Shown here in pieces: positions 1 through 64,000 of a stretch of 64,000 bases of DNA. Under the pieces are notes generated by a model that worked only from the letters and a program-made list of their open reading frames with translations, was not told the DNA's origin and did no database searches. The stretch's first letter is position 1, and every line of letters starts with the position of its first letter. Where the stretch lies: positions 186,001 through 250,000 of the forward strand of contig JALHRB010000002.1 of the NCBI GenBank assembly GCA_022841665.1. Reading direction: 5' to 3'. This DNA is from Pseudolabrys sp. GTDB lineage: Bacteria; Pseudomonadota; Alphaproteobacteria; Rhizobiales; Xanthobacteraceae. A program made the translations under genes and the position numbers.

Positions 1-93
1 GGCGTGCCGGCCAATATGGCCATGGGCGACACGGTCGAGATCGATATCTCCGGCGTCGGGGTTTTGCGCAACCGCGTGGTGGCGGAGACCTGA
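1..93 (+). CDS. Fumarylacetoacetate hydrolase family protein, C-terminal end (partial)
   Basis: Only the last 30 codons are present; the gene runs in from the left edge and stops at TGA 91-93. The visible tail (…GDTVEIDISGVGVLRNRV…) matches the usual C-terminus of the FAH / 2-keto-4-pentenoate hydratase / acylpyruvase family, where a GD-x-VE-x-x-I-x-G-x-G-x-LRN strand closes the beta-barrel. These enzymes hydrolyse or hydrate C-C bonds of beta-diketo acids using a divalent metal, but the metal ligands lie outside the window, so the substrate cannot be read. It is followed on the same strand by allophanate hydrolase about 100 bp downstream, so the two may share a transcript. Confidence 0.75.
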   Translation, partial: GVPANMAMGDTVEIDISGVGVLRNRVVAET

Positions 94-195
94 GGCCCGC
101 GGGTTGCGCGGGCGCGCGATTTCTCGCACAAAAGACCTGCGCCCTTGCCGGGGCGGCGCCAATGCGGATCGTTCCTTATCGTTCTGGGGGCCGTT

Positions 196-1995
196 TTGGC
201 TGACACCGTCGCTTCCATCGTGGCCGCGCATTGGGCGGGCGCCGCCACGCCCGAAGAAACCGTCGCCCGCAGCTACGCGCGCATCCGTGCGCTTGGCGAT
301 CCCGCCGTTTTCATCACCTTGCGCCCGGAGGCCGACGCGCTGGCCGAAGCCCGCGCGCTGGCGGCGGCGGGCCCCGAGGGCCGCCCGCTTTACGGCGTGC
401 CGGTGGCGGTGAAGGACAATATCGACGACGCCGGATTGCCGACCACCGCCGCCTGTCCGGCCTTCGCCTATACGCCCACGCGGGACTCGACCGCGGTGGC
501 GCGGCTGCGCGCCGCCGGCGCCATCGTCGTGGGCAAAACTAATCTCGACCAGTTCGCCACCGGCTTGGTCGGCGTGCGCTCGCCTTACGGCATCCCGAAG
601 AACGCGATCAAGCCGGAGCTGGTCCCCGGCGGCTCCAGCTCGGGCTCGGCGGTCGCGGTCGCCAACGGCCTGGTGCCGCTTGCGCTCGGCACTGACACCG
701 CCGGCTCCGGCCGCATCCCGGCCGGCCTCAACAACATCGTGGGCCTGAAGCCGAGCCTCGGCCTCGTCTCGACCTTCGGCGTGGTGCCGGCCTGCCGCAC
801 GCTCGATTGCGTCTCGGTCTTCGCACTCACCGTCGACGATGCCTGGACCGCGCTTTCCGTCATGGCCGGGCCGGACGCTTCCGATCCCTATTCGCGCAGC
901 CGTCCGCTCGGCGCGCCTGGCGCGCTGCCGCAAGCGAAGCTCGGCGTGCCCAAGCCCGGCCAGCGGCTGTTCTTCGGCGACCGCGCGTTCGAGGCGGCTT
1001 ATGCCGCCGCGCTCGAGCGTCTCGCGCGGCTCGGCTGCACCATCGTCGAGATCGACATCGAGCCCTTCTACGAAACGGCGCGGCTCTTGTACGAAGGCCC
1101 GTGGCTCGCCGAGCGCGCGCTCGCCGCCGGCAAGCTTTTGGCGTCCGATCCCGACGCCATCCATCCGGTCACGCGCGAGATCACGCTCGGCGGCCTGCGC
1201 CCGACGGCGATGGACGCCTTCAGCGCCTTCTACAAACTGGAAGAGCTGCGGCGCGTCGCCGACCTTACCTTCCGGCAGGTGGACGCGCTGGCGCTGCCGA
1301 CGGCGCCGACAGCCTACACGGTGCAACAGGTGCTGGCCGACCCGATCCAGCTCAACAGCCGGCTCGGCAGCTACACTAATTTCGTCAATCTGCTCGACAT
1401 GTGCGGGCTGGCGCTGCCGGCCTCTTTCACCGATGCCGGCGTGCCCTTCGGCATCACGCTGCTCGCGCCCGGCGGCGACGATGCGCGGCTGGCCGAGATC
1501 GGGCGCGTCTTCCACGTCGACACCGGCCTCTCGCTCGGCGCGACCGGCGCGCCGCAGCCGCCGCTTTCCGCGCTGCCGAAGCGCGCGGCATCCGGCGAGG
1601 TCGCCGTCGCGGTGATCGGCGCGCATCTGTCCGGCCTGCCGCTCAACGGCGAATTGCGCGCGCTCGGCGGCCGGTTGCTGGAGGAGGCGGAGACCGCCCC
1701 GCATTACCGGCTCTACGCGCTGCCCGGCACGACGCCGCCGAAGCCCGGCCTGCTGCGCGTGGCGGACGGGCAGGGCGCCTCGATCGCGCTGGAAATATGG
1801 GCGCTGCCGGTCGCCGGCTTCGGCCGATTCGTCGAAGGGGTGCCGCCGCCGCTGTCGATCGGCAGCCTCGCGTTGGCCGACGGCCGCGTCGTCAAAGGCT
1901 TTTTGGTCGAGGCCGCGGCGATCGCGGGCGCGCGCGACATTTCAAGCTTCGGCGGCTGGCGGGCCTTTCTCGCGCAGGGAGAAGCGAGGGCCTGA
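196..1995 (+). CDS. atzF: Allophanate hydrolase (AtzF-type, amidase + C-terminal domain)
   Basis: Hydrolyses allophanate to CO2 and ammonia, the last step of urea-amidolyase or s-triazine nitrogen release. The N-terminal two thirds is an amidase-signature domain: catalytic Lys in VAVKDNIDDAG (about residue 73), cis-Ser in PGGSSSGSA and nucleophile Ser in GTDTAGSGR (about 171). The last ~125 residues (VAVIGAHLSGLPLNGEL… to …SSFGGWRAFL) are the AtzF-specific C-terminal domain that completes allophanate decarboxylation. At 599 aa it matches full-length AtzF (~600 aa). I chose TTG 196 because GGGGG at 186-190 is a well-placed ribosome site and the family similarity starts here; an in-frame TTG at 145 would add 17 unlikely residues. 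No urea carboxylase is visible, so the allophanate source would be encoded elsewhere. It converges on the enolase gene with directly adjoining stop codons. Confidence 0.93.
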   Translation: MADTVASIVAAHWAGAATPEETVARSYARIRALGDPAVFITLRPEADALAEARALAAAGPEGRPLYGVPVAVKDNIDDAGLPTTAACPAFAYTPTRDSTAVARLRAAGAIVVGKTNLDQFATGLVGVRSPYGIPKNAIKPELVPGGSSSGSAVAVANGLVPLALGTDTAGSGRIPAGLNNIVGLKPSLGLVSTFGVVPACRTLDCVSVFALTVDDAWTALSVMAGPDASDPYSRSRPLGAPGALPQAKLGVPKPGQRLFFGDRAFEAAYAAALERLARLGCTIVEIDIEPFYETARLLYEGPWLAERALAAGKLLASDPDAIHPVTREITLGGLRPTAMDAFSAFYKLEELRRVADLTFRQVDALALPTAPTAYTVQQVLADPIQLNSRLGSYTNFVNLLDMCGLALPASFTDAGVPFGITLLAPGGDDARLAEIGRVFHVDTGLSLGATGAPQPPLSALPKRAASGEVAVAVIGAHLSGLPLNGELRALGGRLLEEAETAPHYRLYALPGTTPPKPGLLRVADGQGASIALEIWALPVAGFGRFVEGVPPPLSIGSLALADGRVVKGFLVEAAAIAGARDISSFGGWRAFLAQGEARA

Positions 1996-3120
1996 TCAGG
2001 CCACGTCGCGCGCGGCGATGGCCACCCGGTGGGCGTTGACGCGTCCCTCATCGACGCTGATGCCGAGGCCGGGCCGGTGCAGCCCATCGACGTGGCCGTT
2101 GGCGGTCGGGATCGGCTGCGCGGTGACGTCTTTCTTGAGGCCGGTGTGCGTCAGCGTCAGTGCCCAATCGAGATTGGGGATCACGCTCGCGACATGCAGT
2201 GCCGCGGCGCAGGCGACGCTCGACTCGCCGGTCTTGCAGGAAATGTTGACGCTCATGCCGAGCTCGCCGCACAGCCTTGCGGCCGCGGTCAGCGCGCGCA
2301 CGCCGCCGAGCTTGATCGATTTGAGGCTGGCGCCGCGCGCGGCCTTGCGCGCATGGTGCGCGCGGATGTCGGCGAGCGAGTGGATGCCTTCGTCGGCGCC
2401 GATGGCGATCGTCTTCGTCGCCGCCGCCACCGCCGCCATGCCGTCGAGGTCGTCGGCCATGATCGGCTGTTCGAAGAAGTCGAGCCCGCAGCCCTCGACC
2501 GCGCGCACATAAGCGAGCGCTTCCTCGGTGGTGAAGCCCTGGTTGGCGTCGGCCGAAATGATGAAGCCGCCGCCCAGCAGCTTGCACACCGCGCGCGTGC
2601 GCGCGGCGTCTTTCTCCGGCGTGTCGATGCCGACCTTGACCTTGTAGGCCGTGAAGCCGGCCGCCTTCTTCTTGGCCGCGTCGGCGAGGTCGCCGTCGGT
2701 GTCGCCGCCCGCGATCAGGGTCAGCAGCGGCATGCGCGTGCGCTTGCGCTCGCCGAGCAGCGCGTGCACCGGCTTGCCCGATGCGAGGCCGGCGAGGTCA
2801 TGCAAGGCGATCTCGATCGCCGCCTTGGCGCCCTGGTTGCCGTACATGCGGCCGTCCATGGCCCCGAGCGCACCTTCGATGTCGGCGGGATCGCGCCCGT
2901 GCAAGACGGGCGTCAGGAAATGGACCGCGGAGACCAGGCTTTCCAGCGTGTCGCCGGTCATGAGGGGAGCGGAGGCGGCCTCGCCCCAGCCGGTCAGCCC
3001 GTTGTCGGTTTCGATCCGCACCAGCACGTTGTCGGCCCGGCGCACTTCCTCGCCCGCCATGACGACGGGCTTGAGCATCGGCAGCGAAACCGCGATCGGC
3101 TCGATGGATTTGATTTGCAC
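1996..3120 (-). CDS. Enolase-superfamily enzyme (mandelate racemase / muconate lactonizing type)
   Basis: A 374-residue member of the enolase superfamily, which abstracts the alpha-proton of a carboxylate with Mg2+ help. The N-terminal capping domain (MQIKSIEPIAV…) is followed by the TIM barrel with all expected groups: KxK acid/base (YKVKVG), Asp in ADANQGF, Glu in FFEQPI, a third metal ligand in GADEGIHS and the second-face Lys in SIKLGG. Lysines on both faces fit the muconate-lactonizing/dipeptide-epimerase subgroup rather than the His-Asp mandelate racemase subgroup. The substrate cannot be told from sequence. It lies 73 bp downstream of a Bug/TctC receptor on the same strand, with a terminator-like hairpin between, so a link to uptake of an organic acid is possible but not proven. 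Confidence 0.88.
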   Translation of the reverse strand: MQIKSIEPIAVSLPMLKPVVMAGEEVRRADNVLVRIETDNGLTGWGEAASAPLMTGDTLESLVSAVHFLTPVLHGRDPADIEGALGAMDGRMYGNQGAKAAIEIALHDLAGLASGKPVHALLGERKRTRMPLLTLIAGGDTDGDLADAAKKKAAGFTAYKVKVGIDTPEKDAARTRAVCKLLGGGFIISADANQGFTTEEALAYVRAVEGCGLDFFEQPIMADDLDGMAAVAAATKTIAIGADEGIHSLADIRAHHARKAARGASLKSIKLGGVRALTAAARLCGELGMSVNISCKTGESSVACAAALHVASVIPNLDWALTLTHTGLKKDVTAQPIPTANGHVDGLHRPGLGISVDEGRVNAHRVAIAARDVA

Positions 3121-3153
3121 GGCCGATCACCCCGGCGTTGCGGAGAAAGGAAA

Positions 3154-3178
3154 CGCCCGCCGCGTGCAGCGGCGGGCG
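3154..3178 (-). terminator. Hairpin terminator downstream of the Bug/TctC gene
   Basis: A perfect 10-bp stem (CGCCCGCCGC / GCGGCGGGCG) with a 5-nt loop. Read on the minus strand it begins 16 bp after the TctC stop and is followed by a pyrimidine-rich run (TTTCCTTTCT), the form of an intrinsic terminator. It would separate the receptor from the enolase gene or attenuate read-through. Confidence 0.55.
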
Positions 3179-3193
3179 CATTGACGGGAAGCG

Positions 3194-4210
3194 TCAGAGC
3201 TTCTGCATTCCGGCCTGTTCGACCACTGTCTTGAACAGTTCCATTTCCTTGGTGACGCGCGCCCAGGCGTCCTTGGCGCCCTTCGCCCGCACCTGGAAGC
3301 CGGCCTTGTACAGCTTCTCTTTCATATCCGGCGTCGAGAGCACCTTCACCGTCTCGGTCTCCATCCATTTGACGGCATCCGGCGGCGTCTTGGCGGGCGC
3401 CAGCAGCACACAGTCGACGGCCAGCACGAAGTCTTTGTAACCGGCTTCAGTCATCGTCGGCACATCCGGCAGATCCGGCCAGCGTGTCTCGCCGGTGACC
3501 GCCAGGCAGCGCAGCTTGCCGGACTTGATGTGTGCGGCCGCCGGCGGCAACGAGCCGACGCTCAATTGCGTAGTGCCGCTGAGTACCGCTTGCAGCGCGT
3601 CGCCGCCGCCCTTGAAGACGACGGATGCCAGCTTCGGCAGTTTCTCGCGCAGCTTGAACATCTCGGCCGCGATCTGCGGCGTCGTGCCGATCGGCGGAAC
3701 CGAGACGTTGAACTTGTCGGGATTGGCGCGCACCAAGGCGACGAATTCCCGGAGGTTCTTGGCCGGCAGCTCCGCCGGTACCACAAACGTGTTGGGCGTG
3801 GTCGCCAACTCGCTCACGCCCACGAAGTCCTTGAGCGGATCGAACGGCAGCTTGTTGTAGAGTGCGGGATTGACCGAAAAAGCGTTGGTCGCCAGCAGGT
3901 AGGTGTAGCCGTCCGGGTCTGCCTTGGCGACTTGGCCCATGCCGATATTGCCGCCGGCGCCGCCGATGTTTTCGATGATGAAGGTCTTGCCGGTCGACTG
4001 CTGCAAGGCGGCGGTGACCATGCGGCCGACGAGGTCGGACGGGCCGCCGGGCGTGTTCGCCACGACAACTTTCACCGTCCGGTCGGGATAGGCGGCATAG
4101 GCCGAGCGGACGTTCAGGATCGCCGGCGCCGCCACGCCCGCCGCCACCGCGCCCGCACCCTGGATCACGCGCCGTCGTGACAGCGCGGTTTTGTCCTTGG
4201 ATTCTGTCAT
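3194..4210 (-). CDS. Bug/TctC-family periplasmic solute receptor, Tat signal
   Basis: A 338-residue extracytoplasmic receptor of the tripartite tricarboxylate (TTT) transporter family. The N-terminus carries a twin-arginine signal (SRRRVIQGAGAVAAG, then AYA before the mature start YPDRTVKVVV). The mature part has the standard order: VVVANTPGGPSDLVGR, then IIENIGGAGGNIGMG and ADPDGYTYLLAT, the loops that clamp a carboxylate through water-bridged contacts. No TctA/TctB partner lies beside it; the only TctAB in the window is at 26.4-28.6 kb and has its own receptor, so this is one of the orphan Bug proteins common in Bradyrhizobium-like genomes. It is divergent from the ThDP decarboxylase pair across a 167-bp gap with an AT-rich middle. 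Ligand unknown. Confidence 0.92.
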   Translation of the reverse strand: MTESKDKTALSRRRVIQGAGAVAAGVAAPAILNVRSAYAAYPDRTVKVVVANTPGGPSDLVGRMVTAALQQSTGKTFIIENIGGAGGNIGMGQVAKADPDGYTYLLATNAFSVNPALYNKLPFDPLKDFVGVSELATTPNTFVVPAELPAKNLREFVALVRANPDKFNVSVPPIGTTPQIAAEMFKLREKLPKLASVVFKGGGDALQAVLSGTTQLSVGSLPPAAAHIKSGKLRCLAVTGETRWPDLPDVPTMTEAGYKDFVLAVDCVLLAPAKTPPDAVKWMETETVKVLSTPDMKEKLYKAGFQVRAKGAKDAWARVTKEMELFKTVVEQAGMQKL

Positions 4211-4377
4211 CGTCCTCCCCTGTGTTTTCGGCTTTGTTTTTTTCGAGCGCCGATAAGGTTATAAGGGTAAGCTTTTGCAACTATTGGAGCAATGGCGTCG
4301 ACGCCGTGCGGGCGCCGTTCTGCAAGCCCGGAAATTTCACGATATTCAAAGGCCGCCGCCCGGCCCGATCAGACCCC

Positions 4378-4914
4378 ATGAACGACACCGAGACGGCCGT
4401 TCAAACCTGGCACCAGGTCGTGCGCGACACCCTGAAGAGCAACGACGTCAAGCTCGTCGTCTATGTTCCCGACCGGGTGCTCACGCCGCTGATCGAGGCG
4501 ATCCACGCCGATCCCTTCTTCACGACGTTTCCCTGCACGCGCGAGGAGGAGGCGATCGGCATCGTCACCGGCGCCTGGATGGGCGGCATGAAGAGCGCCG
4601 TGCTGATGCAGACCTCGGGCTTTGCCACTTTGCCGAACGTGCTCGCCTCGCTGGTCGTGCCCTGCCAGATTCCGGCGCTCATCTTCGTGTCGGAGCGCGG
4701 CACGCTCGGCGAGTTCAATATCGGGCAGGCGCTGGTGTGCCGGACGATGCGGCCGGTGCTCGACGCGCTCGCCATGGAGCATCACACCATCACGCGGCAG
4801 GACGAGCTCGCCTTCATCCTCGACCGCTCGATCAAACAGGCGGTGGCGACGCAGGCGCCCGTCACCTTCATCCTCTCGCCGCTGCTGACCGGCGGCAAAG
4901 CGTTCGGGGGGTGA
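4378..4914 (+). CDS. ThDP-dependent decarboxylase, PYR-domain (alpha) subunit, ComD-like
   Basis: A 178-aa protein holding only the pyrimidine-binding domain of a thiamine-diphosphate decarboxylase. The conserved Glu that activates ThDP is in the segment PCTREEEAIGIVTGAW (about residues 49-64), followed by a conserved helix (SGFATLPNVLASL). Split alpha/beta organisation is typical of sulfopyruvate decarboxylase (ComDE) and some phosphonopyruvate decarboxylases. The start is the ATG after ACCCC at 4378; the open frame continues further upstream without family similarity. The beta subunit follows with a 2-nt gap, so the two should be co-translated. If the substrate is sulfopyruvate, the product would be sulfoacetaldehyde, the substrate of the Xsc encoded at 29.5 kb; phosphonopyruvate or another 2-oxoacid is equally open. 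Confidence 0.85.
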   Translation: MNDTETAVQTWHQVVRDTLKSNDVKLVVYVPDRVLTPLIEAIHADPFFTTFPCTREEEAIGIVTGAWMGGMKSAVLMQTSGFATLPNVLASLVVPCQIPALIFVSERGTLGEFNIGQALVCRTMRPVLDALAMEHHTITRQDELAFILDRSIKQAVATQAPVTFILSPLLTGGKAFGG

Positions 4915-4916
4915 TC

Positions 4917-5507
4917 ATGGCAAACGTCAAGTCCATGAACCGCTTCGATCTGACTAAGCGCCTGGTCGCGCTGCTCAAGCACGACGAGGCCGTCATCGGC
5001 GGCATCGGCAACGCCAATTTCGACCTGTGGGCGGCCGGCCGGCGTCCGCAGAACTTCTACATGCTCGGCAGCATGGGGCTCGCCATCCCGATCGCCTTTG
5101 GCGTCGCATTGGCGCAGCCGCACCGCCACGTCGTCGCGCTGGAAGGCGACGGCTCGCTGCTGATGCAGCTCGGCAGCCTGTCCACGATCGCGATGCAGAG
5201 GCCGAAGAACCTCACCATCGTGATCTGGGACAACGGCATCTACCAGATCACCGGCTCGCAGCCGACGAGCACGGCTTCGACCGCGGACCTGGTCGCGATC
5301 GCGCAAGGCTCGGGCCTCGCCAACAGTGCCTGGGCCGCCGACGAGGACGATTTCGAGCGCCGCGTCGCCGAAGCGCTCAAGGGCGGGCCGACGCTGATCG
5401 CGGCGCGCATCGACGACAAGCCCGCGGTCGCCACCACCGACCGCGATCCCGTTCAGATCCGCGAGCGCTTCATGCGCGGGCTCGGCGTCCGCGACGATCC
5501 CAACTGA
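4917..5507 (+). CDS. ThDP-dependent decarboxylase, PP-domain (beta) subunit, ComE-like
   Basis: A 196-aa diphosphate-binding partner of the preceding gene. The ThDP/Mg2+ motif is clear: EGDGSLLMQLG followed about 26 residues later by WDNGIYQITG. The segment MLGSMGLAIPIAFGVALAQP that leads into it is typical of ComE/phosphonopyruvate decarboxylase. The ATG at 4917 has GGGGGG 5 nt upstream; an in-frame GTG at 4911 overlapping the alpha-subunit stop is the alternative. The family makes aldehydes from 2-oxo-3-sulfonate or phosphonate acids; specificity cannot be fixed by eye. It converges on fixJ with 38 bp between stop codons. Confidence 0.86.
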   Translation: MANVKSMNRFDLTKRLVALLKHDEAVIGGIGNANFDLWAAGRRPQNFYMLGSMGLAIPIAFGVALAQPHRHVVALEGDGSLLMQLGSLSTIAMQRPKNLTIVIWDNGIYQITGSQPTSTASTADLVAIAQGSGLANSAWAADEDDFERRVAEALKGGPTLIAARIDDKPAVATTDRDPVQIRERFMRGLGVRDDPN

Positions 5508-5545
5508 CCAGACCCGCGGCCGTTCGCAGGATTGCCCGCCCGACG

Positions 5546-6178
5546 TCAGCGCGACTTGCCGGAGTTTTCCAGGATGCCCGCCATCATCGCCATGCGCACC
5601 AGGTCGGACAGGCTGTTGGCCGCCATCTTGGTCATCACGTTGGCGCGATAGATTTCGACCGTGCGCGGACTGATGCCGAGGTCGAAGGCGATGGTCTTGT
5701 TGGCGCTGCCGGCGACCAGGCCTTCCAGCACCTGCCGCTCGCGGTTCGACAGCGCCGCCAGCTTGTCGTGGATCTCGGATACTCCCGCCTTGCGCTTGGC
5801 GGCATCGGCTTCCTGGTTGAGCGCCGCGCGCACCGACGCCAGCAGGTGATCGTCGTCGAAGGGCTTTTCCAGGAAATCGGCGGCCCCGATCTTCATCGCC
5901 TCGACCGCAAGCGCGATGTCGCCGTGGCCGGTGATGACGATCACCGGCAAATGCGGCTTGACCTCCTTGACCTTGCGCAGGAGATCGATGCCGGTGATCT
6001 CCGGCATGCGCACGTCGGTGATGATGCAGCCGGATTCGACCTGCGGCAGGAAGTCGAAGAAGGCCTTGGCCGATTCGAAGCCGCGTACCTTGACGCCGGC
6101 CGCGGTCAGCAGGAATTCGAGCGACTCCCGCACCGCGTCGTCATCGTCGATCACGTAAATGACCGGCTCAGGCTGCAT
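5546..6178 (-). CDS. fixJ: FixJ, two-component response regulator
   Basis: A 210-aa receiver-LuxR regulator that, once phosphorylated by FixL under low oxygen, turns on fixK. The receiver domain has the acidic pocket DDDD (residues 11-14), phosphoacceptor Asp55 in ITDVRMPE, Thr in VITGHGD and Lys in EKPFDDD. The C-terminal part ([19 protein letters not shown]…[17 protein letters not shown]) is the LuxR/FixJ helix-turn-helix. Length and sequence order are those of rhizobial FixJ. Its start overlaps the fixL stop by 11 bp, so the pair is translationally coupled. Confidence 0.96.
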
Positions 6179-7694
6179 CGTCGATATCTCCTGCGTCTAC
6201 CACCGCCAGCGTGAAATAGAAGATCGTCCCGCCGGCGGGATTGGGCTCCACCCAGATGCGCCCGCCATGCGCCTCCACGATCGTACGCGAGATCGACAGG
6301 CCGACGCCCATGCCCTGGCGCTTGGTGGTGACGAACGGCTGGAAAAGCTGCTCGGCGACCTCGGGGTCGATGCCGGAGCCGGTGTCGGCGACGCCGATGC
6401 GCACATGCGTCGCGCCTTCCGGCACCACCGATACGGCGAGGTCGCGCGTGGGGGAGGATTCCATGGCGTCCATGGCGTTGCGGATCAGATTGAGCAGCAC
6501 CTGCTGCACTTGCACGCGGTCGGCCAGCACTTGGTCGATCGACGGGTCGAACTGGAAATGCACGCGGATGCCGCGATCCTTGACGCCGACCAGCGCCAGC
6601 GCGCTCGCCTCCTCGACCAGCTTGGTGATGCTCTCCACGCGCCGCTCGCTTTCGCCGCGCTGCACGAAGTCGCGCAGGCGGCGGATGATCTGCCCGGCGC
6701 GCATCGCCTGGTCGGCGGCTTTTTCCATGGCGTCGCGCAAGGTAATCGAGCGGTCGTCGCTGGCCGCGTCCAGCAGGCGCCGCGAACCTTTGAGATAGTT
6801 GGCGATCGCCGACAGCGGCTGGTTGAGCTCGTGCGCCAGCGTCGAGGCCATCTCGCCCATGGCGGTCAGGCGCGAGATGTGGACCAGCTCGGATTGCAGC
6901 TCCTGCAGGCGTAACTCGGTCTGCTGCCGCTCGGTGAGGTCGCGGATGAAGCCGGTGAAGAAGCGCTGGTTGCCGGACTGCATCTCGCCGACCGCCAGCT
7001 CCATCGGGAAGGTCGAGCCGTCCTTGCGCTGGCCGACCACGACGCGGCCGATGCCGATGATGCGGCGTTCGCCGGTGGTGTTGTAGCGGTGCAGGTAGCC
7101 GTCGTGGTTCTCGCGATAGGGCGAGGGCATCAGGATTTTGACGTTCTTCCCGATCGCCTCCGCCCCCGTCATGCCGAACAGCCGTTCGGCCGCGCTGCTG
7201 AAGGACTGCATGGTGCCGCGGTCGTCGATGACGATCATTGCCTCCGGCACGGTGTCAAGGATCGATTGCAGATGCGCCTGCTGCGACAGCGCCCGCTGCG
7301 TCATCTGCATGGCGCGCAGCCGCTCCCGATGCAGCAATTCGCCGCCCCAGGAGACGCCGAGGCCGATGAGCGCGAAGGCTATGGCGTTGACTAAGAACAC
7401 CGCCTCCAAGGCGGTGGAGTTTTCGCCGCTCACCACAAACATCGCGGCTGCGACGCTCAGGCCCGTCGCGAGCAGTCCGGGCCCGAGCCCGCCGATTCCC
7501 GCCGAGATCAGCACGGCCGGCACGAAGTACAGGAACACCGTGTCCTCGTGCAGAACCGGCAGGAGCAGGGCGCGCACCGCCAGCGAGAGCGCGACCACCG
7601 TCGGCGCGACCCCATAGCGGGAAACGCGTCGCTTTTGCCAGGTGACCAAAATATCAGGCTTTTCAATAGCTTCTGCCATCGCGTCGGCTGTCAC
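6168..7694 (-). CDS. fixL: FixL, haem PAS oxygen-sensing histidine kinase
   Basis: A 508-aa oxygen sensor kinase. N-terminal hydrophobic segments (about 32-120) are membrane anchors, followed by a PAS domain carrying the FixL signature: proximal haem ligand His197 in [11 protein letters not shown] and Arg217 in IIGIGR, exactly 20 residues apart as in the Bradyrhizobium His200/Arg220 pair. The kinase core has phosphoacceptor His288 in LAHELNQP, the N-box [12 protein letters not shown], and G-boxes VADTGSGI and GMGVGLSIS. Ferrous haem without O2 allows autophosphorylation and transfer to FixJ. It is divergent from fixK with a 117-bp gap, the classic arrangement fixJ-fixL / fixK followed by the cbb3 genes. 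Confidence 0.97.
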
Positions 7695-7720
7695 GCCGCT
7701 CCTGAATCCGCCCCGATCGG

Positions 7721-7740
7721 CCTACGGTAAATCCCCTATG
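7721..7740 (+). promoter_or_regulatory. Candidate FixJ-responsive promoter element upstream of fixK
   Basis: In the 117-bp fixL-fixK gap the stretch CTACGGTAAATCCCCTATGG resembles, from memory, the TACGTA…TCCCC core of FixJ-activated promoters. It lies about 75 bp before the fixK ATG, a reasonable distance for an activator site. No FNR/FixK box is in this gap, so fixK does not look auto-regulated. The match is partial and rests on recall of the consensus. Confidence 0.35.
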
Positions 7741-7811
7741 GAGATTATCTGAATTTCGGCCGGTGCGCGCCAGCGGTATCGAGAACCATCAAATTCACCG
7801 AGGGCGAGAAA

Positions 7812-8501
7812 ATGCTCACCACCCAGACGATGACCAGCCACACCGCCTCGCGTCAGCCGGAAAGCCGCGTCGCCCGTTCGGCGCCGTCCGTCTCGACGCT
7901 CGGCAGTTCCATCGAATTGATGGGCGCGCCGATGCCCTTCAGCCGCAACGCCGAGATTTACGGCGAGAACGAGCCGGCCGAATATCTCTACAAGGTCATC
8001 AGCGGCACGGTGCGCACCTACAAGGTGCTCAACGACGGCCGCCGCCAGATCGGCGCCTTCTATCTCCCCGGCGACATCTTCGGTCTCGAAATCGGCGCCG
8101 ACCACACCTTCTCCGCCGAAGCGATCGTCGACAGCAAGGTGCTGGTGATCAAGCGCAGCACGCTGATCGCGCTCGCCGCCCGCGACACCGAGGTCGCCCG
8201 CCAGCTCTGGACCACGACCGCCGGCGAGCTGCAGCGCGCCCAAGACCACATCATGCTGCTGATCAAGACCGCGCAGGAGCGCGTCGCCGGCTTCCTGCTG
8301 GAGATGGCCAAGCGTTCCGCGAGCGCCACTGAGGTCGATCTGCCGATGTCGCGTCAGGACATCGCCGACTATCTCGGCCTCACCATCGAGACGGTGTCGC
8401 GCACGCTGACCCAGCTCGAGAACTCCGCCGCCATCGCGGTCCCGACTTCGCGCCGCATCGTGCTGCGCAACCGCGCCGCCTTGAGCCGCATGAACGCGTA
8501 A
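7812..8501 (+). CDS. fixK: FixK, CRP/FNR-family activator of microaerobic genes
   Basis: A 229-aa CRP/FNR regulator. The N-terminal cyclic-nucleotide-type beta-roll (YLYKVISGTVRTYKVLNDGRR, then FYLPGDIFGLE) is followed by a dimerisation helix and the helix-turn-helix QDIADYLGLTIETVSRTL. The E-x-x-S-R in the recognition helix (ETVSR) predicts TTGA-N6-TCAA recognition. There is not a single cysteine in the protein, so it carries no FNR-type Fe-S cluster and lacks the redox-active Cys known in B. japonicum FixK2; activity should depend on its synthesis through FixLJ. Five matching boxes lie downstream in this window. Start ATG 7812 is preceded by GAGGGCGAG. Confidence 0.95.
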   Translation: MLTTQTMTSHTASRQPESRVARSAPSVSTLGSSIELMGAPMPFSRNAEIYGENEPAEYLYKVISGTVRTYKVLNDGRRQIGAFYLPGDIFGLEIGADHTFSAEAIVDSKVLVIKRSTLIALAARDTEVARQLWTTTAGELQRAQDHIMLLIKTAQERVAGFLLEMAKRSASATEVDLPMSRQDIADYLGLTIETVSRTLTQLENSAAIAVPTSRRIVLRNRAALSRMNA

Positions 8502-8534
8502 TTGGCGTTCCGGTTCGGTGAATTTGGTTCCCTA

Positions 8535-8568
8535 GCCGAACGTCGTTCTCCCCGACGTCTAGTTCGGC
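8535..8568 (+). repeat. Inverted repeat downstream of fixK
   Basis: GCCGAAC (8535-8541) pairs with GTTCGGC (8562-8568), with an inner GTCG/CGAC pairing. It forms a bulged hairpin 34 bp after the fixK stop, directly before a second hairpin that is a good intrinsic terminator. It may stabilise the 3' end of the fixK mRNA. Confidence 0.5.
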
Positions 8569-8574
8569 AAACTG

Positions 8575-8605
8575 CCCCGGCACACTTTTGCCGGGGTTTC
8601 TTTTT
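8575..8605 (+). terminator. Intrinsic terminator of fixK
   Basis: A perfect 8-bp stem CCCCGGCA / TGCCGGGG with a 6-nt loop, followed by TTTCTTTTT. This is a textbook Rho-independent terminator and separates fixK from the oxidoreductase gene downstream. Confidence 0.88.
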
Positions 8606-8717
8606 GCGCCGGTTGCAGGCCAGGCCGGCGACACCTTTGCGGCGTTGTCGCGCCGGACCCGAGACGCTACGCTCTTCTCCAAGAACACGCGGCTACAAGT
8701 GTTTGTCGGGGGGAGAC

Positions 8718-10307
8718 ATGACGGACTTTGATGGCGTCGTGATTGGCGCCGGCCACAACGGCCTCACGACCGCCGCTTATCTTGCGCGCGCCGGCATGAA
8801 GGTTGCGGTGCTCGAGCGCAATGCCCGCATCGGTGGCGGCAGCAGCACCGAGGAACGCATCCTCCCCGGCTTCAAGCTCAATCTGCACGCCAATTTCTAC
8901 ATGGGCATCGGGCTTTGCCCGCTGCTCAAGGATCTCGAGCTGCATCGTTTCGGCTTTTCCTACATCGAACCGCCGGTGCAACAGGCGGCCGCCTTCCGCG
9001 ACGGCACCTGCGTGGTGATCCACAAGGACCTCGACAAGACCTGCGCGTCGCTGGCGCGTTTCTCCAAACAGGACGCCGAGACCTTCCGCGAGCTGTGGCA
9101 CACCTACTGCGAGGAGATGCGGCCGCTGCTGGTGTCGCTGCTTTACAACGCGCCGATGCCGCGCGAGCAACTGCTCGACCGGCTGAGCGGGCCGAAGGCC
9201 AAGGAGCTGCTCAGCCACGCCCAGCACGACCTGTTCAGCGTCGTGCGCAAGCATTTCGTCGACGAGCGTATCCGCACGCTGTTCACGTCCTACATGCACG
9301 TCATCACCACCGAGAACGTGCCCGGCGCCGGCATCGTGTTCCCGGCGATCTTCGCCAATATCGCCAGCTTCACCCTGCCGGTCGGCGGCGCGCATACCTT
9401 GCCGCTGGCGCTGGCGCGCGTGGTGGAGGCGGGGGGAGGTACGGTCGTCACCAATGCCGAGGTGAAGGAGATCGAGGTGAAGGGCGGCCGCGCCACCGGC
9501 GTCAAGCTCGCCGACGGCCGCTTCATCGGCGGCAGCAAATTCGTCGCCAGCGCCATCGATTTCCCGATGACGCTTACGATGGCGGGCGAGGAGCGTTTCC
9601 CCGACCCGGTGCGCGAGAAGGCGAAGGCCTGGCACTGGGGCAACCACAGCCTCGTCACCTTGCATCTGGCGCTCAAGGATGCGCCGCGCTACCGCGCCGA
9701 GGCTTTCGATCCCGACATGGCGCGCGCCTACAATATCTTCTTCGGCATGGACAACATCGACGAAGTGGCGAGCTGCTTCGACGACTGCGCCGCCAAGAAA
9801 TTCCCCAAGGTGCTGATGGGCAACGGCGCCTGCAACAGCGCCTTCGATCCGACCTACGCGCCGGCCGGCGGGAACAGCGCGTTCTGGTGGCCGTTTGCGC
9901 CTTACTCGGTCGACGGCAGCCCGCAGGAGTGGGACAGGAACCGCGCCGATTACACCCAGCGCATCCTGGATTACTGGCGCGTCTACGCCTCGAACCTCGA
10001 AGGCGACAATCTGTTGGGCAGTTACCTGTTCACGCCGCTCGACGTCGAACGCCTCAACGCCAACATGCGCCAGGGCGCCGTGCGCATGGGCGCCTATGTG
10101 CCGAACCAGCTCGGCATCAATCGCCCGCACCCGCTGATGCCCGGCTCGCGCACGCCGGTGGAGGGGCTTTATCTGTGCGGCTCGTCGTCCGGCAATGGCG
10201 GCGGCGTCAACGGCGCCCCCGGCTACATCGCCGCCAACGCCATCGCCGACGACTTGAGGCTCAAGCGCGCCTGGACGCCGGTGCCGCCGCCGGAATGGCG
10301 GCATTAA
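8718..10307 (+). CDS. FAD/NAD(P)-binding oxidoreductase, CrtI/PYROXD2-like
   Basis: A 529-aa flavoprotein of the phytoene-desaturase-like amine-oxidase superfamily. The Rossmann ADP-binding motif is right at the N-terminus (VVIGAGHNGLTTAAYLARAG, then Glu in VLERN), followed by RIGGGSSTEE. The C-terminal FAD motif is LYLCGSSSGNGGGVNGAPGYIAANAI. This full-length type (about 520-550 aa) resembles eukaryotic PYROXD2 and uncharacterised bacterial homologues more than true carotenoid desaturases, and no other carotenoid genes are nearby. Start ATG 8718 has GGGGGGAG just upstream; the frame is open further back without similarity. The substrate is unknown. Confidence 0.88.
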   Translation: MTDFDGVVIGAGHNGLTTAAYLARAGMKVAVLERNARIGGGSSTEERILPGFKLNLHANFYMGIGLCPLLKDLELHRFGFSYIEPPVQQAAAFRDGTCVVIHKDLDKTCASLARFSKQDAETFRELWHTYCEEMRPLLVSLLYNAPMPREQLLDRLSGPKAKELLSHAQHDLFSVVRKHFVDERIRTLFTSYMHVITTENVPGAGIVFPAIFANIASFTLPVGGAHTLPLALARVVEAGGGTVVTNAEVKEIEVKGGRATGVKLADGRFIGGSKFVASAIDFPMTLTMAGEERFPDPVREKAKAWHWGNHSLVTLHLALKDAPRYRAEAFDPDMARAYNIFFGMDNIDEVASCFDDCAAKKFPKVLMGNGACNSAFDPTYAPAGGNSAFWWPFAPYSVDGSPQEWDRNRADYTQRILDYWRVYASNLEGDNLLGSYLFTPLDVERLNANMRQGAVRMGAYVPNQLGINRPHPLMPGSRTPVEGLYLCGSSSGNGGGVNGAPGYIAANAIADDLRLKRAWTPVPPPEWRH

Positions 10308-10332
10308 AGTAGCGACCCGCATGGCTCTCAAT

Positions 10333-10437
10333 TCCCTCCCCCTGAAAGGGGGAGGGTCAGGGAGGGGGTCATCGTTTTTTCAATTGACCCCCACCCGGCG
10401 AGCTTTGCTCGCCGACCTCCCCCTTGCAGGGGGAGGT
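10333..10437. repeat. Palindromic intergenic repeat, CTCCCCCT family (copy 1)
   Basis: Two hairpins of the type CCTCCCCCTgaaAGGGGGAGG flank a TGACCCCCACCC core, forming an imperfect dyad of about 105 bp. Related copies lie at 22567-22685, 24873-24981 and 35961-36076. All are intergenic, in the manner of REP/BIME-like elements. Confidence 0.75.
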
Positions 10438-10450
10438 GAGAAAGAGGCGC

Positions 10451-10464
10451 TTGACCTGCATCAA
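10451..10464 (+). promoter_or_regulatory. FixK/FNR box upstream of the CBS-BON gene
   Basis: TTGACCTGCATCAA fits TTGA-N6-TCAA exactly. Its centre is 58.5 bp before the CBS-BON start codon, so with class II geometry (centre at -41.5) transcription would start near 10499, leaving a short leader with GGAGA before the ATG. Confidence 0.85.
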
Positions 10465-10515
10465 GAGACCGGCGTGGCCGGCATGGTCTGATTCCGCGGA
10501 ACACGGAGACAAGCC

Positions 10516-11238
10516 ATGCAAGCCAAGGACGTGATGACGCGCGACGTCGTTTCCATCGGCCCGGACGCCACTGTGTTGCAGGCGGCGCGGCTGATGCTCC
10601 AGCACCGCATCAGCGGCTTGCCGGTGATCGACAACGCCGGCGCACTGGTCGGCGTTCTCTCCGAAGGCGATTTCCTGCGCCGTCAGGAGACCGCGACCGA
10701 GCGCCGGCGCTCGCGCTGGCTCGAATTCCTCATGGGCCCGGGCAAGATCGCCGCTGAGTACACGCATTCGCACGGCAGCAAGGTGTCCGAGGTGATGACC
10801 GATACGATCCACACTGTCACCGAGGACGCCGCGCTGGAATACATCGTCGAATTGATGGAGCGCCACCGCATCAAACGCGTGCCGGTCGTGCGCGCCGGTA
10901 AGGTCGTCGGCATTGTCACCCGCTCCAACCTCATGCACGCCATGGTCAGCCTGGCGCGCGCCACGCCGGCGGCGGCGCAGGACGATGCCGCCATCCGCGA
11001 CAGCCTGCTCGCCGTGATCGAGCGCGAAAAATGGGCGCCCGCCGCCATGGTCAATGTCGTCGTACGTGACGGCGTCGTGGAACTGTGGGGCGCTGTGTTG
11101 GACGACCGCCAGCGCGCCGCGCTCAAGGTCGCCGCCGAAAACACCGCCGGCGTCAAGGCGGTGAAAGATCACCTGGTCTGGGTCGAGCCGACCTCCGGCA
11201 TGGTCATCGAGCCGCCCGCCAACGCGCTGAAGCACTGA
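10516..11238 (+). CDS. CBS-domain pair with C-terminal BON domain
   Basis: A 240-aa soluble protein with two CBS repeats (MQAKDVMTRDVVSIGPDATVLQ… and VSEVMTDTIHTVTEDAALEYI…, each ending in a GVLSEGDF/GIVTRSNL strand), which usually bind adenosyl nucleotides. A BON-like region follows (IRDSLLAVIEREKW…VNVVVRDGVVELWGAV…VKAVKDHLVWVEP, about residues 158-230), a fold seen in phospholipid-interacting or envelope-stress proteins. There is no signal peptide or membrane segment. CBS-BON proteins are widespread in rhizobia and several are oxygen regulated. The FixK box upstream places it in the microaerobic regulon. Role inferred: an energy-charge sensor or stress protein; partner unknown. Confidence 0.9.
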   Translation: MQAKDVMTRDVVSIGPDATVLQAARLMLQHRISGLPVIDNAGALVGVLSEGDFLRRQETATERRRSRWLEFLMGPGKIAAEYTHSHGSKVSEVMTDTIHTVTEDAALEYIVELMERHRIKRVPVVRAGKVVGIVTRSNLMHAMVSLARATPAAAQDDAAIRDSLLAVIEREKWAPAAMVNVVVRDGVVELWGAVLDDRQRAALKVAAENTAGVKAVKDHLVWVEPTSGMVIEPPANALKH

Positions 11239-11385
11239 GGACCAATCCGCCGCCGATCAGGGGCGGATCGTAAGGCGTGCGGCTGCGGCCTCGGCGAGGC
11301 GCACCGCGCGCCTTTGTCGTTCAGGGCCGGCAAGGCGCCGGCCCGGATCGTTGCAATTGCGATGGAAGCCCGCGGCCGCCCGCCG

Positions 11386-13017
11386 TCACGCGGCCTTGCG
11401 CGTCTGCTTCGTGACGCGCGGCGCTTGCTGCTTTGCCGGCGCCACGGCAGGCGCGCTCTGGAACTTGAAGACGTCGAGCGCCTTTTTGAACTTGCTCACG
11501 CTCTCTTCGAGGCCGGTGGTCGCCTTTCTCGCCTCGTCGACGAGCGCGGCATTCTGTTGCGTCACCTCGTCCATCTGCGTGATGGCTTGGTTGACCTGCC
11601 CGATGCCGGAGCTTTGTTCGACCGATGCGCTCGAAACGTCGCTCATGATGCCGGTGACGCGGTTCACCGCCGCAATGATTTCCTGCATGGTTGCACCGGC
11701 GTCGCGCGCCAGAACCGTCCCGCTGTTCACCTTGCTGGTTGAGGCATCGACCAGCTGCTTGATCTCCATCGCGGCCGCCGCGCACCGCTGGGCCAGCGCG
11801 CGCACCTCGCTCGCGACCACCGAGAAGCCTCGACCGGCTTCGCCGGCACGCGCGGCTTCGACCGCGGCGTTGAGCGCAAGCAGGTTGGTTTGAGAAGCGA
11901 TGCCGTCGATGATGGTGACGATTTCCGAGATCTTCTCCGACGAAGCGCTGATGTCGGCAATGGTCGAAACCACTTGCTGCATGACCTTTCCGCCCTTTTC
12001 CGCGGTGGCCAGAGCGGTGCCGGCCACGTCGTTGCCCTGCGTGGAGCGGTCGGCGTTTTGTTTCACCGTCGAGGCGAGTTGCTCCATGCTGGCGGCCGTT
12101 TCCTCGAGCGCGGCGGCTTGTGAGTCCGTTCGCCCCGACAGGTCCTGATTGCCGGAAGCGATGTTGCGCGTCGTCGCCTGCATTTGTTCGAAGCTGTCCT
12201 GCACATCGCCGATGATGCTGCGGAAGACGATGTTCATCTGGCGTAGCGCGCGCAGCATTTGACCCATTTCGTCGGTGCGCTCGGTCTCGACGCGGGTGGT
12301 CATGTCGCCGCCCGCCATGGCTTGACTCACCTTGATCGCTTGCTTCAGCGGAACCAGGATCTTGCTGGCCAGGAAGTACCAGAACCACGCGATCGCAACG
12401 ACATTCGTCGCGGCAAGCGCGCTCAGCCACACGTTCCAATCCGCGCCGTTGCTGGCGAACCAGGCGGCCGAGCCGCTGATGCCGGTTGAAACGAGCAGGA
12501 ACGAAAGGGTCAGCGCGACGCTCGTTCGCAGCGAAAGGCGCGTGAGCTCGATGAGTTTGCCCAGCAGACCCGGCCGCACGATGCGGCCCTGGCGGAGCGT
12601 CAGCCTGTAGCCCTTGGCAGCCTTCTGATACAGCGCCGTGGCCGCCGCGACCTGGTCGCGCGTCGGCTTGGTGCGCACCGACATGTAGCCGACGGGAGTG
12701 CCGCCTTGCACGACCGGCGTGACGTTGGCGAGCACCCAATAGAAGTCGCCGTTCTTGCGCCGGTTTTTGACCATGCCGGTCCACGGCAAACCGGATTTGA
12801 TCGTCGCCCACAAATCGGCGAATGCCGCTTTCGGCATGTCAGGGTGCCGCAGAATGTTCTGCGGCGCGCCGAGCAATTCCTCTTCGGTGAAGCCGCTGGC
12901 CTCGACGAAGTAGGGATTGGCGTAGGTGATGTTCCCTTGGAGATCGGTGGTCGAAATGATGGTCTGCGTGTCACTGACCATATATTCGACGGCGGTCACA
13001 GGGGAATTGATGCGCAT
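11386..13017 (-). CDS. Methyl-accepting chemotaxis protein with N-terminal PAS (Aer-like)
   Basis: A 543-aa chemoreceptor. The N-terminal PAS domain ([30 protein letters not shown]…[24 protein letters not shown]) resembles the FAD-binding PAS of Aer. Two hydrophobic segments (about 155-200) form a membrane hairpin with almost no periplasmic loop, followed by HAMP and the MCP signalling coiled coil with hairpin tip ([32 protein letters not shown]…[11 protein letters not shown]). This layout suits sensing of internal redox or oxygen. The end is Lys/Arg/Ala-rich with no NWETF-type pentapeptide. I start at ATG 13017, preceded by AGGACGAGATACC; a 16-residue longer frame lacks similarity. Its place among the Fix genes suggests aerotaxis. 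Confidence 0.93.
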
Positions 13018-13350
13018 GGTATCTCGTCCTGTCTGTTGTTCGGATGCCGAAACGGACTCGCGCAATTCGCTGCGCTAACCGGTCGCGTCGCGGGTGGCGC
13101 GGCCCCGATCGTGAACAAGTTGAAGCTCCCCGACGAGCGGTATGATTATGACGCAGCCGATTGCGGCTTGGTTAACGTATGGTTATGAACTTGATCGAAT
13201 ACATTGTTCTCATGGAATCTTGCTGTATTAGAAAAATCGATGCTAATAAAATCTCTTAGTTAATCTTGGCGTTCGGCTTGATTATTGTCAATTGCTGCCA
13301 CGATTTACCTGAAGTTTAGTCAAGCCGGCCTCCCGAAACGGGCAGCGCGA
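13018..13350. other. Gene-free AT-richer stretch between the chemoreceptor and the FixK-controlled genes
   Basis: This 333-bp stretch has no convincing gene. The section 13140-13320 is clearly richer in A/T than the neighbours and most likely holds the promoter of the minus-strand chemoreceptor. No TTGA-N6-TCAA box and no repeat family seen elsewhere in the window occurs in it. Confidence 0.5.
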
Positions 13351-13533
13351 ATGGAAGAAGCTGGTGCGGCCCTCGACGCTGTCGAGCAGGATCGCGCCGC
13401 CGCCACCGCGTAGGTGCTGGCCGACGACGGCTTCAGCCTTGGCGTGCTCTATCGCGGCGACCGCGCGCCGGTGGCGCCGCCGCTTGAGCCACAGATCGCC
13501 GTCGCCGACATCGAGCGCGAGTTCGCGCTCTAG
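13351..13533 (+). pseudogene. Possible decayed gene fragment (61 codons with internal TAG)
   Basis: Reading from ATG 13351 gives MEEAGAALDAVEQDRAAATA, then TAG at 13411, then in the same frame VLADDGFSLGVLYRGDRAPV and ending EREFAL before TAG 13531. The second half looks like real coding sequence and resembles, weakly, the C-terminus of a 2-oxoacid:ferredoxin oxidoreductase beta subunit (…LGVLYR-x-DRP…). No rest of such a gene is present. It may be a deletion scar left in front of the microaerobic block. The similarity is from memory. Confidence 0.35.
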
Positions 13534-13544
13534 TTCCGTCGCCG

Positions 13545-13558
13545 TTGACTTGCATCAA
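13545..13558 (+). promoter_or_regulatory. FixK/FNR box upstream of the LTXXQ-motif gene
   Basis: TTGACTTGCATCAA fits TTGA-N6-TCAA. The centre is about 68 bp before ATG 13620; the predicted class II start would be near 13593, with GGAGG at 13608-13612 as ribosome site. Confidence 0.85.
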
Positions 13559-13619
13559 GGCGCGCGCAGGCCGCGCGCACCAAGATTAGCACTAACGATT
13601 TTCAGCCGGAGGATAGGCC

Positions 13620-14210
13620 ATGAAAGCTCGCCTCGCCGTCATTACTGCACTCGCGTTCGGCAGTCTCACGATCATGAGCGCATCGTTGCTCGCGCAACCG
13701 GCCGGGCCGGGTGCGGGAACTCCGCCCGCCGTAGGCGGTCCGGGCCTGGGTGGCGGCCCTGGTCCTGGCCCCGGCGGTGGCCGCGGGCCAGGCGCCGGCG
13801 GTTACGGCTGGGGACCCGGCATGATGATGGGTCCCGGCATGATGGGCAGCGGCATGCGCGGCTTCGGCGCCATGTGCAGCCCGCAAGCCGCGGGCCTTGC
13901 CGAATGGCGCACGCAGCGCATCGAGCGGCTGATTCAGCCGACCGAGGTGCAGCGCAAGGCACTCGACGATTTGCGCGCCGCGTCGGCCAAGGCGGCCGAA
14001 ACGATCGCCGCCGCTTGTCCGCGCGAGTTCCCGGCCGGCGCCAGCGCGCGTCTCGAACTGATGGAGAAGCGCATGGAGGCGATGCTGGCCGCGCTCAAGA
14101 CCGTGCGCCCGGCCTTCGACGCCTTCTTCGCCACGCTCACCGACGAGCAGAAGGCGCGCATCAATGCCGGCGGGCCGCGGCACTGGGGCTGGCGCGGCTG
14201 GCGCAACTGA
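13620..14210 (+). CDS. Periplasmic Met/Gly/Pro-rich LTXXQ-motif (Spy/CpxP-like) protein
   Basis: A 196-aa secreted protein. A signal peptide (MKARLAVITALAFGSLTIMSASLLAQP) is followed by a low-complexity Gly/Pro stretch (about 28-62), then a methionine-rich segment (GPGMMMGPGMMGSGM, about 66-80) and an all-helical C-terminal half with an LTDEQKARI motif of the Spy/CpxP family (LTxxQ). Family members act as periplasmic chaperones or metal-stress sensors; the clustered Met residues would suit Cu(I) binding. It stands alone between a FixK box and a terminator, immediately before ccoN, so it is likely made together with the copper-containing cbb3 oxidase. A role in periplasmic copper handling or oxidase maturation is inference. 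Confidence 0.82.
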   Translation: MKARLAVITALAFGSLTIMSASLLAQPAGPGAGTPPAVGGPGLGGGPGPGPGGGRGPGAGGYGWGPGMMMGPGMMGSGMRGFGAMCSPQAAGLAEWRTQRIERLIQPTEVQRKALDDLRAASAKAAETIAAACPREFPAGASARLELMEKRMEAMLAALKTVRPAFDAFFATLTDEQKARINAGGPRHWGWRGWRN

Positions 14211-14239
14211 CGCAGCTGGCCCGCCCGCACCGACATCCG

Positions 14240-14273
14240 CAAGCCCCCGGCCGACGCCGGGGCTTGTCCTTTT
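14240..14273 (+). terminator. Intrinsic terminator after the LTXXQ-motif gene
   Basis: AAGCCCC(C)GGC pairs with GCCGGGGCTT (one bulged C, loop CGAC), followed by GTCCTTTT. It ends 30 bp after the stop codon of the LTXXQ gene and 6 bp before the first ccoN-side FixK box. Confidence 0.7.
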
Positions 14274-14279
14274 AGCTGC

Positions 14280-14293
14280 TTGATCAAAATCAA
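14280..14293 (+). promoter_or_regulatory. FixK/FNR box, distal, upstream of ccoN
   Basis: TTGATCAAAATCAA fits TTGA-N6-TCAA. It lies about 104 bp (centre to centre) upstream of the proximal box, too far to activate the same start by class II contact. It may act as a class I/auxiliary site or be a spare. Confidence 0.65.
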
Positions 14294-14383
14294 GTTGCGC
14301 CCGTGCGCCGCGCATACCCCTTCGTCGGACGGCGAGCGGCGGCGTTAATTTCGTGCGATCCGCCCGTGCGCCGGCCTGTTCCT

Positions 14384-14397
14384 TTGACCTGTATCAA
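14384..14397 (+). promoter_or_regulatory. FixK/FNR box, proximal, of the ccoNOQP operon
   Basis: TTGACCTGTATCAA fits TTGA-N6-TCAA. Class II geometry puts the transcript start near 14432, with a GATAGT-like -10 at 14419-14424, leaving a leader of about 45 nt before the ccoN ATG at 14478. Confidence 0.88.
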
Positions 14398-14477
14398 GGA
14401 GCAAGAGCGCGCTTCGCCGATAGTGGCCGCGACTTCTCTTCTCGTCTCCGAGACCGGCCAATAACGGAACCACCCAC

Positions 14478-16127
14478 ATGGCGAACGCGCTCGCACCACA
14501 AAAAACCATGACCATTGGGGAGGGCGGCTCGGCGCTGACATTCGCTCTCCTGGCAATCCTCTCCATTGTGGTCGCCGCCAAGGCCCACACGCCGGAATAC
14601 GCCTTCCACGCTTATCTTTTTACCGCGGCCAGCATCGCCGCCGTCTTCGTCATCGTTAACCGCTACTACGAGCGCCCGGCTGCGCAGCCCCCGCTCGAGA
14701 TCGACGGCAAGCCCAACTACAACATGGGCCCGGTGAAGTTCACGTCCTTCGCCGCCGTGTTCTGGGGCATCGCCGGCTTCACCGTCGGCCTCGTCATCGC
14801 GCTCCAGCTCGCCTTCCCGGTGCTCAATTTCGATCTGCCGTGGACGACCTTCGGCCGCCTGCGCCCCTTGCACACCTCGGCGGTGATCTTCGCCTTCGGC
14901 GGCAACGTGCTGATCGCCACCTCGTTCTATGTGGTGCAGCGCACCTGCCGCGCGCGGCTGGCCGGCAACATAGCGCCCTGGTTCGTCGTGCTCGGCTACA
15001 ACTTCTTCATCGTCATCGCCGGCACCGGCTATCTGCTCGGCATCACTCAGTCGAAGGAATATGCCGAGCCGGAATGGTACTCGGACCTTTTCCTGACCGT
15101 CGTCTGGGTCGTCTACTTCCTCGTCTTCCTTGCGACCATCATGCGGCGCAAGGAGCCGCACATCTACGTCGCCAACTGGTTCTATCTCGCTTTCATCGTC
15201 ACCATCGCCGTGCTGCACCTCGGCAATAACGCGACGGTGCCGGTGTCGATCTTCTCTCCGAAGTCCTACATCGTCTGGTCGGGCGTGCAGGACGCCATGG
15301 TGCAGTGGTGGTACGGCCACAACGCGGTCGGCTTCTTCCTCACCGCCGGCTTCCTCGCCATCATGTACTACTTCATCCCGAAGCGCGCCGACCGGCCGGT
15401 CTATTCCTACCGCCTGTCGATCATTCACTTCTGGGCGCTGATCTTCCTCTACATCTGGGCCGGTCCGCACCACCTGCACTACACGGCGCTGCCCGACTGG
15501 GCGCAGACGCTCGGCATGACCTTCTCGATCATGCTGTGGATGCCCTCATGGGGCGGCATGATCAACGGCATCATGACGCTGTCGGGCGCCTGGGACAAAC
15601 TGCGCACCGATCCGGTGCTGCGCATGATGGTGGTGTCGGTCGCCTTCTACGGCATGTCGACCTTCGAAGGTCCGATGATGTCAGTGAAGGTGGTCAACTC
15701 GCTCTCGCATTACACCGATTGGACCATCGGCCACGTGCACTCCGGCGCGCTCGGCTGGGTCGGCTACGTCTCCTTCGGCGCGCTCTACTGCCTGATCCCG
15801 TGGCTGTGGAACCGGCCGCTCTACTCGCTCAAGCTCGTCAACTGGCACTTCTGGATCTCGACCATCGGCATCGTGCTCTACATCACCGCGATGTGGGTGT
15901 CGGGCATCCTGCAAGGCCTGATGTGGCGCGCCTACACCAAGCTCGGCTTCCTCGAATACTCCTTCGTCGAGACGGTCGAGGCCATGCATCCCTTCTACAT
16001 CATCCGTGCCCTCGGCGGGCTGCTGTTCCTCGCCGGCGCGCTGCTGATGGCCTGGAATCTCATCAAGACCGTGACTGCCGCGGAAGAGGCGGAGCCCGCC
16101 AAACTCGCGCTGGCGCCGGCGGAATAA
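14478..16127 (+). CDS. ccoN: Cytochrome cbb3 oxidase subunit I (CcoN)
   Basis: The 549-aa catalytic core of the high-affinity haem-copper oxidase that reduces O2 to water and pumps protons in the inner membrane. About twelve to fourteen membrane helices are visible. Metal sites: low-spin haem His in [16 protein letters not shown], Cu_B ligand in [11 protein letters not shown] (about 280), the His pair in [10 protein letters not shown] (about 330), and haem ligands in [17 protein letters not shown] (about 411-421). The length equals rhizobial FixN. It is the first gene of ccoNOQP, 13 bp before ccoO, under a proximal FixK box. Confidence 0.98.
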
Positions 16128-16140
16128 GCGGGGAAAGAAA

Positions 16141-16875
16141 ATGTCGCTCTGGCAAAAACACGCGATCTTCGAGAAGAACTCGATCGTTCTCGTCATCGGC
16201 ATCCTGGTCGTGATCGCGATCGGCGGCCTGGTCGAGATCGTGCCGCTGTTCTACCTCAAGAACACGATCGAGAAGGTCGAAGGCGTGCGGCCCTATACGC
16301 CGCTCGAACTCGCCGGCCGCAACGTCTATGTGCGCGAGGGCTGCTATCTCTGCCATTCGCAGATGATCAGGCCTCTGCGCGACGAGGTCGAGCGCTACGG
16401 CCACTACTCGCTCGCCGCCGAAAGCATGTACGACAAGCCGTTCCAGTGGGGGTCCAAGCGCACGGGTCCGGATCTCGCCCGCGTCGGCGGCAAGTATTCC
16501 GACGATTGGCACCGCGATCACCTGAAGGACCCGCGTTCGGTGGTGCCCGGCTCGGTGATGCCGAAATACTCCTGGCTGGCCGAGACCGAGCTCGACTTCA
16601 AGCACGTCGCGCAGGACCTGAAAGTCCAGGCGCTGCTCGGCGTGCCCTACAACGCGGACATGATCGCAAAGGCGCAGGCCGACGTGGTGACGCAAGCCAC
16701 CACCGACAGCCCGGATGCCGCCGATCTCGCCAAGCGCTATCCCAAAGCGCAGGCGCGCGACTTCGACGGCAACCCTGCCAGCGTCACCGAAGCCGACGCG
16801 CTCATCGCCTATCTGCAGATGCTCGGCACGCAGGTGGACTTCAAGCTCTACGACGACAAAGCCAACATCCGGTGA
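16141..16875 (+). CDS. ccoO: Cytochrome cbb3 oxidase subunit II (CcoO), monohaem c
   Basis: A 244-aa membrane-anchored cytochrome c. One N-terminal helix (residues 13-38) is followed by a periplasmic domain with a single haem c motif CYLCH (Cys68, Cys71, His72) and the conserved [18 protein letters not shown] segment. The distal Met ligand is likely in [12 protein letters not shown]. It passes electrons from CcoP to the CcoN haems. The ccoQ start follows 5 bp after its stop. Confidence 0.97.
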
Positions 16876-16880
16876 TCGCA

Positions 16881-17036
16881 ATGGACCCGACTTATCGCGC
16901 TCTTGCCGAATTCGCGCAGACCTGGGGTCTCGCTTATTTCGTCGTCGTGTTCCTGGCGGTGCTCGCTTATGCGCTGTGGCCGTCGCGCAAGCAGCAATTC
17001 GAAGAAGCAGCGCGCATTCCGCTGCGGGAGGACTGA
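16881..17036 (+). CDS. ccoQ: Cytochrome cbb3 oxidase subunit CcoQ
   Basis: A 51-aa single-helix protein (MDPTYRALAEFAQTWGLAYF…) with one membrane span (about 15-33) and a short charged tail (ARIPLRED). Size, position between ccoO and ccoP, and the LAYALWPSRK pattern identify CcoQ/FixQ, which stabilises the CcoNO-CcoP assembly. It starts at ATG 16881 and ends 4 bp before the ccoP GTG. Confidence 0.94.
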   Translation: MDPTYRALAEFAQTWGLAYFVVVFLAVLAYALWPSRKQQFEEAARIPLRED

Positions 17037-17040
17037 AGCC

Positions 17041-17916
17041 GTGGCCGAAGAAAAACACATCGACGCTCTCACCGGCACGGCCACCACCGGCCACGAATGG
17101 GACGGGTTGCGCGAGCTGAACACGCCGCTGCCGCGCTGGTGGCTGTGGCTGTTCTACATCACCATCGTCTGGTCGGTCGGCTATTGGGTCGTCTACCCGG
17201 CCTGGCCGCTGCTCACCTCGGCCACCGAAGGCGTTACCGGCTGGCACGCGCGCAGCGCCGTGGTCGAAGATCTCGCCGCGCTCAAGGCGCAGCGCGGTCC
17301 GCTGATGGAGAAACTCTCCACCGCGTCCATGACCGACATCGCCGCCGACCCGCAACTGCTCGACTTCTCGCGCGCCGTCGGGCGCGTGGCCTTCGCCGAC
17401 AACTGCGCGCCCTGCCACGGCGCCGGCGGCGGCGGCACCAAGGGCTACCCGAACCTCAACGACGACGACTGGCTGTGGGGCGGCAAGCTCGCCGACATCG
17501 AGCTCACCATCCGGCACGGCGCGCGCGCGGGCGACGACAAAGGCAGGGCAGGCAACATGCCGGCCTTTGGCCGCGACAACATCCTGAAGGCGAACGAGAT
17601 CTCGGCGGTCGCCGATTTCACCCGCACGCTGTCCGGGCTTGCGCCCGAAGCCGGCGCCGATCTCAATCTCGGCAAGAAGCTGTTCGCCGACAACTGCGCC
17701 GTCTGCCATGGGCCGGAAGGCAAGGGCAACCGCGAGCTCGGCGCGCCCAACCTGACCGACAAGATCTGGCTCTTCGGCGCCGACAAGGCGACCATCGTGG
17801 CCGGCATCCAGAACGGCCGCGGCGGCGTCATGCCGGTCTGGGCCGGGCGTCTGCCCGAGCCGACCATCAAGGCGCTGACCCTTTACGTCCACACCCTCGG
17901 CGGCGGCGAGAAATAG
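17041..17916 (+). CDS. ccoP: Cytochrome cbb3 oxidase subunit III (CcoP), dihaem c
   Basis: A 291-aa dihaem cytochrome c. The cytoplasmic N-terminus has the conserved TGHEWDGLRELNTPLPRWW segment, followed by one membrane helix (about 33-55) and a periplasmic part with two haem c motifs, CAPCH (122-126) and CAVCH (220-224), each with a downstream Met (NMPAFG and VMPVWAG). It is the electron entry point of the oxidase. GTG 17041 has GGAGG about 9 nt upstream and places the family N-terminus correctly. Confidence 0.97.
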   Translation: MAEEKHIDALTGTATTGHEWDGLRELNTPLPRWWLWLFYITIVWSVGYWVVYPAWPLLTSATEGVTGWHARSAVVEDLAALKAQRGPLMEKLSTASMTDIAADPQLLDFSRAVGRVAFADNCAPCHGAGGGGTKGYPNLNDDDWLWGGKLADIELTIRHGARAGDDKGRAGNMPAFGRDNILKANEISAVADFTRTLSGLAPEAGADLNLGKKLFADNCAVCHGPEGKGNRELGAPNLTDKIWLFGADKATIVAGIQNGRGGVMPVWAGRLPEPTIKALTLYVHTLGGGEK

Positions 17917-17953
17917 CCGCCCGCGCGCAGCGAAAACCATAGTGTTTTCAAGC

Positions 17954-17978
17954 AGTCCCGGCCCTCGCGGCCGGGACT
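17954..17978 (+). terminator. Strong hairpin between ccoP and ccoG
   Basis: A perfect 10-bp stem AGTCCCGGCC / GGCCGGGACT with a 5-nt loop, 37 bp after the ccoP stop and without a T run. It could end or process the ccoNOQP transcript; the ccoG FixK box begins 6 bp further on. Confidence 0.5.
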
Positions 17979-17983
17979 TGCAG

Positions 17984-17997
17984 TTGAGCCAGATCAA
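17984..17997 (+). promoter_or_regulatory. FixK/FNR box of the ccoGHIS operon
   Basis: TTGAGCCAGATCAA fits TTGA-N6-TCAA. A -10-like TAGATT lies at 18020-18025, exactly where class II activation would need it, so transcription should start near 18032. Confidence 0.85.
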
Positions 17998-18057
17998 CGC
18001 GGTATGGCGCTGCCGCCGGTAGATTTTCGCCGCAATAAGAAGAAGGCGAAACAGTCG

Positions 18058-19563
18058 ATGACTCTCGCGGAACTGGTCAAGGAATCGGAGGTCAAGCCGG
18101 CCGCCGCTGTCGCGCCGAGCGTCGTGCCCGAGCCGCAGAGCGACGACGACATCCCGCTCTACGCGCCGCGGCGCAAGATCTATCCGCAGAGCGTCTCCGG
18201 CACCTTCCGCCGCATCAAATGGGCGGTGCTGATCGTCACGCTCGGCATCTACTACTTGCTGCCTTTCGTGCGCTGGGATCGCGGCCCGAACGCGCCGTCG
18301 CAGGCGGTGTTGATCGACTTCCCCAACACGCGCTTCTATTTCTTCTTCATCGAGCTGTGGCCGCAGGAAGTTTATTACCTCACCGGCCTCCTGATCCTCG
18401 CCGCCGTCGGCCTGTTCCTGATGAACGCCGTCGCCGGCCGCATTTGGTGCGGCTATCTCTGCCCGCAGACGGTGTGGACCGACCTGTTCTTCGCCATCGA
18501 GCGCTTCTTCGAAGGCGACCGCCGCGAGCACATGCTCGCCGACCGCCAGAAGATGACGGTGAAGCGCTTCGGCTACAAAGCCGCCAAGCATTTCACCTGG
18601 CTGATGGTGGCGTGGTGGACCGGCGGCGCCTGGGTGCTGTACTTCGCCGACGCGCCGACTTTGGTGAAGGAGCTGGCGAGCGGCACCGCGCCTTTCGTCG
18701 CCTATCTCTGGATCGGCATCCTCACGCTGACGACCTATTCGCTCGCCGGCCATCTGCGCGAGCAGGTCTGCCTCTATATGTGCCCGTGGCCGCGCATCCA
18801 GGCCGCGCTCACCGACGAATACGCGCTCAACGTCACCTACCGCTACGACCGCGGCGAGCCGCGCTGCTCCGCCAAGAAGGCCGAGCAGTTGCGCAGCGCC
18901 GGCGCGCCCGCCGGCGATTGCGTCGACTGCCTGCAATGCGTGCACGTCTGCCCGACCGGCGTCGACATCCGCGACGGGGCCAATCTCGGCTGCATCCAGT
19001 GCGGCCTCTGCATCGACGCCTGCGATGCGGTGATGGCGAAGCTCGGCCGCCCGACGCGGCTGATCGCCTTCGACACCGACCTCAACATCAAGCGGCGCAT
19101 GGAAGGCAAGCAGGCCTTCGTCAAGATCTTCCGCATGCGCACGCTGCTCTACGCCGCGATCATCGCGATCGCCGGCGGCATCATGATCTACACGCTGGCC
19201 ACCCGCGACGGCGAGGGCATCAGCGTCATCCACGACCGCAACCCGATGTATGTGCGGCTGTCCGACGGCGCGCTGCGCAACGCCTACACCGTCCGCATCG
19301 TCAACAAGCAGCTCAAGTACCGCGACTTCATCCTCACGGTCGACGGCCTGCCGTCCACGCTGATCGACTTCGTCGGCGTGCCGCCGCGCGCCGACGGCCG
19401 CCAGCTCGTCACGGTCGGCCCCGACCAGACCAAGGAAGTGCGCGTGACCGTGACCGACTACGCCACCACGCCGCCGGCGCCGTCGACCACCATCCTGTTC
19501 CGGCTCATCGACATCGATTCCGGCGAGGTCGCCGAAGTGCGCGACCACTTCTTCGGACCGTGA
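18058..19563 (+). CDS. ccoG: CcoG (FixG), membrane ferredoxin-type cbb3 assembly protein
   Basis: A 501-aa membrane iron-sulfur protein, which in studied species reduces Cu(II) for delivery to cbb3 oxidase. After the conserved APRRKIYPQSVSGTFRRIKW entry come about five membrane helices, the GYLCPQTVWTDLFF region, two [4Fe-4S] clusters (CVDCLQCVHVCP and CIQCGLCIDACD) and a C-terminal Ig-like periplasmic domain. ATG 18058 is preferred over the in-frame ATG 18004. The upstream FixK box (17984-17997) and a TAGATT -10 (18020-18025) put the transcript start near 18032, after 18004, and GAAGG precedes 18058. The extra 18 codons from 18004 lack family similarity. If another promoter reads through from ccoP, 18004 could also be used. 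Confidence 0.93.
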   Translation: MTLAELVKESEVKPAAAVAPSVVPEPQSDDDIPLYAPRRKIYPQSVSGTFRRIKWAVLIVTLGIYYLLPFVRWDRGPNAPSQAVLIDFPNTRFYFFFIELWPQEVYYLTGLLILAAVGLFLMNAVAGRIWCGYLCPQTVWTDLFFAIERFFEGDRREHMLADRQKMTVKRFGYKAAKHFTWLMVAWWTGGAWVLYFADAPTLVKELASGTAPFVAYLWIGILTLTTYSLAGHLREQVCLYMCPWPRIQAALTDEYALNVTYRYDRGEPRCSAKKAEQLRSAGAPAGDCVDCLQCVHVCPTGVDIRDGANLGCIQCGLCIDACDAVMAKLGRPTRLIAFDTDLNIKRRMEGKQAFVKIFRMRTLLYAAIIAIAGGIMIYTLATRDGEGISVIHDRNPMYVRLSDGALRNAYTVRIVNKQLKYRDFILTVDGLPSTLIDFVGVPPRADGRQLVTVGPDQTKEVRVTVTDYATTPPAPSTTILFRLIDIDSGEVAEVRDHFFGP

Positions 19564-19576
19564 AGGGAGAGCGCCC

Positions 19577-20071
19577 ATGTCCGCGCCCCGCAAAGCTCAA
19601 CGCGAACTGACCGGCCGTACCGTGCTGTTCTGGCTGCTCGGCTTCTTCGGTTTGGTCATCGGCGTCAATGGCGTGCTGGTGAAGGCGGCGACCTCGACCT
19701 TCGGCGGCGTCGAGACCTCGAGCTCGTACAAGGCCGGGCTGCAGTTCAAGAGCGAAATTCTTGCCGCCGAACGGCAGGACCAGCAGCACTGGCGCATCGA
19801 CGGCAAGCTCGCGCTGAAAGGCGGCGCGGCTGTGCTCGACCTGTCGGCGCGCGACGCGCAAGGCGCGCCGCTGGCCGGCCTCTCGGCGCAGGCGCGGCTG
19901 GCGCATCCGGCCGACGGGCGGCGCGATCACGCCATTCCGCTCGACCGCATCGGCGCCGGCGCGTTCCGCGGCCAGGCCGCCGCCGAGCCCGGCCAATGGG
20001 AGCTGTTCGTCGATCTCTATCGCGGCGACGAGCGCGTCTACCGCTCGCGCAACCGCGTGACGCTGAGGTGA
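19577..20071 (+). CDS. ccoH: CcoH (FixH), cbb3 oxidase assembly protein
   Basis: A 164-aa protein with one N-terminal membrane helix (RTVLFWLLGFFGLVIGVNGVL) followed by a periplasmic beta-rich domain, the FixH/CcoH plan. The conserved TFGGVETSSSYKAGLQFK segment is present. It is required for assembly and stability of the oxidase in other species. It lies 13 bp after ccoG, and GTG of ccoI begins 10 bp after its stop. Confidence 0.94.
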   Translation: MSAPRKAQRELTGRTVLFWLLGFFGLVIGVNGVLVKAATSTFGGVETSSSYKAGLQFKSEILAAERQDQQHWRIDGKLALKGGAAVLDLSARDAQGAPLAGLSAQARLAHPADGRRDHAIPLDRIGAGAFRGQAAAEPGQWELFVDLYRGDERVYRSRNRVTLR

Positions 20072-20081
20072 GGGCAAAGCA

Positions 20082-22409
20082 GTGAGGACGATCCCATCTT
20101 CCGCTCGTCCCCGCGAAAGCGGGGACCCAGCGCTGGATTCCCGCTTTCGCGGGAATGAACGGGACGGGCGAGCGTCTGAAGCCCTCGACCTCTCGCTCTA
20201 CGCCAGGCCCGAAGCCGAGGGCACGCTCGGCATGGAGCTGGCGGTCGACGGCATTTCCTGCGCCGCCTGTATCGGCCGCATCGAAGGCGCCGTGAAGCGC
20301 CTGCCCGGCGTCACCGAAGCCCGCCTCAACTACACCAATCGCCGCCTGCACGTGGCCTGGGCCGACGGCGCGCTCAGGCCCGCGCAGATCCTCAGCGCGC
20401 TGGAGACGCAAGGCTATCGCGGCCATCCTTTCGTGCCGCTGCGCGCCGAGCAGGAAGAGGCGGCGGAGGCGCGCAAGCTCACGCGCTGCCTCGCGGTAGC
20501 CGGCTTTGCCGCCATGAACATCATGCTGCTGTCGGTGTCGGTGTGGTCCGGCAACGTCACCGATATCACGCCGGAGACGCGCGACTTCTTCCACTGGGCC
20601 TCGGCGCTGATCGCGCTGCCGGCGGCCGCTTATGCCGGCCGTCCGTTCTTTGCCAGCGCTTGGCGGGCGCTGAAAGCCCGCGCGCTCAACATGGACGTGC
20701 CGATCTCGCTCGGCGTCATCCTGGCGCTCGGCATGTCGCTGGTGGAGACCGCCAACCACGCCGAGCATGCCTATTTCGATTCGGCGATCATGCTGCTGTT
20801 CTTCCTTTTGATCGGGCGCACGCTCGACCACGCCATGCGGCGCAAGACGCGCGCGGTCGCCGGCAATCTCGCGGCGCTGCGCGCCGACACCGCGCACCGC
20901 TTCGTCGGCGGCGAGGTAGTGAGCGTGCCGGTCGCCGCCGTGAAGGCCGGCGACAAATTGCTGGTGCGGCCGGGCGAGCGCGTGCCGGCCGACGGCGTGG
21001 TGCAGACCGGCAATTCGGAGATCGACGAGAGCCTGATCACCGGCGAAACCGCGCGCCGCGCCATCGCGTCGGGCGCCACCGTCTATGCCGGCAGCATGAA
21101 CTATTCCGGCACATTGACCTTGCTGGTCACCGCCGCCGGCGGCGCGGCGCTGATCGACGAGATCGAGCGGCTTCTGGAAAAGGCCGCCAGCGCCAAGTCG
21201 CGCGCCATGCGGCTCGCCGACCGCGCCTCGCGCGTCTATGCCCCGGTGGTGCACGTCACCGCCGCGCTCACGCTCGCCGGCTGGCTGATCGCGGGTGCCT
21301 CGGCGCACGACGCGCTCATCACCGCCATCGCGGTGCTGATCATCACCTGTCCTTGCGCGCTGGCGCTCGCCATTCCGGCGGTGCAGGTGGTCGCTTCGGG
21401 CGCGCTGTTCCGCGCCAACATCATCCTCAATGCCGGCGACGCCATCGAGCGCCTGGCCGAGGCCGACACCGTCGTCTTCGACAAGACCGGCACGCTGACG
21501 CTGCCGGAGCCGCGCGTGGTCAATGCCGGCGCGCTCGACGTCGAACTGTTGCAGAAGGCGGCGCGGCTGGCGCTGTCCAGCCGCCATCCGCTGGCGGTGG
21601 CGCTGTCGCGCGAAGCGACGCTGCGCGCGCCTTATGACGGTGCGGTGGAGGAGCCGGGGCAGGGCGTGCACGCCCTCATCGATGGCCTGGAGGCGCGTTT
21701 GGGCAGTGCAATGTTTTGTGGCCTTGCCCCATCTCCGTTCGTTCCCGCGCAAGCGGGAACCCAGAGCCCCACGACGGGGGCCGCCTGGGTCCCCGCTTGC
21801 GCGGGGACGAACGGGGATTTTGGCGCCTCGTCGATCCACTTCTCCTACGGCAGGCAGTCCGCCACCATCGCCATCAACCAGTCGCTGCGGCCGGACGCGG
21901 TCGAGACCGTGCAAGCGTTGCGCGCGCGCGGGCTCGACCTGATGATCCTGTCGGGCGACCGCGACGAAGCGGTTGCGCCGGTTGCCGCCATGCTCGGCAT
22001 CGACGTGTGGCAGGGCGGCCTCAAGCCCGCCGCCAAGATCGCCCGCATCGAGGAATTGAAGCGCCAAGGCCGCCGCGTGCTGATGGTCGGCGATGGTCTC
22101 AACGACGCGCCTTCGCTTGCCGCCGCGGATGTGTCGCTGTCGCCGATCTCGGCGGCCGACGTCACGCAGGCGCAGGCCGACGCCGTGTTTCTCGGTGAGC
22201 GCCTCAAGCCGGTGGCCGACGCGGTTGCGATCGCCCGCCGCGCGCGCCGCCTGATGGCGGAGAACCTCTGGCTTGCTGCGCTGTATAATCTGGTGGCCGT
22301 GCCGGTCGCCATCGCCGGCCTGGTGACGCCGTTGATCGCCGCGCTTGCCATGTCGGGCTCGTCGCTGCTGGTCACCGTCAACGCCTTGAGGGCAAGAGGT
22401 CCGCGATGA
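20082..22409 (+). CDS. ccoI: CcoI (FixI), P1B-type copper ATPase for cbb3 assembly
   Basis: A 775-aa heavy-metal P-type ATPase that exports Cu for the oxidase. In order: an N-terminal metal domain with GISCAACIGRIEG (Cys60/Cys63), membrane helices, the actuator motif ITGET, the CPC membrane motif (ITCPCALAL, about 422), phosphorylation motif VFDKTGTLT (Asp about 466), the SRHPLAVAL ATP-binding motif and GDGLNDAPSL (about 669). Two stretches are palindromic repeats translated in frame: RPRESGDPALDSRFRGNE at residues 9-26 and an insertion in the nucleotide-binding domain (…FVPAQAGTQSPTTG…). The core motifs on both sides stay in one frame, so the gene looks functional. Family similarity (LDLSLYARPE) begins before ATG 20232, so GTG 20082, the only earlier in-frame start, is chosen. 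The stop overlaps ccoS by 4 bp. Confidence 0.95.
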   Translation: MRTIPSSARPRESGDPALDSRFRGNERDGRASEALDLSLYARPEAEGTLGMELAVDGISCAACIGRIEGAVKRLPGVTEARLNYTNRRLHVAWADGALRPAQILSALETQGYRGHPFVPLRAEQEEAAEARKLTRCLAVAGFAAMNIMLLSVSVWSGNVTDITPETRDFFHWASALIALPAAAYAGRPFFASAWRALKARALNMDVPISLGVILALGMSLVETANHAEHAYFDSAIMLLFFLLIGRTLDHAMRRKTRAVAGNLAALRADTAHRFVGGEVVSVPVAAVKAGDKLLVRPGERVPADGVVQTGNSEIDESLITGETARRAIASGATVYAGSMNYSGTLTLLVTAAGGAALIDEIERLLEKAASAKSRAMRLADRASRVYAPVVHVTAALTLAGWLIAGASAHDALITAIAVLIITCPCALALAIPAVQVVASGALFRANIILNAGDAIERLAEADTVVFDKTGTLTLPEPRVVNAGALDVELLQKAARLALSSRHPLAVALSREATLRAPYDGAVEEPGQGVHALIDGLEARLGSAMFCGLAPSPFVPAQAGTQSPTTGAAWVPACAGTNGDFGASSIHFSYGRQSATIAINQSLRPDAVETVQALRARGLDLMILSGDRDEAVAPVAAMLGIDVWQGGLKPAAKIARIEELKRQGRRVLMVGDGLNDAPSLAAADVSLSPISAADVTQAQADAVFLGERLKPVADAVAIARRARRLMAENLWLAALYNLVAVPVAIAGLVTPLIAALAMSGSSLLVTVNALRARGPR
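20105..20161. repeat. Palindromic repeat, family A, inside the 5' end of ccoI
   Basis: Two hairpins (CCCCGCgaaaGCGGGG and TTCCCGCtttcGCGGGAA) joined by CCCAGCGCTGGA. Other copies are at 21735-21814, 45668-45794, 51812-51875 and 53376-53439. Here it forms part of the translated N-terminus of CcoI and fills the ccoH-ccoI junction. Confidence 0.85.
21735..21814. repeat. Palindromic repeat, family A, inserted in the ccoI ATP-binding domain
   Basis: An 80-bp near-perfect dyad: CCGTTCGT at the left end matches ACGAACGG at the right, TCCCGCgcaaGCGGGA mirrors CCCCGCttgcGCGGGG, and ACCCAG mirrors CTGGGT around a GC-rich centre. It lies wholly inside the ccoI reading frame, between the LGSAMFCG segment and the strand leading to LRPDAVETVQAL. 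Confidence 0.88.
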
Positions 22410-22555
22410 ATGTGATCATCTACCTGCTGCCGCTCGCGCTCGGCCTCGGCCTCATCGGCCTCTTCGCCTTCCTGTGGGCGCTCAAGAGCGGTCAGTACGG
22501 CGACGTCGACGGCGCCGCGCTGCGCGTGTTGTCGGACGACGATTTGGAGAAATGA
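22406..22555 (+). CDS. ccoS: CcoS (FixS), cbb3 oxidase maturation protein
   Basis: A 49-aa single-span membrane protein, MNVIIYLLPLALGLGLIGLF… then LWALKSGQYGDVDG and a DDD-rich end. The W-x-x-x-SGQY-D-D-x-x-G pattern is the CcoS/FixS signature; the protein is needed to load haem b and Cu_B into CcoN. The ATG overlaps the ccoI stop (ATGA), so it is translationally coupled. It closes the ccoGHIS operon. Confidence 0.95.
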   Translation: MNVIIYLLPLALGLGLIGLFAFLWALKSGQYGDVDGAALRVLSDDDLEK

Positions 22556-22566
22556 TTCTTTCTTGA

Positions 22567-22685
22567 TCCCTCCCCTGAAAGGGGAGGGTGGCTCCGCGCG
22601 AAGCGCGGAGTCGGGTGGGGTCATTGCGACGCGCGCCCACCCGCCGCCTTCGGCGGCTGCCCTCCCCCCGCAAGCGGGGGAGGGA
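22567..22685. repeat. Palindromic intergenic repeat, CTCCCC family (copy 2)
   Basis: The hairpin CCCTCCCCTgaaAGGGGAGGG plus internal hairpins CTCCGCGCgaaGCGCGGAG and GCCGCCttcGGCGGC, closed by CCCTCCCCCCGC / GCGGGGGAGGG. It fills the whole gap between the convergent ccoS and pta genes and may serve both as terminator. Confidence 0.75.
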
Positions 22686-22692
22686 TAAGAAG

Positions 22693-23676
22693 CTACCCCG
22701 CCGCCACCACCGCGCAGGTGGTCACGATGTCCTCCACGCTGGCGCCGCGCGACAGGTCGCTGATCGGCCGCGCGAAGCCCTGCAAAAACGGCCCAATCGC
22801 CTGCGCGCCGCCCAGCCATTGCGTCAGCTTGTAGCCGATATTGCCGCTGTCGAGATCGGGGAACACCAGCACGTTGGCGCGGCCCGCCACCTCGCTCGCG
22901 TCCTTCACCTTCTTTTGCGCCACCGCCGGCACCAGCGCGGCGTCCGCCTGGAACTCGCCATCGATGGCGAGGCCGGGCGCGCGTGCACGCGCGATCGCCA
23001 GCGCTTCGCGCACCTTGTCGATGCGGGCGTGCTGCGCGCTGCCCTTGGTCGAGAACGACAGCATCGCCACGCGCGGCGTCTCGCCGAGCAAGACTTGCGC
23101 GCTGCGCGCCGAGGCAATGGCAATGTCGGCGAGTTCTGCCGCGGTAGGATCGGCGTTCACCGCGCAGTCGGCGAACACGAACGGCCTGGCGCCTTGGCCG
23201 AGGAAGTTCGGCACCACGATGAGGAAATAGCTCGAGGGCAGCGCGATACCTTCGCTCAGGCCGACCGTCATCAAGCCGGCCTCGATCACGCGCCGCGTCG
23301 GATTGGCGGCGCCCGCCACCATGGCGTCGGCGTGGCCCTCGCGCACCATCATGCCGCCGAAGTAAAGCGGCTTCGAGATAAGCCGCGCCGACATCGCCGG
23401 CGTCATCGACGAGCGGACTTTCGACAAAGCCGCGCCGTAAGCCTGCAAACGCGCGTCGCTGCGCGGATCGGCGGTCTCGATCCCGTCGAGCGGGACTTTC
23501 GCTTCGCCCGCTGCCTGCGCGATCGCTTCCTTTGTTCCGAGCAGGATCGGCTGCGCGATTTTCTCATTTTTGAGACGCGCGGCCGCCGCGACGACGCGCG
23601 CATCGTCGCCTTCCGGCAAAACGATTTTGCGATAACGCCGCCGTGCGATATCAAGCAGTCTATCAGTTAAGTCCAT
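22693..23676 (-). CDS. pta: Phosphate acetyltransferase
   Basis: A 327-aa single-domain Pta that converts acetyl phosphate + CoA to acetyl-CoA. It has the PTA/PTB core: [14 protein letters not shown] near the N-terminus, then [38 protein letters not shown] and [27 protein letters not shown]. The length is that of short Pta enzymes, without the regulatory DRTGG domain of the ~700-aa form. No acetate kinase is adjacent, which argues for use in the acetyl phosphate -> acetyl-CoA direction, as in sulfonate users where Xsc makes acetyl phosphate. Start ATG 23676 ([13 protein letters not shown]) is the family N-terminus; the upstream 23 codons of open frame run through the operator and into the citrate synthase gene. 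Divergent from citrate synthase by 43 bp. Confidence 0.95.
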
Positions 23677-23679
23677 GCA

Positions 23680-23694
23680 TCTCACCGCGTGAGA
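23680..23694. promoter_or_regulatory. Palindromic operator candidate, pta/citrate synthase gap
   Basis: TCTCACCGCGTGAGA is a perfect 6-3-6 palindrome (TCTCAC-N3-GTGAGA) in the 43-bp divergent gap, covering the pta ribosome-site region. The same palindrome, differing at two of the three central bases, occurs at 25140-25154 before tctC. Binding by the IclR protein encoded at 28617-29486 is inferred. Confidence 0.65.
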
Positions 23695-23719
23695 CAATGC
23701 AGAAGCAGGCGAGGCATCA

Positions 23720-24862
23720 ATGACTGAAACAGCCGAAGCGATCAAGATTCATCGCGGCCTCACGGGTGTCTACTTCGACCGTTCGCCCTGCACCTTCATC
23801 GACGGCAAGGCCGGCGAGCTGCGCTATCGCGGCTATTCGATCCACGATCTGGCCGAGCATTCCTCCTTCGAGGAAACCGGCTGGCTGCTGCTCAACGGCG
23901 AACTGCCGACCAAGGCGCAGCTCGCCAGCTTCGACGCCGAGCTGAAAGCCGCGCGCAAGCTGCCGCCGGCCGTGCTCGACATCATCCGCGCCATCAAGCA
24001 CGCGCATCCGATGGACGTGCTGCGCACCGCGGTCTCCGCGCTTGCCGGCTTCGATCCGGAAACCGCCGACAATTCGCGCGAGGCCACCTTGCGCAAGGGC
24101 GTGCGGCTCACCTCGCAGGTGCCGATGATCGTCGCCGCCCATTCACGCATCCGCGCCGGCGAGGAGCCGGTGCCGGCCGACGAAAGCCTCAGCCACGCCG
24201 CCAACATTCTTTGGATGCTGACGGGCAAGAAGCCGAGCGCCGACGCCACGCAACTGATCGACCGCGATCTGATCCTGCACGCCGAGCACGGCTCCAACGC
24301 CTCCTCCTTCACGGCCCGCGTCGTCGTCGGCACGCAAGCCAACCTGCACGCCGCCATCACCGCGGCCATCGCCGCGCTGTCCGGTCCCGCGCATGGCGGC
24401 GCCGCCGAGGACGTCATGAAGATGGCGGAGGAAATCGGCGATCCGGCGCGCGCCGCCGACTACGTCAAGGAGAAGCGCAAAGCGGGCGTGGCCATCACCG
24501 GCTTCGGCCACCGCGTCTACCGCGCCGAGGACCCGCGCGCGCGCCACATGCGCGCCGGCGTCGAGCGGCTGTCCAAGGAAATGGGCCAGCCGAAGTGGTT
24601 CGAGATTCTGCAGGCGGTGGTGCAGGCCATGGCGCCTTACGCGCGCCACGGCGTCAACGTGAACGTCGATTTCTATTCCGGCGTCGTCTACCATCTGCTC
24701 GGCGTCAAGCGCGATCTGTTCGTGCCGATCTTCGCCATCGGCCGCGTGCCCGGCTGGTGCGTGCAGGTGCTCGAGCAACTGGAGAACAACATCCTGCTGC
24801 GCCCGCTCACGCTCTATAACGGCCCCGACGCCCGCGCCTACGTGCCGGTGGAGAAGCGCTAG
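23720..24862 (+). CDS. Citrate synthase (type I-like, short form)
   Basis: A 380-aa citrate synthase condensing acetyl-CoA with oxaloacetate. The three catalytic groups are visible: His in [11 protein letters not shown], His in [15 protein letters not shown] and Asp in [15 protein letters not shown]. The length and the [28 protein letters not shown] start fit the Bacillus-like short citrate synthase/2-methylcitrate synthase group rather than the long NADH-sensitive GltA, so it is probably a second, pathway-linked isozyme. Placed head to head with pta, and sharing an operator motif with the sulfonate operon, it would feed acetyl-CoA from sulfonate breakdown into the TCA cycle. A 2-methylcitrate synthase role cannot be ruled out. 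Confidence 0.93.
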
Positions 24863-24872
24863 ATTTTCCTTC

Positions 24873-24981
24873 ACCTCCCCCTGCAAGAGGGGAGGTCGAC
24901 CGCGAAGCGGTCGGGTGGGGTTCATTGCGCGTCACGTGTAAAGCCGACCCCCACCCCAACCCTCCCCCTTTAGGGGGAGGG
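24873..24981. repeat. Palindromic intergenic repeat, CTCCCC family (copy 3)
   Basis: The hairpins CCTCCCCCTgcaagAGGGGAGG and CCTCCCCCTttAGGGGGAGG flank ACCGCgaaGCGGT and a GACCCCCACCCC core. It lies right after the citrate synthase stop. Confidence 0.72.
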
Positions 24982-25287
24982 AGCGCGCCTTCTTCGTTGC
25001 GAGTCCGCCATTCCCGCCCTTTGAGAAACCCGCGGTTCCACGGCGCTTTTTCCGCGTCCTTGTCCCACCGTGCGGGACGCCCGGCCTCGATTTGCCGTTG
25101 CGGTGCTTTGGCGGTCTGTTATCGTTCTGAGATCGACGGTCTCACTGTGTGAGAAAACGCCGGGCGGCCTCGCGGCCGCGCCGGCTGCCAAATCCGGCGC
25201 GCATAAGCCGGAACGAAGAGTCTCCTCCCGGCAAGGCCGCGGGCGGGGGGACGGCAAAGAGCGGCCGAAGGTCAGGGAGGAATTTCC
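24982..25287. other. Upstream control region of the tctCBA-xsc-sauS cluster
   Basis: This 306-bp stretch holds no gene. It contains the operator palindrome at 25140-25154, an overlapping second dyad TGAGA-N7-TCTCA at 25128-25144, and a purine-rich ribosome site (AGGGAGGAATTTCC) before ATG 25288. The remainder shows no recognisable element; a promoter would be expected between about 25090 and 25150. Confidence 0.55.
25140..25154. promoter_or_regulatory. Palindromic operator candidate before tctC
   Basis: TCTCACTGTGTGAGA, a perfect 6-3-6 palindrome, 133 bp before the tctC start. It matches the palindrome at 23680-23694 at 13 of 15 positions and both are followed by an A-rich stretch. The overlapping dyad TGAGA-N7-TCTCA just upstream could be a second half-site. 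Confidence 0.68.
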
Positions 25288-26244
25288 ATGCGTTCGACCA
25301 CGCGAAGCTTCGTTGCGATTTTCGCCGCCGCACTGTGCGCCGTATTCGCCGGCGGCAAGGCGACGGCGGCCGGCTATCCCGAGCGGCCGATCGAACTGAT
25401 CGTGCCCTGGGGTCCCGGCGGCGGCGCCGACCAGCTCGCCCGCCTCGTGTCCAAGTTGATGGAGCCGATGCTCGGCCAGGGCATCCCGGTCGTGAACGTG
25501 CCCGGCGGCACCGGCGCCACCGGCATGGCCAAGCTCTTGGCCGCGCCGGCCGACGGCTACGCCATGGCGATCTACATCGCCGACAGCCACGCGCTGCTCG
25601 CCGGCAAAAGTCCGCGCTGGACCATGCAGGACATCACGCCGGTGGCGGTGATGATCAAGGGCCCGTCCTTCATCTTCGTGAAGCAGGATAGCCCGTACAA
25701 GACCTGGGCCGACTTCGAAAAGGACGCCAAGGCCAATCCCGGCAAGCTGAAGGTGGCGACGCTCGGCTTCGGCAGCGTCGACGACTTCTCGCTCTCGGTG
25801 CTGGCGCGCGGCGGCGTCAAGGTCGTGCAGGTGCCGTTCTCCAAGCCGAGCGAGCGCTACGTCTCGATCCTCGGCGGCCACGCCGATGCGCTCTACGAAC
25901 AGGCCGGCGACGTCGCCCAGTTCCTCAACAGCAAGCAGATGCGCCCGATCATGCTGTTCGGCGAGAAGCGCCTGCCGGCCTTCAAGGATACGCCGTCCTC
26001 GCACGAGCTCGGCTACAAGGTCGCGCTGCCGCAGTTCCGCGCCATCGTGATGCGCGCCGGCACGCCGCCGGATGTCGTCAAGAAGGTCTCCGACGCGCTC
26101 GCCAAGGTCGCCGCCTCGCCGGAATACAAGAAGTTCCTCGAGGAGCAGTTCGGCGATCCGGCCAGCTTCGAGGATGCGTCGAAGGCGCCCGCCTTCGTCA
26201 ACCAGCAGCTCGAAGACATGAAGAAGACGGTCGCGACGAACTAG
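25288..26244 (+). CDS. tctC: Bug/TctC-family solute receptor of a TTT transporter
   Basis: A 318-aa periplasmic receptor with a Sec signal (MRSTTRSFVAIFAAALCAVF…ATAA before GYPERPIELIVPWGPGGGADQLAR). The binding loops NVPGGTGATGMAKL and APADGYAMAIY are in the standard place. It begins an operon that continues with the small and large membrane subunits, so unlike the orphan at 3.2 kb this one has its channel. In the context of xsc, sauS and the SucCD-like ligase its ligand is likely sulfoacetate or a related small sulfonate. TTT systems are already known for sulfolactate (slc genes), which supports the idea; the ligand itself is inference. Confidence 0.93.
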   Translation: MRSTTRSFVAIFAAALCAVFAGGKATAAGYPERPIELIVPWGPGGGADQLARLVSKLMEPMLGQGIPVVNVPGGTGATGMAKLLAAPADGYAMAIYIADSHALLAGKSPRWTMQDITPVAVMIKGPSFIFVKQDSPYKTWADFEKDAKANPGKLKVATLGFGSVDDFSLSVLARGGVKVVQVPFSKPSERYVSILGGHADALYEQAGDVAQFLNSKQMRPIMLFGEKRLPAFKDTPSSHELGYKVALPQFRAIVMRAGTPPDVVKKVSDALAKVAASPEYKKFLEEQFGDPASFEDASKAPAFVNQQLEDMKKTVATN

Positions 26245-26255
26245 GACGCCAATGC

Positions 26256-26365
26256 GTCATGGCCGGGCACCAGGCGCAAAGCGCCGTCTTCGTGCCCGAT
26301 GTCCCGGCCATCCACGCCTTGCTTCTTGGCAAGACGTGGATGCCCGGCACAGGGCCGGGCATGAC
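26256..26365. repeat. Palindromic intergenic repeat, GTCATGGCCGGGC family
   Basis: GTCATGGCCGGGC at the left end mirrors GCCGGGCATGAC at the right, with internal hairpins around CCACGCCTTGC and GCAAGACGTGG. It lies between tctC and tctB without breaking the operon order. Confidence 0.7.
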
Positions 26366-26403
26366 GGCGGAGAGAATTGCGAACACTGAGCAAGGCCGGC
26401 ACC

Positions 26404-26940
26404 ATGGACAGAACCGCCATTCGCGCGACGCTGCCTTACGTCGTCGGCCTTGCCGTCGCCGCCGCGCTCTATCACTACGCGCGGCAGATCGAATTCGACC
26501 CGCGGCCGGGCGCGCTCGGCCCGGACTTCTGGCCGAAGACGGTCATCGTGCTGATGGCCCTCGTCTGCCTGTTCGAGATTGGCCGCATCCTGCTCGGCCT
26601 TAAAGGCGAGGCGCAGGGCGTGGCCGAAGTGCTCGAGGGCGAGGCGGACGAGGAAGACGCGCCGAAATATCCCGGCCTGCTCGCCGGCGGCATCGTGCTG
26701 GTGATCGTCTACGCGCTGGTCGTGAACACGGTCGGCTTCCTGCTCTCCACCTTCCTGTTCCTCGCCGCCTTCATGTATCTCGGCCGCTACCGCAATCACG
26801 TCGCGGTGTGGGCGACTAGCGGCGTCATCACGCTGATGTCGGCGGTGCTTTTCATGCGTATTGCTTACGTCTCACTGCCGCGCGGTGTGCCGCCTTTCGA
26901 TCTGGTCGCTGACGCCATCCGCGTTCTGCTGGGCGGATGA
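26404..26940 (+). CDS. tctB: TTT transporter small membrane subunit (TctB)
   Basis: A 178-aa protein with four hydrophobic segments: about 9-27, 43-63, then after an acidic loop (EGEADEEDAPKY) about 92-120 and 128-152. This is the TctB/DUF1468 plan. The motif RPGALGPDFWPK near residue 38 is typical of the family. It is the small partner of the TctA channel encoded downstream. Start ATG 26404 (MDRTAIRATLPYVV). Confidence 0.92.
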   Translation: MDRTAIRATLPYVVGLAVAAALYHYARQIEFDPRPGALGPDFWPKTVIVLMALVCLFEIGRILLGLKGEAQGVAEVLEGEADEEDAPKYPGLLAGGIVLVIVYALVVNTVGFLLSTFLFLAAFMYLGRYRNHVAVWATSGVITLMSAVLFMRIAYVSLPRGVPPFDLVADAIRVLLGG

Positions 26941-26971
26941 CCACGTCATGAGAAATGCGATCCATTCATTC

Positions 26972-27079
26972 GTCATTCCGGGTCGCGCTGAAAGCGCGAA
27001 CCCGGAATCCAGAAGCGCGGAACAGCTTTGCAGTGCCGCTGGATTCCGGGTCCGGCGCTGCGCGCCGTCCCGGAATGAC
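26972..27079. repeat. Palindromic intergenic repeat, GTCATTCCGGG family (copy 1)
   Basis: GTCATTCCGGG at the left mirrors CCCGGAATGAC at the right, with inner GCGCTgaaAGCGC-type hairpins and a GGAATCCA / TGGATTCC pair. A second copy is at 46731-46832. It lies between tctB and tctA. Confidence 0.75.
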
Positions 27080-27096
27080 AAGTCGAGATTCGCGTC

Positions 27097-28599
27097 ATGA
27101 GCCAGATTCTGCTGCAGCTCGGCCAGGGCTTTCTCGACTGCCTGACGCCGATCAACCTGATCATGCTGGTCGTCGGCATCGTGATCGGCCTTTTGATCGG
27201 CGTGCTGCCCGGCCTGACGCTGGTGATGGGCGTCGCGCTGGCGCTGCCCTTCACCTACAAGATGGACGTCACCGCCTCGATCGTGCTGTTGAGCGCGATG
27301 TACGTCTCCGGCACCTATGGCGGCGCCTTCACCGCGATTCTTTTCAGGATACCGGGTGAGCCGATCGACGTGCCCATGCTGTGGGACGGCTACACCATGG
27401 GGCGCAAGGGCCAGCCGGCCAAGGCGCTCGGCTGGACGCTGGTGGCCGCGCTCGGCGGCGGGCTCTTGTCCGCCACCATCATGGTGATGCTCACCCAGCC
27501 GCTCGCGCATTTCGCGCTGCGCTTCTCCACGCCGGAATATTTCGCCGTGCTGATGTTCGGGCTCAGCAGCGTGGTCGCGCTCGGCCGCGGCTCGCTCGGC
27601 AATGCGCTGATCAGCCTCGCGGTCGGGCTTTTGATCGCCACCGTCGGCACCGATGAGACCTACGGCGCCTCGCGCTTCACCTTCGACACCCGCATCCTCG
27701 CCGACGGCATCGAGTTCCTGGTGGTGATGGTGGGCGCCTATGGCGTCGGCGAGGTGCTGGCGCGGCTGGAGACGGGCTTTGCCACCAAGCCGATCCAGAA
27801 GGTCGGCCAGACGCGCACCGAACTGCCGAGCTGGCGCGAGATGAGCGCGCTCAAGGGTATGTTCCTGCGCTCCAGCGTCCTCGGCAACATCATCGGCCTT
27901 ATTCCCGGCGCCGGCGCTACCATCGCTTCCTTTGTCAGCTACGGCATGGAAGCGCAGTTCGGCAAGCGCCGGAAAGAGATGGGCACCGGCGTCGCCGAGG
28001 GCATCGTCGCCCCGCAGGCGGCCGCCACCGCCTCGGTCGGCGGCGCGCTGGTGCCGCTCTTGGCGCTCGGCATTCCCGGCTCCGGCGCCACCGCCATCAT
28101 CCTCGGCGCCTTCATGCTGCACGGCATCCAGCCCGGCCCGCAGGTGATGGCGACCTCGGCGCACACCGTCTACGCCGTCTTCGCCTCGATCTATCTCGGC
28201 CTCGCGCTGATGTGCGTGATCGGCTATTTCGCCATCCGCCCGCTGGTGAAGATCCTCGACATGCCCGAGGCCATCGTCTCGGCTTACGTGCTCACGCTCT
28301 GCTTCATCGGCGCGCTGTCCATCCGCAACAACGTCATCGACCTCTGGCTGATGATCGGCTTCGGCGTCGTCGGCTACGCCTTCGAGCGGCTCAAATTCCC
28401 GGTCGCCCCGCTCGTGCTCGGCGTCATCCTCGGGCCCTTGGCCGAGGCTTCCTTCATGAACACCATGATCAGCTTCGGCAACGACTGGACGGTGTTCTTC
28501 ACGCGGCCCATCGCCGGCACGGTGATGGTCTTTACTTTTGCAATGCTCGCTCTTCCCTTTTTGCAGCAGTGGCGCGCGCGCCGCGTCGCGGCTGCGTGA
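27097..28599 (+). CDS. tctA: TTT transporter large membrane subunit (TctA)
   Basis: A 500-aa permease with about eleven to twelve helices. The TctA signature near the start, GIVIGLLIGVLPGLTLVMGVALALPFTYKM, and the second half-repeat (NIIGLIPGAGATIASFVSYGMEAQFGKR…GVAEGIVAPQAAATASVGGALVPLLALGIPGSGATAIILGA) give the two conserved Gly/Pro-rich re-entrant motifs. It makes the ion-coupled channel for the solute delivered by TctC. Confidence 0.96.
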   Translation: MSQILLQLGQGFLDCLTPINLIMLVVGIVIGLLIGVLPGLTLVMGVALALPFTYKMDVTASIVLLSAMYVSGTYGGAFTAILFRIPGEPIDVPMLWDGYTMGRKGQPAKALGWTLVAALGGGLLSATIMVMLTQPLAHFALRFSTPEYFAVLMFGLSSVVALGRGSLGNALISLAVGLLIATVGTDETYGASRFTFDTRILADGIEFLVVMVGAYGVGEVLARLETGFATKPIQKVGQTRTELPSWREMSALKGMFLRSSVLGNIIGLIPGAGATIASFVSYGMEAQFGKRRKEMGTGVAEGIVAPQAAATASVGGALVPLLALGIPGSGATAIILGAFMLHGIQPGPQVMATSAHTVYAVFASIYLGLALMCVIGYFAIRPLVKILDMPEAIVSAYVLTLCFIGALSIRNNVIDLWLMIGFGVVGYAFERLKFPVAPLVLGVILGPLAEASFMNTMISFGNDWTVFFTRPIAGTVMVFTFAMLALPFLQQWRARRVAAA

Positions 28600-28616
28600 T
28601 TTGAATCAGGTGACTC

Positions 28617-29486
28617 ATGCGTAGCAATGTCGGTCTCGATACACGGCCCCCGGACACCGCCCCCCGCCGCACCGTGGCCGAACTCAAGCCGGTCGTTCGC
28701 CCGGCCAAGCCCGCGCGCCAGCGCGAGCAGAAGCTGGGGGCCACCGCGCGCTCCTTTGCCATCCTCGAGCACGTCGCAAGCTCGCGCGCGCCCGTGGACG
28801 TGCTCGACATCATCGCCACCCTGAAGCTGCCGAAGGCGACCGCCTACCGGCTGGTCGACTGGTTCGTCACCCATGGCTACCTGTCGCGCGAGCCAGGCCG
28901 CCGCCGTCTCATCGTCGGCCCCAAGCTCACCAACCTCGCCTTCGGCGCGCTGTCGGCCTCGATGCGCAACGACACGCCGCACGTGGTGCTGCAGCGCCTC
29001 GTGCACACGCTCAACGAGACCTGCAATATCGGCACGCTGCTCAACGGCGAGGTGGTCTATCTCGACCGCGTCGAGGCCGACCACTGGCCGCTGCGCCTGC
29101 ATTATACGTCGGGCTCGCGCGTGCCGCTGCACTGCAGCGCCATCGGCAAGCTTTATCTGGCGCTGGCGCCGTCGCCGCGCCGCAAGCGCCTCCTGCAAAG
29201 CCTCGAGCTGCGCAAGTTCACCGACAACACCCTCGTCGACGGCGGCAAGCTCGAGGCCGAGCTGCGCCAGATCCGCAAGGAGCAGGTCTCTTTCGACCGC
29301 GAGGAATACCTCATGGGCGTGATCTGCATGGCGGTGCCGGTCATCGGCAAGAACGGCGAGTTGCTCGCCGCGCTCGCCATCCAGGCGCCGGAGGCGCGCA
29401 TGAACGTGCAAACGGCGCGCCGCCATCTGCCCGCGCTGCGCAACGCCGCCAGCGAGCTGGCGGAAATCTTCCAGGCCTCGGCCTGA
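28617..29486 (+). CDS. IclR-family transcriptional regulator
   Basis: A 289-aa regulator. A ~40-residue Arg/Pro-rich lead is followed by the winged helix-turn-helix (ARSFAILEHVASSRAPVDVLDIIATLKLPKATAYRLVDWFVTHGYLSREPGRRRLIVG, about 43-105) and the IclR effector domain (…NIGTLLNGEVVYLDRVEADHWPLR…GSRVPLHCSAIGKLYLA…). It sits between tctA and xsc in the same direction, so it is likely the local regulator, responding to a sulfonate or its CoA ester. The paired TCTCAC-N3-GTGAGA palindromes are the best candidate target sites, since IclR proteins bind short palindromes. Confidence 0.93.
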   Translation: MRSNVGLDTRPPDTAPRRTVAELKPVVRPAKPARQREQKLGATARSFAILEHVASSRAPVDVLDIIATLKLPKATAYRLVDWFVTHGYLSREPGRRRLIVGPKLTNLAFGALSASMRNDTPHVVLQRLVHTLNETCNIGTLLNGEVVYLDRVEADHWPLRLHYTSGSRVPLHCSAIGKLYLALAPSPRRKRLLQSLELRKFTDNTLVDGGKLEAELRQIRKEQVSFDREEYLMGVICMAVPVIGKNGELLAALAIQAPEARMNVQTARRHLPALRNAASELAEIFQASA

Positions 29487-29517
29487 TCTCTCAAAGTTCT
29501 TCAGGAGTGATTTAGTT

Positions 29518-31293
29518 ATGAAGATGACGACGGAAGAAGCATTCGTGAAGGTTCTGCAGATGCACGGCATCGAGCATGCCTTCGGCATCATCGGGTCGGC
29601 CTTCATGCCGATCTCGGACCTGTTCCCGAAGGCGGGCATCACCTTCTGGGACGTGGCGCACGAGACCAATGGCGGCCTGATCTGCGACGGCTATACCCGC
29701 TCGACCGGCAAGATCGCCATGGCGATCGCGCAGAACGGTCCCGGCATCACCAACTTCGTCACCGCCATCAAGACCGCCTACTGGAACCACACGCCGATGC
29801 TGCTGGTCACGCCGCAGGCGGCCAACAAGACCATCGGGCAGGGCGGCTTCCAGGAAGTCGAGCAGATGGCGCTGTTCCGCGACATGGTCTGCTACCAGGA
29901 AGAAGTGCGCGATCCTTCGCGTACGGCCGAGGTCCTCAACCGCGTCATCTCCAAGGCCAAGCGCCTGTCGGCGCCGGCGCAGATCAATTTCCCGCGCGAC
30001 TACTGGACGCAGGTGATCGACATCACCCTGCCGGCCATCGTCGACTTCGAGCGCCCGGCCGGCGGCGCCAACGCCGTGGCCGAAGCGGCCAAGCTGTTGT
30101 CGGAGGCCAAGTTCCCGGTCATCCTGTCCGGCGCCGGCGTCGTGCTCGCCAACGCGATCCCCGATTGCGTCGCGCTGGCCGAGAAGCTCGACGCGCCGGT
30201 CTGCAACAACTACCAGCACAATGACAGCTTCCCCGGCAGCCACCGGCTCGCCGTCGGCCCGCTCGGCTACAACGGCTCGAAGGCGGCCATGGAGCTGGTC
30301 GCCAAGGCCGACGTGGTGCTGGCGCTCGGCACGCGCCTCAATCCGTTCTCGACGCTGCCCGGCTACGGCATCGATTACTGGCCGAAGACCGCCAAGATCA
30401 TCCAGGTCGACATCAACGCCGACCGCATCGGGCTGACCAAGCCGGTCACCGTCGGCATTTGCGGCGACGCCAAGCTGGTCGCTCGAAGCATCCTCGCGCA
30501 GCTCGCGCCCACCGCCGGCAATGCCGGCCGCGAGGAGCGCAAGAACCTGATCCACGACACCCGGTCCAAGTGGCTGCAGACGCTGTCCAGCATGGACCAC
30601 GAGGACGACGATCCGGGCACCACCTGGAACGCCGACGCGCGCAAGCGCGACGCCGACCGCATGTCGCCGCGCCAGGCCTGGCGCGCGATCCAGGCCGGCC
30701 TGCCGAAGGACGCCATCATCTCGAGCGACATCGGCAACAACTGCGCCATCGGCAACGCCTATCCGACCTTCGAAAAGGGCCGCAAATACCTGGCGCCCGG
30801 CCTGTTCGGGCCTTGCGGCTACGGCTTCCCGTCGATCATCGGCGCCAAGATCGGCAACCCCGACACGCCTTGCGTCGGCTTTGCCGGCGACGGCGCCTTC
30901 GGCATCTCCATGAACGAGATGAGCTCGCTTGGCCGCGAAGAGTGGCCCGGCATCACCATGGTCATCTTCCGCAACTATCAGTGGGGCGCCGAGAAGCGCA
31001 ATTCGATCCTCTGGTACGACGACAACTTCGTCGGCACCGAGCTCGATCCGCATCTCTCTTACGCCAAAGTGGCGGAAGGCTGCGGGCTCAAGGGCGTCAC
31101 CGTGAAGACGCAGACCGAACTGACGGAGGCGCTGCGCAAGGCCTGCGAGGACCAGAAGAAGCGCATCACCACCTTCATCGAGGTGATCCTCAATCAGGAA
31201 CTGGGCGAGCCGTTCCGCCGCGATGCCATGAAGAAGCCGGTGGTCGTCGCCGGCATCCGGCGCGAGGACATGCGCCCGCAACAGGTTGCTTAG
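29518..31293 (+). CDS. xsc: Sulfoacetaldehyde acetyltransferase (Xsc)
   Basis: A 591-aa ThDP enzyme that converts sulfoacetaldehyde + phosphate to acetyl phosphate + sulfite. It has the three-domain ThDP architecture: PYR-domain Glu in DVAHETNGGLICDGYTR, a central domain (VILSGAGVVLANAI…), and the PP-domain motif GFAGDGAFGISMNEMSSLGR with the closing Asn in FRNYQWGAEKRN. The QYNWGAEK-like element and length match Xsc (about 590 aa) rather than acetolactate synthase or glyoxylate carboligase. The ribosome site CAGGAG lies before ATG 29518. The next gene supplies the substrate by reducing sulfoacetyl-CoA; pta at 22.7 kb handles the acetyl phosphate. Confidence 0.95.
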   Translation: MKMTTEEAFVKVLQMHGIEHAFGIIGSAFMPISDLFPKAGITFWDVAHETNGGLICDGYTRSTGKIAMAIAQNGPGITNFVTAIKTAYWNHTPMLLVTPQAANKTIGQGGFQEVEQMALFRDMVCYQEEVRDPSRTAEVLNRVISKAKRLSAPAQINFPRDYWTQVIDITLPAIVDFERPAGGANAVAEAAKLLSEAKFPVILSGAGVVLANAIPDCVALAEKLDAPVCNNYQHNDSFPGSHRLAVGPLGYNGSKAAMELVAKADVVLALGTRLNPFSTLPGYGIDYWPKTAKIIQVDINADRIGLTKPVTVGICGDAKLVARSILAQLAPTAGNAGREERKNLIHDTRSKWLQTLSSMDHEDDDPGTTWNADARKRDADRMSPRQAWRAIQAGLPKDAIISSDIGNNCAIGNAYPTFEKGRKYLAPGLFGPCGYGFPSIIGAKIGNPDTPCVGFAGDGAFGISMNEMSSLGREEWPGITMVIFRNYQWGAEKRNSILWYDDNFVGTELDPHLSYAKVAEGCGLKGVTVKTQTELTEALRKACEDQKKRITTFIEVILNQELGEPFRRDAMKKPVVVAGIRREDMRPQQVA

Positions 31294-31302
31294 AGGTCCG
31301 AC

Positions 31303-32727
31303 ATGACAGTTGCAGTTAAACCGGTGGCCGATCCGGCCGCGCAGGCGGTCGTAGACGAATTGGTCAGGCGCGCCCGCAAGGCGATGGCAGAGTTCGCCGA
31401 CGCCGACCAGGCGCGCACCGACGAGGCGGTCACCGCGCTCGCCTGGTCGCTGTACAATCCGGCGCACGCCAGGGAGCTGGCCGAGCTCGCGGTCGCCGAC
31501 ACCAAGCTCGGCAACGTGCCCGACAAGATCATCAAGAAGACGCGCAAGACCTTCGGCACCTTGCGCGACCTGCTGCGCGTGAAGTCGGTCGGCATCATCG
31601 AAGAGGACAAGGCGCGCGGCATCGTCAAATACGCCAAGCCGGTCGGCGTCGTCTGCGCCATCACGCCCTCGACCAATCCCGGCGCCACCCCGGTCAACAA
31701 GGCGATGATGGCGATCAAGGGTAGGAACGCCATCATCATCGCGTCCTCGCCCGCCGGCATGAAGACGACCGGCAAGACCGTCGACTACATGCGCGCCGAG
31801 CTGCGCAAGATCGGCGCGCCCGAGGACCTCGTCCAGATTCTGCCGCCGCCGGCGTCGAAGGACATGACGCAGGCGCTGATGAAGGCGGCCGACCTGATCG
31901 TGGCCACCGGCTCGCAGGACAACGTGCGCCGCGCCTATTCGTCCGGCACGCCGGCGATCGGCGTCGGTACCGGCAATGTGCCGGTGATCATCGACGAGAC
32001 CGCCGACCTCGACGACGCGGCGCGGAAAATTTGCGCCTCGAAGATTTTCGACAACTCTACCTCATGCTCGTCGGAGAACTCGGTCGTCATCGTCGACGCC
32101 GTCTACGACCAGGCCATCGCCGCGCTGGAGCGCGCCGGCGGCTACTTGGCGACCGCGGCCGAGAAGGCCAAGATCCAGGCTGCGCTGTGGCCGGACGGCA
32201 AGCTTTCGCGCACGCTGATCGCGCGCGACGCCGACGTGCTCGCCAAGGGCTGTGGCTTGCCGGCCGAAGCCGAGAAGAAGAAGTTCTTCATGGTCGAGGA
32301 GACCGGCGTCGGCCGCGACTACCCGTTCTCGGGCGAGAAGCTCGCGCTGGTGCTCACCGTCTACCGCGCCGAGGATTTCGACGCCGCGGTGACCCAGGCC
32401 AACGACATCCTCGCCCACCAGGGCCGCGGCCATTCGGTCGGCCTGCACACCAAGGATATGGCGCGCGGGCGCAAGCTTGCCGAGCAGTCCGACGTGGTGC
32501 GCGTGCTGATCAACCAGGCGCACACTTTCGGCAACGGCGGCGGCTTCGACAACGGGCTGAACTTCACGCTGTCGATGGGCTGCGGCACCTGGGGCGGCAA
32601 CTCCATCACCGACAACCTCAACTACATGAACTTCCTCAACATCACCCACCTCGTCACCACCATCCCCGAGGACAAGCCGAGCGAGGAAGAGCTGTTCGGC
32701 AAGTACTGGGAAAAATACGGGAAGTAG
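31303..32727 (+). CDS. sauS: CoA-acylating sulfoacetaldehyde dehydrogenase (SauS)
   Basis: A 474-aa member of the acylating aldehyde dehydrogenase group (EutE/AdhE-N type). Visible elements: the nucleotide-binding region (PVGVVCAITPSTNPGATPVNK), the VTGSQDNV-like ATGSQDNVRRAYSSG stretch, catalytic Cys in FDNSTSCSSEN, and the C-terminal NQAHTFGNGGGFDNGLNFTLSMGCGTWGG block. The pattern fits SauS of Cupriavidus necator, which reduces sulfoacetyl-CoA to sulfoacetaldehyde. Its position 9 bp after xsc and before an ADP-forming CoA ligase pair supports this over acetaldehyde or propanal chemistry; no microcompartment genes are present. Confidence 0.9.
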   Translation: MTVAVKPVADPAAQAVVDELVRRARKAMAEFADADQARTDEAVTALAWSLYNPAHARELAELAVADTKLGNVPDKIIKKTRKTFGTLRDLLRVKSVGIIEEDKARGIVKYAKPVGVVCAITPSTNPGATPVNKAMMAIKGRNAIIIASSPAGMKTTGKTVDYMRAELRKIGAPEDLVQILPPPASKDMTQALMKAADLIVATGSQDNVRRAYSSGTPAIGVGTGNVPVIIDETADLDDAARKICASKIFDNSTSCSSENSVVIVDAVYDQAIAALERAGGYLATAAEKAKIQAALWPDGKLSRTLIARDADVLAKGCGLPAEAEKKKFFMVEETGVGRDYPFSGEKLALVLTVYRAEDFDAAVTQANDILAHQGRGHSVGLHTKDMARGRKLAEQSDVVRVLINQAHTFGNGGGFDNGLNFTLSMGCGTWGGNSITDNLNYMNFLNITHLVTTIPEDKPSEEELFGKYWEKYGK

Positions 32728-32737
32728 AAGCAATCAG

Positions 32738-32833
32738 GTCGTCCCCGCGAAAGCGGGGACCCAGTACGCCGCAGTTCCTCGATAGGGCACGGCGTACTGG
32801 ATCCCGGGTCTCGCTGCGCTCGCCCGGGATGAC
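32738..32833. repeat. Palindromic intergenic repeat, family B (copy 1)
   Basis: The left hairpin GTCCCCGCgaaaGCGGGGAC runs into CCAGTACGCCG…CGGCGTACTGG and ends with the CCCGGGTCTCGCT…CGCCCGGGATGAC hairpin. Family B copies are at 37148-37260, 41035-41177, 48252-48351, 49305-49448 and 50017-50120. It lies between sauS and the ligase beta gene. Confidence 0.85.
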
Positions 32834-32859
32834 GGCAACTGTATTAGCGGAAACACTGC

Positions 32860-33987
32860 ATGAACTTCGAAGAACACGCCGCCAAATCGCTGATCCTTGC
32901 GCCCGCGGGAATCCCCGTGCCGCGCGGCATGCTGGTCGCGAGCGCCGCCGAGGCCGCCAAGGCGGCCAAGGAGATCGGCCCTTGCGTGGTGAAGGCGCAG
33001 GTGCCGACCGGCAAGCGCGGCAAGGCCGGCGGCATCAAGCTCGCCGGCACGCCGGCCGAGGCCGAGCAGGTCGCCGGGAAAATCCTCGGCATGACCATCG
33101 GCGACTACACGGTCGAGCGGCTACTGATCGAGGAGCAGGCCAAGATCGTGCGCGAGTTCTATCTCGCCGTCTTGCACGACACCGGCGCCAAAAAGCCGCT
33201 GATCCTGTTCTCCACCGAAGGCGGCATGGACATCGAGGAGGTGGCGGCCGAAAAGCCGGACGCCATCCGCCGCCTGCTGGTCGACATCGACAACGTCCCG
33301 CGCGGGCGCGACATCGCCGCGCTGCTCAAAGGGCTCGACCTCGGCGCCGCCGAGCAGCAGATCGCGCAGATCGTCGATAACCTCTACCGCGCCTTCCGCA
33401 CCCGCGACGCCGAGCTGCTGGAGATCAACCCGCTCGCCTTGCTCGGCGACGGCCGTGTGGTCGCGCTCGACTGCAAATTCGTGCTCGACGACGCGTCTAC
33501 CTTCCGCCAGCCCGATCTCGCGCCGGCCGGCAGCCCGCCGGCCATGACCGATCTCGAGCGCCGCGGCGCCGAGGCCGGCCTCAAGCTCATCCAGCTCGAC
33601 GGCAATGTCGGCGTGCTGGCGAACGGCGCGGGCCTCACCATGACGACGATGGACGTCATCCGCCATTTCGGCGGCAAGCCCGCCAACTTCCTGGAGATCG
33701 GCGGCGAGGCCTACACCAAGTCCGAGATCGCGCTCGACCTCGTGCTCTCAAACCCCGGCGTCAAAAGCCTGGTCATCAACTTCTGCGGCGCCTTCGCCCG
33801 CACCGACGTGATGGCCGACGGCGTCGTGAAAGCCTGGCACAAGCTGAAGCCGAAAGTACCGGTGTTCTTCTCCATCCACGGCACCGGCGAAGTCGAGGCC
33901 GTGAAGCTCGTCAAGGAGCAACTCGGCATCGAACCCTACGATTTCATGGAAGACGCCGTGCAGGCGGCGGTGAAGGCGGCGCAATGA
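32860..33987 (+). CDS. SucC-like ADP-forming acyl-CoA ligase beta subunit (candidate sulfoacetate-CoA ligase)
   Basis: A 375-aa ATP-grasp subunit of the succinyl-CoA synthetase family. The N-terminal ATP-grasp (MNFEEHAAKSLILAPAGIPVPRG, VVKAQVPTGKRGKAGGIKLAG) is followed by LLEINPLALLGDGRVVALDCKFVLDD with the Mg2+/ATP ligands, and the C-terminal flavodoxin-like part (LDGNVGVLANGAGLTMTTMDVI…GGEAYTKSEIALDLVL). It is divergent from housekeeping SucC (DGNIGCMVNGAGLAMATMD type) in the substrate loops and lies away from other TCA genes. With SauS and Xsc upstream, activation of sulfoacetate to sulfoacetyl-CoA is the most economical role; SucCD-type sulfoacetate-CoA ligases have, as I recall, been reported as SauCD. 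Stop overlaps the alpha gene by 4 bp. Confidence 0.88.
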   Translation: MNFEEHAAKSLILAPAGIPVPRGMLVASAAEAAKAAKEIGPCVVKAQVPTGKRGKAGGIKLAGTPAEAEQVAGKILGMTIGDYTVERLLIEEQAKIVREFYLAVLHDTGAKKPLILFSTEGGMDIEEVAAEKPDAIRRLLVDIDNVPRGRDIAALLKGLDLGAAEQQIAQIVDNLYRAFRTRDAELLEINPLALLGDGRVVALDCKFVLDDASTFRQPDLAPAGSPPAMTDLERRGAEAGLKLIQLDGNVGVLANGAGLTMTTMDVIRHFGGKPANFLEIGGEAYTKSEIALDLVLSNPGVKSLVINFCGAFARTDVMADGVVKAWHKLKPKVPVFFSIHGTGEVEAVKLVKEQLGIEPYDFMEDAVQAAVKAAQ

Positions 33988-34883
33988 TCGTTCGTAAAAA
34001 AGACAAGGTCGTCGTGCTCGGCATCACCGGCAAGCAGGGCACCTTCTGGACCGAAAAGATGATCGCCTACGGCACCAACGTGGTGGCCGGCATCAATCCC
34101 AAACGCGCGGGCGAAACGCATGTCGGCGTGCCGATCTTCGCCTCCACGGCGGAAGCCGCCAAGGCGGTCGGCGCCGACGTCGCCGTCGGCTTCATCCCGC
34201 CGCCGATGGCCAAGGACGCCGCCGTCTCCGCCGCAGAGGCCGGCGTGAAGCTGCTGGTCGTGCTCACCGAGCACATCCCGGCGCAGGATGTGATGGCCAT
34301 GCACGCCGCCGCGGCCAAGCACGGCACCCGCATCGTCGGCCCCAACACCGCCGGCCTGGTCACGCCCGGCGAATGCTTCGTCGGCATCATGCCGGCCTTC
34401 GTGCCCAGCGTGTTCAAGCCCGGCCGCGTCGGCGTCATCTCGCGCAGCGGCTCGCTCGGCACGCTCATCTGCCTCAACCTCACGCGCGCCGGCATCGGCC
34501 AGTCCGCCTTCATCGGCATCGGCGGCGACCCGATGCTCGGCACCACCACGCGCGATGCGCTCGAAGCGCTCGACAAAGATGCCGGCACCGACGCCGTCGT
34601 CATCGTCGGCGAGATCGGCGGTGGCATGGAGGAGGCGGCGGCCGAATATGCGCGCACCATGAAGAAGCCGATGGTCGCCTTCATCGCCGGCGCCGCCGCG
34701 CCGCCGGGCAAGAAGATGGGCCACGCCGGCGCCATCGTCACCGGAAGCACCGGCAGCTATGCCGGCAAGCGAAAGGCGTTGGAAGCCGCCGGTGTCGTGG
34801 TCGTGGATACCCCCTCGCAAATCGCGACGGCGCTCGCCGCCGGCCTCGGCGCTGCCGGCCGTCAGCGCGCCGTCAGCCAGTAA
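33984..34883 (+). CDS. SucD-like ADP-forming acyl-CoA ligase alpha subunit (candidate sulfoacetate-CoA ligase)
   Basis: A 299-aa partner of the preceding beta subunit, coupled by ATGA overlap. The CoA-binding Rossmann domain (VVVLGITGKQGTFWTEKMIAYGTNVVAGINPKRAGE) and the ligase domain with the phosphorylated His in GKKMGHAGAIVTGSTGSYAGKR are intact, as is the GPNTAGLVTPGE loop. It forms the enzyme that spends one ATP (to ADP) to make the CoA ester. It is followed by a YeiH-type exporter 10 bp downstream. A succinate/malate-CoA ligase role is the alternative. Confidence 0.9.
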   Translation: MIVRKKDKVVVLGITGKQGTFWTEKMIAYGTNVVAGINPKRAGETHVGVPIFASTAEAAKAVGADVAVGFIPPPMAKDAAVSAAEAGVKLLVVLTEHIPAQDVMAMHAAAAKHGTRIVGPNTAGLVTPGECFVGIMPAFVPSVFKPGRVGVISRSGSLGTLICLNLTRAGIGQSAFIGIGGDPMLGTTTRDALEALDKDAGTDAVVIVGEIGGGMEEAAAEYARTMKKPMVAFIAGAAAPPGKKMGHAGAIVTGSTGSYAGKRKALEAAGVVVVDTPSQIATALAAGLGAAGRQRAVSQ

Positions 34884-34893
34884 GGAAATTTCC

Positions 34894-35952
34894 GTGGCCG
34901 CTCCTCCCATCCCCGAGGCCAGCCGGCCGTTGCCGGACACCTTGATCGATCTCGCGCCCGGCGTCGTGCTGTCCGCCGCCGTCGCCATCGTCGGCTATCT
35001 CGCCGCGCCTTATGTCGGGCGCGTGGTGCCGATCCCGGCCATGGTGATTGCGCTCATCGTCGGCATCGCGCTCAACCCGGTCGCGACGCGCGCGACGACG
35101 CAGCCCGGCATGGCCTTCTGCGTGCGCACGGTGCTGCGCTGGGCGGTGGCTTTGCTCGGCCTGCGCGTGGGCTTGGGCGAGATCGCCGCGCTCGGCGCCG
35201 GCACCGCGATCCTCATCGTCGTCGCCATGATCGTCACCGTGTTCTCCGGCTTCCTGTTCGCGCGCTGGAACAAGCAGGCGGCGCCCTTCGGCGCGCTGGT
35301 CGGCGTCGGTGTCGCCGTGTGCGGGGCCTCCGCCACGCTCGCCACCTCCACCGTGGTGCCGGACTACAAGGGCAAGCAGGCCGACATCGCCTTCGTCGTG
35401 GTCGCGGTCAACGCGCTCGCCACCTTCGCCATGATCGGCTACACGCCGCTTTGCATTCTGCTCGGCTTCGATCCGCAGACCACCGGCGTCATGCTGGGCG
35501 GCACCATCCACGACGTGGCGCAGGTGGTCGGCGCCGGCTACGCGGTGTCCGACGCGGTCGGCAACACCGCGGTCATCGTCAAGCTGTTCCGCGTGTTCCT
35601 GCTGCTGCCGATGGTGCTGGCGGTCGGCTGGTACTTCACGCGCCAGGGCGCGCAGCACGGCGAGGCGCGCGTGCCGGTGCCGGTCTTCGCCATCGTCTTC
35701 CTGGTGCTGTGCATCGTGAACAGCGCGGTGCCGCTCGCGCCCTCGCTGATGCCGCTCTATGCGCCGGTGAAGAGCGTGCTGGTGGAAGCCTCCACCTGGG
35801 GCCTCTTGCTTGCCATCGGCGCGCTCGGCTTGGGCACCTCGGTGAAGACCATCGTCGGACTTGGCTGGCGCCACGTCACCACCGTGCTCGGCTCGAGCGC
35901 TGTGATCCTGGTGGTCGTGACGGTGGGGCTGGTGGTGTTAAGGGCACTCTGA
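34894..35952 (+). CDS. YeiH/TauZ-family (UPF0324) putative sulfate/sulfite exporter
   Basis: A 352-aa integral membrane protein with about ten helices. The family landmarks are AVALLGLRVGLGEIAALG, VGVGVAVCGASATLATSTVVPDYKGKQADIAFVVVAVNALATFAMIGY and GGTIHDVAQVVGAGYAVSD…AVIVKLFRVFLLLPMV. Proteins of this family (TauZ, YeiH, PSE) often sit next to xsc and are proposed to expel sulfite or sulfate produced by desulfonation. Start GTG 34894 follows AAGGAAATTTCC. It is the last gene of the sulfonate cluster and is followed by a palindromic repeat. No sulfite dehydrogenase is seen in the window, so the anion exported could be sulfite, or sulfate made by an enzyme encoded elsewhere. Confidence 0.92.
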   Translation: MAAPPIPEASRPLPDTLIDLAPGVVLSAAVAIVGYLAAPYVGRVVPIPAMVIALIVGIALNPVATRATTQPGMAFCVRTVLRWAVALLGLRVGLGEIAALGAGTAILIVVAMIVTVFSGFLFARWNKQAAPFGALVGVGVAVCGASATLATSTVVPDYKGKQADIAFVVVAVNALATFAMIGYTPLCILLGFDPQTTGVMLGGTIHDVAQVVGAGYAVSDAVGNTAVIVKLFRVFLLLPMVLAVGWYFTRQGAQHGEARVPVPVFAIVFLVLCIVNSAVPLAPSLMPLYAPVKSVLVEASTWGLLLAIGALGLGTSVKTIVGLGWRHVTTVLGSSAVILVVVTVGLVVLRAL

Positions 35953-35960
35953 CTTTTTTA

Positions 35961-36076
35961 CCTCCCCCTGAAAGGGGGAGGTCGCCCGCAGAGCGAAGCG
36001 ATGGCGGGCGGGTGGGGGTCAATTTGTAGCGTCGATACGACCCCCTCCCTGACCCTCCCCCATTAAGGGGGGGGGG
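35961..36076. repeat. Palindromic intergenic repeat, CTCCCC family (copy 4)
   Basis: The hairpin CCTCCCCCTgaaAGGGGGAGG, internal CGCCCGC…GCGGGCG pairing and a mirrored GACCCCCTCCCTGACCCTCC end. It separates the convergent exporter and cupin genes. Confidence 0.75.
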
Positions 36077-36098
36077 ACGCTAACGGCGCGCGCGTCGC

Positions 36099-36599
36099 TC
36101 ACTTTTCCAGCGTCACCGTCTTGAAGTCCGCCGGCAGCACGATCTCCAGCAGCTCGCAGTCGTCGGAATAGCCGCGCACGGTGTGCTTGATCTTCGGCGG
36201 CTGGATCCAGCACGAGCCGGCGCTGAAGGTGTGCACGCCTTCGCCCTCGAACTCGCTCTTGAACCAGCCCTTAAGCACGTAGACCATCTGGAAGTCGACA
36301 TCGTGGTAGTGCGGGATCGCGACCTCGCCGCCGTCGAACGGCTTGGTCATGCGGATGACGTGCGCCTGCACCATGCCGCCGGTGGCGGGCGCTAGCCCGA
36401 GGTCGCGATAGGCCGAGTAGGCGCGCAGGCCGGCGTCGAAGTCCTCCTCGCGATGATGGCTCACCGCGAACTTCTGCTTCGGCCGCTTCTTGGCGCGCGT
36501 CTTGGCCTTCACCGCGTGCCGCACGCGCGCCTTGCCGGTCTGCTTGCGCCGCGACCGCGAGCGCGGCCGCGACTGGACTTTCTTCCGGCCCTTGGCCAT
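36099..36599 (-). CDS. Cupin-domain protein with basic N-terminal tail
   Basis: A 166-aa protein. The first ~44 residues are almost entirely Lys/Arg/Ala/Ser (MAKGRKKVQSRPRSRSRRKQ…KAKTRAKKRPKQKF), followed by a single cupin barrel with the metal motif in two parts: GGEVAIPHYHDVDFQMVYVLKGW and SCWIQPPKIKHTVRGY. The two His in HYHD and the His in KHTV would bind a metal. The tail resembles histone H1/AlgP-like DNA-binding tails; whether it binds nucleic acid is unknown. No catalytic function can be assigned. It is divergent from the DUF188 gene across 47 bp. Confidence 0.82.
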   Translation of the reverse strand: MAKGRKKVQSRPRSRSRRKQTGKARVRHAVKAKTRAKKRPKQKFAVSHHREEDFDAGLRAYSAYRDLGLAPATGGMVQAHVIRMTKPFDGGEVAIPHYHDVDFQMVYVLKGWFKSEFEGEGVHTFSAGSCWIQPPKIKHTVRGYSDDCELLEIVLPADFKTVTLEK

Positions 36600-36646
36600 T
36601 GATCCCTCCTGTCCCCTGGCGCGATTGGACCACGGCGGCCGCACGC

Positions 36647-37135
36647 ATGGAAGAGCCTCAGAAACCGGCCGAAATTCGCATCTTTGTCGACGCCGACGCC
36701 TGCCCGGTGAAGCCCGAGGTCTACCGGGTGGCCGAGCGCTACGGCCTCAAGGTCTACGTGGTCGCCAATGCTTTCATGCAGGTGCCGCGCGGCGGGCTGG
36801 TCGAACTCGTCGTGGTCGCGGCCGGTCCCGACATCGCCGACGACTGGATCGCGGAGCGGGCAGGCCCAAGCGACATCGTCGTCACCGCCGACGTGCCGCT
36901 CGCCGCGCGCGCGTTCCGCAACGGCGCCAGCGTGCTCAGCCCGACCGGCAAGCTGTTCGACGACGACTCCATCCACATGGCGGTGGCGACGCGCAATCTG
37001 TTGACGGACTTGCGCTCGGCCGGCGCCGCCACGCGCGGGCCGCCGCCGCTGTCGCGGCAGGATCTGTCGCGCTTTCTCTCGGCGCTCGATCTGGCGGTGA
37101 CAAGGGTGAAGCGGAAGTTGGCAGGGAACGGATAG
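36647..37135 (+). CDS. YaiI/YqxD-family (DUF188) protein
   Basis: A 162-aa protein of the DUF188 family. The hallmark N-terminus IRIFVDADACPVKPEVYRVAERYGLKVYVVAN and the PIN-like acidic positions in AGPDIADDWIAERAGPSDIVVTADVPLAARA are present, as is GKLFDDDSIHMAVATRNL. The fold is related to PIN-type nucleases but no activity is established. The start is ATG 36647 (MEEPQKPAE…); an in-frame ATT at 36599 is unlikely. Confidence 0.93.
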   Translation: MEEPQKPAEIRIFVDADACPVKPEVYRVAERYGLKVYVVANAFMQVPRGGLVELVVVAAGPDIADDWIAERAGPSDIVVTADVPLAARAFRNGASVLSPTGKLFDDDSIHMAVATRNLLTDLRSAGAATRGPPPLSRQDLSRFLSALDLAVTRVKRKLAGNG

Positions 37136-37147
37136 CCGCAATTTTTG

Positions 37148-37260
37148 CTGTCGTCCCCGCGAAAGCGGGGACCCAGTACGGTGTGCCCTATCGATCTGCT
37201 GCGGCGTACTGGGTCCCGGGTCTCCCCCCGATCAAGTCGGGGGTCGCCCGGGACGACAGC
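37148..37260. repeat. Palindromic intergenic repeat, family B (copy 2)
   Basis: It begins GCTGTCGTCCCCGCgaaaGCGGGGAC, runs through CCAGTACGGTG…CGGCGTACTGG and ends GGGACGACAGC, so the outermost 11 bases are an inverted repeat. An extra CCCCCCGATCaagTCGGGGG hairpin is in the right arm. It lies between the convergent DUF188 and pyrE genes. Confidence 0.85.
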
Positions 37261-37267
37261 CCTCAGT

Positions 37268-37963
37268 TCACTCCCCCGCTTCCGCCACGCCGCCATGCGC
37301 CTTCGACCAGCCGGCCGGGTCGTTCATGAACTTCTCGACTTCGCCGAGCATCTTGGGCTCGAACTTGCCGCTCGCCTTCGCCACCGCCAGCACGTCCCAC
37401 CAGGTGGTGAGCGAATGCAGCGTGACGCCGATGTCGCCGAGGATTTTCCGGCTGTTCTTGTAGATGTCGTAGAAGAACAGCACCGTGCAGTGCTCGCAGG
37501 TGCCGTCGGCGTCGCGGATCGCTTTCACGAAATTGATCTTGCTGCGGCCGTCGGTGGCGAGGTCCTCCACCAGCAGCACGCGCTGGCCGGGGATGAGCTG
37601 GCCTTCGATCTGCGCGCCGCGGCCGAAGCCTTTCGGCTTCTTGCGGATGTACTGCATCGGCAAATGCAGGCGGTCGGCCACCCAGGCGGCGAAGGGGATG
37701 CCGGCGGTCTCGCCGCCCGCCGCCGCGTCGATGTTGGCGCGGCCGATGTCGCGGTCGATCATGGCGACCGTGAAGTTCATCAGCGCCGCGCGCACGTCCG
37801 GAAACGAGATCAGCCAGCGCGAGTCGTTGTAGACCGGGCTCGCCCAGCCGCTGGTGAAGATGAACGGCTTGTCGGTCATGAAGCGCACCGCGCCGGTGTC
37901 GAGATACATCCGCGCCGTCAGCTCGGCGATGGTCTTCTTGTCGAGGAAGAGGGAGGAGGACAT
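37268..37963 (-). CDS. pyrE: Orotate phosphoribosyltransferase
   Basis: A 231-aa type I phosphoribosyltransferase that joins orotate to PRPP in pyrimidine synthesis. The PRPP loop is VLLVEDLATDGRSKINFV (two acidic residues then Ala-Thr-Asp-Gly), with IFTSGWASPVYNDSRWLISFP near the N-terminus and the mobile-loop region YIRKKPKGFGRGAQIEG. Start ATG 37963 (MSSSLFLDKK) is preceded by a GGAGCCG-type ribosome site on the minus strand. Its end is 133 bp from DUF188, with a family B repeat between. Confidence 0.95.
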   Translation of the reverse strand: MSSSLFLDKKTIAELTARMYLDTGAVRFMTDKPFIFTSGWASPVYNDSRWLISFPDVRAALMNFTVAMIDRDIGRANIDAAAGGETAGIPFAAWVADRLHLPMQYIRKKPKGFGRGAQIEGQLIPGQRVLLVEDLATDGRSKINFVKAIRDADGTCEHCTVLFFYDIYKNSRKILGDIGVTLHSLTTWWDVLAVAKASGKFEPKMLGEVEKFMNDPAGWSKAHGGVAEAGE

Positions 37964-38009
37964 AGCGGCTCCGCTTGCGCTGGTTGCGCCTGTCAAAGCA
38001 CAAAAAGCC

Positions 38010-39212
38010 TCACGCCGCCATGCCGCAATGGCGCGACAATTCACAGGCGAGATCGAGCAGCGCCTCGTCGCCGCCGGCCCAGGCGATGAAGGACAGCCCG
38101 ATCGGGCAGCCGTCCAGTATTCCCGCCGGGATCGACATTTGCGGCAAGCCGGCGCAGCCGGCCGTGCAGGTCAGGCGCATGACGCGCGCGCGGAAATCCT
38201 CCAGCTCGCCCGCCGCCGTGTCGACGCGCGGTGCGATCGACGGCGCGGTCGGCAGGGCGAGCACCGTGCCCGGGACAACGACCTGGCGAATGTGCGCGCG
38301 GGCCTTCAGTTGGACGGCGCGTGCGGCGTCTGCTTGGGCTGCCGTGACGGTCGCGGCGAAGTCCAGGCGTTCGCGAATGCCGGGCCCGAGCTTCGGCTTG
38401 TGCCTGGTGACGAAGCCGCCGAAGGTCTGCCAGGTTTCATAGGCCTGGACGATGCGAAAGGCCTCGCGCCAGGCATCGAAGCCCTGCGGCGCGATCGTGC
38501 CGTGGACAATAGGCGGGAGGTCGTCGCGCATATAGCCGATCAGCCTGCGCAGCAGATCGGCGACCCGCGGCTCCGCCTGCGCAAAGGCGTCGTCCAACAC
38601 GATGACGCGCTCGATCTTCGCAGCGACGCGATGCTGGTCCAGCAACACGGCGCCCACGTTCCGGAACACGCCCGGCGTGGCCGCGAACCAGCCCGGCACG
38701 TCGAAGCTCGGCGCCATGTCGGCCACGCCACTGTGCTCGATGCGTTCGTGCGTGGGCCGCATGCCATAGACCCCGTTGAACGATGCCGGGATTCGCACCG
38801 AGCCGCCGGTGTCGCTGCCGAGTGCGAAGTCGCAGACGCCGGCGCCGCAGGCTGCGGCCGAGCCCGCCGAGGAACCGCCGGGCAGGCGGCCCGCCGCCCG
38901 CGCATTCACCGGCGTGCCGTAATGGGCGTTGGCGCCGGTCACGCTGTAGAAGAACTCGTCACAGATCGTCTTGCCGATGATGGTCGCCCCGGCGTCGAGA
39001 AGTTTCCGCACCGGCGGGCAATGAGACGCGGCAGGCTGCTGCGCGGCCAGCCATTCCGGATTGCCGCAACCGGTGCGCTCGCCCGCGATGTCGTACATGT
39101 CCTTGACGACGGCGCGCAGCCCCGCCAGCGGCCCGCTGCCGCTGCCTTTAAGCGGCGCCTTGAGATCGTGCGGTACGAACGCGCTGCGATAATTGTCTTT
39201 GTCTGCTGCCAT
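38010..39212 (-). CDS. Amidase-signature hydrolase
   Basis: A 400-aa amidase-signature enzyme. The Ser-Ser-Lys triad is complete: Lys in LRAVVKDMYDIAG, cis-Ser in LPGGSSAGSAAA and nucleophile in LGSDTGGSVRIPASFNG. The length is that of compact amidases. Start ATG 39212 (MAADKDNYRSAF) is used; the frame stays open upstream only because it runs antisense to the deacetylase gene, where similarity stops. It lies 8 bp after the deacetylase and is probably the last gene of the 49.2-38 kb catabolic unit, acting on an amide released by the other enzymes. Natural substrate unknown. Confidence 0.92.
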   Translation of the reverse strand: MAADKDNYRSAFVPHDLKAPLKGSGSGPLAGLRAVVKDMYDIAGERTGCGNPEWLAAQQPAASHCPPVRKLLDAGATIIGKTICDEFFYSVTGANAHYGTPVNARAAGRLPGGSSAGSAAACGAGVCDFALGSDTGGSVRIPASFNGVYGMRPTHERIEHSGVADMAPSFDVPGWFAATPGVFRNVGAVLLDQHRVAAKIERVIVLDDAFAQAEPRVADLLRRLIGYMRDDLPPIVHGTIAPQGFDAWREAFRIVQAYETWQTFGGFVTRHKPKLGPGIRERLDFAATVTAAQADAARAVQLKARAHIRQVVVPGTVLALPTAPSIAPRVDTAAGELEDFRARVMRLTCTAGCAGLPQMSIPAGILDGCPIGLSFIAWAGGDEALLDLACELSRHCGMAA

Positions 39213-39220
39213 CGTCGCCA

Positions 39221-40090
39221 CTACCTGCGGGCCGCCACGTACCAATCGAGAATCTTCTCGCCGTTCCAGGCCACTACGCCATCGTGGGCCAGGATATCGG
39301 CGAAGGTCCGCTCCACATGGCCGATGCGATGCGGCACGCCGGAAAGATAGGGGTGGCAGGCGATGGCCATGATCTTCGGCCGTTCGGCCGATTCGGCGTA
39401 CAGCGTATTGAAATGATCGAGCGCGCGGGTGTGCCATTCCGCCGAGGGCAGGTGCTGCAGCGCCATCATCACAATGTCGTGGATTTCGAAGTTGTAGGGC
39501 AAGGCGACCACGGGCTTGTGGGCGGTCCGCACCGTGACCGGCTCGTCGTCGAGCACCCAGTCGCCGATGTATTCGATGCCGGCCTCGGACAGGTAATCGA
39601 GCGTCTCGAAGGTCTGGGTCAGGCCCGGACCGAACCAGCCGCGCGGCCGCTTGCCCGAGAATTTCTCGATGACGTCCATCGATTTCATGATGACGGCGCG
39701 CTGGTCGTCCAGCTTGTGCATCGGTACTTGGTCGTAGCTGTGGGCGTTGAGCTCCCAGCCGCTGTCGAGGCAGGCCCGCGCGACCTGCGGGTACGTCTCG
39801 CAGACCTTGGCATTGAGGGTGACGGTCGGGCTGATCCCGAGCTTGAGCATCATCTTGCGGATACGCCAGAACCCGACGCGCATGCCGTATTCGTGCCAGC
39901 TCCAGTTCGGATGGTCGGGCTGCATGGGCTGGCCTTGCGGCGGCGAAATCACCATGCGCGCCATCGGCCGGCTCATGTCCCATTCTTCCAGGGCCAGCAC
40001 CGGCCAGACCACCAGCCGGACGCCCTCGGGGAATTTCAAGGGCGGCCGGTTTTCGATCGGCAAATAGTCAAGCCGTTCGCGCGGGTGCAT
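39221..40090 (-). CDS. Polysaccharide deacetylase (NodB/PuuE-like) paralogue 1
   Basis: A 289-aa member of the carbohydrate-esterase-4/NodB superfamily in its PuuE (allantoinase) branch. It shares with the two paralogues the blocks PNWSWHEYGMRVGFWR, LNAKVCETYPQVA, GWELNAHSYDQVPMHK, GKRPRGWFGPGLTQTFETLDYL, GDWVLDDEPV and IACHPYLSGVPHRI. There is no signal peptide, so it works in the cytosol and is unlikely to act on a polymer. PuuE-type proteins open the ring of allantoin and similar cyclic amides. It starts 3 bp downstream of paralogue 2. Confidence 0.9.
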   Translation of the reverse strand: MHPRERLDYLPIENRPPLKFPEGVRLVVWPVLALEEWDMSRPMARMVISPPQGQPMQPDHPNWSWHEYGMRVGFWRIRKMMLKLGISPTVTLNAKVCETYPQVARACLDSGWELNAHSYDQVPMHKLDDQRAVIMKSMDVIEKFSGKRPRGWFGPGLTQTFETLDYLSEAGIEYIGDWVLDDEPVTVRTAHKPVVALPYNFEIHDIVMMALQHLPSAEWHTRALDHFNTLYAESAERPKIMAIACHPYLSGVPHRIGHVERTFADILAHDGVVAWNGEKILDWYVAARR

Positions 40091-40093
40091 GGG

Positions 40094-41005
40094 TTACGGC
40101 GCCTTCGGCCCGGACTTGAGGAACCAGTCGGCGATCTGCCCGCCGGTCCAGAACAGCACGTCCTTCTTCTTCCTGATCTTCTCGAAGATCATGCGGAAAT
40201 ACTTGGCCCGGTGCGGCGCACCCATGATGTAGGGGTGCACCGAGATCGCCATCACGCGCGCCGAATCGAGCGCCTTGGCGTCGCGGTAGATCTGCTCGAA
40301 CTGGTCCATCGCCCGCTCGTAGAACTCGCTCGCCTTGTGGTGCTGGATCAGCATCATGGCGACGTCGTTGCATTCCTGCGTGTAGGGGATGTTGAGGATC
40401 GGCTTGCCGCGGGTCTTGAGCCACACCGGCTGGTCGTCGAGCACCCAGTCTGCGACGTAGTCGTAGCCTTCCTCGGCGAGAATATCGGGCGTCTCCCAGG
40501 TCTCGGTCAGGCCGGGCCCAAGCCAGCCGCGCGGGCGCTTGCCCGTGGCCTTCTCGATCACCGCGATGCATTTGCGGATGTCGGCGCGCTCGTTCTCCAC
40601 TTTCTGCATGTTGCGCTGGGTGTAGCCGTGGCCGATGAATTCCCATTTGCGGTCGACGCAGGCCTTCACCAGCTCGGGGAAGGCCTCCACCGCCACGCCG
40701 TTGATGTTCATCACGCCCGGAATCTTGAAGTCGTCATAGACCTGCATCAGCCGCCAGAAGCCGACGCGGTTGCCGTATTCGTGCCAGCACCAGTTCGGGA
40801 TGTCCGGCATCGGCGAGCCGCCGGCCGGCGGCGTCAGCACGGTGCGCGGCATGGTCTGGGTCGGGTCCCAGTCCTCGACGTTGGTGACGGTCCACACCAC
40901 CATCTTCGCCTTGTTCGGCAGCTTCAGCGCCTTGCGCTGCGGGATGGGCGAATAGGCGATGCGGTCGTTCGGCAGCATGCCGACATTGGGCTTGGCGTAG
41001 TTCAT
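40094..41005 (-). CDS. Polysaccharide deacetylase (NodB/PuuE-like) paralogue 2
   Basis: A 303-aa cytosolic paralogue with the same blocks: PNWCWHEYGNRVGFWR, INGVAVEAFPELVKA, GHGYTQRNMQKVEN, GKRPRGWLGPGLTETWETPDIL, ADWVLDDQPV and ISVHPYIMGAPHRA. Where paralogues 1 and 3 keep a second His in the H-x-Y-x-Q-x-x-x-H segment (HSYDQVPMH, HAYEQGPIH), this one has Gln (HGYTQRNMQ), so its metal site or substrate contacts probably differ. The family is related to PuuE allantoinase and to fungal-type chitin/peptidoglycan deacetylases. Confidence 0.9.
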   Translation of the reverse strand: MNYAKPNVGMLPNDRIAYSPIPQRKALKLPNKAKMVVWTVTNVEDWDPTQTMPRTVLTPPAGGSPMPDIPNWCWHEYGNRVGFWRLMQVYDDFKIPGVMNINGVAVEAFPELVKACVDRKWEFIGHGYTQRNMQKVENERADIRKCIAVIEKATGKRPRGWLGPGLTETWETPDILAEEGYDYVADWVLDDQPVWLKTRGKPILNIPYTQECNDVAMMLIQHHKASEFYERAMDQFEQIYRDAKALDSARVMAISVHPYIMGAPHRAKYFRMIFEKIRKKKDVLFWTGGQIADWFLKSGPKAP

Positions 41006-41034
41006 GGGTTGGTTCCTGTCGCGAATGTTGGGCC

Positions 41035-41177
41035 GTCATCCCGGGCGACCCCGACTTGATCGGGGGGAGACCCGGGATCCAGTACGCCGTGCCCTATCGA
41101 TGTGCTGCGGCGTACTGGGTCCCCGCTGGAGCCTGCACTCGGGCCGGCCAACGGCCGGACCCGGGTGCGGGGACGAC
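41035..41177. repeat. Palindromic intergenic repeat, family B (copy 3), extended
   Basis: GTCATCCCGGGCGACCCC at the left runs to GGGGACGAC at the right with the CCAGTACGCCG / CGGCGTACTGG core. The usual simple right arm is replaced by a longer nested hairpin around GGGCCGGCCaacGGCCGGACCC. It lies between the deacetylase and the binding-protein gene. Confidence 0.8.
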
Positions 41178-41188
41178 AAAATTGAGAG

Positions 41189-42193
41189 CTAGCTCCCCTT
41201 CTCTCCGTGGATTTCAGCGAAGAAATAGTCGGTCCACGCCGTAGGCTTCACCTTCAGCCGGCCGACGCTGACCATGAACTCGGCGTATTTCATGGTGTTC
41301 TCCGGCACCATGGTCCAGCGCACCTGGCTGCCGGAGACGATCTGCGTCGCCTTGTCGAGCGGCAGTTTCGACTGGGAATCCTCGATCCAGTAGGCGGCCG
41401 CCGCGCGCTTGTCCTTGTTGGCGATGTCGGTCGCTTCCTTCAGCGCGGCGAGGAACGTCTTGTACAGGACCGGATTGCGGTCGCGGAAGCGCGCCGAGGT
41501 CCAGACCGCCGTGAACGTGTGCGGCCCGCCCATCACGTCATAGGAATTCAGCACCGTGTGCACGTCCGGGCTTTCGAGCTGCTCGAACTGGAACGGCGGA
41601 ACGCTGAAGACGGCGCTGATCTGCGCGCCGCCCTTCATCAGCGCGACGGTGGCATCCGGCGGCGTCATCGACACCGTGAGGTGATCGAGTTTTTCGAATT
41701 CCTTGATGCCGAAGGCCTTGGCCGCCGCCATCTGCAAGGTGATCGCCTGCACCGACGACTTCACCGCCGGCACCGCGATGCGGTCCGTGTCCTTGAAGTC
41801 GGCGATGGTCTTGATCCTGGGGTCGCGCGCGTTCAGCAAAAACGGCTGCGACGACAGCGCCGCCACGCCGCGCACTTCCGTCGACGTGCCCTTGGTGCGC
41901 GCCCACAAGGTGAGCAGGCCGGGCACGCCGCCGGAGCCGATGTCGATATTGTCGGAGATCAGCGCCTCGTTCACCGCGGTCGGGCCGTTGAACTTGAACC
42001 ACGACACCTTGGCGTCGATGCCCGCCGCCTTGGCGTGCTTCTCGATCAGCTTCTGGTGCTTCATCACGTTGAGCTGCAGGTAGCCCATCGAGAACTGCTC
42101 GGCGAGACGGATTTCCCCCGTCTCGGCCTCCGCCGGCGCGGCGAGGCCCAGTAGAACGGCGGCGACCGTGCCGAGAAGCCCCTTGAATCGCAT
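41189..42193 (-). CDS. SsuA/NMT1-type ABC substrate-binding protein
   Basis: A 334-aa periplasmic binding protein. Signal peptide MRFKGLLGTVAAVLLGLAAPAEA, then EIRLAEQFSMGYLQLNVMKHQKLIEKHAKAAG, ISDNIDIGSGGVPGLLTLW and the domain-crossing KTIADFKDTDRIAVPAVKSSVQAI, all typical of the nitrate/sulfonate/taurine (COG0715) group. No cognate SsuB/SsuC permease is adjacent, so it may feed a distant permease or act with the nearby Liv-type system. It stands between two deacetylase genes on the same strand, indicating a shared substrate theme. Confidence 0.9.
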   Translation of the reverse strand: MRFKGLLGTVAAVLLGLAAPAEAETGEIRLAEQFSMGYLQLNVMKHQKLIEKHAKAAGIDAKVSWFKFNGPTAVNEALISDNIDIGSGGVPGLLTLWARTKGTSTEVRGVAALSSQPFLLNARDPRIKTIADFKDTDRIAVPAVKSSVQAITLQMAAAKAFGIKEFEKLDHLTVSMTPPDATVALMKGGAQISAVFSVPPFQFEQLESPDVHTVLNSYDVMGGPHTFTAVWTSARFRDRNPVLYKTFLAALKEATDIANKDKRAAAAYWIEDSQSKLPLDKATQIVSGSQVRWTMVPENTMKYAEFMVSVGRLKVKPTAWTDYFFAEIHGEKGS

Positions 42194-42251
42194 GGACTTT
42201 TCCTCCGATGCGGCCGCGGGCTTGTTTTTCTTGAGCGGCCTTCGCTTCAGG

Positions 42252-43148
42252 CTAGGCGGCCCCCCCGATCTTGGCAACGCCCCGGTACCAGTCGTAGACC
42301 TGCTCGCCGTTCCAGTGCAGCACGCCCTCGTGCTGGTTCACGTAGTCGTAGATCTGCTCGAGATATTTGATCCGGTGCGGCTGGCCGCTGATGTAGGGGT
42401 GGATCGCCAGCGCCACGAATTTCGCGCGCGTGGCGCTCTCGGCATAGAGCCGGTCGAACTGGTCCTTCACCAGTTGCAGCAGGTAGTCGCTGTTGTGGTG
42501 CTGGATGATCATCACCGGGATGTCGTTGCATTCGATGGTGTAGGGCAGGGTGACCAGCGGGCCCTTGGTGGTTTTGATCACCGTCGGCTCGTCGTCATAG
42601 ACCCAGTCGCCGATGTATTTGACGCCCGCCGCCGCCAAAAGGTCCGGCGTCTCCAGCGTCTGCGTCAGGCCGGGTCCGAGCCAGCCGACCGGCCGCTTGC
42701 CGCAGAACTTCTCCATGATGTCCATGGTGCGGTTGATCATGCCGGCCTGGTCGGGCTCCTTGTGGATCGGCCCCTGCTCGTAGGCGTGGCCCATGAATTC
42801 CCAGCCGGCGTCGCGCGCCTCTTCGGCCACGCGCGGGTAGTCCTCGCAGATGCGCGCATTGGCCGCGAGCGTCGGCTTGATGCCGAGCCGCTTGTAGAGA
42901 TCGAAGAAGCGCCAGCAGCCGACCCGCATGCCGTATTCATGGAAGCCCCAGTGCACCACGTCCGGCATCAGCGGCACGCCGGTCGGCGCCGGCAAGAGCT
43001 GCCGCGCCATCGGCTTGCCGATGTCCCAGACTTCGTAATTGACGATGGTCCAGAACACGATGCGCGCGCCGCCCGGCAGCTTGAGCGGCGGGCGGTCGAC
43101 GATGGCGGAATAGTCGGCGCGCTGGTTGGGGATCATCGGACCGGTCAT
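42252..43148 (-). CDS. Polysaccharide deacetylase (NodB/PuuE-like) paralogue 3
   Basis: A 298-aa cytosolic paralogue. Blocks in order: VHWGFHEYGMRVGCWR, LAANARICEDYPRVA, GWEFMGHAYEQGPIHKE, GKRPVGWLGPGLTQTLETPDLL, GDWVYDDEPT and LAIHPYISGQPHRIKYLEQIYDYV. It keeps both His of the HxYxQxxxH segment. It lies 36 bp downstream (on the minus strand, towards lower coordinates) of livF, so it is probably cotranscribed with the Liv transporter. Confidence 0.9.
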   Translation of the reverse strand: MTGPMIPNQRADYSAIVDRPPLKLPGGARIVFWTIVNYEVWDIGKPMARQLLPAPTGVPLMPDVVHWGFHEYGMRVGCWRFFDLYKRLGIKPTLAANARICEDYPRVAEEARDAGWEFMGHAYEQGPIHKEPDQAGMINRTMDIMEKFCGKRPVGWLGPGLTQTLETPDLLAAAGVKYIGDWVYDDEPTVIKTTKGPLVTLPYTIECNDIPVMIIQHHNSDYLLQLVKDQFDRLYAESATRAKFVALAIHPYISGQPHRIKYLEQIYDYVNQHEGVLHWNGEQVYDWYRGVAKIGGAA

Positions 43149-43184
43149 GACATTTCCTCTGGCCTCGGACGGGCCGACAGGATG

Positions 43185-43904
43185 TCACGGCGTCGCGGCG
43201 ACGCGCAACCCGACAAGACGTTCCAAAGTGGCGGTGTCCTTGGCGAGCGTGGCCGAGGGCGCCGCATGCGCCACCGTGCCGCGCTCCAGCACGATCGCGT
43301 CGGCGGTCAACTCAAGCGCGATATCCGTGTGCTGCTCCACCAGAATGATGGCGACGCGCCGGTCGCTGAGCAGAAGTTTCATAGCGTGAATAAGTTCGTC
43401 GACGATCACCGGCGCCAGGCCCTCGAACGGCTCGTCCAGCAGCAGCAGCGCCGGGTTGGTCATCAGCGCGCGCGCGATGGCGAGCATCTGCTGTTCACCA
43501 CCTGAAAGCTGGTTGCCCATGTTGCGGCGCCGCTCGTCGAGCCGCGGAAACAGCTTGTAGATCGCCGGCAGGTCCCAGGTGCCGGCGCGCGCCGCCACCG
43601 TGAGGTTCTCCTCCACCGTCAGCGACGGGAAGATCTCGCGCTCCTGCGCCACCCAGCCGATGCCGCGCGTCGCGCGCTTGTGCGGGGCGACGCGCGAGAC
43701 GTCCTCGCCGCGCCAGGCGACGCGGCCGCCGCGCATTTGCGTGTAGCCCATGATGGTCAACAGCAGCGTCGACTTGCCGACGCCGTTGCGCCCGAGCAGC
43801 GCCAGGCTGCCGTTCTCCGGCAGCGTGAGCGAGATGCCGTGCAGCACCACCGCGTCGCCATAGCCGGCGGTCACCTTGTCGAGCGTGAGCAGCGCATCAG
43901 CCAT
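43185..43904 (-). CDS. livF: Branched-chain-type ABC transporter ATPase (LivF)
   Basis: A 239-aa ABC ATPase. Walker A GRNGVGKSTLL, Q-loop in GIGWVAQEREIFPSLTVEENL, signature LSGGEQQMLAIARAL, Walker B LLLLDEPFEGLAP and H-loop ILVEQHTDIAL. These are the LivF hallmarks (VPQGR-like region and EQN/EQH). The start is ATG 43904 (MADALLTLDK), 5 bp after the livG stop. With LivG, LivM, LivH and the LivK-type receptor it makes a complete HAAT-family importer. Confidence 0.95.
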   Translation of the reverse strand: MADALLTLDKVTAGYGDAVVLHGISLTLPENGSLALLGRNGVGKSTLLLTIMGYTQMRGGRVAWRGEDVSRVAPHKRATRGIGWVAQEREIFPSLTVEENLTVAARAGTWDLPAIYKLFPRLDERRRNMGNQLSGGEQQMLAIARALMTNPALLLLDEPFEGLAPVIVDELIHAMKLLLSDRRVAIILVEQHTDIALELTADAIVLERGTVAHAAPSATLAKDTATLERLVGLRVAATP

Positions 43905-43909
43905 GCGTT

Positions 43910-44665
43910 TCAACCATGCTTGCGCGTCCCGAGATAGACTTCGCGCACGCCGGGATCGGCGGCGATCTCGGCCGGCGAGCCGGCGGTGAACACCGCGCCG
44001 CCGACCAGCACGATGATATGGCTGGCGAAGCGGAACACGACGTGCATGTCGTGCTCGATGAACAGCAGCGTCAGGTCGTTCGACAGGCCCGCCACCACCT
44101 CGAAGATGTCGCCCGACTCCTCCTGCGGCACGCCGGCCGCCGGCTCGTCGAGCAGCAGCACGCGCGGCTTGGTCGCCAGCGCCAGCGCGATCTCCAAAAG
44201 CCGCTGCCGCCCGTAGGGCAGTTCGCGCGTCGGCTGGTAGGCGACGTCGCCGAGCCGCAGCTTCGACAATATCTCGTAGGCTTCCTCGATCGCCTCGTTG
44301 TGCACGGCGATGTTCTGCCAGAAGCGGTCGGCGATGCCGCGCCGCTCGCATACGGCAAGCGTCACCGCCTCCAGCGGGTTGAGCCCCGGAAACAGCGTGT
44401 TGATCTGGAACGTGCGCGCCAGTCCGCGCTTCACCCGCTCCTGCGGCTCCAGCGCGGTGATGTCCTCGCTCCCTAAGAAAATCTGCCCGGCATTGGGCGC
44501 CAGCATGCCGGTGACGAGGTTGATGAGCGTGGTCTTGCCGGCGCCGTTCGGGCCGATCAGCGCATAGCGCGCGCCCACCGGCAATTCGAGATTGATGTCG
44601 CGCGCCACCGGCAGCGAGCCGAAGGATTTCGACAATCCGCGCGTGCTTAACGCCACCGCCGTCAT
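43910..44665 (-). CDS. livG: Branched-chain-type ABC transporter ATPase (LivG)
   Basis: A 251-aa ABC ATPase. Walker A GPNGAGKTTLINLVTG, the Q-loop region RGLARTFQINTLFPGLNPLEAV, a signature variant LPYGRQRLLEIALAL (LivG proteins typically have LSYGxQR), Walker B VLLLDEPAAGVPQEE and the switch His in FIEHDMHVVF. Its stop overlaps nothing but is 5 bp from livF, and its start overlaps the livM stop by 4 bp. Confidence 0.95.
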   Translation of the reverse strand: MTAVALSTRGLSKSFGSLPVARDINLELPVGARYALIGPNGAGKTTLINLVTGMLAPNAGQIFLGSEDITALEPQERVKRGLARTFQINTLFPGLNPLEAVTLAVCERRGIADRFWQNIAVHNEAIEEAYEILSKLRLGDVAYQPTRELPYGRQRLLEIALALATKPRVLLLDEPAAGVPQEESGDIFEVVAGLSNDLTLLFIEHDMHVVFRFASHIIVLVGGAVFTAGSPAEIAADPGVREVYLGTRKHG

Positions 44666-45651
44666 GGCTTCCTCCAGCGCGCGGTCAGCTTCGACAGGCC
44701 GCCGAGGATGCCGTTCGGCAGCACCATCACCACCGTCACCAGCAGCACGCCGATCCAGAAATACCAGTACTGCGGCGCGATGCCGGAGAACTGGTCGCGC
44801 GCGACCATGAAGATGGTGGCGCCGACCAGCCCGCCATAGAGCCTTCCGGCGCCGCCCAGCACCAGCATCACCAGCACGTCGGCCGAGCGCTGGAAGCCGA
44901 TCGATTCCAGCGACACCGACTCCGTCGTCTGCGCCAGCGCCGCGCCGGCGACGCCGGCCATGAAGGCGGCGATGGTGTAGGCCTTCCGGATATGGGCCTG
45001 GCGCTCGGCGCCGATCGCCGGCATGCGCACCCAGTTCTCGCGGATGCCGCGCAGCGCCAGCCCGAACGGCGAGTTGAGCAGCCGCCGCGACGCCAGGAAG
45101 AAGATGAACAGCAGCGCCAGCGAATAGCCGTAGGCGGTGGTGCCGTAGAGGTCGAACTTGAACAGGCCGAACACCGGCCAGATCTCGATGCCCTGCAGGC
45201 CGTCGGAGCCGCCGGTCAGCCAGTGCGCGCGGTTGGCCACCTCGTGCGCCAACAGGCCGAGCCCGAGCGTGATCATGATCAGCGTCAGGTGCCTAAAGCG
45301 CGCGATGATGAAGCTCGAGGCGTAGCCGAGCAGCCCCGCCAGCGTGGCGCCGAACAAGAGGCCGGTCAGCGGCTCGCCCCACACCATCTTGGAGAAGATG
45401 CCGGCCGCATAGGCGCCGACGCCGAAGAAGGCGGCGTGGCCGAGCGACACCACGCCGGCATAGCCGAGGATGATGTCGAGCGAGAGCGCAAACAGCGCCG
45501 CCAGCGCGATCTGGCTCGCCAGCGACAGGTAGCTCGGGAACAGGAAGAACGGCAGCAGCGTCGCCAGCCAGAACACGATCTCGGCCGCGCGCCAGCGCGA
45601 CAGCGATTTGAGGTAAGCCTGCGGCGTCATGGAACTCGTTACTTGAGTCAT
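44662..45651 (-). CDS. livM: Branched-chain-type ABC transporter permease (LivM)
   Basis: A 329-aa permease with about nine to ten helices. The LivM landmarks are IILGYAGVVSLGHAAFFGVGAYAAG, LIMITLGLGLLAHEVANRAHWLTGGSDGL, GLALRGIRENWVRMPAIG and the GGAGRLYGGLVGATIF end. ATG 45651 or ATG 45630 (MTPQAYLK) are both possible; the longer is kept. It is separated from livH by a composite repeat. Confidence 0.94.
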   Translation of the reverse strand: MTQVTSSMTPQAYLKSLSRWRAAEIVFWLATLLPFFLFPSYLSLASQIALAALFALSLDIILGYAGVVSLGHAAFFGVGAYAAGIFSKMVWGEPLTGLLFGATLAGLLGYASSFIIARFRHLTLIMITLGLGLLAHEVANRAHWLTGGSDGLQGIEIWPVFGLFKFDLYGTTAYGYSLALLFIFFLASRRLLNSPFGLALRGIRENWVRMPAIGAERQAHIRKAYTIAAFMAGVAGAALAQTTESVSLESIGFQRSADVLVMLVLGGAGRLYGGLVGATIFMVARDQFSGIAPQYWYFWIGVLLVTVVMVLPNGILGGLSKLTARWRKP

Positions 45652-45667
45652 CGATGACGCCCCTCGC

Positions 45668-45794
45668 TCCGCTCATTCCCGCGCGCAGACATCGGGTTTA
45701 CCCGATGTCTGCCACCTGGAGTGCGCAAGTCGGCTACAGCCGACTTGCGACGGGGACCCAGCGCTGGATTCCCGCTTTCGCGGGAATGAGCGGA
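45668..45794. repeat. Composite repeat: family A element with two palindromes nested in its left arm
   Basis: The outer family A repeat (CTCATTCCCGCG … CGGGGACCCAGCGCTGGA … GCGGGAATGAGCGG) is interrupted where other copies have only a GAAAG loop. The interruption holds a 28-bp palindrome at 45685-45712 (arms GCAGACATCGGGT / ACCCGATGTCTGC) and a 24-bp palindrome at 45725-45748 (arms GCAAGTCGGC / GCCGACTTGC). It lies between livM and livH. Confidence 0.88.
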
Positions 45795-45823
45795 GTTTGT
45801 TGCGGCTGACGCATTCATTTCCA

Positions 45824-46687
45824 TCACCGCCTCCCGAACAGGCCGGCCGGCTTCCACATCAGCACGGCTACCATGACGAGATAGATGAGGAAGGCGCCTA
45901 ACTCGGGCGCGTAGTATTTGCCGGCCACGTCGCTGATGCCGATCAGGCAGGCGGCGGCAAACGAGCCGACGATGGAGCCCAGCCCCCCGACCGAGACGAT
46001 GATCAGCACATAGACGAGGTAGGTGAAAGCAAAGCTCGGGTCGAGCCCGACGATGTCGATGGCGAGCGAGCCGCCCAGTCCCGCGAGCCCGGAGCCGAGC
46101 GCGAAGGTCACCGCGAAGGTGCGGTCGACGTCGATGCCTAAGCCCCGCGCCATGCGCTGGTTGTCGACCGCCGCGCGCACCTGCGCGCCGAAGCGGGTGT
46201 ATTCGAGGCCTGCCACCAGCAGCAGCGTCACCACCAGCGCGATGCCGACCAGGAACATGCGGTAGTTGCTCAGGCCCAGCCCGAGAAAGCCGGTCGAGCC
46301 GCGCAGGAAGGGCGGCGTCTGGATCGGCTGCTGGATGGTGCCGAACACATAGGCCGCGGCCGCCACCGAGATGAAGGCGAAGCCGATGGTCAGCAGCACC
46401 TGGTCGAGGTCGCTGGCGCGGTAGAGCCTTCGGTAGAACAGGCGCTCCAGCACCACGCTGGCCGCCGCCGCGGCCAGGAACGAGACCGGCAGCGTCGCCA
46501 GAAACGGCCACTGCAATTCGTTCACCAGCGTAACGGTGACGTAGCCGCCGAGCATGGCGAAGGCGCAGTGCGCCAGGTTGACGAAGTTCATCAGCCCGAG
46601 CGTCACCGACAGGCCGACCGACAGCACGAACAGCAGCATCCCGTAGGCAATGCCGTCGAAGAGTACGCCGAAGACGGGAGGGAGCAT
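45824..46687 (-). CDS. livH: Branched-chain-type ABC transporter permease (LivH)
   Basis: A 287-aa permease with about eight helices. The LivH start FDGIAYGMLLFVLSVGLSVTLGLMNFVNLAHCAFAMLGGYV is typical, as are GAQVRAAVDNQRMARGLGIDVDRTFAVTFALGSGLAGLGG and VSVGGLGSIVGSFAAACLIGISD. It pairs with LivM to form the membrane channel. Confidence 0.95.
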   Translation of the reverse strand: MLPPVFGVLFDGIAYGMLLFVLSVGLSVTLGLMNFVNLAHCAFAMLGGYVTVTLVNELQWPFLATLPVSFLAAAAASVVLERLFYRRLYRASDLDQVLLTIGFAFISVAAAAYVFGTIQQPIQTPPFLRGSTGFLGLGLSNYRMFLVGIALVVTLLLVAGLEYTRFGAQVRAAVDNQRMARGLGIDVDRTFAVTFALGSGLAGLGGSLAIDIVGLDPSFAFTYLVYVLIIVSVGGLGSIVGSFAAACLIGISDVAGKYYAPELGAFLIYLVMVAVLMWKPAGLFGRR

Positions 46688-46730
46688 GGGAGTCTGGGTA
46701 CCGATCTCGCGCGCGCCGAGCTTTTACTCA

Positions 46731-46832
46731 GTCATTCCGGGACGGCCCGAAGGGCCGGGCCCGGAATCCATAACCCGTAGCGCTGCGGCGTATGGATTCC
46801 GGGCTCGCCGCTTCGCGGCGCCCCGGAATGAC
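46731..46832. repeat. Palindromic intergenic repeat, GTCATTCCGGG family (copy 2)
   Basis: GTCATTCCGGG mirrors CCCCGGAATGAC, with inner CGGCCCgaagGGCCG and GCCGCttcGCGGC hairpins and GGAATCCAT / ATGGATTCC pairing. It lies between livH and the livK-type receptor. Confidence 0.78.
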
Positions 46833-46939
46833 GCGATGTGGCAATTCTCGCATTCAAATATCACGAGAAGGAGCCGAATGCGAAAGATGGGGCGACCGTG
46901 GCCGATCGCCCCATCCGGAGTCTCGCGTGGAGCGAGCGC

Positions 46940-48109
46940 TTACTTGTGCGTCGGGTCCTTGACGTTCTCGACCTTGTCGAACTCGACGTTGACGATGGCG
47001 CCGCCGACCTTCTCCACCCGGCGGATGTACACCGTCTGCACGATGTCGCGCGTGGCGGGATCGATCGAGATCGGGCCGCGCGGGCTTTCCCACTTCATGC
47101 CCTTGGCGGCGGCGATCAGCGCGTCGCCGTCGGCCTTGCCGCCGGTCTTCTTCAGCGCTTCGTAGATGAGGCGCATGCCGTCATAGCCGCCGACGGCGAA
47201 GAAGTCCGGGTTGCGCTTGAACTCGGCGTTGAATGCCTTCACGAAGTCCTCGTTCATCTTGGACTTGTGGTTGTAGTCGTAGTGCCAGGTCGAGAGGCGG
47301 CCGAGCGCGAGGTCGCCCATCGCCTTCACCGCCTGCTCGTCGACGGCTTCGCCGGTCGACATGATTTTGACCTTCTTCGGGTCGATCTGGCGCTCGGCAA
47401 AGGCCTTGCCGATGGCGGCCGGCTGCGCGCCGCCCGGCACGAAGACGAAGATCGATTCCGGGTTGAGGTCCTTGGCGCGCTGGATGAAGGCGGAGAAGTC
47501 GGGGTTGGCGACCGGCATGCGCACCGAGCCGATGATCTCGCCGCCCGCCGCCTTGAACGCGCGCTGGAAGGCGCCTTCCGCGTCGAGGCCGGGGCCGAAG
47601 TCGCTGACCATGGTGTAGGCCTTCTTGGCGCCGCCCTTGGTCGCCAGCCAGGTGCCGGCGGTTTCCGAGATCTGCGGCAGCGTCAGCGACACGCGCACGA
47701 TGTAGGGCGAGCGCTCGGTGATGACCGAGGTGGCCGCGTTCATGACGACCATGAACTTCTTGGCCTCGGCGGAGACGCCGGCCGCGCCGAGCGCTTCCGG
47801 CGTGAGCGTGAAGCCGGCGAGGATGTCGGCCTTGTCGCGCACGACCAGTTCTTGCGCCAGGCGCTTGGCGACGTCCGGGTTCGGGCCGCCGGTGTCCTTG
47901 CGGATGATCTCGATCTTGCGGCCGGCGACCGTGTCGCCGTGCTGTTTCATGTACAGCTTGATGCCGTTGTCCATCTGCGCGGACGTGTCGGCGAACTGGC
48001 CCGAAAAGGCGCTGATGAAGCCGATCCTGATCGGCTCCTGCGCCTGCGCCCCGGCCGGCAGCAAGGCGGTCGCGAGCAGCGCGGCGCCGGCGAGCAATGA
48101 GTGTCTCAT
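46940..48109 (-). CDS. Branched-chain-type ABC transporter substrate-binding protein (LivK-like)
   Basis: A 389-aa periplasmic receptor (peripla_BP_6). Signal peptide MRHSLLAGAALLATALLPAGAQA, mature start QEPIRIGFISAFSGQFADTSAQMDNGIKLYMKQHG, then RKIEIIRKDTGGPNPDVAKRLAQELV and VFVPGGAQPAAIGKAFAERQ. The start ATG 48109 has GGGGAGGAATAC directly upstream. Proteins of this group bind amino acids, amides, urea or aromatic acids; the amidase/deacetylase context points to a nitrogen-containing small molecule. A frame extension of 49 codons upstream has no similarity. Confidence 0.94.
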   Translation of the reverse strand: MRHSLLAGAALLATALLPAGAQAQEPIRIGFISAFSGQFADTSAQMDNGIKLYMKQHGDTVAGRKIEIIRKDTGGPNPDVAKRLAQELVVRDKADILAGFTLTPEALGAAGVSAEAKKFMVVMNAATSVITERSPYIVRVSLTLPQISETAGTWLATKGGAKKAYTMVSDFGPGLDAEGAFQRAFKAAGGEIIGSVRMPVANPDFSAFIQRAKDLNPESIFVFVPGGAQPAAIGKAFAERQIDPKKVKIMSTGEAVDEQAVKAMGDLALGRLSTWHYDYNHKSKMNEDFVKAFNAEFKRNPDFFAVGGYDGMRLIYEALKKTGGKADGDALIAAAKGMKWESPRGPISIDPATRDIVQTVYIRRVEKVGGAIVNVEFDKVENVKDPTHK

Positions 48110-48251
48110 GTATTCCTCCCCTTGGATAACCTTGTTGGCATCCTTGGCGCCTAGAATGCCCCACAACCGCGGCAAAGAAAAGCGTCCGCGCCGCGGGCGC
48201 ATCCGCGGCCTAATGACTGCAAGTGGTTTGGGCTCCCACGGTATCTCGCTT

Positions 48252-48351
48252 GTCACCCCCGCGAAAGCGGGGGTCCAGTACGCCGCAGCCTATCGATAGG
48301 GCACGGGGTACTCCCGGGTCTCGCTCGCGCCGCTCGCTCGCCCGGGACGAC
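48252..48351. repeat. Palindromic intergenic repeat, family B (copy 4)
   Basis: GTCACCCCCGCgaaaGCGGGGGTCCAGTACGCCG, then TATCGATAGGGCACGG, then the CCCGGGTCTCGCTCGCG … GCTCGCCCGGGACGAC hairpin. It lies between the LivK-like and the signal-less binding-protein-like gene. Confidence 0.85.
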
Positions 48352-48356
48352 GGCGG

Positions 48357-49229
48357 TCAACCCAGCGACACTGTCGCCCGCTCGTATTGGCCGCTGCCCA
48401 TCTTTCCGTCGGGGAAGATACCGTGGGCAGCAATCCACTCGAACGACTCCTCGTACACTTCCTTGGTGTAGGGCTCGAATACCAGGCGTTCGCCCGGGCC
48501 CCAGCGGCGGGTGTCCATGCGGGGGTGGAAGCGGTCGGGAAACTCGTTCTTGTAGTAATGCGTATAGAGCTCCGGCCGCAGGTCGATGTCGCGCTGGGCC
48601 CGGCGTAGCGCGCGGAAGAACTTGCGCAGGTCCTCCGGGTCGGGATCGCCGTGCACCATGGTGCCGATCATGAAGGTGCAGTCGATCACCTTGCGGAAGC
48701 CGAGCTGCTCGGCGAAGTAATAGGGCCCGCCGAACAGATGCACCGCCGGCGCCGTGCCGTCGAACAGCTTCTCCATGCGCGCAAACAGCATGCCGTCGGC
48801 ATAGACCAGGTTGATCTCCTCCGGCGTGAGGTACTGCTCGAGCGCCTGCACGGTCGAGTAGTGGCTGCCGGACTGGTAGCCGACCGAGACCGGCACGCCG
48901 GCAAGGTCGGACGGCTCCTTGATCGCGGAATCGGCGGCGACGAAGACGCCGGCCGGCGCCACCGAATAGACGTCGGTCATCATCTTGCCGTGGCCGTTGC
49001 TGGCGGCGACGTTGACCGTCCAGTGGCAGGCGCAGGAGACGTTCGACTTGCGGCCCTGCTCGAACGACTGATAGGCGCCGACCTTGTCGCCCTTGTCGTG
49101 GATTTTGCCGTCGGTGGCGCGCATCAGCTCGCGGAATTCGTAGTCGAGGCCTTCCTGGCGGAAGTAGTCCTTCTCCTCGGCCACCCATTCCTGCAGGCGG
49201 AAATGCGGTTCGATGATGAACTTGGCCAT
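48357..49229 (-). CDS. Substrate-binding-protein-like protein without signal peptide
   Basis: A 290-aa protein that starts directly at MAKFIIEPHFRLQEWVAEEKDYFRQEGLDYEFRE, so it lacks an export signal although its fold is that of an SBP/NMT1-type binding protein: AVSVGYQSGSHYSTVQALEQYL-like second-domain entry and a closing helix FVFEPYTKEVYEESFEWIA. The start ATG 49229 follows CAGGGAGACGCGC; the upstream 32 codons show no signal either. Some cytosolic enzymes (for example dihydroxyphthalate decarboxylase-type proteins) share this fold, so it may be an enzyme. It is the first gene of the minus-strand cluster. Function not assigned. Confidence 0.78.
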   Translation of the reverse strand: MAKFIIEPHFRLQEWVAEEKDYFRQEGLDYEFRELMRATDGKIHDKGDKVGAYQSFEQGRKSNVSCACHWTVNVAASNGHGKMMTDVYSVAPAGVFVAADSAIKEPSDLAGVPVSVGYQSGSHYSTVQALEQYLTPEEINLVYADGMLFARMEKLFDGTAPAVHLFGGPYYFAEQLGFRKVIDCTFMIGTMVHGDPDPEDLRKFFRALRRAQRDIDLRPELYTHYYKNEFPDRFHPRMDTRRWGPGERLVFEPYTKEVYEESFEWIAAHGIFPDGKMGSGQYERATVSLG

Positions 49230-49304
49230 GCGCGTCTCCCTGTTTTCCGGCTTCTCTGCGGAAGCTCGGCACTTTCGAAAAGTATAGGCCAAAACCTCCG
49301 CCTG

Positions 49305-49448
49305 GTCGTCCCCGCGCGCAGACATCGGGTATACCCGATGTCTGCCACCCGATAGTGCGGCGGGGACCCAGTACGCCGCAGCCTATCGATAGGGCACGGT
49401 ATACTGGGTCCCGGGTCTCGCTCGCGTTGCTCGCTCGCCCGGGACGAC
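49305..49448. repeat. Composite repeat: family B element with a nested 28-bp palindrome
   Basis: The outer family B repeat (GTCGTCCCCGCG … CGGGGACCCAGTACGCCG … CCCGGGACGAC) is interrupted in its left hairpin loop by a perfect 28-bp palindrome at 49318-49345 (arm GCAGACATCGGGTA). This is the same inner palindrome as in the family A copy at 45685-45712, and the junctions (CCCGCG before, CGGGGACCCAG after) are the same. Confidence 0.88.
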
Positions 49449-50016
49449 GCACAAATTATTTTCCCACATACTTGACCTTATTCCCAAGGTATGTAATCCT
49501 GTTTTCGTCCGGTCCGTCGAGGGGCGTCATCTAGAGGCGTCTTGATGGTGGGATCGGATGCGGCGCCTGCGGGCGGGGACGAACGTACCCCCGCAACCCC
49601 GGGCGGCGCCGGGGCTCCGCCCGCGGGCAATACGACCCGCTGCGAGGAGCTCGCTGACGGTGGGCCGCGGTAAGACCCTCCCGAGGCTTTGCGTGCGCGG
49701 CCGCCCGCAAGGCGGTTGCGAGGGCGGGAGCCGGAGGCAGAGGCGCGCGAACCCCCGAAAGCGCGGTCCCGGCGCTGGAGAGAAAGCTCTCTTCAAATCG
49801 CCGCGATGGCGCGCCGAGAGGCGCCGCACCTTCGCAAAACGAAGGTGCGATCAACGAACGAACGTCGCGTCACTCGGCGCGCCGTCCCCCTCTCTGTTGA
49901 GAGGGGAAAGGGAAGACAGGCCTCCCCGGGCCGCGACAAAGAACAGGGGCGGCGGAGCATTGCCTCGGCTCTTTGAAAATCAAATCGTGTCATGGGGACG
50001 TGCCGCACATTCGGCT
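49449..50016. other. Gene-free structured GC-rich stretch
   Basis: No gene with recognisable family sequence lies here, although GC-rich frames stay open on both strands. It holds an imperfect palindrome ACATACTTG…CAAGGTATGT (49466-49494), a 5-bp stem at 49778-49791, a perfect 10-bp hairpin CGCACCTTCG-caaaa-CGAAGGTGCG (49825-49849) and an 8-bp hairpin CCCCTCTC-tgtt-GAGAGGGG (49887-49906). The spacing and density of stems suggest a structured RNA or a large dispersed repeat; similar stretches in related genomes, as I recall, give rise to spurious protein entries. Confidence 0.45.
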
Positions 50017-50120
50017 GTCACCCCCGCGAAAGCGGGGGTCCAGTACGCCGAAGTCTCTCGATAGGCTGCGGCGTACTGGGTCCCGGGTCTCGCTCGCCTT
50101 GCTCGCTCGCCCGGGACGAC
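50017..50120. repeat. Palindromic intergenic repeat, family B (copy 6)
   Basis: GTCACCCCCGCgaaaGCGGGGGTCCAGTACGCCG, the CGGCGTACTGG partner, and CCCGGGTCTCGCTCGCC … GCTCGCCCGGGACGAC. It lies directly before the acyl-CoA synthetase gene. Confidence 0.85.
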
Positions 50121-50173
50121 AGGAGTCGTGAACGCACTGGACCTCACGCAACACCCTCACTAGCTTCCGCGCC

Positions 50174-51793
50174 ATGCTGGGAAACACCGCGACCGACTAC
50201 GACACGCTCTACCGCCAATTCCGCTGGGACATTCCGGCGCGCTACAACATCGGCGTCGACATCTGCGACCGCTGGGCGGCGCGCGATCCTTCCCGCCTCG
50301 CCATCCTCAACATCCGCGCCGATGGCGGCGAGGAGAAGATCACCTTCGGCTGGCTGCGCGAGACCTCCAACCGGCTCGCCAACGTGCTGCGCGCGCACGG
50401 CGTCAAGCGCGGCGACCGCGTCGCGCTCATGTTGCCGCAGGCGCCGGAAGTGGCCGCCGTGCATGTCGCGATCTACAAGCTCGGCGCCATCGCGCTGCCG
50501 GTCGCCGTGCTGTTCGGGCCCGACGCGCTCTCCTACCGCCTGCAGAATTCCGGCGCGCGCGCGCTCGTCACCAACGCGCAGGGCGTGGCGAAGCTGGCCG
50601 GGATTCGCAATGAAGCGCCGCAGCTCGCCTGCGTGCTGTCGATCGACGGCGTGGACGCCGGCGTTCTCGGCTTCCACGACCAGCTCGCCAAGGCCTCGTC
50701 GGACTTCACGGCCGTCGACACCGCGGCCGAAGACCCCGCGATGATGATCTACACGTCCGGCACCACCGGCCAGCCGAAGGGCGCGCTGCATGCGCACCGC
50801 GTGCTGCTCGGCCATCTGCCCGGCGCCGAATTGCCGCTCTATCCCTTCCCGCAAGCGGGCGACAATTACTGGACGCCGGCGGACTGGGCCTGGGCCGGCG
50901 GCCTCCTGGACGTGCTGCTGCCGAGCTTGCATCACGGCGTGCCGGTGGTCGCGCGCCGCATCGAGAAGTTCGATCCGGAGGAAGCCTTCGCGCTGATGGC
51001 GCGCGTCGGCGTGCGCAATGCCTTCATCCCGCCGACCGCGCTGCGCATGATGCGCGCCGTGCCGAGCCCGCGCGGGCGCTACGACTTCAAGCTGCGGTGC
51101 GTTTCCTCCGGCGGCGAGTCGCTCGGCATCGAGGCGCTGGAGTGGGGCAGGGAGGCCTTCGGGCTGACCATCAACGAGTTCTACGGCCAGACCGAATGCA
51201 ACCTGGTGCTCGGCTCCTGCGCGCAGCTCGGCATGCTGAAAGTGGGCGCCATCGGCAAGCCGGTGCCCGGCCATACGGTGGCGGTGATCGACCGCGCCGG
51301 CAACGTCGCCAAGCCCGGCGAGATCGGGCAGATCGCCGTGAAACGGCCGGACCCCGTGATGTTCCTCGAATACTGGGGCCGCCCCGACGCCACGCGCGAG
51401 AAGTTCATCGGCGACTGGATGACCACCGGCGACCAGGGCGTGACCGACGACGAAGGCTACATCAGCTTCGTCGGCCGCGACGACGACGTCATCACCTCGT
51501 CCGGCTTCCGCATCGGCCCGGGCGAGATCGAGGATTGCCTGATCCGCCACCCGGCGGTGGCGCTCGCCGCCGCCATCGGCAAGCCGGACCCGGTGCGCAC
51601 CGAGATCGTGAAGGCTTTCGTCGTGCTCAAGCCCGGCCACCCCGCCACCGACGCGCTCGCCGCCGACATCCAGAGCTTCGTGCGCACGCGGCTCTCCGCC
51701 CACGAATATCCGCGCGAGGTCGCCTTCATCGACGCCATGCCGATGACCACGACGGGCAAGGTGATACGGCGGCTGCTGCGGGAGAAGGCGTGA
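50174..51793 (+). CDS. AMP-forming acyl-CoA synthetase (medium-chain/acetyl-CoA synthetase-like)
   Basis: A 539-aa ANL-superfamily ligase that activates a carboxylate through an acyl-AMP. P-loop MIYTSGTTGQPKGALHAHR, A5 motif NEFYGQTECNLVLG, A7 motif WMTTGDQGVTDDEGYISFVGRDDDVITSSGFRIGPGEIE and the catalytic Lys near the end (MTTTGKVIRRLL, the PxTxSGKxxR equivalent). The YTLYRQFRWDIPARYNIGVDICDRW-type N-terminus and SGFRIGPGEIED fit the medium-chain/AcsA-like branch. Acyl substrate unknown. It is followed by a family A repeat and a convergent flippase. Confidence 0.93.
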   Translation: MLGNTATDYDTLYRQFRWDIPARYNIGVDICDRWAARDPSRLAILNIRADGGEEKITFGWLRETSNRLANVLRAHGVKRGDRVALMLPQAPEVAAVHVAIYKLGAIALPVAVLFGPDALSYRLQNSGARALVTNAQGVAKLAGIRNEAPQLACVLSIDGVDAGVLGFHDQLAKASSDFTAVDTAAEDPAMMIYTSGTTGQPKGALHAHRVLLGHLPGAELPLYPFPQAGDNYWTPADWAWAGGLLDVLLPSLHHGVPVVARRIEKFDPEEAFALMARVGVRNAFIPPTALRMMRAVPSPRGRYDFKLRCVSSGGESLGIEALEWGREAFGLTINEFYGQTECNLVLGSCAQLGMLKVGAIGKPVPGHTVAVIDRAGNVAKPGEIGQIAVKRPDPVMFLEYWGRPDATREKFIGDWMTTGDQGVTDDEGYISFVGRDDDVITSSGFRIGPGEIEDCLIRHPAVALAAAIGKPDPVRTEIVKAFVVLKPGHPATDALAADIQSFVRTRLSAHEYPREVAFIDAMPMTTTGKVIRRLLREKA

Positions 51794-51811
51794 CGATGCT
51801 CACCGCACCTC

Positions 51812-51875
51812 TCCGCTCATGCCCGCGAAAGCGGGCATCCAGCGCTGGGTCCCCGCTTTCGCGGGGACGAGCGGA
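51812..51875. repeat. Palindromic repeat, family A
   Basis: TCCGCTCATGCCCGCgaaaGCGGGCATCCAGCGCTGGGTCCCCGCtttcGCGGGGACGAGCGGA, a simple uninterrupted copy (arms given only in outline). It is intergenic between convergent genes and may act as a bidirectional terminator. Confidence 0.85.
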
Positions 51876-51882
51876 GCAAGGG

Positions 51883-53316
51883 TCAGGGCGACGGCGTACG
51901 CCCGCCCATGATGAAGACATGGAAGCCGAGGCGGCGCTTGGCGACGCGGTACAGCATCAGCGACTCGGCGGCGAGCGCCGTGGAGGTCGCCGCCGCCGCC
52001 CCCTCGATGCCGATGCGCGGAATGAGCACGATGCACAGCACGAGGTTGATCGTAAAGGCGATGGCGTAGATCGCCGCGCACGGCTTGCGCTCGCCGAGCA
52101 TGTTGAGGAGCCGCTCCGCCGGCCCCACCGCCGCCCGGGCCATCATGCCGACGGCGAGGATGAGCATCACCGCATAGCCTTGCTCGAAATTCGGCCCGAA
52201 CAATTTCAACAACGGCTGGCCGAAGGCGAGGATCGCGGCGCAGACCGCGAGCGAGGGCCAGAACGTCCAGCGCGTCGCTTCCGCGAAGAACGACGCGAGC
52301 CGCTTGCTGTCGCCGGATACGTGATACTGCGTGAACTTGTGCGTGGTCGCGCCGGCGATGGCGAAATAGACGAAAGCGACGATCGCCAGGAGCCGCGCGC
52401 CGGCATAGTAGACTGCGACCTGGTCGGGCGAGCCGAAATGCTCGAGCGCCAGGATGTCCACGTAGGTGAGCAGCAGATAGAAGCTTTCCACCACGAAAAT
52501 GGGCAGCGAGGTGGCGAGCCAGATTTTCGGCGCGTAGGTCTTCGGGCCTTGCGGCACCTTCGCCTTGAGGCGGCGGTTGAGCACGAACAGTTGCCCGATG
52601 GTGACGATGTAAGTCGTGGCGACCGCAATGAGCATCGCGGTCACCGCATCGGTCGGCGCGCCGAAGGTCCAGGCGACGCCCATCAGCACGGTGATCGCGG
52701 CCTGCCGCCAGATGTAGAACGGCATCAGCGCGAGGTTCGGCCAGTCGTAGGATTGCGCGATGCCGGCCTGCGCCTGCACCAGGCCGTAGATCGGAATGGT
52801 CAGGCAGGCGAGATAAAGCGGGATGATGGCGTAGTGGTCGAGCACCGGCGCCAGCAGCGTCACGCCGAGCGCGCCCACGAGGCCGATGCCCGTGGCGATG
52901 GCAAAGGCGAGCCAGCGCGAACCACTGAGAAAGCCGCGCAGGTGGTTGAGCGCGCCGAGCTCGCTGTATTCCGGCACGAAGCGCTTGGCCGCCGACGACA
53001 GCCCGAGATCGGACAGCGCGCCGATCATCAGCACCCAGGTCCACACATAGATGTAGACGCCGAACTCGAACGCGCCCATCCAGCGCGCCAGCAGCACTTG
53101 CGACACCAGCGCGAGCAGCGCCGAGCCGACGCGCACCAGAAACACCTTGCCGGCGATGAGCTGCGCCAGCCGGCTGTCGCTTTTTTCAGTGAGGATGGCC
53201 TTGACGCGCGCGATCAGGCGCGCGGCCGGCGAGGGCGCGGGTGCGACGGGTTCGGTGCCGGCCAGCGCCACGGCTTCGGCCGGCGGCTGCCGGGATGCGA
53301 ACGACGGCAGGGCCAT
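51883..53316 (-). CDS. Polysaccharide/lipid-linked oligosaccharide flippase (MATE/Wzx-like)
   Basis: A 477-aa integral membrane protein with about twelve to fourteen helices. The Wzx/PST pattern is clear: FLVRVGSALLALVSQVLLARWMGAFEFGVYIYVWTWVLMIG, GALSDLGLSSAAKRFVPEYSELG, and the later half MARAAVGPAERLLNMLGERKPCAAIYAIAFTINLVLCIVLIPRIGIEGAAAATSTALAAESLMLY. It should move undecaprenol-linked sugar units across the inner membrane. No glycosyltransferases are close by, so the pathway is not shown. The first 50 residues are a Pro/Ala-rich cytosolic tail. Confidence 0.92.
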   Translation of the reverse strand: MALPSFASRQPPAEAVALAGTEPVAPAPSPAARLIARVKAILTEKSDSRLAQLIAGKVFLVRVGSALLALVSQVLLARWMGAFEFGVYIYVWTWVLMIGALSDLGLSSAAKRFVPEYSELGALNHLRGFLSGSRWLAFAIATGIGLVGALGVTLLAPVLDHYAIIPLYLACLTIPIYGLVQAQAGIAQSYDWPNLALMPFYIWRQAAITVLMGVAWTFGAPTDAVTAMLIAVATTYIVTIGQLFVLNRRLKAKVPQGPKTYAPKIWLATSLPIFVVESFYLLLTYVDILALEHFGSPDQVAVYYAGARLLAIVAFVYFAIAGATTHKFTQYHVSGDSKRLASFFAEATRWTFWPSLAVCAAILAFGQPLLKLFGPNFEQGYAVMLILAVGMMARAAVGPAERLLNMLGERKPCAAIYAIAFTINLVLCIVLIPRIGIEGAAAATSTALAAESLMLYRVAKRRLGFHVFIMGGRTPSP

Positions 53317-53375
53317 CGGGCCCGTTTAGCAAGGAACCCTTAACATTCGGTTGGGTCGGGCCGGAACGGCTTTTC

Positions 53376-53439
53376 TCCGTTCGTCCCCGTGAAAGCGGGG
53401 ACCCAGCGCTGGATTCCCGCTTGCGCGGGAATGAGCGGA
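53376..53439. repeat. Palindromic repeat, family A
   Basis: TCCGTTCGTCCCCGTgaaaGCGGGGACCCAGCGCTGGATTCCCGCttgcGCGGGAATGAGCGGA in outline, uninterrupted. It lies between the flippase start and the aldolase-family gene. Confidence 0.85.
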
Positions 53440-53460
53440 GAGGGGAAGCGCTGCGGCAGG

Positions 53461-54333
53461 TCAGGGCAGGGACGAAAGGATTCCTTCGACAACCTTGCGG
53501 TCTTCCGCGCTCAAGGCGGCCTGCGGCGGCACCGGATCGCCGACCTCGTAGCCCTGGATCTGCAAGCCCGCCTTGATGCAGGCGGCCAGGTTAAAGCGCG
53601 CGAAGGCCTCGTTGATGCGCCACAGCTCGCGCTGCAATGTCATGGCCTCGGTCCATTTCTGCGCCTTGCACAGCTCGTACAGCTTCACGCTCTGGCGCGG
53701 CACGATGCAGGCCGGTCCAGCCATCCAGCCGACGCCGCCGATCAGCATCACCGCCGCCGGAATATGCGCCGAGGCCGAGAACACCTTCATCTTCGGCGCG
53801 CGGTTCATGATCGACAAGAGGCGGCCGGTGTTGGTCGATGCGTCCTTGATGTAGCGGATGCGCGGATGCTCGGAGAGCCGCGCGATCACGTCGAGCGTCA
53901 GGTCGCTGCGCTGGAAGTTCGGGTTGGTGTAGAGCACCGTCGGAATGTCGACCGCGTCGGCGATGGCGCGGAAATAGGCCTCGACCTGCGCATCCTTGAG
54001 CGGGAAGTAGGCCTCGCAGATGGCGAGGATGCCGTCGGCGCCGAGCTTCTGGTAGTCCTTCGCCTGCGCCACCGCGTCGGCGATGGACGTCGAGGCGACG
54101 CCTGCGATTACCGGCACGCGCTTGTCGGCCGCCTCGATGGTCGCCTTGACCACCGCGGCGCGCTGCGCGCGGTCCAGATAGGCGAACTCGCCGGTCGAGC
54201 CGAGCGGCGTCAGGCCGTGCACGCCGGCCTTGATGAGATCGTCGGAAAGCTTGCCCAGCACGTCGCCGAGGATGCGGCCCTGCGCGTCGATAGGGGAAAC
54301 GAGATAGGGGAAGACGCCGTGCAAGTCGGTCAT
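53461..54333 (-). CDS. Dihydrodipicolinate synthase / N-acetylneuraminate lyase family protein
   Basis: A 290-aa class I aldolase-family protein. The TIM-barrel landmarks are [22 protein letters not shown] loop (GxxGE motif), Tyr in [11 protein letters not shown] and the Schiff-base Lys in [12 protein letters not shown]. Housekeeping DapA is probably elsewhere; the sequence around the Lys and the neighbouring ABC ATPase suggest a catabolic pyruvate-aldolase. It lies 9 bp after the ABC ATPase on the same strand. The substrate is unknown. Confidence 0.93.
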
Positions 54334-54342
54334 GTTGCCTCT

Positions 54343-55398
54343 TCAGAAAACCCAAAGTGCGTCGGGCGGGAATTCGATGAAATGCTTGCCCGGCGAGACC
54401 GGTGAGTGCGCATAGGTGCGCACGGTGAGATCGCCGGTTGAGAACACCAGCTCCCAGCGCTCGCCGAGATACATTTGCGTCTTGAACTGCATCCGCAGCC
54501 GGTTCGGCCCGGGCTCTTCCGTGCAGCGGACGCTTTCGATGCGGATGATGCCGGTCGCTTGCGCGCCGGCGGCCTTGGGGGCGCGCGCCTGTCCGGTGAT
54601 GCGCTCGCCGTAAATATCGAACGTCGCGCGGCCGTCGGCGGCGTCCACCAGCACGCCTTCGAGCCGGTTGTTGCTGCCCATGAACTCGGCGGTGAAGAGG
54701 TTCTCCGGCTCATTATAGAGTGCGGTCGGCACGCCTTCCTGCGCCACGGTGCCGGCGTCGAGCAGCACGATGCGGTCGGCGATCGCCATCGCCTCGGTCT
54801 GGTCGTGGGTGACGTGGATCGCCGAGATACCGAGCTCGCCGATCAGCGTGCGCAGCCAGGCGCGCGCCTCCTCGCGCAATTTGGCGTCGAGGTTGGACAG
54901 AGGCTCGTCGAGCAGCAGCAGCGGCGGCTGGTAGACCAGCGCGCGCGCGATCGCCACGCGCTGCTGCTGGCCGCCGGAAAGCTGGTGCGGATAGCGTTCG
55001 GCCAGCGCGCCGAGCCCGATCTGCGACAGGGTCTTCCCGACCCGCGTCTTGATTTCGGCGGCGGGCGTGTTGCGCAGCTTGAGCCCGTAGGCGACGTTGT
55101 CGAACACGGTACGGTGCGGCCACAGTGCGTAGGACTGGAACACGAGCCCGAGCCCGCGCTGTTCGGCCGGCAGGTCAATCTTGCGCGCCGCGTCGAAGAA
55201 TACGCGGTCGCCGATGGCGATCGAGCCGGCATGCGGCACTTCCAGCCCGGCGATGGCGCGCAGGAGCGTGGTCTTGCCCGAGCCGGAGGGCCCGAGCAGC
55301 GCGACCACGGCGCCGGCCGGCACCTTGAGCGACAGGCCTTTGAGGATCTCGTGGTCGCCGAGGCGCAGGCGCAGGTCGTTGATCGCCAAGTCGGGCAT
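54343..55398 (-). CDS. ABC transporter ATPase (PotA/FbpC/UgpC-like)
   Basis: A 351-aa ABC ATPase with a C-terminal TOBE-type domain. Walker A GPSGSGKTTLLRAIAGLE, Q-loop LGLVFQSYALWPHRTVFDNV, signature LSGGQQQRVAIARALVYQP, Walker B LLLLDEPLSNLDAKLREEAR and the switch His VTHDQTEAMAIADRI. The C-terminal ~110 residues (GSNNRLEGVLVD…RFEINTQMYLGERWE) are the substrate-regulatory TOBE. These ATPases drive import of polyamines, iron, sugars or phosphonates. No permease is adjacent. It stands between DUF924 and the DapA-like gene. Confidence 0.93.
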   Translation of the reverse strand: MPDLAINDLRLRLGDHEILKGLSLKVPAGAVVALLGPSGSGKTTLLRAIAGLEVPHAGSIAIGDRVFFDAARKIDLPAEQRGLGLVFQSYALWPHRTVFDNVAYGLKLRNTPAAEIKTRVGKTLSQIGLGALAERYPHQLSGGQQQRVAIARALVYQPPLLLLDEPLSNLDAKLREEARAWLRTLIGELGISAIHVTHDQTEAMAIADRIVLLDAGTVAQEGVPTALYNEPENLFTAEFMGSNNRLEGVLVDAADGRATFDIYGERITGQARAPKAAGAQATGIIRIESVRCTEEPGPNRLRMQFKTQMYLGERWELVFSTGDLTVRTYAHSPVSPGKHFIEFPPDALWVF

Positions 55399-55407
55399 GG
55401 CCGCCTT

Positions 55408-55956
55408 TTACCCGGCGAAGCCGCCGCCGTCGAGAAAGGCTTGCTCCTCGGCCGTGGTGGGGCGCCCGAGCACGGCGTTGCGGTGGGGAAAGCGGCCGAA
55501 GCGGCGGATGATGTCGGCGTGCGCTTCCGCCCATTTCAGGCCTTCGGCGTCGCCGCTCGCCTTGTAGAGCGCGAGGCAGCGCTCCTGGTCGGCCATGTCT
55601 TCGGAATGCTCGAACGGCAGGTAGAAGAAGCCGCGCATCTCTTTCGGCACCTGCGCGTCGAAGCCGCGCACCAGCGCGCCGGCGGCGATGGCGCGGGCGA
55701 GCGGATCGGTGGCGAAGGCGCGCGCCTGCCCGCGGAACATGTTGCGCGGAAATTGGTCCAGAAGGATGAGCAGCGCGAGCGCGCCTTCCGCGTTGGCTTC
55801 CCAGTCCCTCAGCCTGCCTTCGGCGGCGGCTTCGTGCGCGGGGAGGAAGCGCTGCCGGATGTCGTCGTCGAAGGCGGCGTCCTTGGCGAACCAGCGCTTC
55901 GGGCCGGCCTCGCGCCAGAAGGTGACGATGTCGGCGGGAGTCACGCTTGCAGCCAT
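55408..55956 (-). CDS. DUF924-family protein
   Basis: A 182-aa protein of the DUF924 (TPR-like helical) family. The signature PADIVTFWREAGPKRWFAKDAAFDDDIRQRF opens it, followed by ALALLILLDQFPRNMFRGQARAFATDPLA and RGFFYLPFEHSEDMADQERCLALY. The biochemical role is unknown; structures show an all-helical fold. The start is ATG 55956, one base before the fadD stop on the same strand. Confidence 0.92.
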   Translation of the reverse strand: MAASVTPADIVTFWREAGPKRWFAKDAAFDDDIRQRFLPAHEAAAEGRLRDWEANAEGALALLILLDQFPRNMFRGQARAFATDPLARAIAAGALVRGFDAQVPKEMRGFFYLPFEHSEDMADQERCLALYKASGDAEGLKWAEAHADIIRRFGRFPHRNAVLGRPTTAEEQAFLDGGGFAG

Positions 55957-55957
55957 G

Positions 55958-57646
55958 TCAGTGCGCCGGAGGGGATGATTCGTCGCGCAGCGCGCGGCGC
56001 AGGATTTTGCCGACATTGCTCTTGGGCAATTCGTCGCGGAATTCGATGTGGCGCGGCACCTTGTAGCCGGCCAGCCGCGCGGCGAGGAAAGCGCGCAGCT
56101 CGGCTGCGCTCACGTCGGGCGCCTTCTTGACGACGAACAATTTCGCCACCTCGCCGGAATGCTCGTCCGGCACGCCGATGGCCGCGCACTCCATGAGGCC
56201 GCCATGGCTCATCGCCACTTCCTCGATCTCGTTCGGGAACACCTTGAAGCCGGAAACGGAGATCATGTCCTTCTTGCGGTCGACGATCTTGACGCGGCCC
56301 TGCTCGTCCATGATGCCGATGTCGCCGGTGCGGAAGAAGCCGTCTTGCGTCATCACCAGCGCGGTCTCCTCCGGGCGCTGCCAGTAGCCCGGCATCACCT
56401 GCGGCCCGCGCGCGCAAATCTCGCCCTGCTGCCCGGGCATGACTTCGTGGCCTTCCTCGTCGCGGATGGAGATCTCGGTCGAGGGCAGCGGCAGGCCGAT
56501 GGTGCCGGTCCAGGCGCCGATGTCGCCGCGGTTGCAGGTGAGCACCGGCGAGGTCTCCGACAGGCCGTAGCCTTCGATGATCGGACGGCCGGTCGCCTTG
56601 AACCAGGCGTCGGCCACCGGCTGCTGCACGGCCATGCCGCCGCCGACCGCGCATTTGAGCAGGCTCCAGTCGAGCGTCTTGAACTTCGAATGGTGCAGCA
56701 GCGCGTTGTAGAGCGTGTTCACCGCCGGGAACGAGTTCACCTTGTATTTGGCGAGCACCTTGATCACGCCCGGGATGTCGCGTGGGTTGGGGATCAGAAC
56801 GCACATGCCGCCGATGCGCAGGCCGGTCAGGAAGCACGCGGTCAGCGCGAAGATGTGGTAGAGCGGCAGCGCGGTGACGATGGTCATGGCCTCGACCGGC
56901 GGCGGCATCGCCAAGAGCGGCGCCTGCCAGACCTCGATCTGCAACACATTGGCGATGAGGTTGCGGTGCAGCAGTATCGCGCCTTTGGCGATGCCGGTGG
57001 TGCCGCCGGTATATTGCAGGAACGCGACGTCGTCGGGGCCGAGCGCGGTCCTGGCGAAGGGCAATCTGCGGCCGGCGGCGAGCGCGTCGTTGAACATGAT
57101 CGCGCCAGGGATGGAATAGGCCGGCACCATCTTCTTGACGTGGCGCACCACGCCGTTGACCAGCGCGCCTTTGGCGAGCCCGAGCATGTCGCCCATGCGC
57201 GCGATCACCACGTGCTTCACCGGCGTATGCGGCAGCGCCTGCTGCAGCACGTGCGCGAAGTTCTCCAGCACGATGATGGCGTCGGCGCCGGCGTCGGCGA
57301 GCTGGAATTCGAGCTCGCGCGGCTTGTAGAGCGGGTTGACGTTCACCACCACGTAGCCGGCGCGCAGAATCGCGCAGATCGCCACCGGATATTGCAGCAC
57401 GTTCGGCATCATGACGGCGACGCGGGCGCCGCGTTGCAGGCCGCGGCTCTGCAGGAAGGCGGCGAAGGCGCGCGAGGCGTCGTCGAGCGCGGCGTAGGTC
57501 AGCCGCGCGCCCATGCAGACGCAGGCGTCGCGCGTGGCGAAGGCCTGGAAGCTCTCCTCGAACATCGCGACCAGCGAAGGGTATGTGGACGCGTCGATGT
57601 CGGCGGGGACGCCCGGCGGGTAATGCCGCAGCCAGAGCCGTTCCAT
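55958..57646 (-). CDS. fadD: Long-chain fatty acid-CoA ligase (FadD-like)
   Basis: A 562-aa AMP-forming ligase activating fatty acids for beta-oxidation. Motifs: P-loop LQYTGGTTGIAKGAILLHRNL, IEGYGLSETSPVLTCN (A5), DGFFRTGDIGIMDEQGRVKIVDRKKDMISVSGFKVFPNEIEE (A7/FACS motif), and catalytic Lys in LPKSNVGKILRRALRDE. The LDGGTGIAKG-type sequence, length and PALNTLYNALL-like segment (FPAVNTLYNALL) are FadD. Start ATG 57646 (MERLWLRHYPPGVPADI) matches the family N-terminus. Confidence 0.95.
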   Translation of the reverse strand: MERLWLRHYPPGVPADIDASTYPSLVAMFEESFQAFATRDACVCMGARLTYAALDDASRAFAAFLQSRGLQRGARVAVMMPNVLQYPVAICAILRAGYVVVNVNPLYKPRELEFQLADAGADAIIVLENFAHVLQQALPHTPVKHVVIARMGDMLGLAKGALVNGVVRHVKKMVPAYSIPGAIMFNDALAAGRRLPFARTALGPDDVAFLQYTGGTTGIAKGAILLHRNLIANVLQIEVWQAPLLAMPPPVEAMTIVTALPLYHIFALTACFLTGLRIGGMCVLIPNPRDIPGVIKVLAKYKVNSFPAVNTLYNALLHHSKFKTLDWSLLKCAVGGGMAVQQPVADAWFKATGRPIIEGYGLSETSPVLTCNRGDIGAWTGTIGLPLPSTEISIRDEEGHEVMPGQQGEICARGPQVMPGYWQRPEETALVMTQDGFFRTGDIGIMDEQGRVKIVDRKKDMISVSGFKVFPNEIEEVAMSHGGLMECAAIGVPDEHSGEVAKLFVVKKAPDVSAAELRAFLAARLAGYKVPRHIEFRDELPKSNVGKILRRALRDESSPPAH

Positions 57647-57750
57647 GAGGTTTCCCCTGCGCCGCCGGGCTTCCCGCCGGCCAGCGATTCGCCGTCAGCA
57701 TGAGTCCAACCGGAACGACGTGCAAGGCCGATGATGCGCGGCCGAAGCGC

Positions 57751-58868
<1,118 letters not shown>

Positions 58869-58872
<4 letters not shown>

Positions 58873-60140
58873 TGGTTCGCCGAGGAGACTTTCGGCTTGG
58901 CGGGCTTCTTGGCCTGCGCCGGCTTCTTCGCGGCCTTCGGCTTGTCGCCCGCGCTTTCGCCGCTCGCCGGCTCGGGCTTGGCCGCCGTCTTCTTTTTCTT
59001 CTTGCCGCCGCCGCCGGTCGCGACCTGCGGCGCATCGGGGTGGCCGGCCGGTCCGGTGTAGACGACGACCGGCGCCGCGGTCTCGACCGGGGGGCCGAGC
59101 ACGAACTTGCCGTTCGCCGGTTTCAGGCTGGAAAGTTGGAAAGCTTGCGCGCTGCCGTTTTCGCCGCCGGCGACCGTGGTGTCTTCCGGCTGCTCTTCTT
59201 CGTTCTCTTCGGACGGCGGCTTGCGCCGGTGGCCGCCGCACATTTCCTCGCGCAGGTTCGGCGGCTGCGCGTCCATCGGCGCCAGCGCGTCGACGGTGCC
59301 GAGCGAGGGCGTGAGCCAGGAGAGGCCGCCGCTGTTGAAGCCGCGCTCGAGCAGCGCGGCCGCCTTCTGCGCGCGCACTGAGCCGGAATAGGAGCCGAGC
59401 ACCACCACGATCAGCCGGCGCCCGTTGCGCGTGGCGGAGGCCACGACGTTATAGCCCGACGCGCAGATGAAGCCGGTCTTCAGGCCGTCCGTGCCGGGAT
59501 AGCGGTCGACCAACTGGTTGTAGTTGCGCATCACGCGGTTGCCGTAGCGGATCGCGGAAATGTGCCAGTAGGAATCGTAATCGGGGAATTCGCGGAGCAG
59601 CGCGCGCGCCAGGATGCCGAGGTCGCGCGCCGACGACACGTGGTTCTCCGCCGGCAGGCCGTTTGCATTGACGAAGTTGGACTGCGTCATGCCGAGCCGC
59701 CGCGCATTGGCGTTCATCATGTCTGCGAAGCCTTCCATCGAGCCGCCGACGCCTTCCGCGATGGCGACCGCGACGTCGTTGGCCGATTTCACCATCAGCA
59801 TCTTCAGCGCATTGTCGATGGTAACGGTGGTGCCGATCTTGAAGCCCATCTTGGTCGGCTGCTGCGCCGCCGCGTTGCGCGAGACGGTGAGCAGCGTGTT
59901 GAGCGAAACCTTGCCCTCCTTGATCGCGCGCAAGACGGTGTAGGCGGTCATCACCTTGGTGACGGAGGCCGGATACCAGGGATAGGTCGCGTTCTCGGCG
60001 TGCAGCACCTTGCCGGTGGCGGCTTCGATCAGCAGCGTGGCTTCCGCCTGCGCGCGCGGCGCGGCTGCGGCCGACAGCAATACCGCCGCGGCAAAGCCGA
60101 GGCCGAAGGCGGCACAGCGGGGGCTCGGGGGAAACCTCAT
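58869..60140 (-). CDS. D-alanyl-D-alanine carboxypeptidase (PBP5/6-type)
   Basis: A 423-aa periplasmic DD-carboxypeptidase trimming peptidoglycan stem peptides. Signal peptide MRFPPSPRCAAFGLGFAAAVLLSAAAAPRAQA; catalytic SxxK in YPASVTKVMTAY, SxN in VKSANDVAVAI and KTG in DGLKTGFICASGYN. The family usually ends with a membrane-anchoring amphipathic helix; here the last ~100 residues are instead low complexity: acidic PPSEENEEEQPEDTT, then GGGGKKKKK and a Lys/Ala/Pro tail. Start ATG 60140 gives the signal peptide; 35 extra upstream codons in frame do not. The stop overlaps the CobW start (ATGA). Confidence 0.94.
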
Positions 60141-60330
60141 TCTGCGCGGTCCGTATAGGCTTTTAAGGGCCTCGGGGGTGCCGAGTTCCATAAGCGGTAC
60201 TGTGCTAAAGTATCTGAGCCGCGGACGAGAGGCAAAGTCGGACATCCCGGATGATCGTACGCGGTGCTTTTATGGTGACTTTCGTTCATCGCCGGGTAAT
60301 ACGACCAAAGTTCGGCAAAGGAGCACGCGG

Positions 60331-61497
60331 ATGACTGCCTGTATCGTCGGCTGGGCCCACACCCCCTTCGGTAGGCTTAACGGCGAGACCGTCGAAAGCC
60401 TGATCGTGCGCGTCGCCTCCGAGGCGCTTGCCGATGCCGGCGTCGCCGCCGCCGACGTGGACGAGATCGTGCTCGGTCACTTCAACGCCGGTTTCTCGGC
60501 CCAGGATTTTACCGCCTCGCTGGTCTTGCAGGCCTCGCCCGACCTGCGCTTCAAGCGCGCGCTGCGGGTCGAGAACGCCTGCGCCACCGGCTCGGCCGCC
60601 GTGCATCAGGGCCTCAAGGCGATCGAGGCGCGCAGCGCGCGCATCGTGCTTGCGGTCGGCGTCGAGCAGATGACCGCCACCCCCGGGCCGGAGATCGGCC
60701 GCAACCTGCTGAAAGCCTCCTATGTGCGCGAGGAGGCCGACATCGACGGCGGCTTCGCCGGCATCTTCGGCAAGATCGCCGGGCTCTATTTCCAGAAGTG
60801 GGGCGACCAGTCCGACGCGCTCGCCATGATCGCCGCCAAGAACCACAAGAACGGCGTCGGCAATCCTTATGCGCAGATGCGCAAGGACCTCGGCTACGAT
60901 TTCTGCCGCACCGAGAGCGAGAAGAACCCGTTCGTCGCCGGCCCGCTCAAGCGCACCGACTGCTCGCTGGTGTCGGACGGCGCCGCCGCGGTGGTGCTCG
61001 CCGACGTCGAGACCGCGCTGCGGCTCGACAAGGCGGTCGCCTTCCGCGCCGCCGAGCACGTGCAGGACTTCCTGCCGATGTCGAAGCGCGACATCCTCAA
61101 GTTCGAAGGATGCGCGGTCGCCTGGCAGCGCGCGCTCGCCAAAGCGGGGATGCAGCTCGGCGATTTGTCGTTCGTCGAGACGCACGACTGTTTCACCATC
61201 GCGGAGCTCATTGAATATGAAGCAATGGGATTGACGCCCGAAGGTCAGGGCGCGATCGCCATCAAGGAAGGCTGGACGCAGAAGAACGGCAAGCTGCCGG
61301 TCAATCCGTCCGGCGGTCTCAAGGCCAAGGGCCATCCGATCGGCGCTACCGGCGTGTCCATGCATGCGCTCGCCGCGATGCAGCTCACCGGAAAAGCCGG
61401 CGAGTTGCAGGTGGCAAACGCGCGACTCGGGGCCATCTTCAACATGGGCGGGACTTCGGTCGCAAACTATGTAAGCATTCTCGAACGCATCAAGTGA
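60331..61497 (+). CDS. SCP2-type thiolase (acetyl-CoA acetyltransferase-like)
   Basis: A 388-aa thiolase. Nucleophile Cys in RVENACATGSAAVHQ, the HDCF motif in FVETHDCFTIAEL and the C-terminal active-site His in NPSGGLKAKGHPIGATGVSM. HDCF instead of NEAF, and the C-terminal motif with no second Cys-Gly-Gly-Gly, mark the SCP2/lipid-transfer thiolase branch, which condenses or cleaves beta-ketoacyl-CoA thioesters; some members act on unusual acyl groups. The start ATG 60331 has AAGGAG upstream; the open frame to the left crosses the dacF promoter region. Divergent from the DD-carboxypeptidase by 190 bp. Confidence 0.93.
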   Translation: MTACIVGWAHTPFGRLNGETVESLIVRVASEALADAGVAAADVDEIVLGHFNAGFSAQDFTASLVLQASPDLRFKRALRVENACATGSAAVHQGLKAIEARSARIVLAVGVEQMTATPGPEIGRNLLKASYVREEADIDGGFAGIFGKIAGLYFQKWGDQSDALAMIAAKNHKNGVGNPYAQMRKDLGYDFCRTESEKNPFVAGPLKRTDCSLVSDGAAAVVLADVETALRLDKAVAFRAAEHVQDFLPMSKRDILKFEGCAVAWQRALAKAGMQLGDLSFVETHDCFTIAELIEYEAMGLTPEGQGAIAIKEGWTQKNGKLPVNPSGGLKAKGHPIGATGVSMHALAAMQLTGKAGELQVANARLGAIFNMGGTSVANYVSILERIK

Positions 61498-61683
61498 CCG
61501 CGCCCGCCCTTCAGGATACCACTCGGCCTAATTAAGTACCGCCCGCCTGGAATAAATTGCGGCATCGATTGTTTGATATGCAACCATCGGGCGTTAAAAT
61601 CGATCCGGACCAGAGGTAGGTAATTTTCCCAATTGCGAAGTGCTCGTTCGTCCGCAAACGTGATTCGCGGCATGGGGGACAAG

Positions 61684-62601
61684 ATGACCAATATCCCGAC
61701 CGACCTTCTGCGCACCCTGGTGGCGGTCGTCGATCTGCGCAGCTTCACCAAAGCCGCGGCCGTGCTTGGCGTCACCCAGCCGGCCGTCAGCGCGCAGATC
61801 AAGCGGCTGCAATTCCTGCTGGGCGGCGACTTGTTCGACCGCAGCGCGCAGGGCGTCAGCCTGACGCCGCACGGCGAGGCGGTGGTCAGCTATGCGCGCC
61901 GCATCCTGTCGATCAACGATGAAATCGTGGGCCTGAACGGGGCCGCCCCCAAGCCGCAGCTCGTCATCCGCGTCGGCACGCCGAGCGATTTTATCGCCTC
62001 CATCCTGCCGGACACGCTCGCGCGCTTCCGCGCGCGCTGGCCGGACGTCCGCTACAGCGTGTGTACCGACTTCTTCGATCCGCTGATGCGCCGGTTGCGC
62101 AGCGGCGACATCGACGTGCTGATCGCGTTGTCGATGACGCGGCCGCATGACGCCCGTCATTTCGCCGAGCAGGAGATCGTCTGGGTGCGCGGCGTCGATA
62201 CGCATTTCGACCCCGCCGGCCCGGTTCCGCTGGTGTCTTATGGCGAGCCCTGCATCTATCACCGCCACGCAGTGAAGGCGCTGCGCGCGGCCGGTCTCGA
62301 TTGGGAGCCGGTGTTCACCGGCCCCAGCCTCAACAGCCTGTGCAATGCAGTCAGTGCCGGGCTCGGCGTCATGGCGATCACGCGGCGGCGCGCGAACAAT
62401 CTCGGCATGAACATCTGGGAGGATTCGCCGCTGCCGAAGCTGTCGGATATGTACAGCGGCGTCTATGTGCGCGAGGGCGGCGTGCGCAGCGCCTACGAGC
62501 AGCTCGCCGACGACATCCACGCGGTGATCCACCGGCCGGGTGATGGTTCCACCGCGGCGGCCGCACGGCACGCAGGCGCGCGCGGCATTTCGGCGGCGTA
62601 A
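61684..62601 (+). CDS. LysR-family transcriptional regulator
   Basis: A 305-aa LTTR. The N-terminal winged helix-turn-helix is TDLLRTLVAVVDLRSFTKAAAVLGVTQPAVSAQIKRLQFLLGGDLFDRS, followed by a linker helix and the two-lobed effector domain (LVIRVGTPSDFIASILPDTLARFRARWPDVRYSV…). ATG 61684 is preferred, since GGGGGA lies 6 nt upstream; ATG 61672 is possible. It is convergent with an NMT1-type binding protein and downstream of the thiolase; its targets cannot be read. Confidence 0.94.
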   Translation: MTNIPTDLLRTLVAVVDLRSFTKAAAVLGVTQPAVSAQIKRLQFLLGGDLFDRSAQGVSLTPHGEAVVSYARRILSINDEIVGLNGAAPKPQLVIRVGTPSDFIASILPDTLARFRARWPDVRYSVCTDFFDPLMRRLRSGDIDVLIALSMTRPHDARHFAEQEIVWVRGVDTHFDPAGPVPLVSYGEPCIYHRHAVKALRAAGLDWEPVFTGPSLNSLCNAVSAGLGVMAITRRRANNLGMNIWEDSPLPKLSDMYSGVYVREGGVRSAYEQLADDIHAVIHRPGDGSTAAAARHAGARGISAA

Positions 62602-62607
62602 TTTTCG

Positions 62608-63633
62608 CTACTGAAATTTGCGCTCGGCCGGCGGCGGCAGGAAGGACGCGTCGAACACGTCCTCCAGCTTGGGCTTCCCGTTCTTGAATTTGTACGCCGC
62701 CGTCATCTGATCGATCGCCCGCGCGAACCGCGCGCCGTCGACGCCGCCATAGCCGTCGGCGCGCACTTCCGGCGTCACGATGCTGTCGCGGATCGCTGCG
62801 GTCAGCCTTTCGGTTTCGGTTGCCTTGCGCACCGTATCGCCGCGCTTGAGCACGGATTCGACCGCGCGCGCGGGCTGCTTCACCGTCTCCTTCAGCCCCT
62901 TGAGGAAGGCGCGCAAGAACCCCTTCACCGCGTCCGGGTGGGTCTCGGCAAACTTGGTGTTGACGATGATGGCGTTGCCGTAGAGCGCGAGGCCATAGTC
63001 CGCCATCGGCAGCACGACCATGTCCTCGACCGGCACGCCCCTGGCTTTCAAGTCGATATAGGCGCCGAACGACAGGCCGGTGATGGCGTCCACCTGGCCC
63101 GCCATGAATATCGGTTCGCGCACCGGCAATCCGACATTCTCGATCGTCACTTTGCCGGCGTCGATGCCGGTGGCCTGCGCGAAAACCGGCCACTGGGCAA
63201 AGGCGGGATCGGCGGCCGGCGCGCCGATCTTCTTTCCTTCGAGATCCTTCGGCGTCGCGATGCCGCGGCTCTTGCGCCCGATCACCGCATAGGCCGGGCG
63301 GTTGTAGACCATGAACACCGCCTTCACCGGCGCTGCCGGATTGGCGTCATGAAAACGGATCAGCGCATTGATGTCGGCGAAGCCCATGTCGAAGAGGCCG
63401 GAGGCCACGCGCGTGATCGGCTCGAGCGCATTGGCCGCTTCCTCGATGCTGACATTGAGGCCTTCCGCTTTATAGGCGCCGCTGTCGAGCGGCAGCAGGA
63501 AGGGCGCGGCCGGACCGGAGATCGTGGAGTCGAGGGTGAAGCTGAGCCGTATTTCCGCCGCCGCGGTCGTCGCCAGCGTGGCGGCCAGAGCGAGGCCCGC
63601 CAAGGCCGAGCAGCCGGCTTGGAGAGCACGCAT
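62608..63633 (-). CDS. NMT1/SsuA-type ABC substrate-binding protein
   Basis: A 341-aa periplasmic binding protein. Signal peptide MRALQAGCSALAGLALAATLATTAAA, mature start EIRLSFTLDSTISGPAAPFLLPLDSGAYKAEGLNVSIEEA, then GLFDMGFADINALIRFH and TPKDLEGKKIGAPAADPAFAQWPVFAQATGID, the two-lobed NMT1 pattern. It ends with FDASFLPPPAERKFQ. No permease genes are adjacent in the window. The ligand is unknown; relatives bind sulfonates, nitrate or pyrimidine precursors. Confidence 0.92.
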   Translation of the reverse strand: MRALQAGCSALAGLALAATLATTAAAEIRLSFTLDSTISGPAAPFLLPLDSGAYKAEGLNVSIEEAANALEPITRVASGLFDMGFADINALIRFHDANPAAPVKAVFMVYNRPAYAVIGRKSRGIATPKDLEGKKIGAPAADPAFAQWPVFAQATGIDAGKVTIENVGLPVREPIFMAGQVDAITGLSFGAYIDLKARGVPVEDMVVLPMADYGLALYGNAIIVNTKFAETHPDAVKGFLRAFLKGLKETVKQPARAVESVLKRGDTVRKATETERLTAAIRDSIVTPEVRADGYGGVDGARFARAIDQMTAAYKFKNGKPKLEDVFDASFLPPPAERKFQ

Positions 63634-63881
63634 GAACGGTCGGTCCTTCTACTCGTGGCCCGCGCATCGGCAGACGCGCAACGCGGCCGTTACCCGATCT
63701 GCTTGCCCTGACAAAAGAGCAAGCCGCTGCAAAGAGCAAGATTACACGGGCGAATCTGAGGCAATTGCTGCCGGTATGGCTAATCGCGCGCACTTTTTTC
63801 GAGGCCGTGCATGCCGGGTTCCCGGCCGGTGGGAATCGCGCGGATTGCGCTAAGCTTTGCGCAGCAAGGGAGCCTCGATTC

Positions 63882-64000
63882 ATGCCTGCGCCAAAGGCCA
63901 TGGCTGCGCCGCGCGACGTTGCGCCCTTCCGCGCGCCTTATGCGCCGGCGGACGAAAACATCGCCGCCGCGCTGTTGCCGCTGGCCGGGCGGCCCGCTGC
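63882..64000 (+). CDS. putA: Probable PutA (proline dehydrogenase / P5C dehydrogenase) N-terminus, partial
   Basis: The first 39 codons (MPAPKAMAAPRDVAPFRAPY…, then APADENIAAALLPLAGRPA) run off the right edge. The pattern FRAPYAPADENIAAALL is what I recall for the N-terminus of bifunctional PutA of Bradyrhizobium-like bacteria, which oxidises proline to glutamate. It is divergent from the binding-protein gene across 248 bp. Only the N-terminal tail is visible, so the call is tentative. The gap upstream has an AT-richer stretch around 63715-63790 that could hold the promoter. Confidence 0.6.
   Translation, partial: MPAPKAMAAPRDVAPFRAPYAPADENIAAALLPLAGRPA

Follow-up and report, generated by a model that had tools for sequence, protein, structure and literature searches.

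Sulfoacetate arises from the breakdown of sulfoquinovose and taurine. In Cupriavidus necator, the regulator SauR is of the IclR type and SauT is AMP-forming. The sauSTU genes of C. necator H16 encode SauS, SauT and SauU (Weinitschke 2010, as cited in PMC12625764), and SauR induction in this strain is treated in passages of PMC7057948. For Bilophila wadsworthia, an ADP-forming SauCD is reported to act with SauS, alongside the TTT transporter SauXYZ (PMC12890257 and PMC12625764, citing Liu X. et al. 2023). Passages of PMC12625764 describe sauSCD clustered with TTT genes in the sponge symbiont OTU3, a MAG of the order Arenicellales whose genome also has xsc and pta. Related chemistry is cited for the sulfo-TK variant SqwD/SqwKL (Chu et al. 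2023, as cited in PMC12890257 and PMC11489063) and for HpfYZ of Enterococcus gilvus, a 3-sulfopropionate-CoA ligase inactive with sulfoacetate (passages of PMC11489063).

We compared these systems, as far as the cited passages describe them, with a locus in a 64-kb stretch of alphaproteobacterial DNA, hereafter the window. The locus resembles that of C. necator in having SauS, a C2 route via sulfoacetyl-CoA and sulfoacetaldehyde, and a dedicated regulator. Where C. necator uses SauT and the MFS carrier SauU, however, the window has SauCD and TctCBA: no AMP-binding protein of the SauT type is among the identified locus genes, and TctCBA stands at the locus in place of a SauU carrier. With Bilophila it shares, by description, SauS, a TTT system and, as predicted for the window pair, an ADP-forming sulfoacetate-CoA ligase, but in Bilophila TauF then yields isethionate and a radical enzyme, IseG, follows, whereas the window encodes Xsc, Pta and a citrate synthase, with no isethionate sulfolyase among the identified locus genes. 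OTU3 likewise has sauS, sauCD and TTT genes together and xsc and pta in its genome; the passages on it place neither xsc, pta nor a citrate synthase in the cluster, whereas in the window all lie at one locus. SqwD/SqwKL offers the same pairing of a CoA-acylating sulfoacetaldehyde dehydrogenase with an ADP-forming sulfoacetate-CoA ligase, but it works in the opposite direction, in fermenters that break down sulfoquinovose. HpfYZ is, like the window pair, of the succinate-CoA ligase family and is adapted to a sulfonate, as the window pair would be, but it is specific for 3-sulfopropionate. Because SauCD with SauS in Bilophila and sauSCD with TTT in the sponge symbiont are already described in those passages, the ADP-forming SauCD and TTT route is of a known kind, and the proposal of the preliminary description that this combination is a new variant is not supported (PMC12890257, PMC12625764). 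The additions made here are a palindrome pair, TCTCA-N5-TGAGA, and a rare pta/xsc-linked clade of citrate synthases.

Judged from its sequence, the locus forms a regulon for the catabolism of sulfoacetate with a probability of about 0.84, and the alphaproteobacterium very probably uses it for sulfoacetate uptake, desulfonation and the passage of the carbon into the energy cycle. Profile matches bore out every gene that the preliminary description had named, with its order and place, and comparison supported its sulfoacetate route through SauS and Xsc-Pta. Equivalog cut-offs are passed by the products of xsc (29518..31293, +) and sauS (31303..32727, +). Xsc, sulfoacetaldehyde acetyltransferase, scores 962 bits against the TIGR03457 equivalog cut-off of 676.4, and SauS, the CoA-acylating sulfoacetaldehyde dehydrogenase, scores 803 bits against 600 for equivalog NF047625. 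SauS would reduce sulfoacetyl-CoA to sulfoacetaldehyde, from which Xsc would form sulfite and acetyl phosphate with phosphate. The phosphate acetyltransferase gene pta (22693..23676, −) matches PF01515 and, at 317.8 bits, passes the TIGR00651 cut-off of 311.2, so that an Xsc equivalog and a Pta for converting acetyl phosphate to acetyl-CoA, the predicted desulfonation pair, both stand above cut-off. Each of Xsc, SauS and Pta is the sole match above its cut-off in the genome (a second TIGR00651 match, in a 775-aa frame on contig C18, falls below), counts that are provisional given a draft assembly of 95% completeness and 4.8% contamination.

The gene order of the locus recurs in the close relative L041 and in the congener G393, there across two contigs; because of this recurrence, the arrangement is evidently not due to chance. 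Between the window and these two relatives, pta, the citrate synthase gene (cs), xsc, sauS, sauC and sauD are 83-95% identical. The locus reading frames carry the GC3 bias of coding sequence. Two starts were read from the sequence: the pta frame extends to 23745, but the ATG at 23676 (−) is likelier, and for yeiH the GTG at 34894, preceded by AAGGAA resembling a ribosome site, is preferred. The tight same-strand spacing previously described from xsc onward is present, but begins already at tctC, with largest gaps of 132-156 bp given the starts as called.

Activation of sulfoacetate would fall to an ADP-forming CoA ligase whose beta subunit, matching PF08442, is encoded by the sauC-type gene (32860..33987, +) and whose alpha subunit, matching PF02629 and PF00549, is encoded by the sauD-type gene (33984..34883, +). 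As an enzyme of succinyl-CoA-synthetase type working through a phosphohistidine, SauCD would convert sulfoacetate to sulfoacetyl-CoA as ATP goes to ADP and Pi. The two subunits make up an ATP-grasp/CoA-binding pair with a phosphohistidine loop, adjoin SauS and are distinct from SucCD. The preliminary description had such a ligase replacing AMP-forming SauT, and at the level of the locus comparison agrees. Against curated succinyl-CoA synthetase models, SucC-like stays below cut-off, at 356.2 bits against 370 for NF001913 and 326.2 against 375.55 for TIGR01016, as does SucD-like at 342.6 against 353.2 for TIGR01019. For the succinate-ligase model NF004230, SucD-like lies just above cut-off (339.3 bits against 336), which would suit a different reading, that the pair and the TTT transporter serve a dicarboxylate such as succinate or malate and lie beside xsc and sauS by coincidence. 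The malate-CoA ligase beta-subunit model NF010647, however, falls far short, at 270.9 bits against 604, and a housekeeping SucC, 41% identical to the window SucC-like protein, is encoded on contig C5. In a tree with group labels assigned by identity to the window gene, a single branch (SH-aLRT 98) divides 73 SauC from 38 SucC rows. The window pair falls outside the SucC/SucD clade and lacks its shared conserved columns, in a comparison whose SauC columns omitted four odd sucC rows (L175, L176, L178, L184) and that dropped duplicate rows of the window gene. The loops EINPL, GEIGG and GHAGAI (the phosphohistidine loop, in SauD) are retained in the displayed alignment rows, while other conserved loops are altered relative to SucCD; the changed loops may form the acyl pocket. 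No literature on the succinate site of SucCD was found, in a search whose coverage included few subscription papers. The pair is, on these comparisons, apparently not the housekeeping succinyl-CoA synthetase.

Co-occurrence bears on the same question. An unbiased class-wide survey took in 385 genomes. SauS lies above cut-off in 24 of them, and the SauC type (E <= 1e-95) occurs in 14, all 14 of them SauS carriers in which, by coordinates, it directly adjoins SauS. Among 47 chosen genomes, a SauC-type match of at least 57% was found in 14 of 24 SauS-positive and none of 23 SauS-negative genomes, the next best match being 43%. We also examined 80 named loci, which are biased towards the window's SauS because they are the best 80 of at least 586 relatives. 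In this best-80 set, the neighbours of SauS include sauC in 60, sauD in 59, tctA in 30 and xsc in 28, the xsc copies being at least 70% identical in 20 loci and 40-60% in eight. In eleven of these best 80, SauS is present but no ligase of either type was detected; three of the 11 end within 400 bp. A cultivated carrier of sauSCD among the genomes surveyed is Hansschlegelia zhihuaiae (L042). A point in favour of a dicarboxylate substrate comes from genome G401 (locus L227, outside the class survey), in which sauCD lacks SauS for ~9.5 kb on its upstream side and 6.5 kb on its downstream side; in some carriers, then, the pair may act on something else. Given the separate clade, the altered loops, the housekeeping SucC elsewhere, the SauS co-occurrence and the low malate-model score, we rejected a succinate or malate ligase, and dicarboxylate service by pair and transporter is highly improbable. 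Sulfoacetate remains the substrate we infer for the pair. To judge by this locus and its relatives, alphaproteobacteria would widely share the ADP-forming SauCD route of an anaerobic gut bacterium, frequently in company with Xsc. The diagnostic residues could help to separate likely sulfoacetate ligases from succinyl-CoA synthetase, both of which the family models match; together with the palindrome they provide simple markers.

Import would be the task of TctCBA, encoded by tctC (25288..26244, +; PF03401), tctB (26377..26940, +; the small membrane subunit, PF07331) and tctA (27097..28599, +; the large one, PF01970), a TTT transporter beside sauCD-sauS. TctC, the proposed sulfoacetate receptor, has matches among TTT/Bug-type binding proteins of solved structure. 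Di- and tricarboxylates are frequent ligands of TTT proteins, which would also suit a dicarboxylate, and specificity is not readable from the sequence of these transporters. A TTT system lies near sauCD in just 24 of the 60 sauCD loci from the best 80 of at least 586 relatives; at this locus, comparison favours the earlier view that it replaces the SauU carrier. An importer with a binding protein also weighs on the direction of flow. SauCD and SauS are in principle reversible, and passages of PMC12890257 report SqwD/SqwKL running from sulfoacetaldehyde; here, sulfoacetaldehyde from taurine or isethionate would pass through sulfoacetyl-CoA to sulfoacetate for export, with a gain of ATP. Yet Xsc, adjoining SauS, already uses up sulfoacetaldehyde, and the identified locus genes include neither a sulfoquinovose gene nor one for taurine entry, so that this reversal is very unlikely and we infer flow from imported sulfoacetate. 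The sulfite or sulfate released may leave through the YeiH-type membrane protein (34894..35952, +), which scores 194.5 bits against 24.5 for PF03601 and 108.9 against 232.6, below cut-off, for TIGR00698.

The dedicated citrate synthase (23720..24862, +) would carry acetyl-CoA into the TCA cycle. It scores 433.8 bits against 421.3 for the subfamily model TIGR01800, reaches no equivalog cut-off, and is 36% identical to a second citrate synthase elsewhere in the genome. In a tree with groups labelled by identity to the window gene, it falls in a clade with support of 100/99, and copies at least 65% identical occur in five of 385 class genomes. Of 12 members of this clade, 11 adjoin pta and 10 have xsc at a distance of no more than 7 kb. 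Several gene orders are represented, and the clade also occurs in clusters without SauS. That pta and cs are merely unrelated neighbours of the cluster might be argued from their divergent orientation, the 425-bp gap between cs and tctC, and their scarcity near SauS, with pta in eight and cs in five of the best 80 of at least 586 relatives.

The recurrent linkage speaks against this, as does the palindrome TCTCA-N5-TGAGA. It has two sites in the window and no others there, one between the divergent pta and cs (TCTCACCGCGTGAGA, 23680..23694) and one upstream of tctC (TCTCACTGTGTGAGA, 25140..25154), neither assigned a strand. At the position of the first, L041 carries an exact copy and G393 a copy with one mismatch; the second is kept in L041, G393 and L043, so that the pta/cs intergenic region and the tctC promoter share it in three genomes. 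The palindrome is over-represented in relatives. It was picked after it had been seen, and its half-site ranks 41st of all 1,024 by raw count, behind mostly GC-rich half-sites. It occurs in just 10 of the best 80 of at least 586 relatives, and a scan of eight further cs loci (L062, L071, L083, L091, L220, L221, L225 and L226) did not find it, which leaves some room for unrelated neighbours. Chance neighbourhood of cs and pta we nevertheless rejected on the shared palindrome and the pta/xsc linkage of the clade, and we regard it as unlikely; the earlier placing of the citrate synthase in the route is upheld by the same comparison.

Conservation of both sites in two closely related genomes suggests a single IclR-type regulon of the pta-cs and tct promoters, with the palindrome as candidate operator. 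The proposed binder, an IclR-family regulator (28617..29486, +), matches PF09339 and PF01614, reaches no NCBIfam cut-off, and would control both promoters. We lean towards the view that in some alphaproteobacteria a dedicated, non-housekeeping citrate synthase, coupled through Pta, is a regular partner of Xsc sulfonate catabolism, and that in this genus and its near relative the operator TCTCA-N5-TGAGA ties it to the IclR regulon that governs sulfoacetate import and activation. If so, the desulfonation module would begin at C-S bond cleavage and take in entry to the TCA cycle. An xsc-linked citrate synthase raises the question of why growth on C2 sulfonates needs its own enzyme; a literature search on a citrate synthase with xsc, whose coverage included few subscription papers, brought up only PMC8091004, on DPANN archaea.

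A sigma-70 scan returned no promoter-like sites, and a terminator scan found 17 against 8.0 expected; neither enters the argument. The 132-bp gap between sauS and sauC is filled by a dispersed palindromic repeat (32728..32859, unstranded), of which several partial copies occur elsewhere in the window and on other contigs of the genome, and whose RNA fold has a z of -4.9.

The draft genome (3.85 Mb in 125 contigs; completeness 95%, contamination 4.8%), whose contig C2 includes the window, carries every gene of the proposed sulfoacetate locus listed in the preliminary description, as established by open reading frame calls and family searches. The genes run in the order pta (minus strand), citrate synthase (plus strand), tctC, tctB, tctA, iclR, xsc, sauS, sucC-like, sucD-like and yeiH-like, and Xsc and SauS exceed their equivalog cut-offs widely. 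All 14 genes compared, from copA to pyrE, keep their order in the related locus L041, and in a congener, G393, they lie on two contigs with the break inside xsc. Only G393, among 11 other genus members searched (several incomplete), has a citrate synthase of the window type, so the locus looks patchily distributed in the genus. Bilophila wadsworthia is reported to combine SauS with an ADP-forming SauCD (PMC12890257). A sponge symbiont is reported to have sauSCD with a TTT transporter, as the window does, and xsc and pta in its genome (PMC12625764). Among related systems, SqwD/SqwKL of sulfo-TK variants are reported to run in the opposite direction (PMC12890257), and HpfYZ to be specific for 3-sulfopropionate (PMC11489063). 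Comparison gives good support to the prediction that the locus is a new member of this known kind of system; it has in addition a citrate synthase accessory that we did not find in print, and a predicted operator.

The SucC-like and SucD-like proteins (SauC and SauD, the proposed sulfoacetate-CoA ligase) stand apart from succinyl-CoA synthetase. A rapidly computed tree, in which some branches are long and the groups were labeled by identity to the window gene, places 73 SauC-type and 38 SucC-type rows on either side of a single branch (111 sequences; SH-aLRT 98). The same genome as the window also has a housekeeping SucC elsewhere, 41% identical to the window gene. In the rows displayed, the EINPL, GEIGG and GHAGAI loops of E. 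coli SucC/SucD and relatives are retained. Comparison of 73 SauC with 34 SucC rows, and of 62 SauD with 27 SucD rows, gave 41 distinguishing columns in beta and 28 in alpha, each at least 85% fixed per group. These are found throughout the two subunits; among them are a deletion near E. coli beta 82-88 and alterations within the ATP-grasp region. Four altered stretches stand out (NIFGGI to NFCGAF, DVGG to EIGG, GPNCPG to GPNTAG, and SGTLTYE to SGSLGTL); from the background on succinyl-CoA synthetase, they would line the acyl/CoA site.

Association between this ligase and SauS was tested without bias by their co-occurrence across 385 class genomes. SauS exceeds its cut-off in 24, and all 14 genomes with the SauC type (E <= 1e-95) are among these, with sauC and sauS within about 200 bp of each other by coordinates in every case. 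Of the ten remaining SauS genomes, G292 has its SauS at a contig end, and the others may use another ligase. Among 47 chosen genomes, the SauC type occurs in 14 of 24 with SauS and 0 of 23 without. Searching relatives with a general SucC model added two SauC-type genes, in G393 and G397, both adjoining sauS. In G401, sauCD (L227:7659-11550) lies in an 18-kb stretch with no sauS, near a PTA_PTB-family gene; this gene shares 42-53% identity with genes from SauS loci, those of Acidocella and Acidiphilium included.

The suggestion that uptake and activation are modular fits the best 80 of 586 SauS loci, where TTT and MFS carriers, and sauCD and an AMP-binding ligase, vary; the modules therefore look interchangeable. 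In these 80, sauS has sauC beside it in 60 and sauD in 59, and tctA lies within 9 kb of sauS in 30. The sequence around the 60 sauC loci holds a TTT transporter in 24, either of two MFS carrier clusters (one member tested per cluster) in 10, and neither in 26. An AMP-binding ligase cluster, assigned to its family from one tested member, occurs in 10 loci, nine of them without sauC. Of the 80, Xsc of at least 70% identity occurs in 20, pta in 8 and window-type citrate synthase in 5. A second class of Xsc-like protein, with 40-60% identity to the window Xsc, is encoded in eight loci; the one copy tested (L107:15943-17715) exceeds the TIGR03457 cut-off.

In four loci (L055, L073, L090 at 6459-9876, and L101), B12-dependent mutase genes lie immediately upstream of sauS-sauC-sauD: by clustering, each of the four has B12-binding and MutE-type genes and three have MutL-type ones, with families tested in L090 and MutE also in L055. 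No sulfoacetate route using a mutase of this sort is known to us; another substrate may enter the sauSCD module through it. A gene for a protein of about 1000 residues lies downstream of sauSCD in L070, L072, L105 and L117. The L070 protein matches molybdopterin oxidoreductases, always below cut-offs, and is perhaps a sulfite dehydrogenase.

Citrate synthases at least 65% identical to the window's are present in 5 of 385 class genomes; a draw across the phylum gave 4 of 398, three already known plus G610 at 64%. Twelve citrate synthases, from survey genomes, the congener and five named loci, form a clade (support 100/99) in which pta adjoins the gene in 11 and xsc lies within 7 kb in 10, two of these xsc genes (L071 and L091) being of the second type. 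Both pta and xsc accompany six of the seven copies found without using SauS. The L083 contig ends just past pta. In G312, 1 kb separates the citrate synthase gene from a contig end, and the 12 kb on its other side contain neither pta nor xsc. No sauS was found in the stretch around the citrate synthase of G022, G331 or G610, nor any SauS over cut-off genome-wide in G022 and G331. This distribution argues that the partner of the citrate synthase is Xsc-Pta rather than SauCD. In place of sauS, the G022 locus encodes a class-III aminotransferase, a regulator of the GntR/aminotransferase type, TauE, and a molybdopterin oxidoreductase that has a DmsC-like subunit; this set suggests a taurine pathway. 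Our literature search found no publication on an xsc-linked citrate synthase.

Reading the sequence revealed the same palindrome between pta and the citrate synthase gene and upstream of tctC. The exact palindrome occurs only at these sites in the 64 kb (0 in 100 shuffles), as does the looser TCTCA-N5-TGAGA (0.025 expected), statistics that are overstated because the motif was picked after both copies had been seen. Independent support comes from conservation: both positions are kept in L041 and G393, with one mismatch in the G393 copy between pta and the citrate synthase gene, and the tctC site recurs in L043 within otherwise diverged DNA. The best 80 of 586 loci hold 12 occurrences in 10 loci; the 29 alternative arrangements of its half-site letters average 0.69 there (highest 5), and by raw count the half-site ranks 41st of 1,024, behind mostly GC-rich ones. 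One occurrence in G393 brings the total to 13, of which 10 are at most 350 bp, in either direction, from where tctC, the citrate synthase gene, xsc or iclR is estimated to start; the exceptions are in L044, L045 and L059. The palindrome was not found in eight further loci scanned that carry the window-type citrate synthase (L062, L071, L083, L091, L220, L221, L225 and L226), which argues against a general link. The IclR protein encoded in the operon is the obvious candidate regulator. The C. necator regulator SauR is reported to respond to sulfonatoacetate (PMC7057948).

Two kinds of dispersed intergenic repeat also occur. One, palindromic, has a copy between sauS and sauC (32728-32859) and related sequence near 37150, 41030, 48257, 49360 and 50022; L041 has a related copy between the two genes in opposite orientation, and in G393 the sauS-sauC gap is about 9 bp. 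The other lies between the citrate synthase gene and tctC (24863-24985), after yeiH (35957-36074) and elsewhere (10333-10439). Farther along, three proteins resembling polysaccharide deacetylases/PuuE are encoded in 39221-48256; two of them fall short of the PuuE cut-off. The same interval has a subthreshold match to SsuA-family binding proteins and components of a branched-chain-type ABC transporter, and may be a further locus for uptake and hydrolysis.
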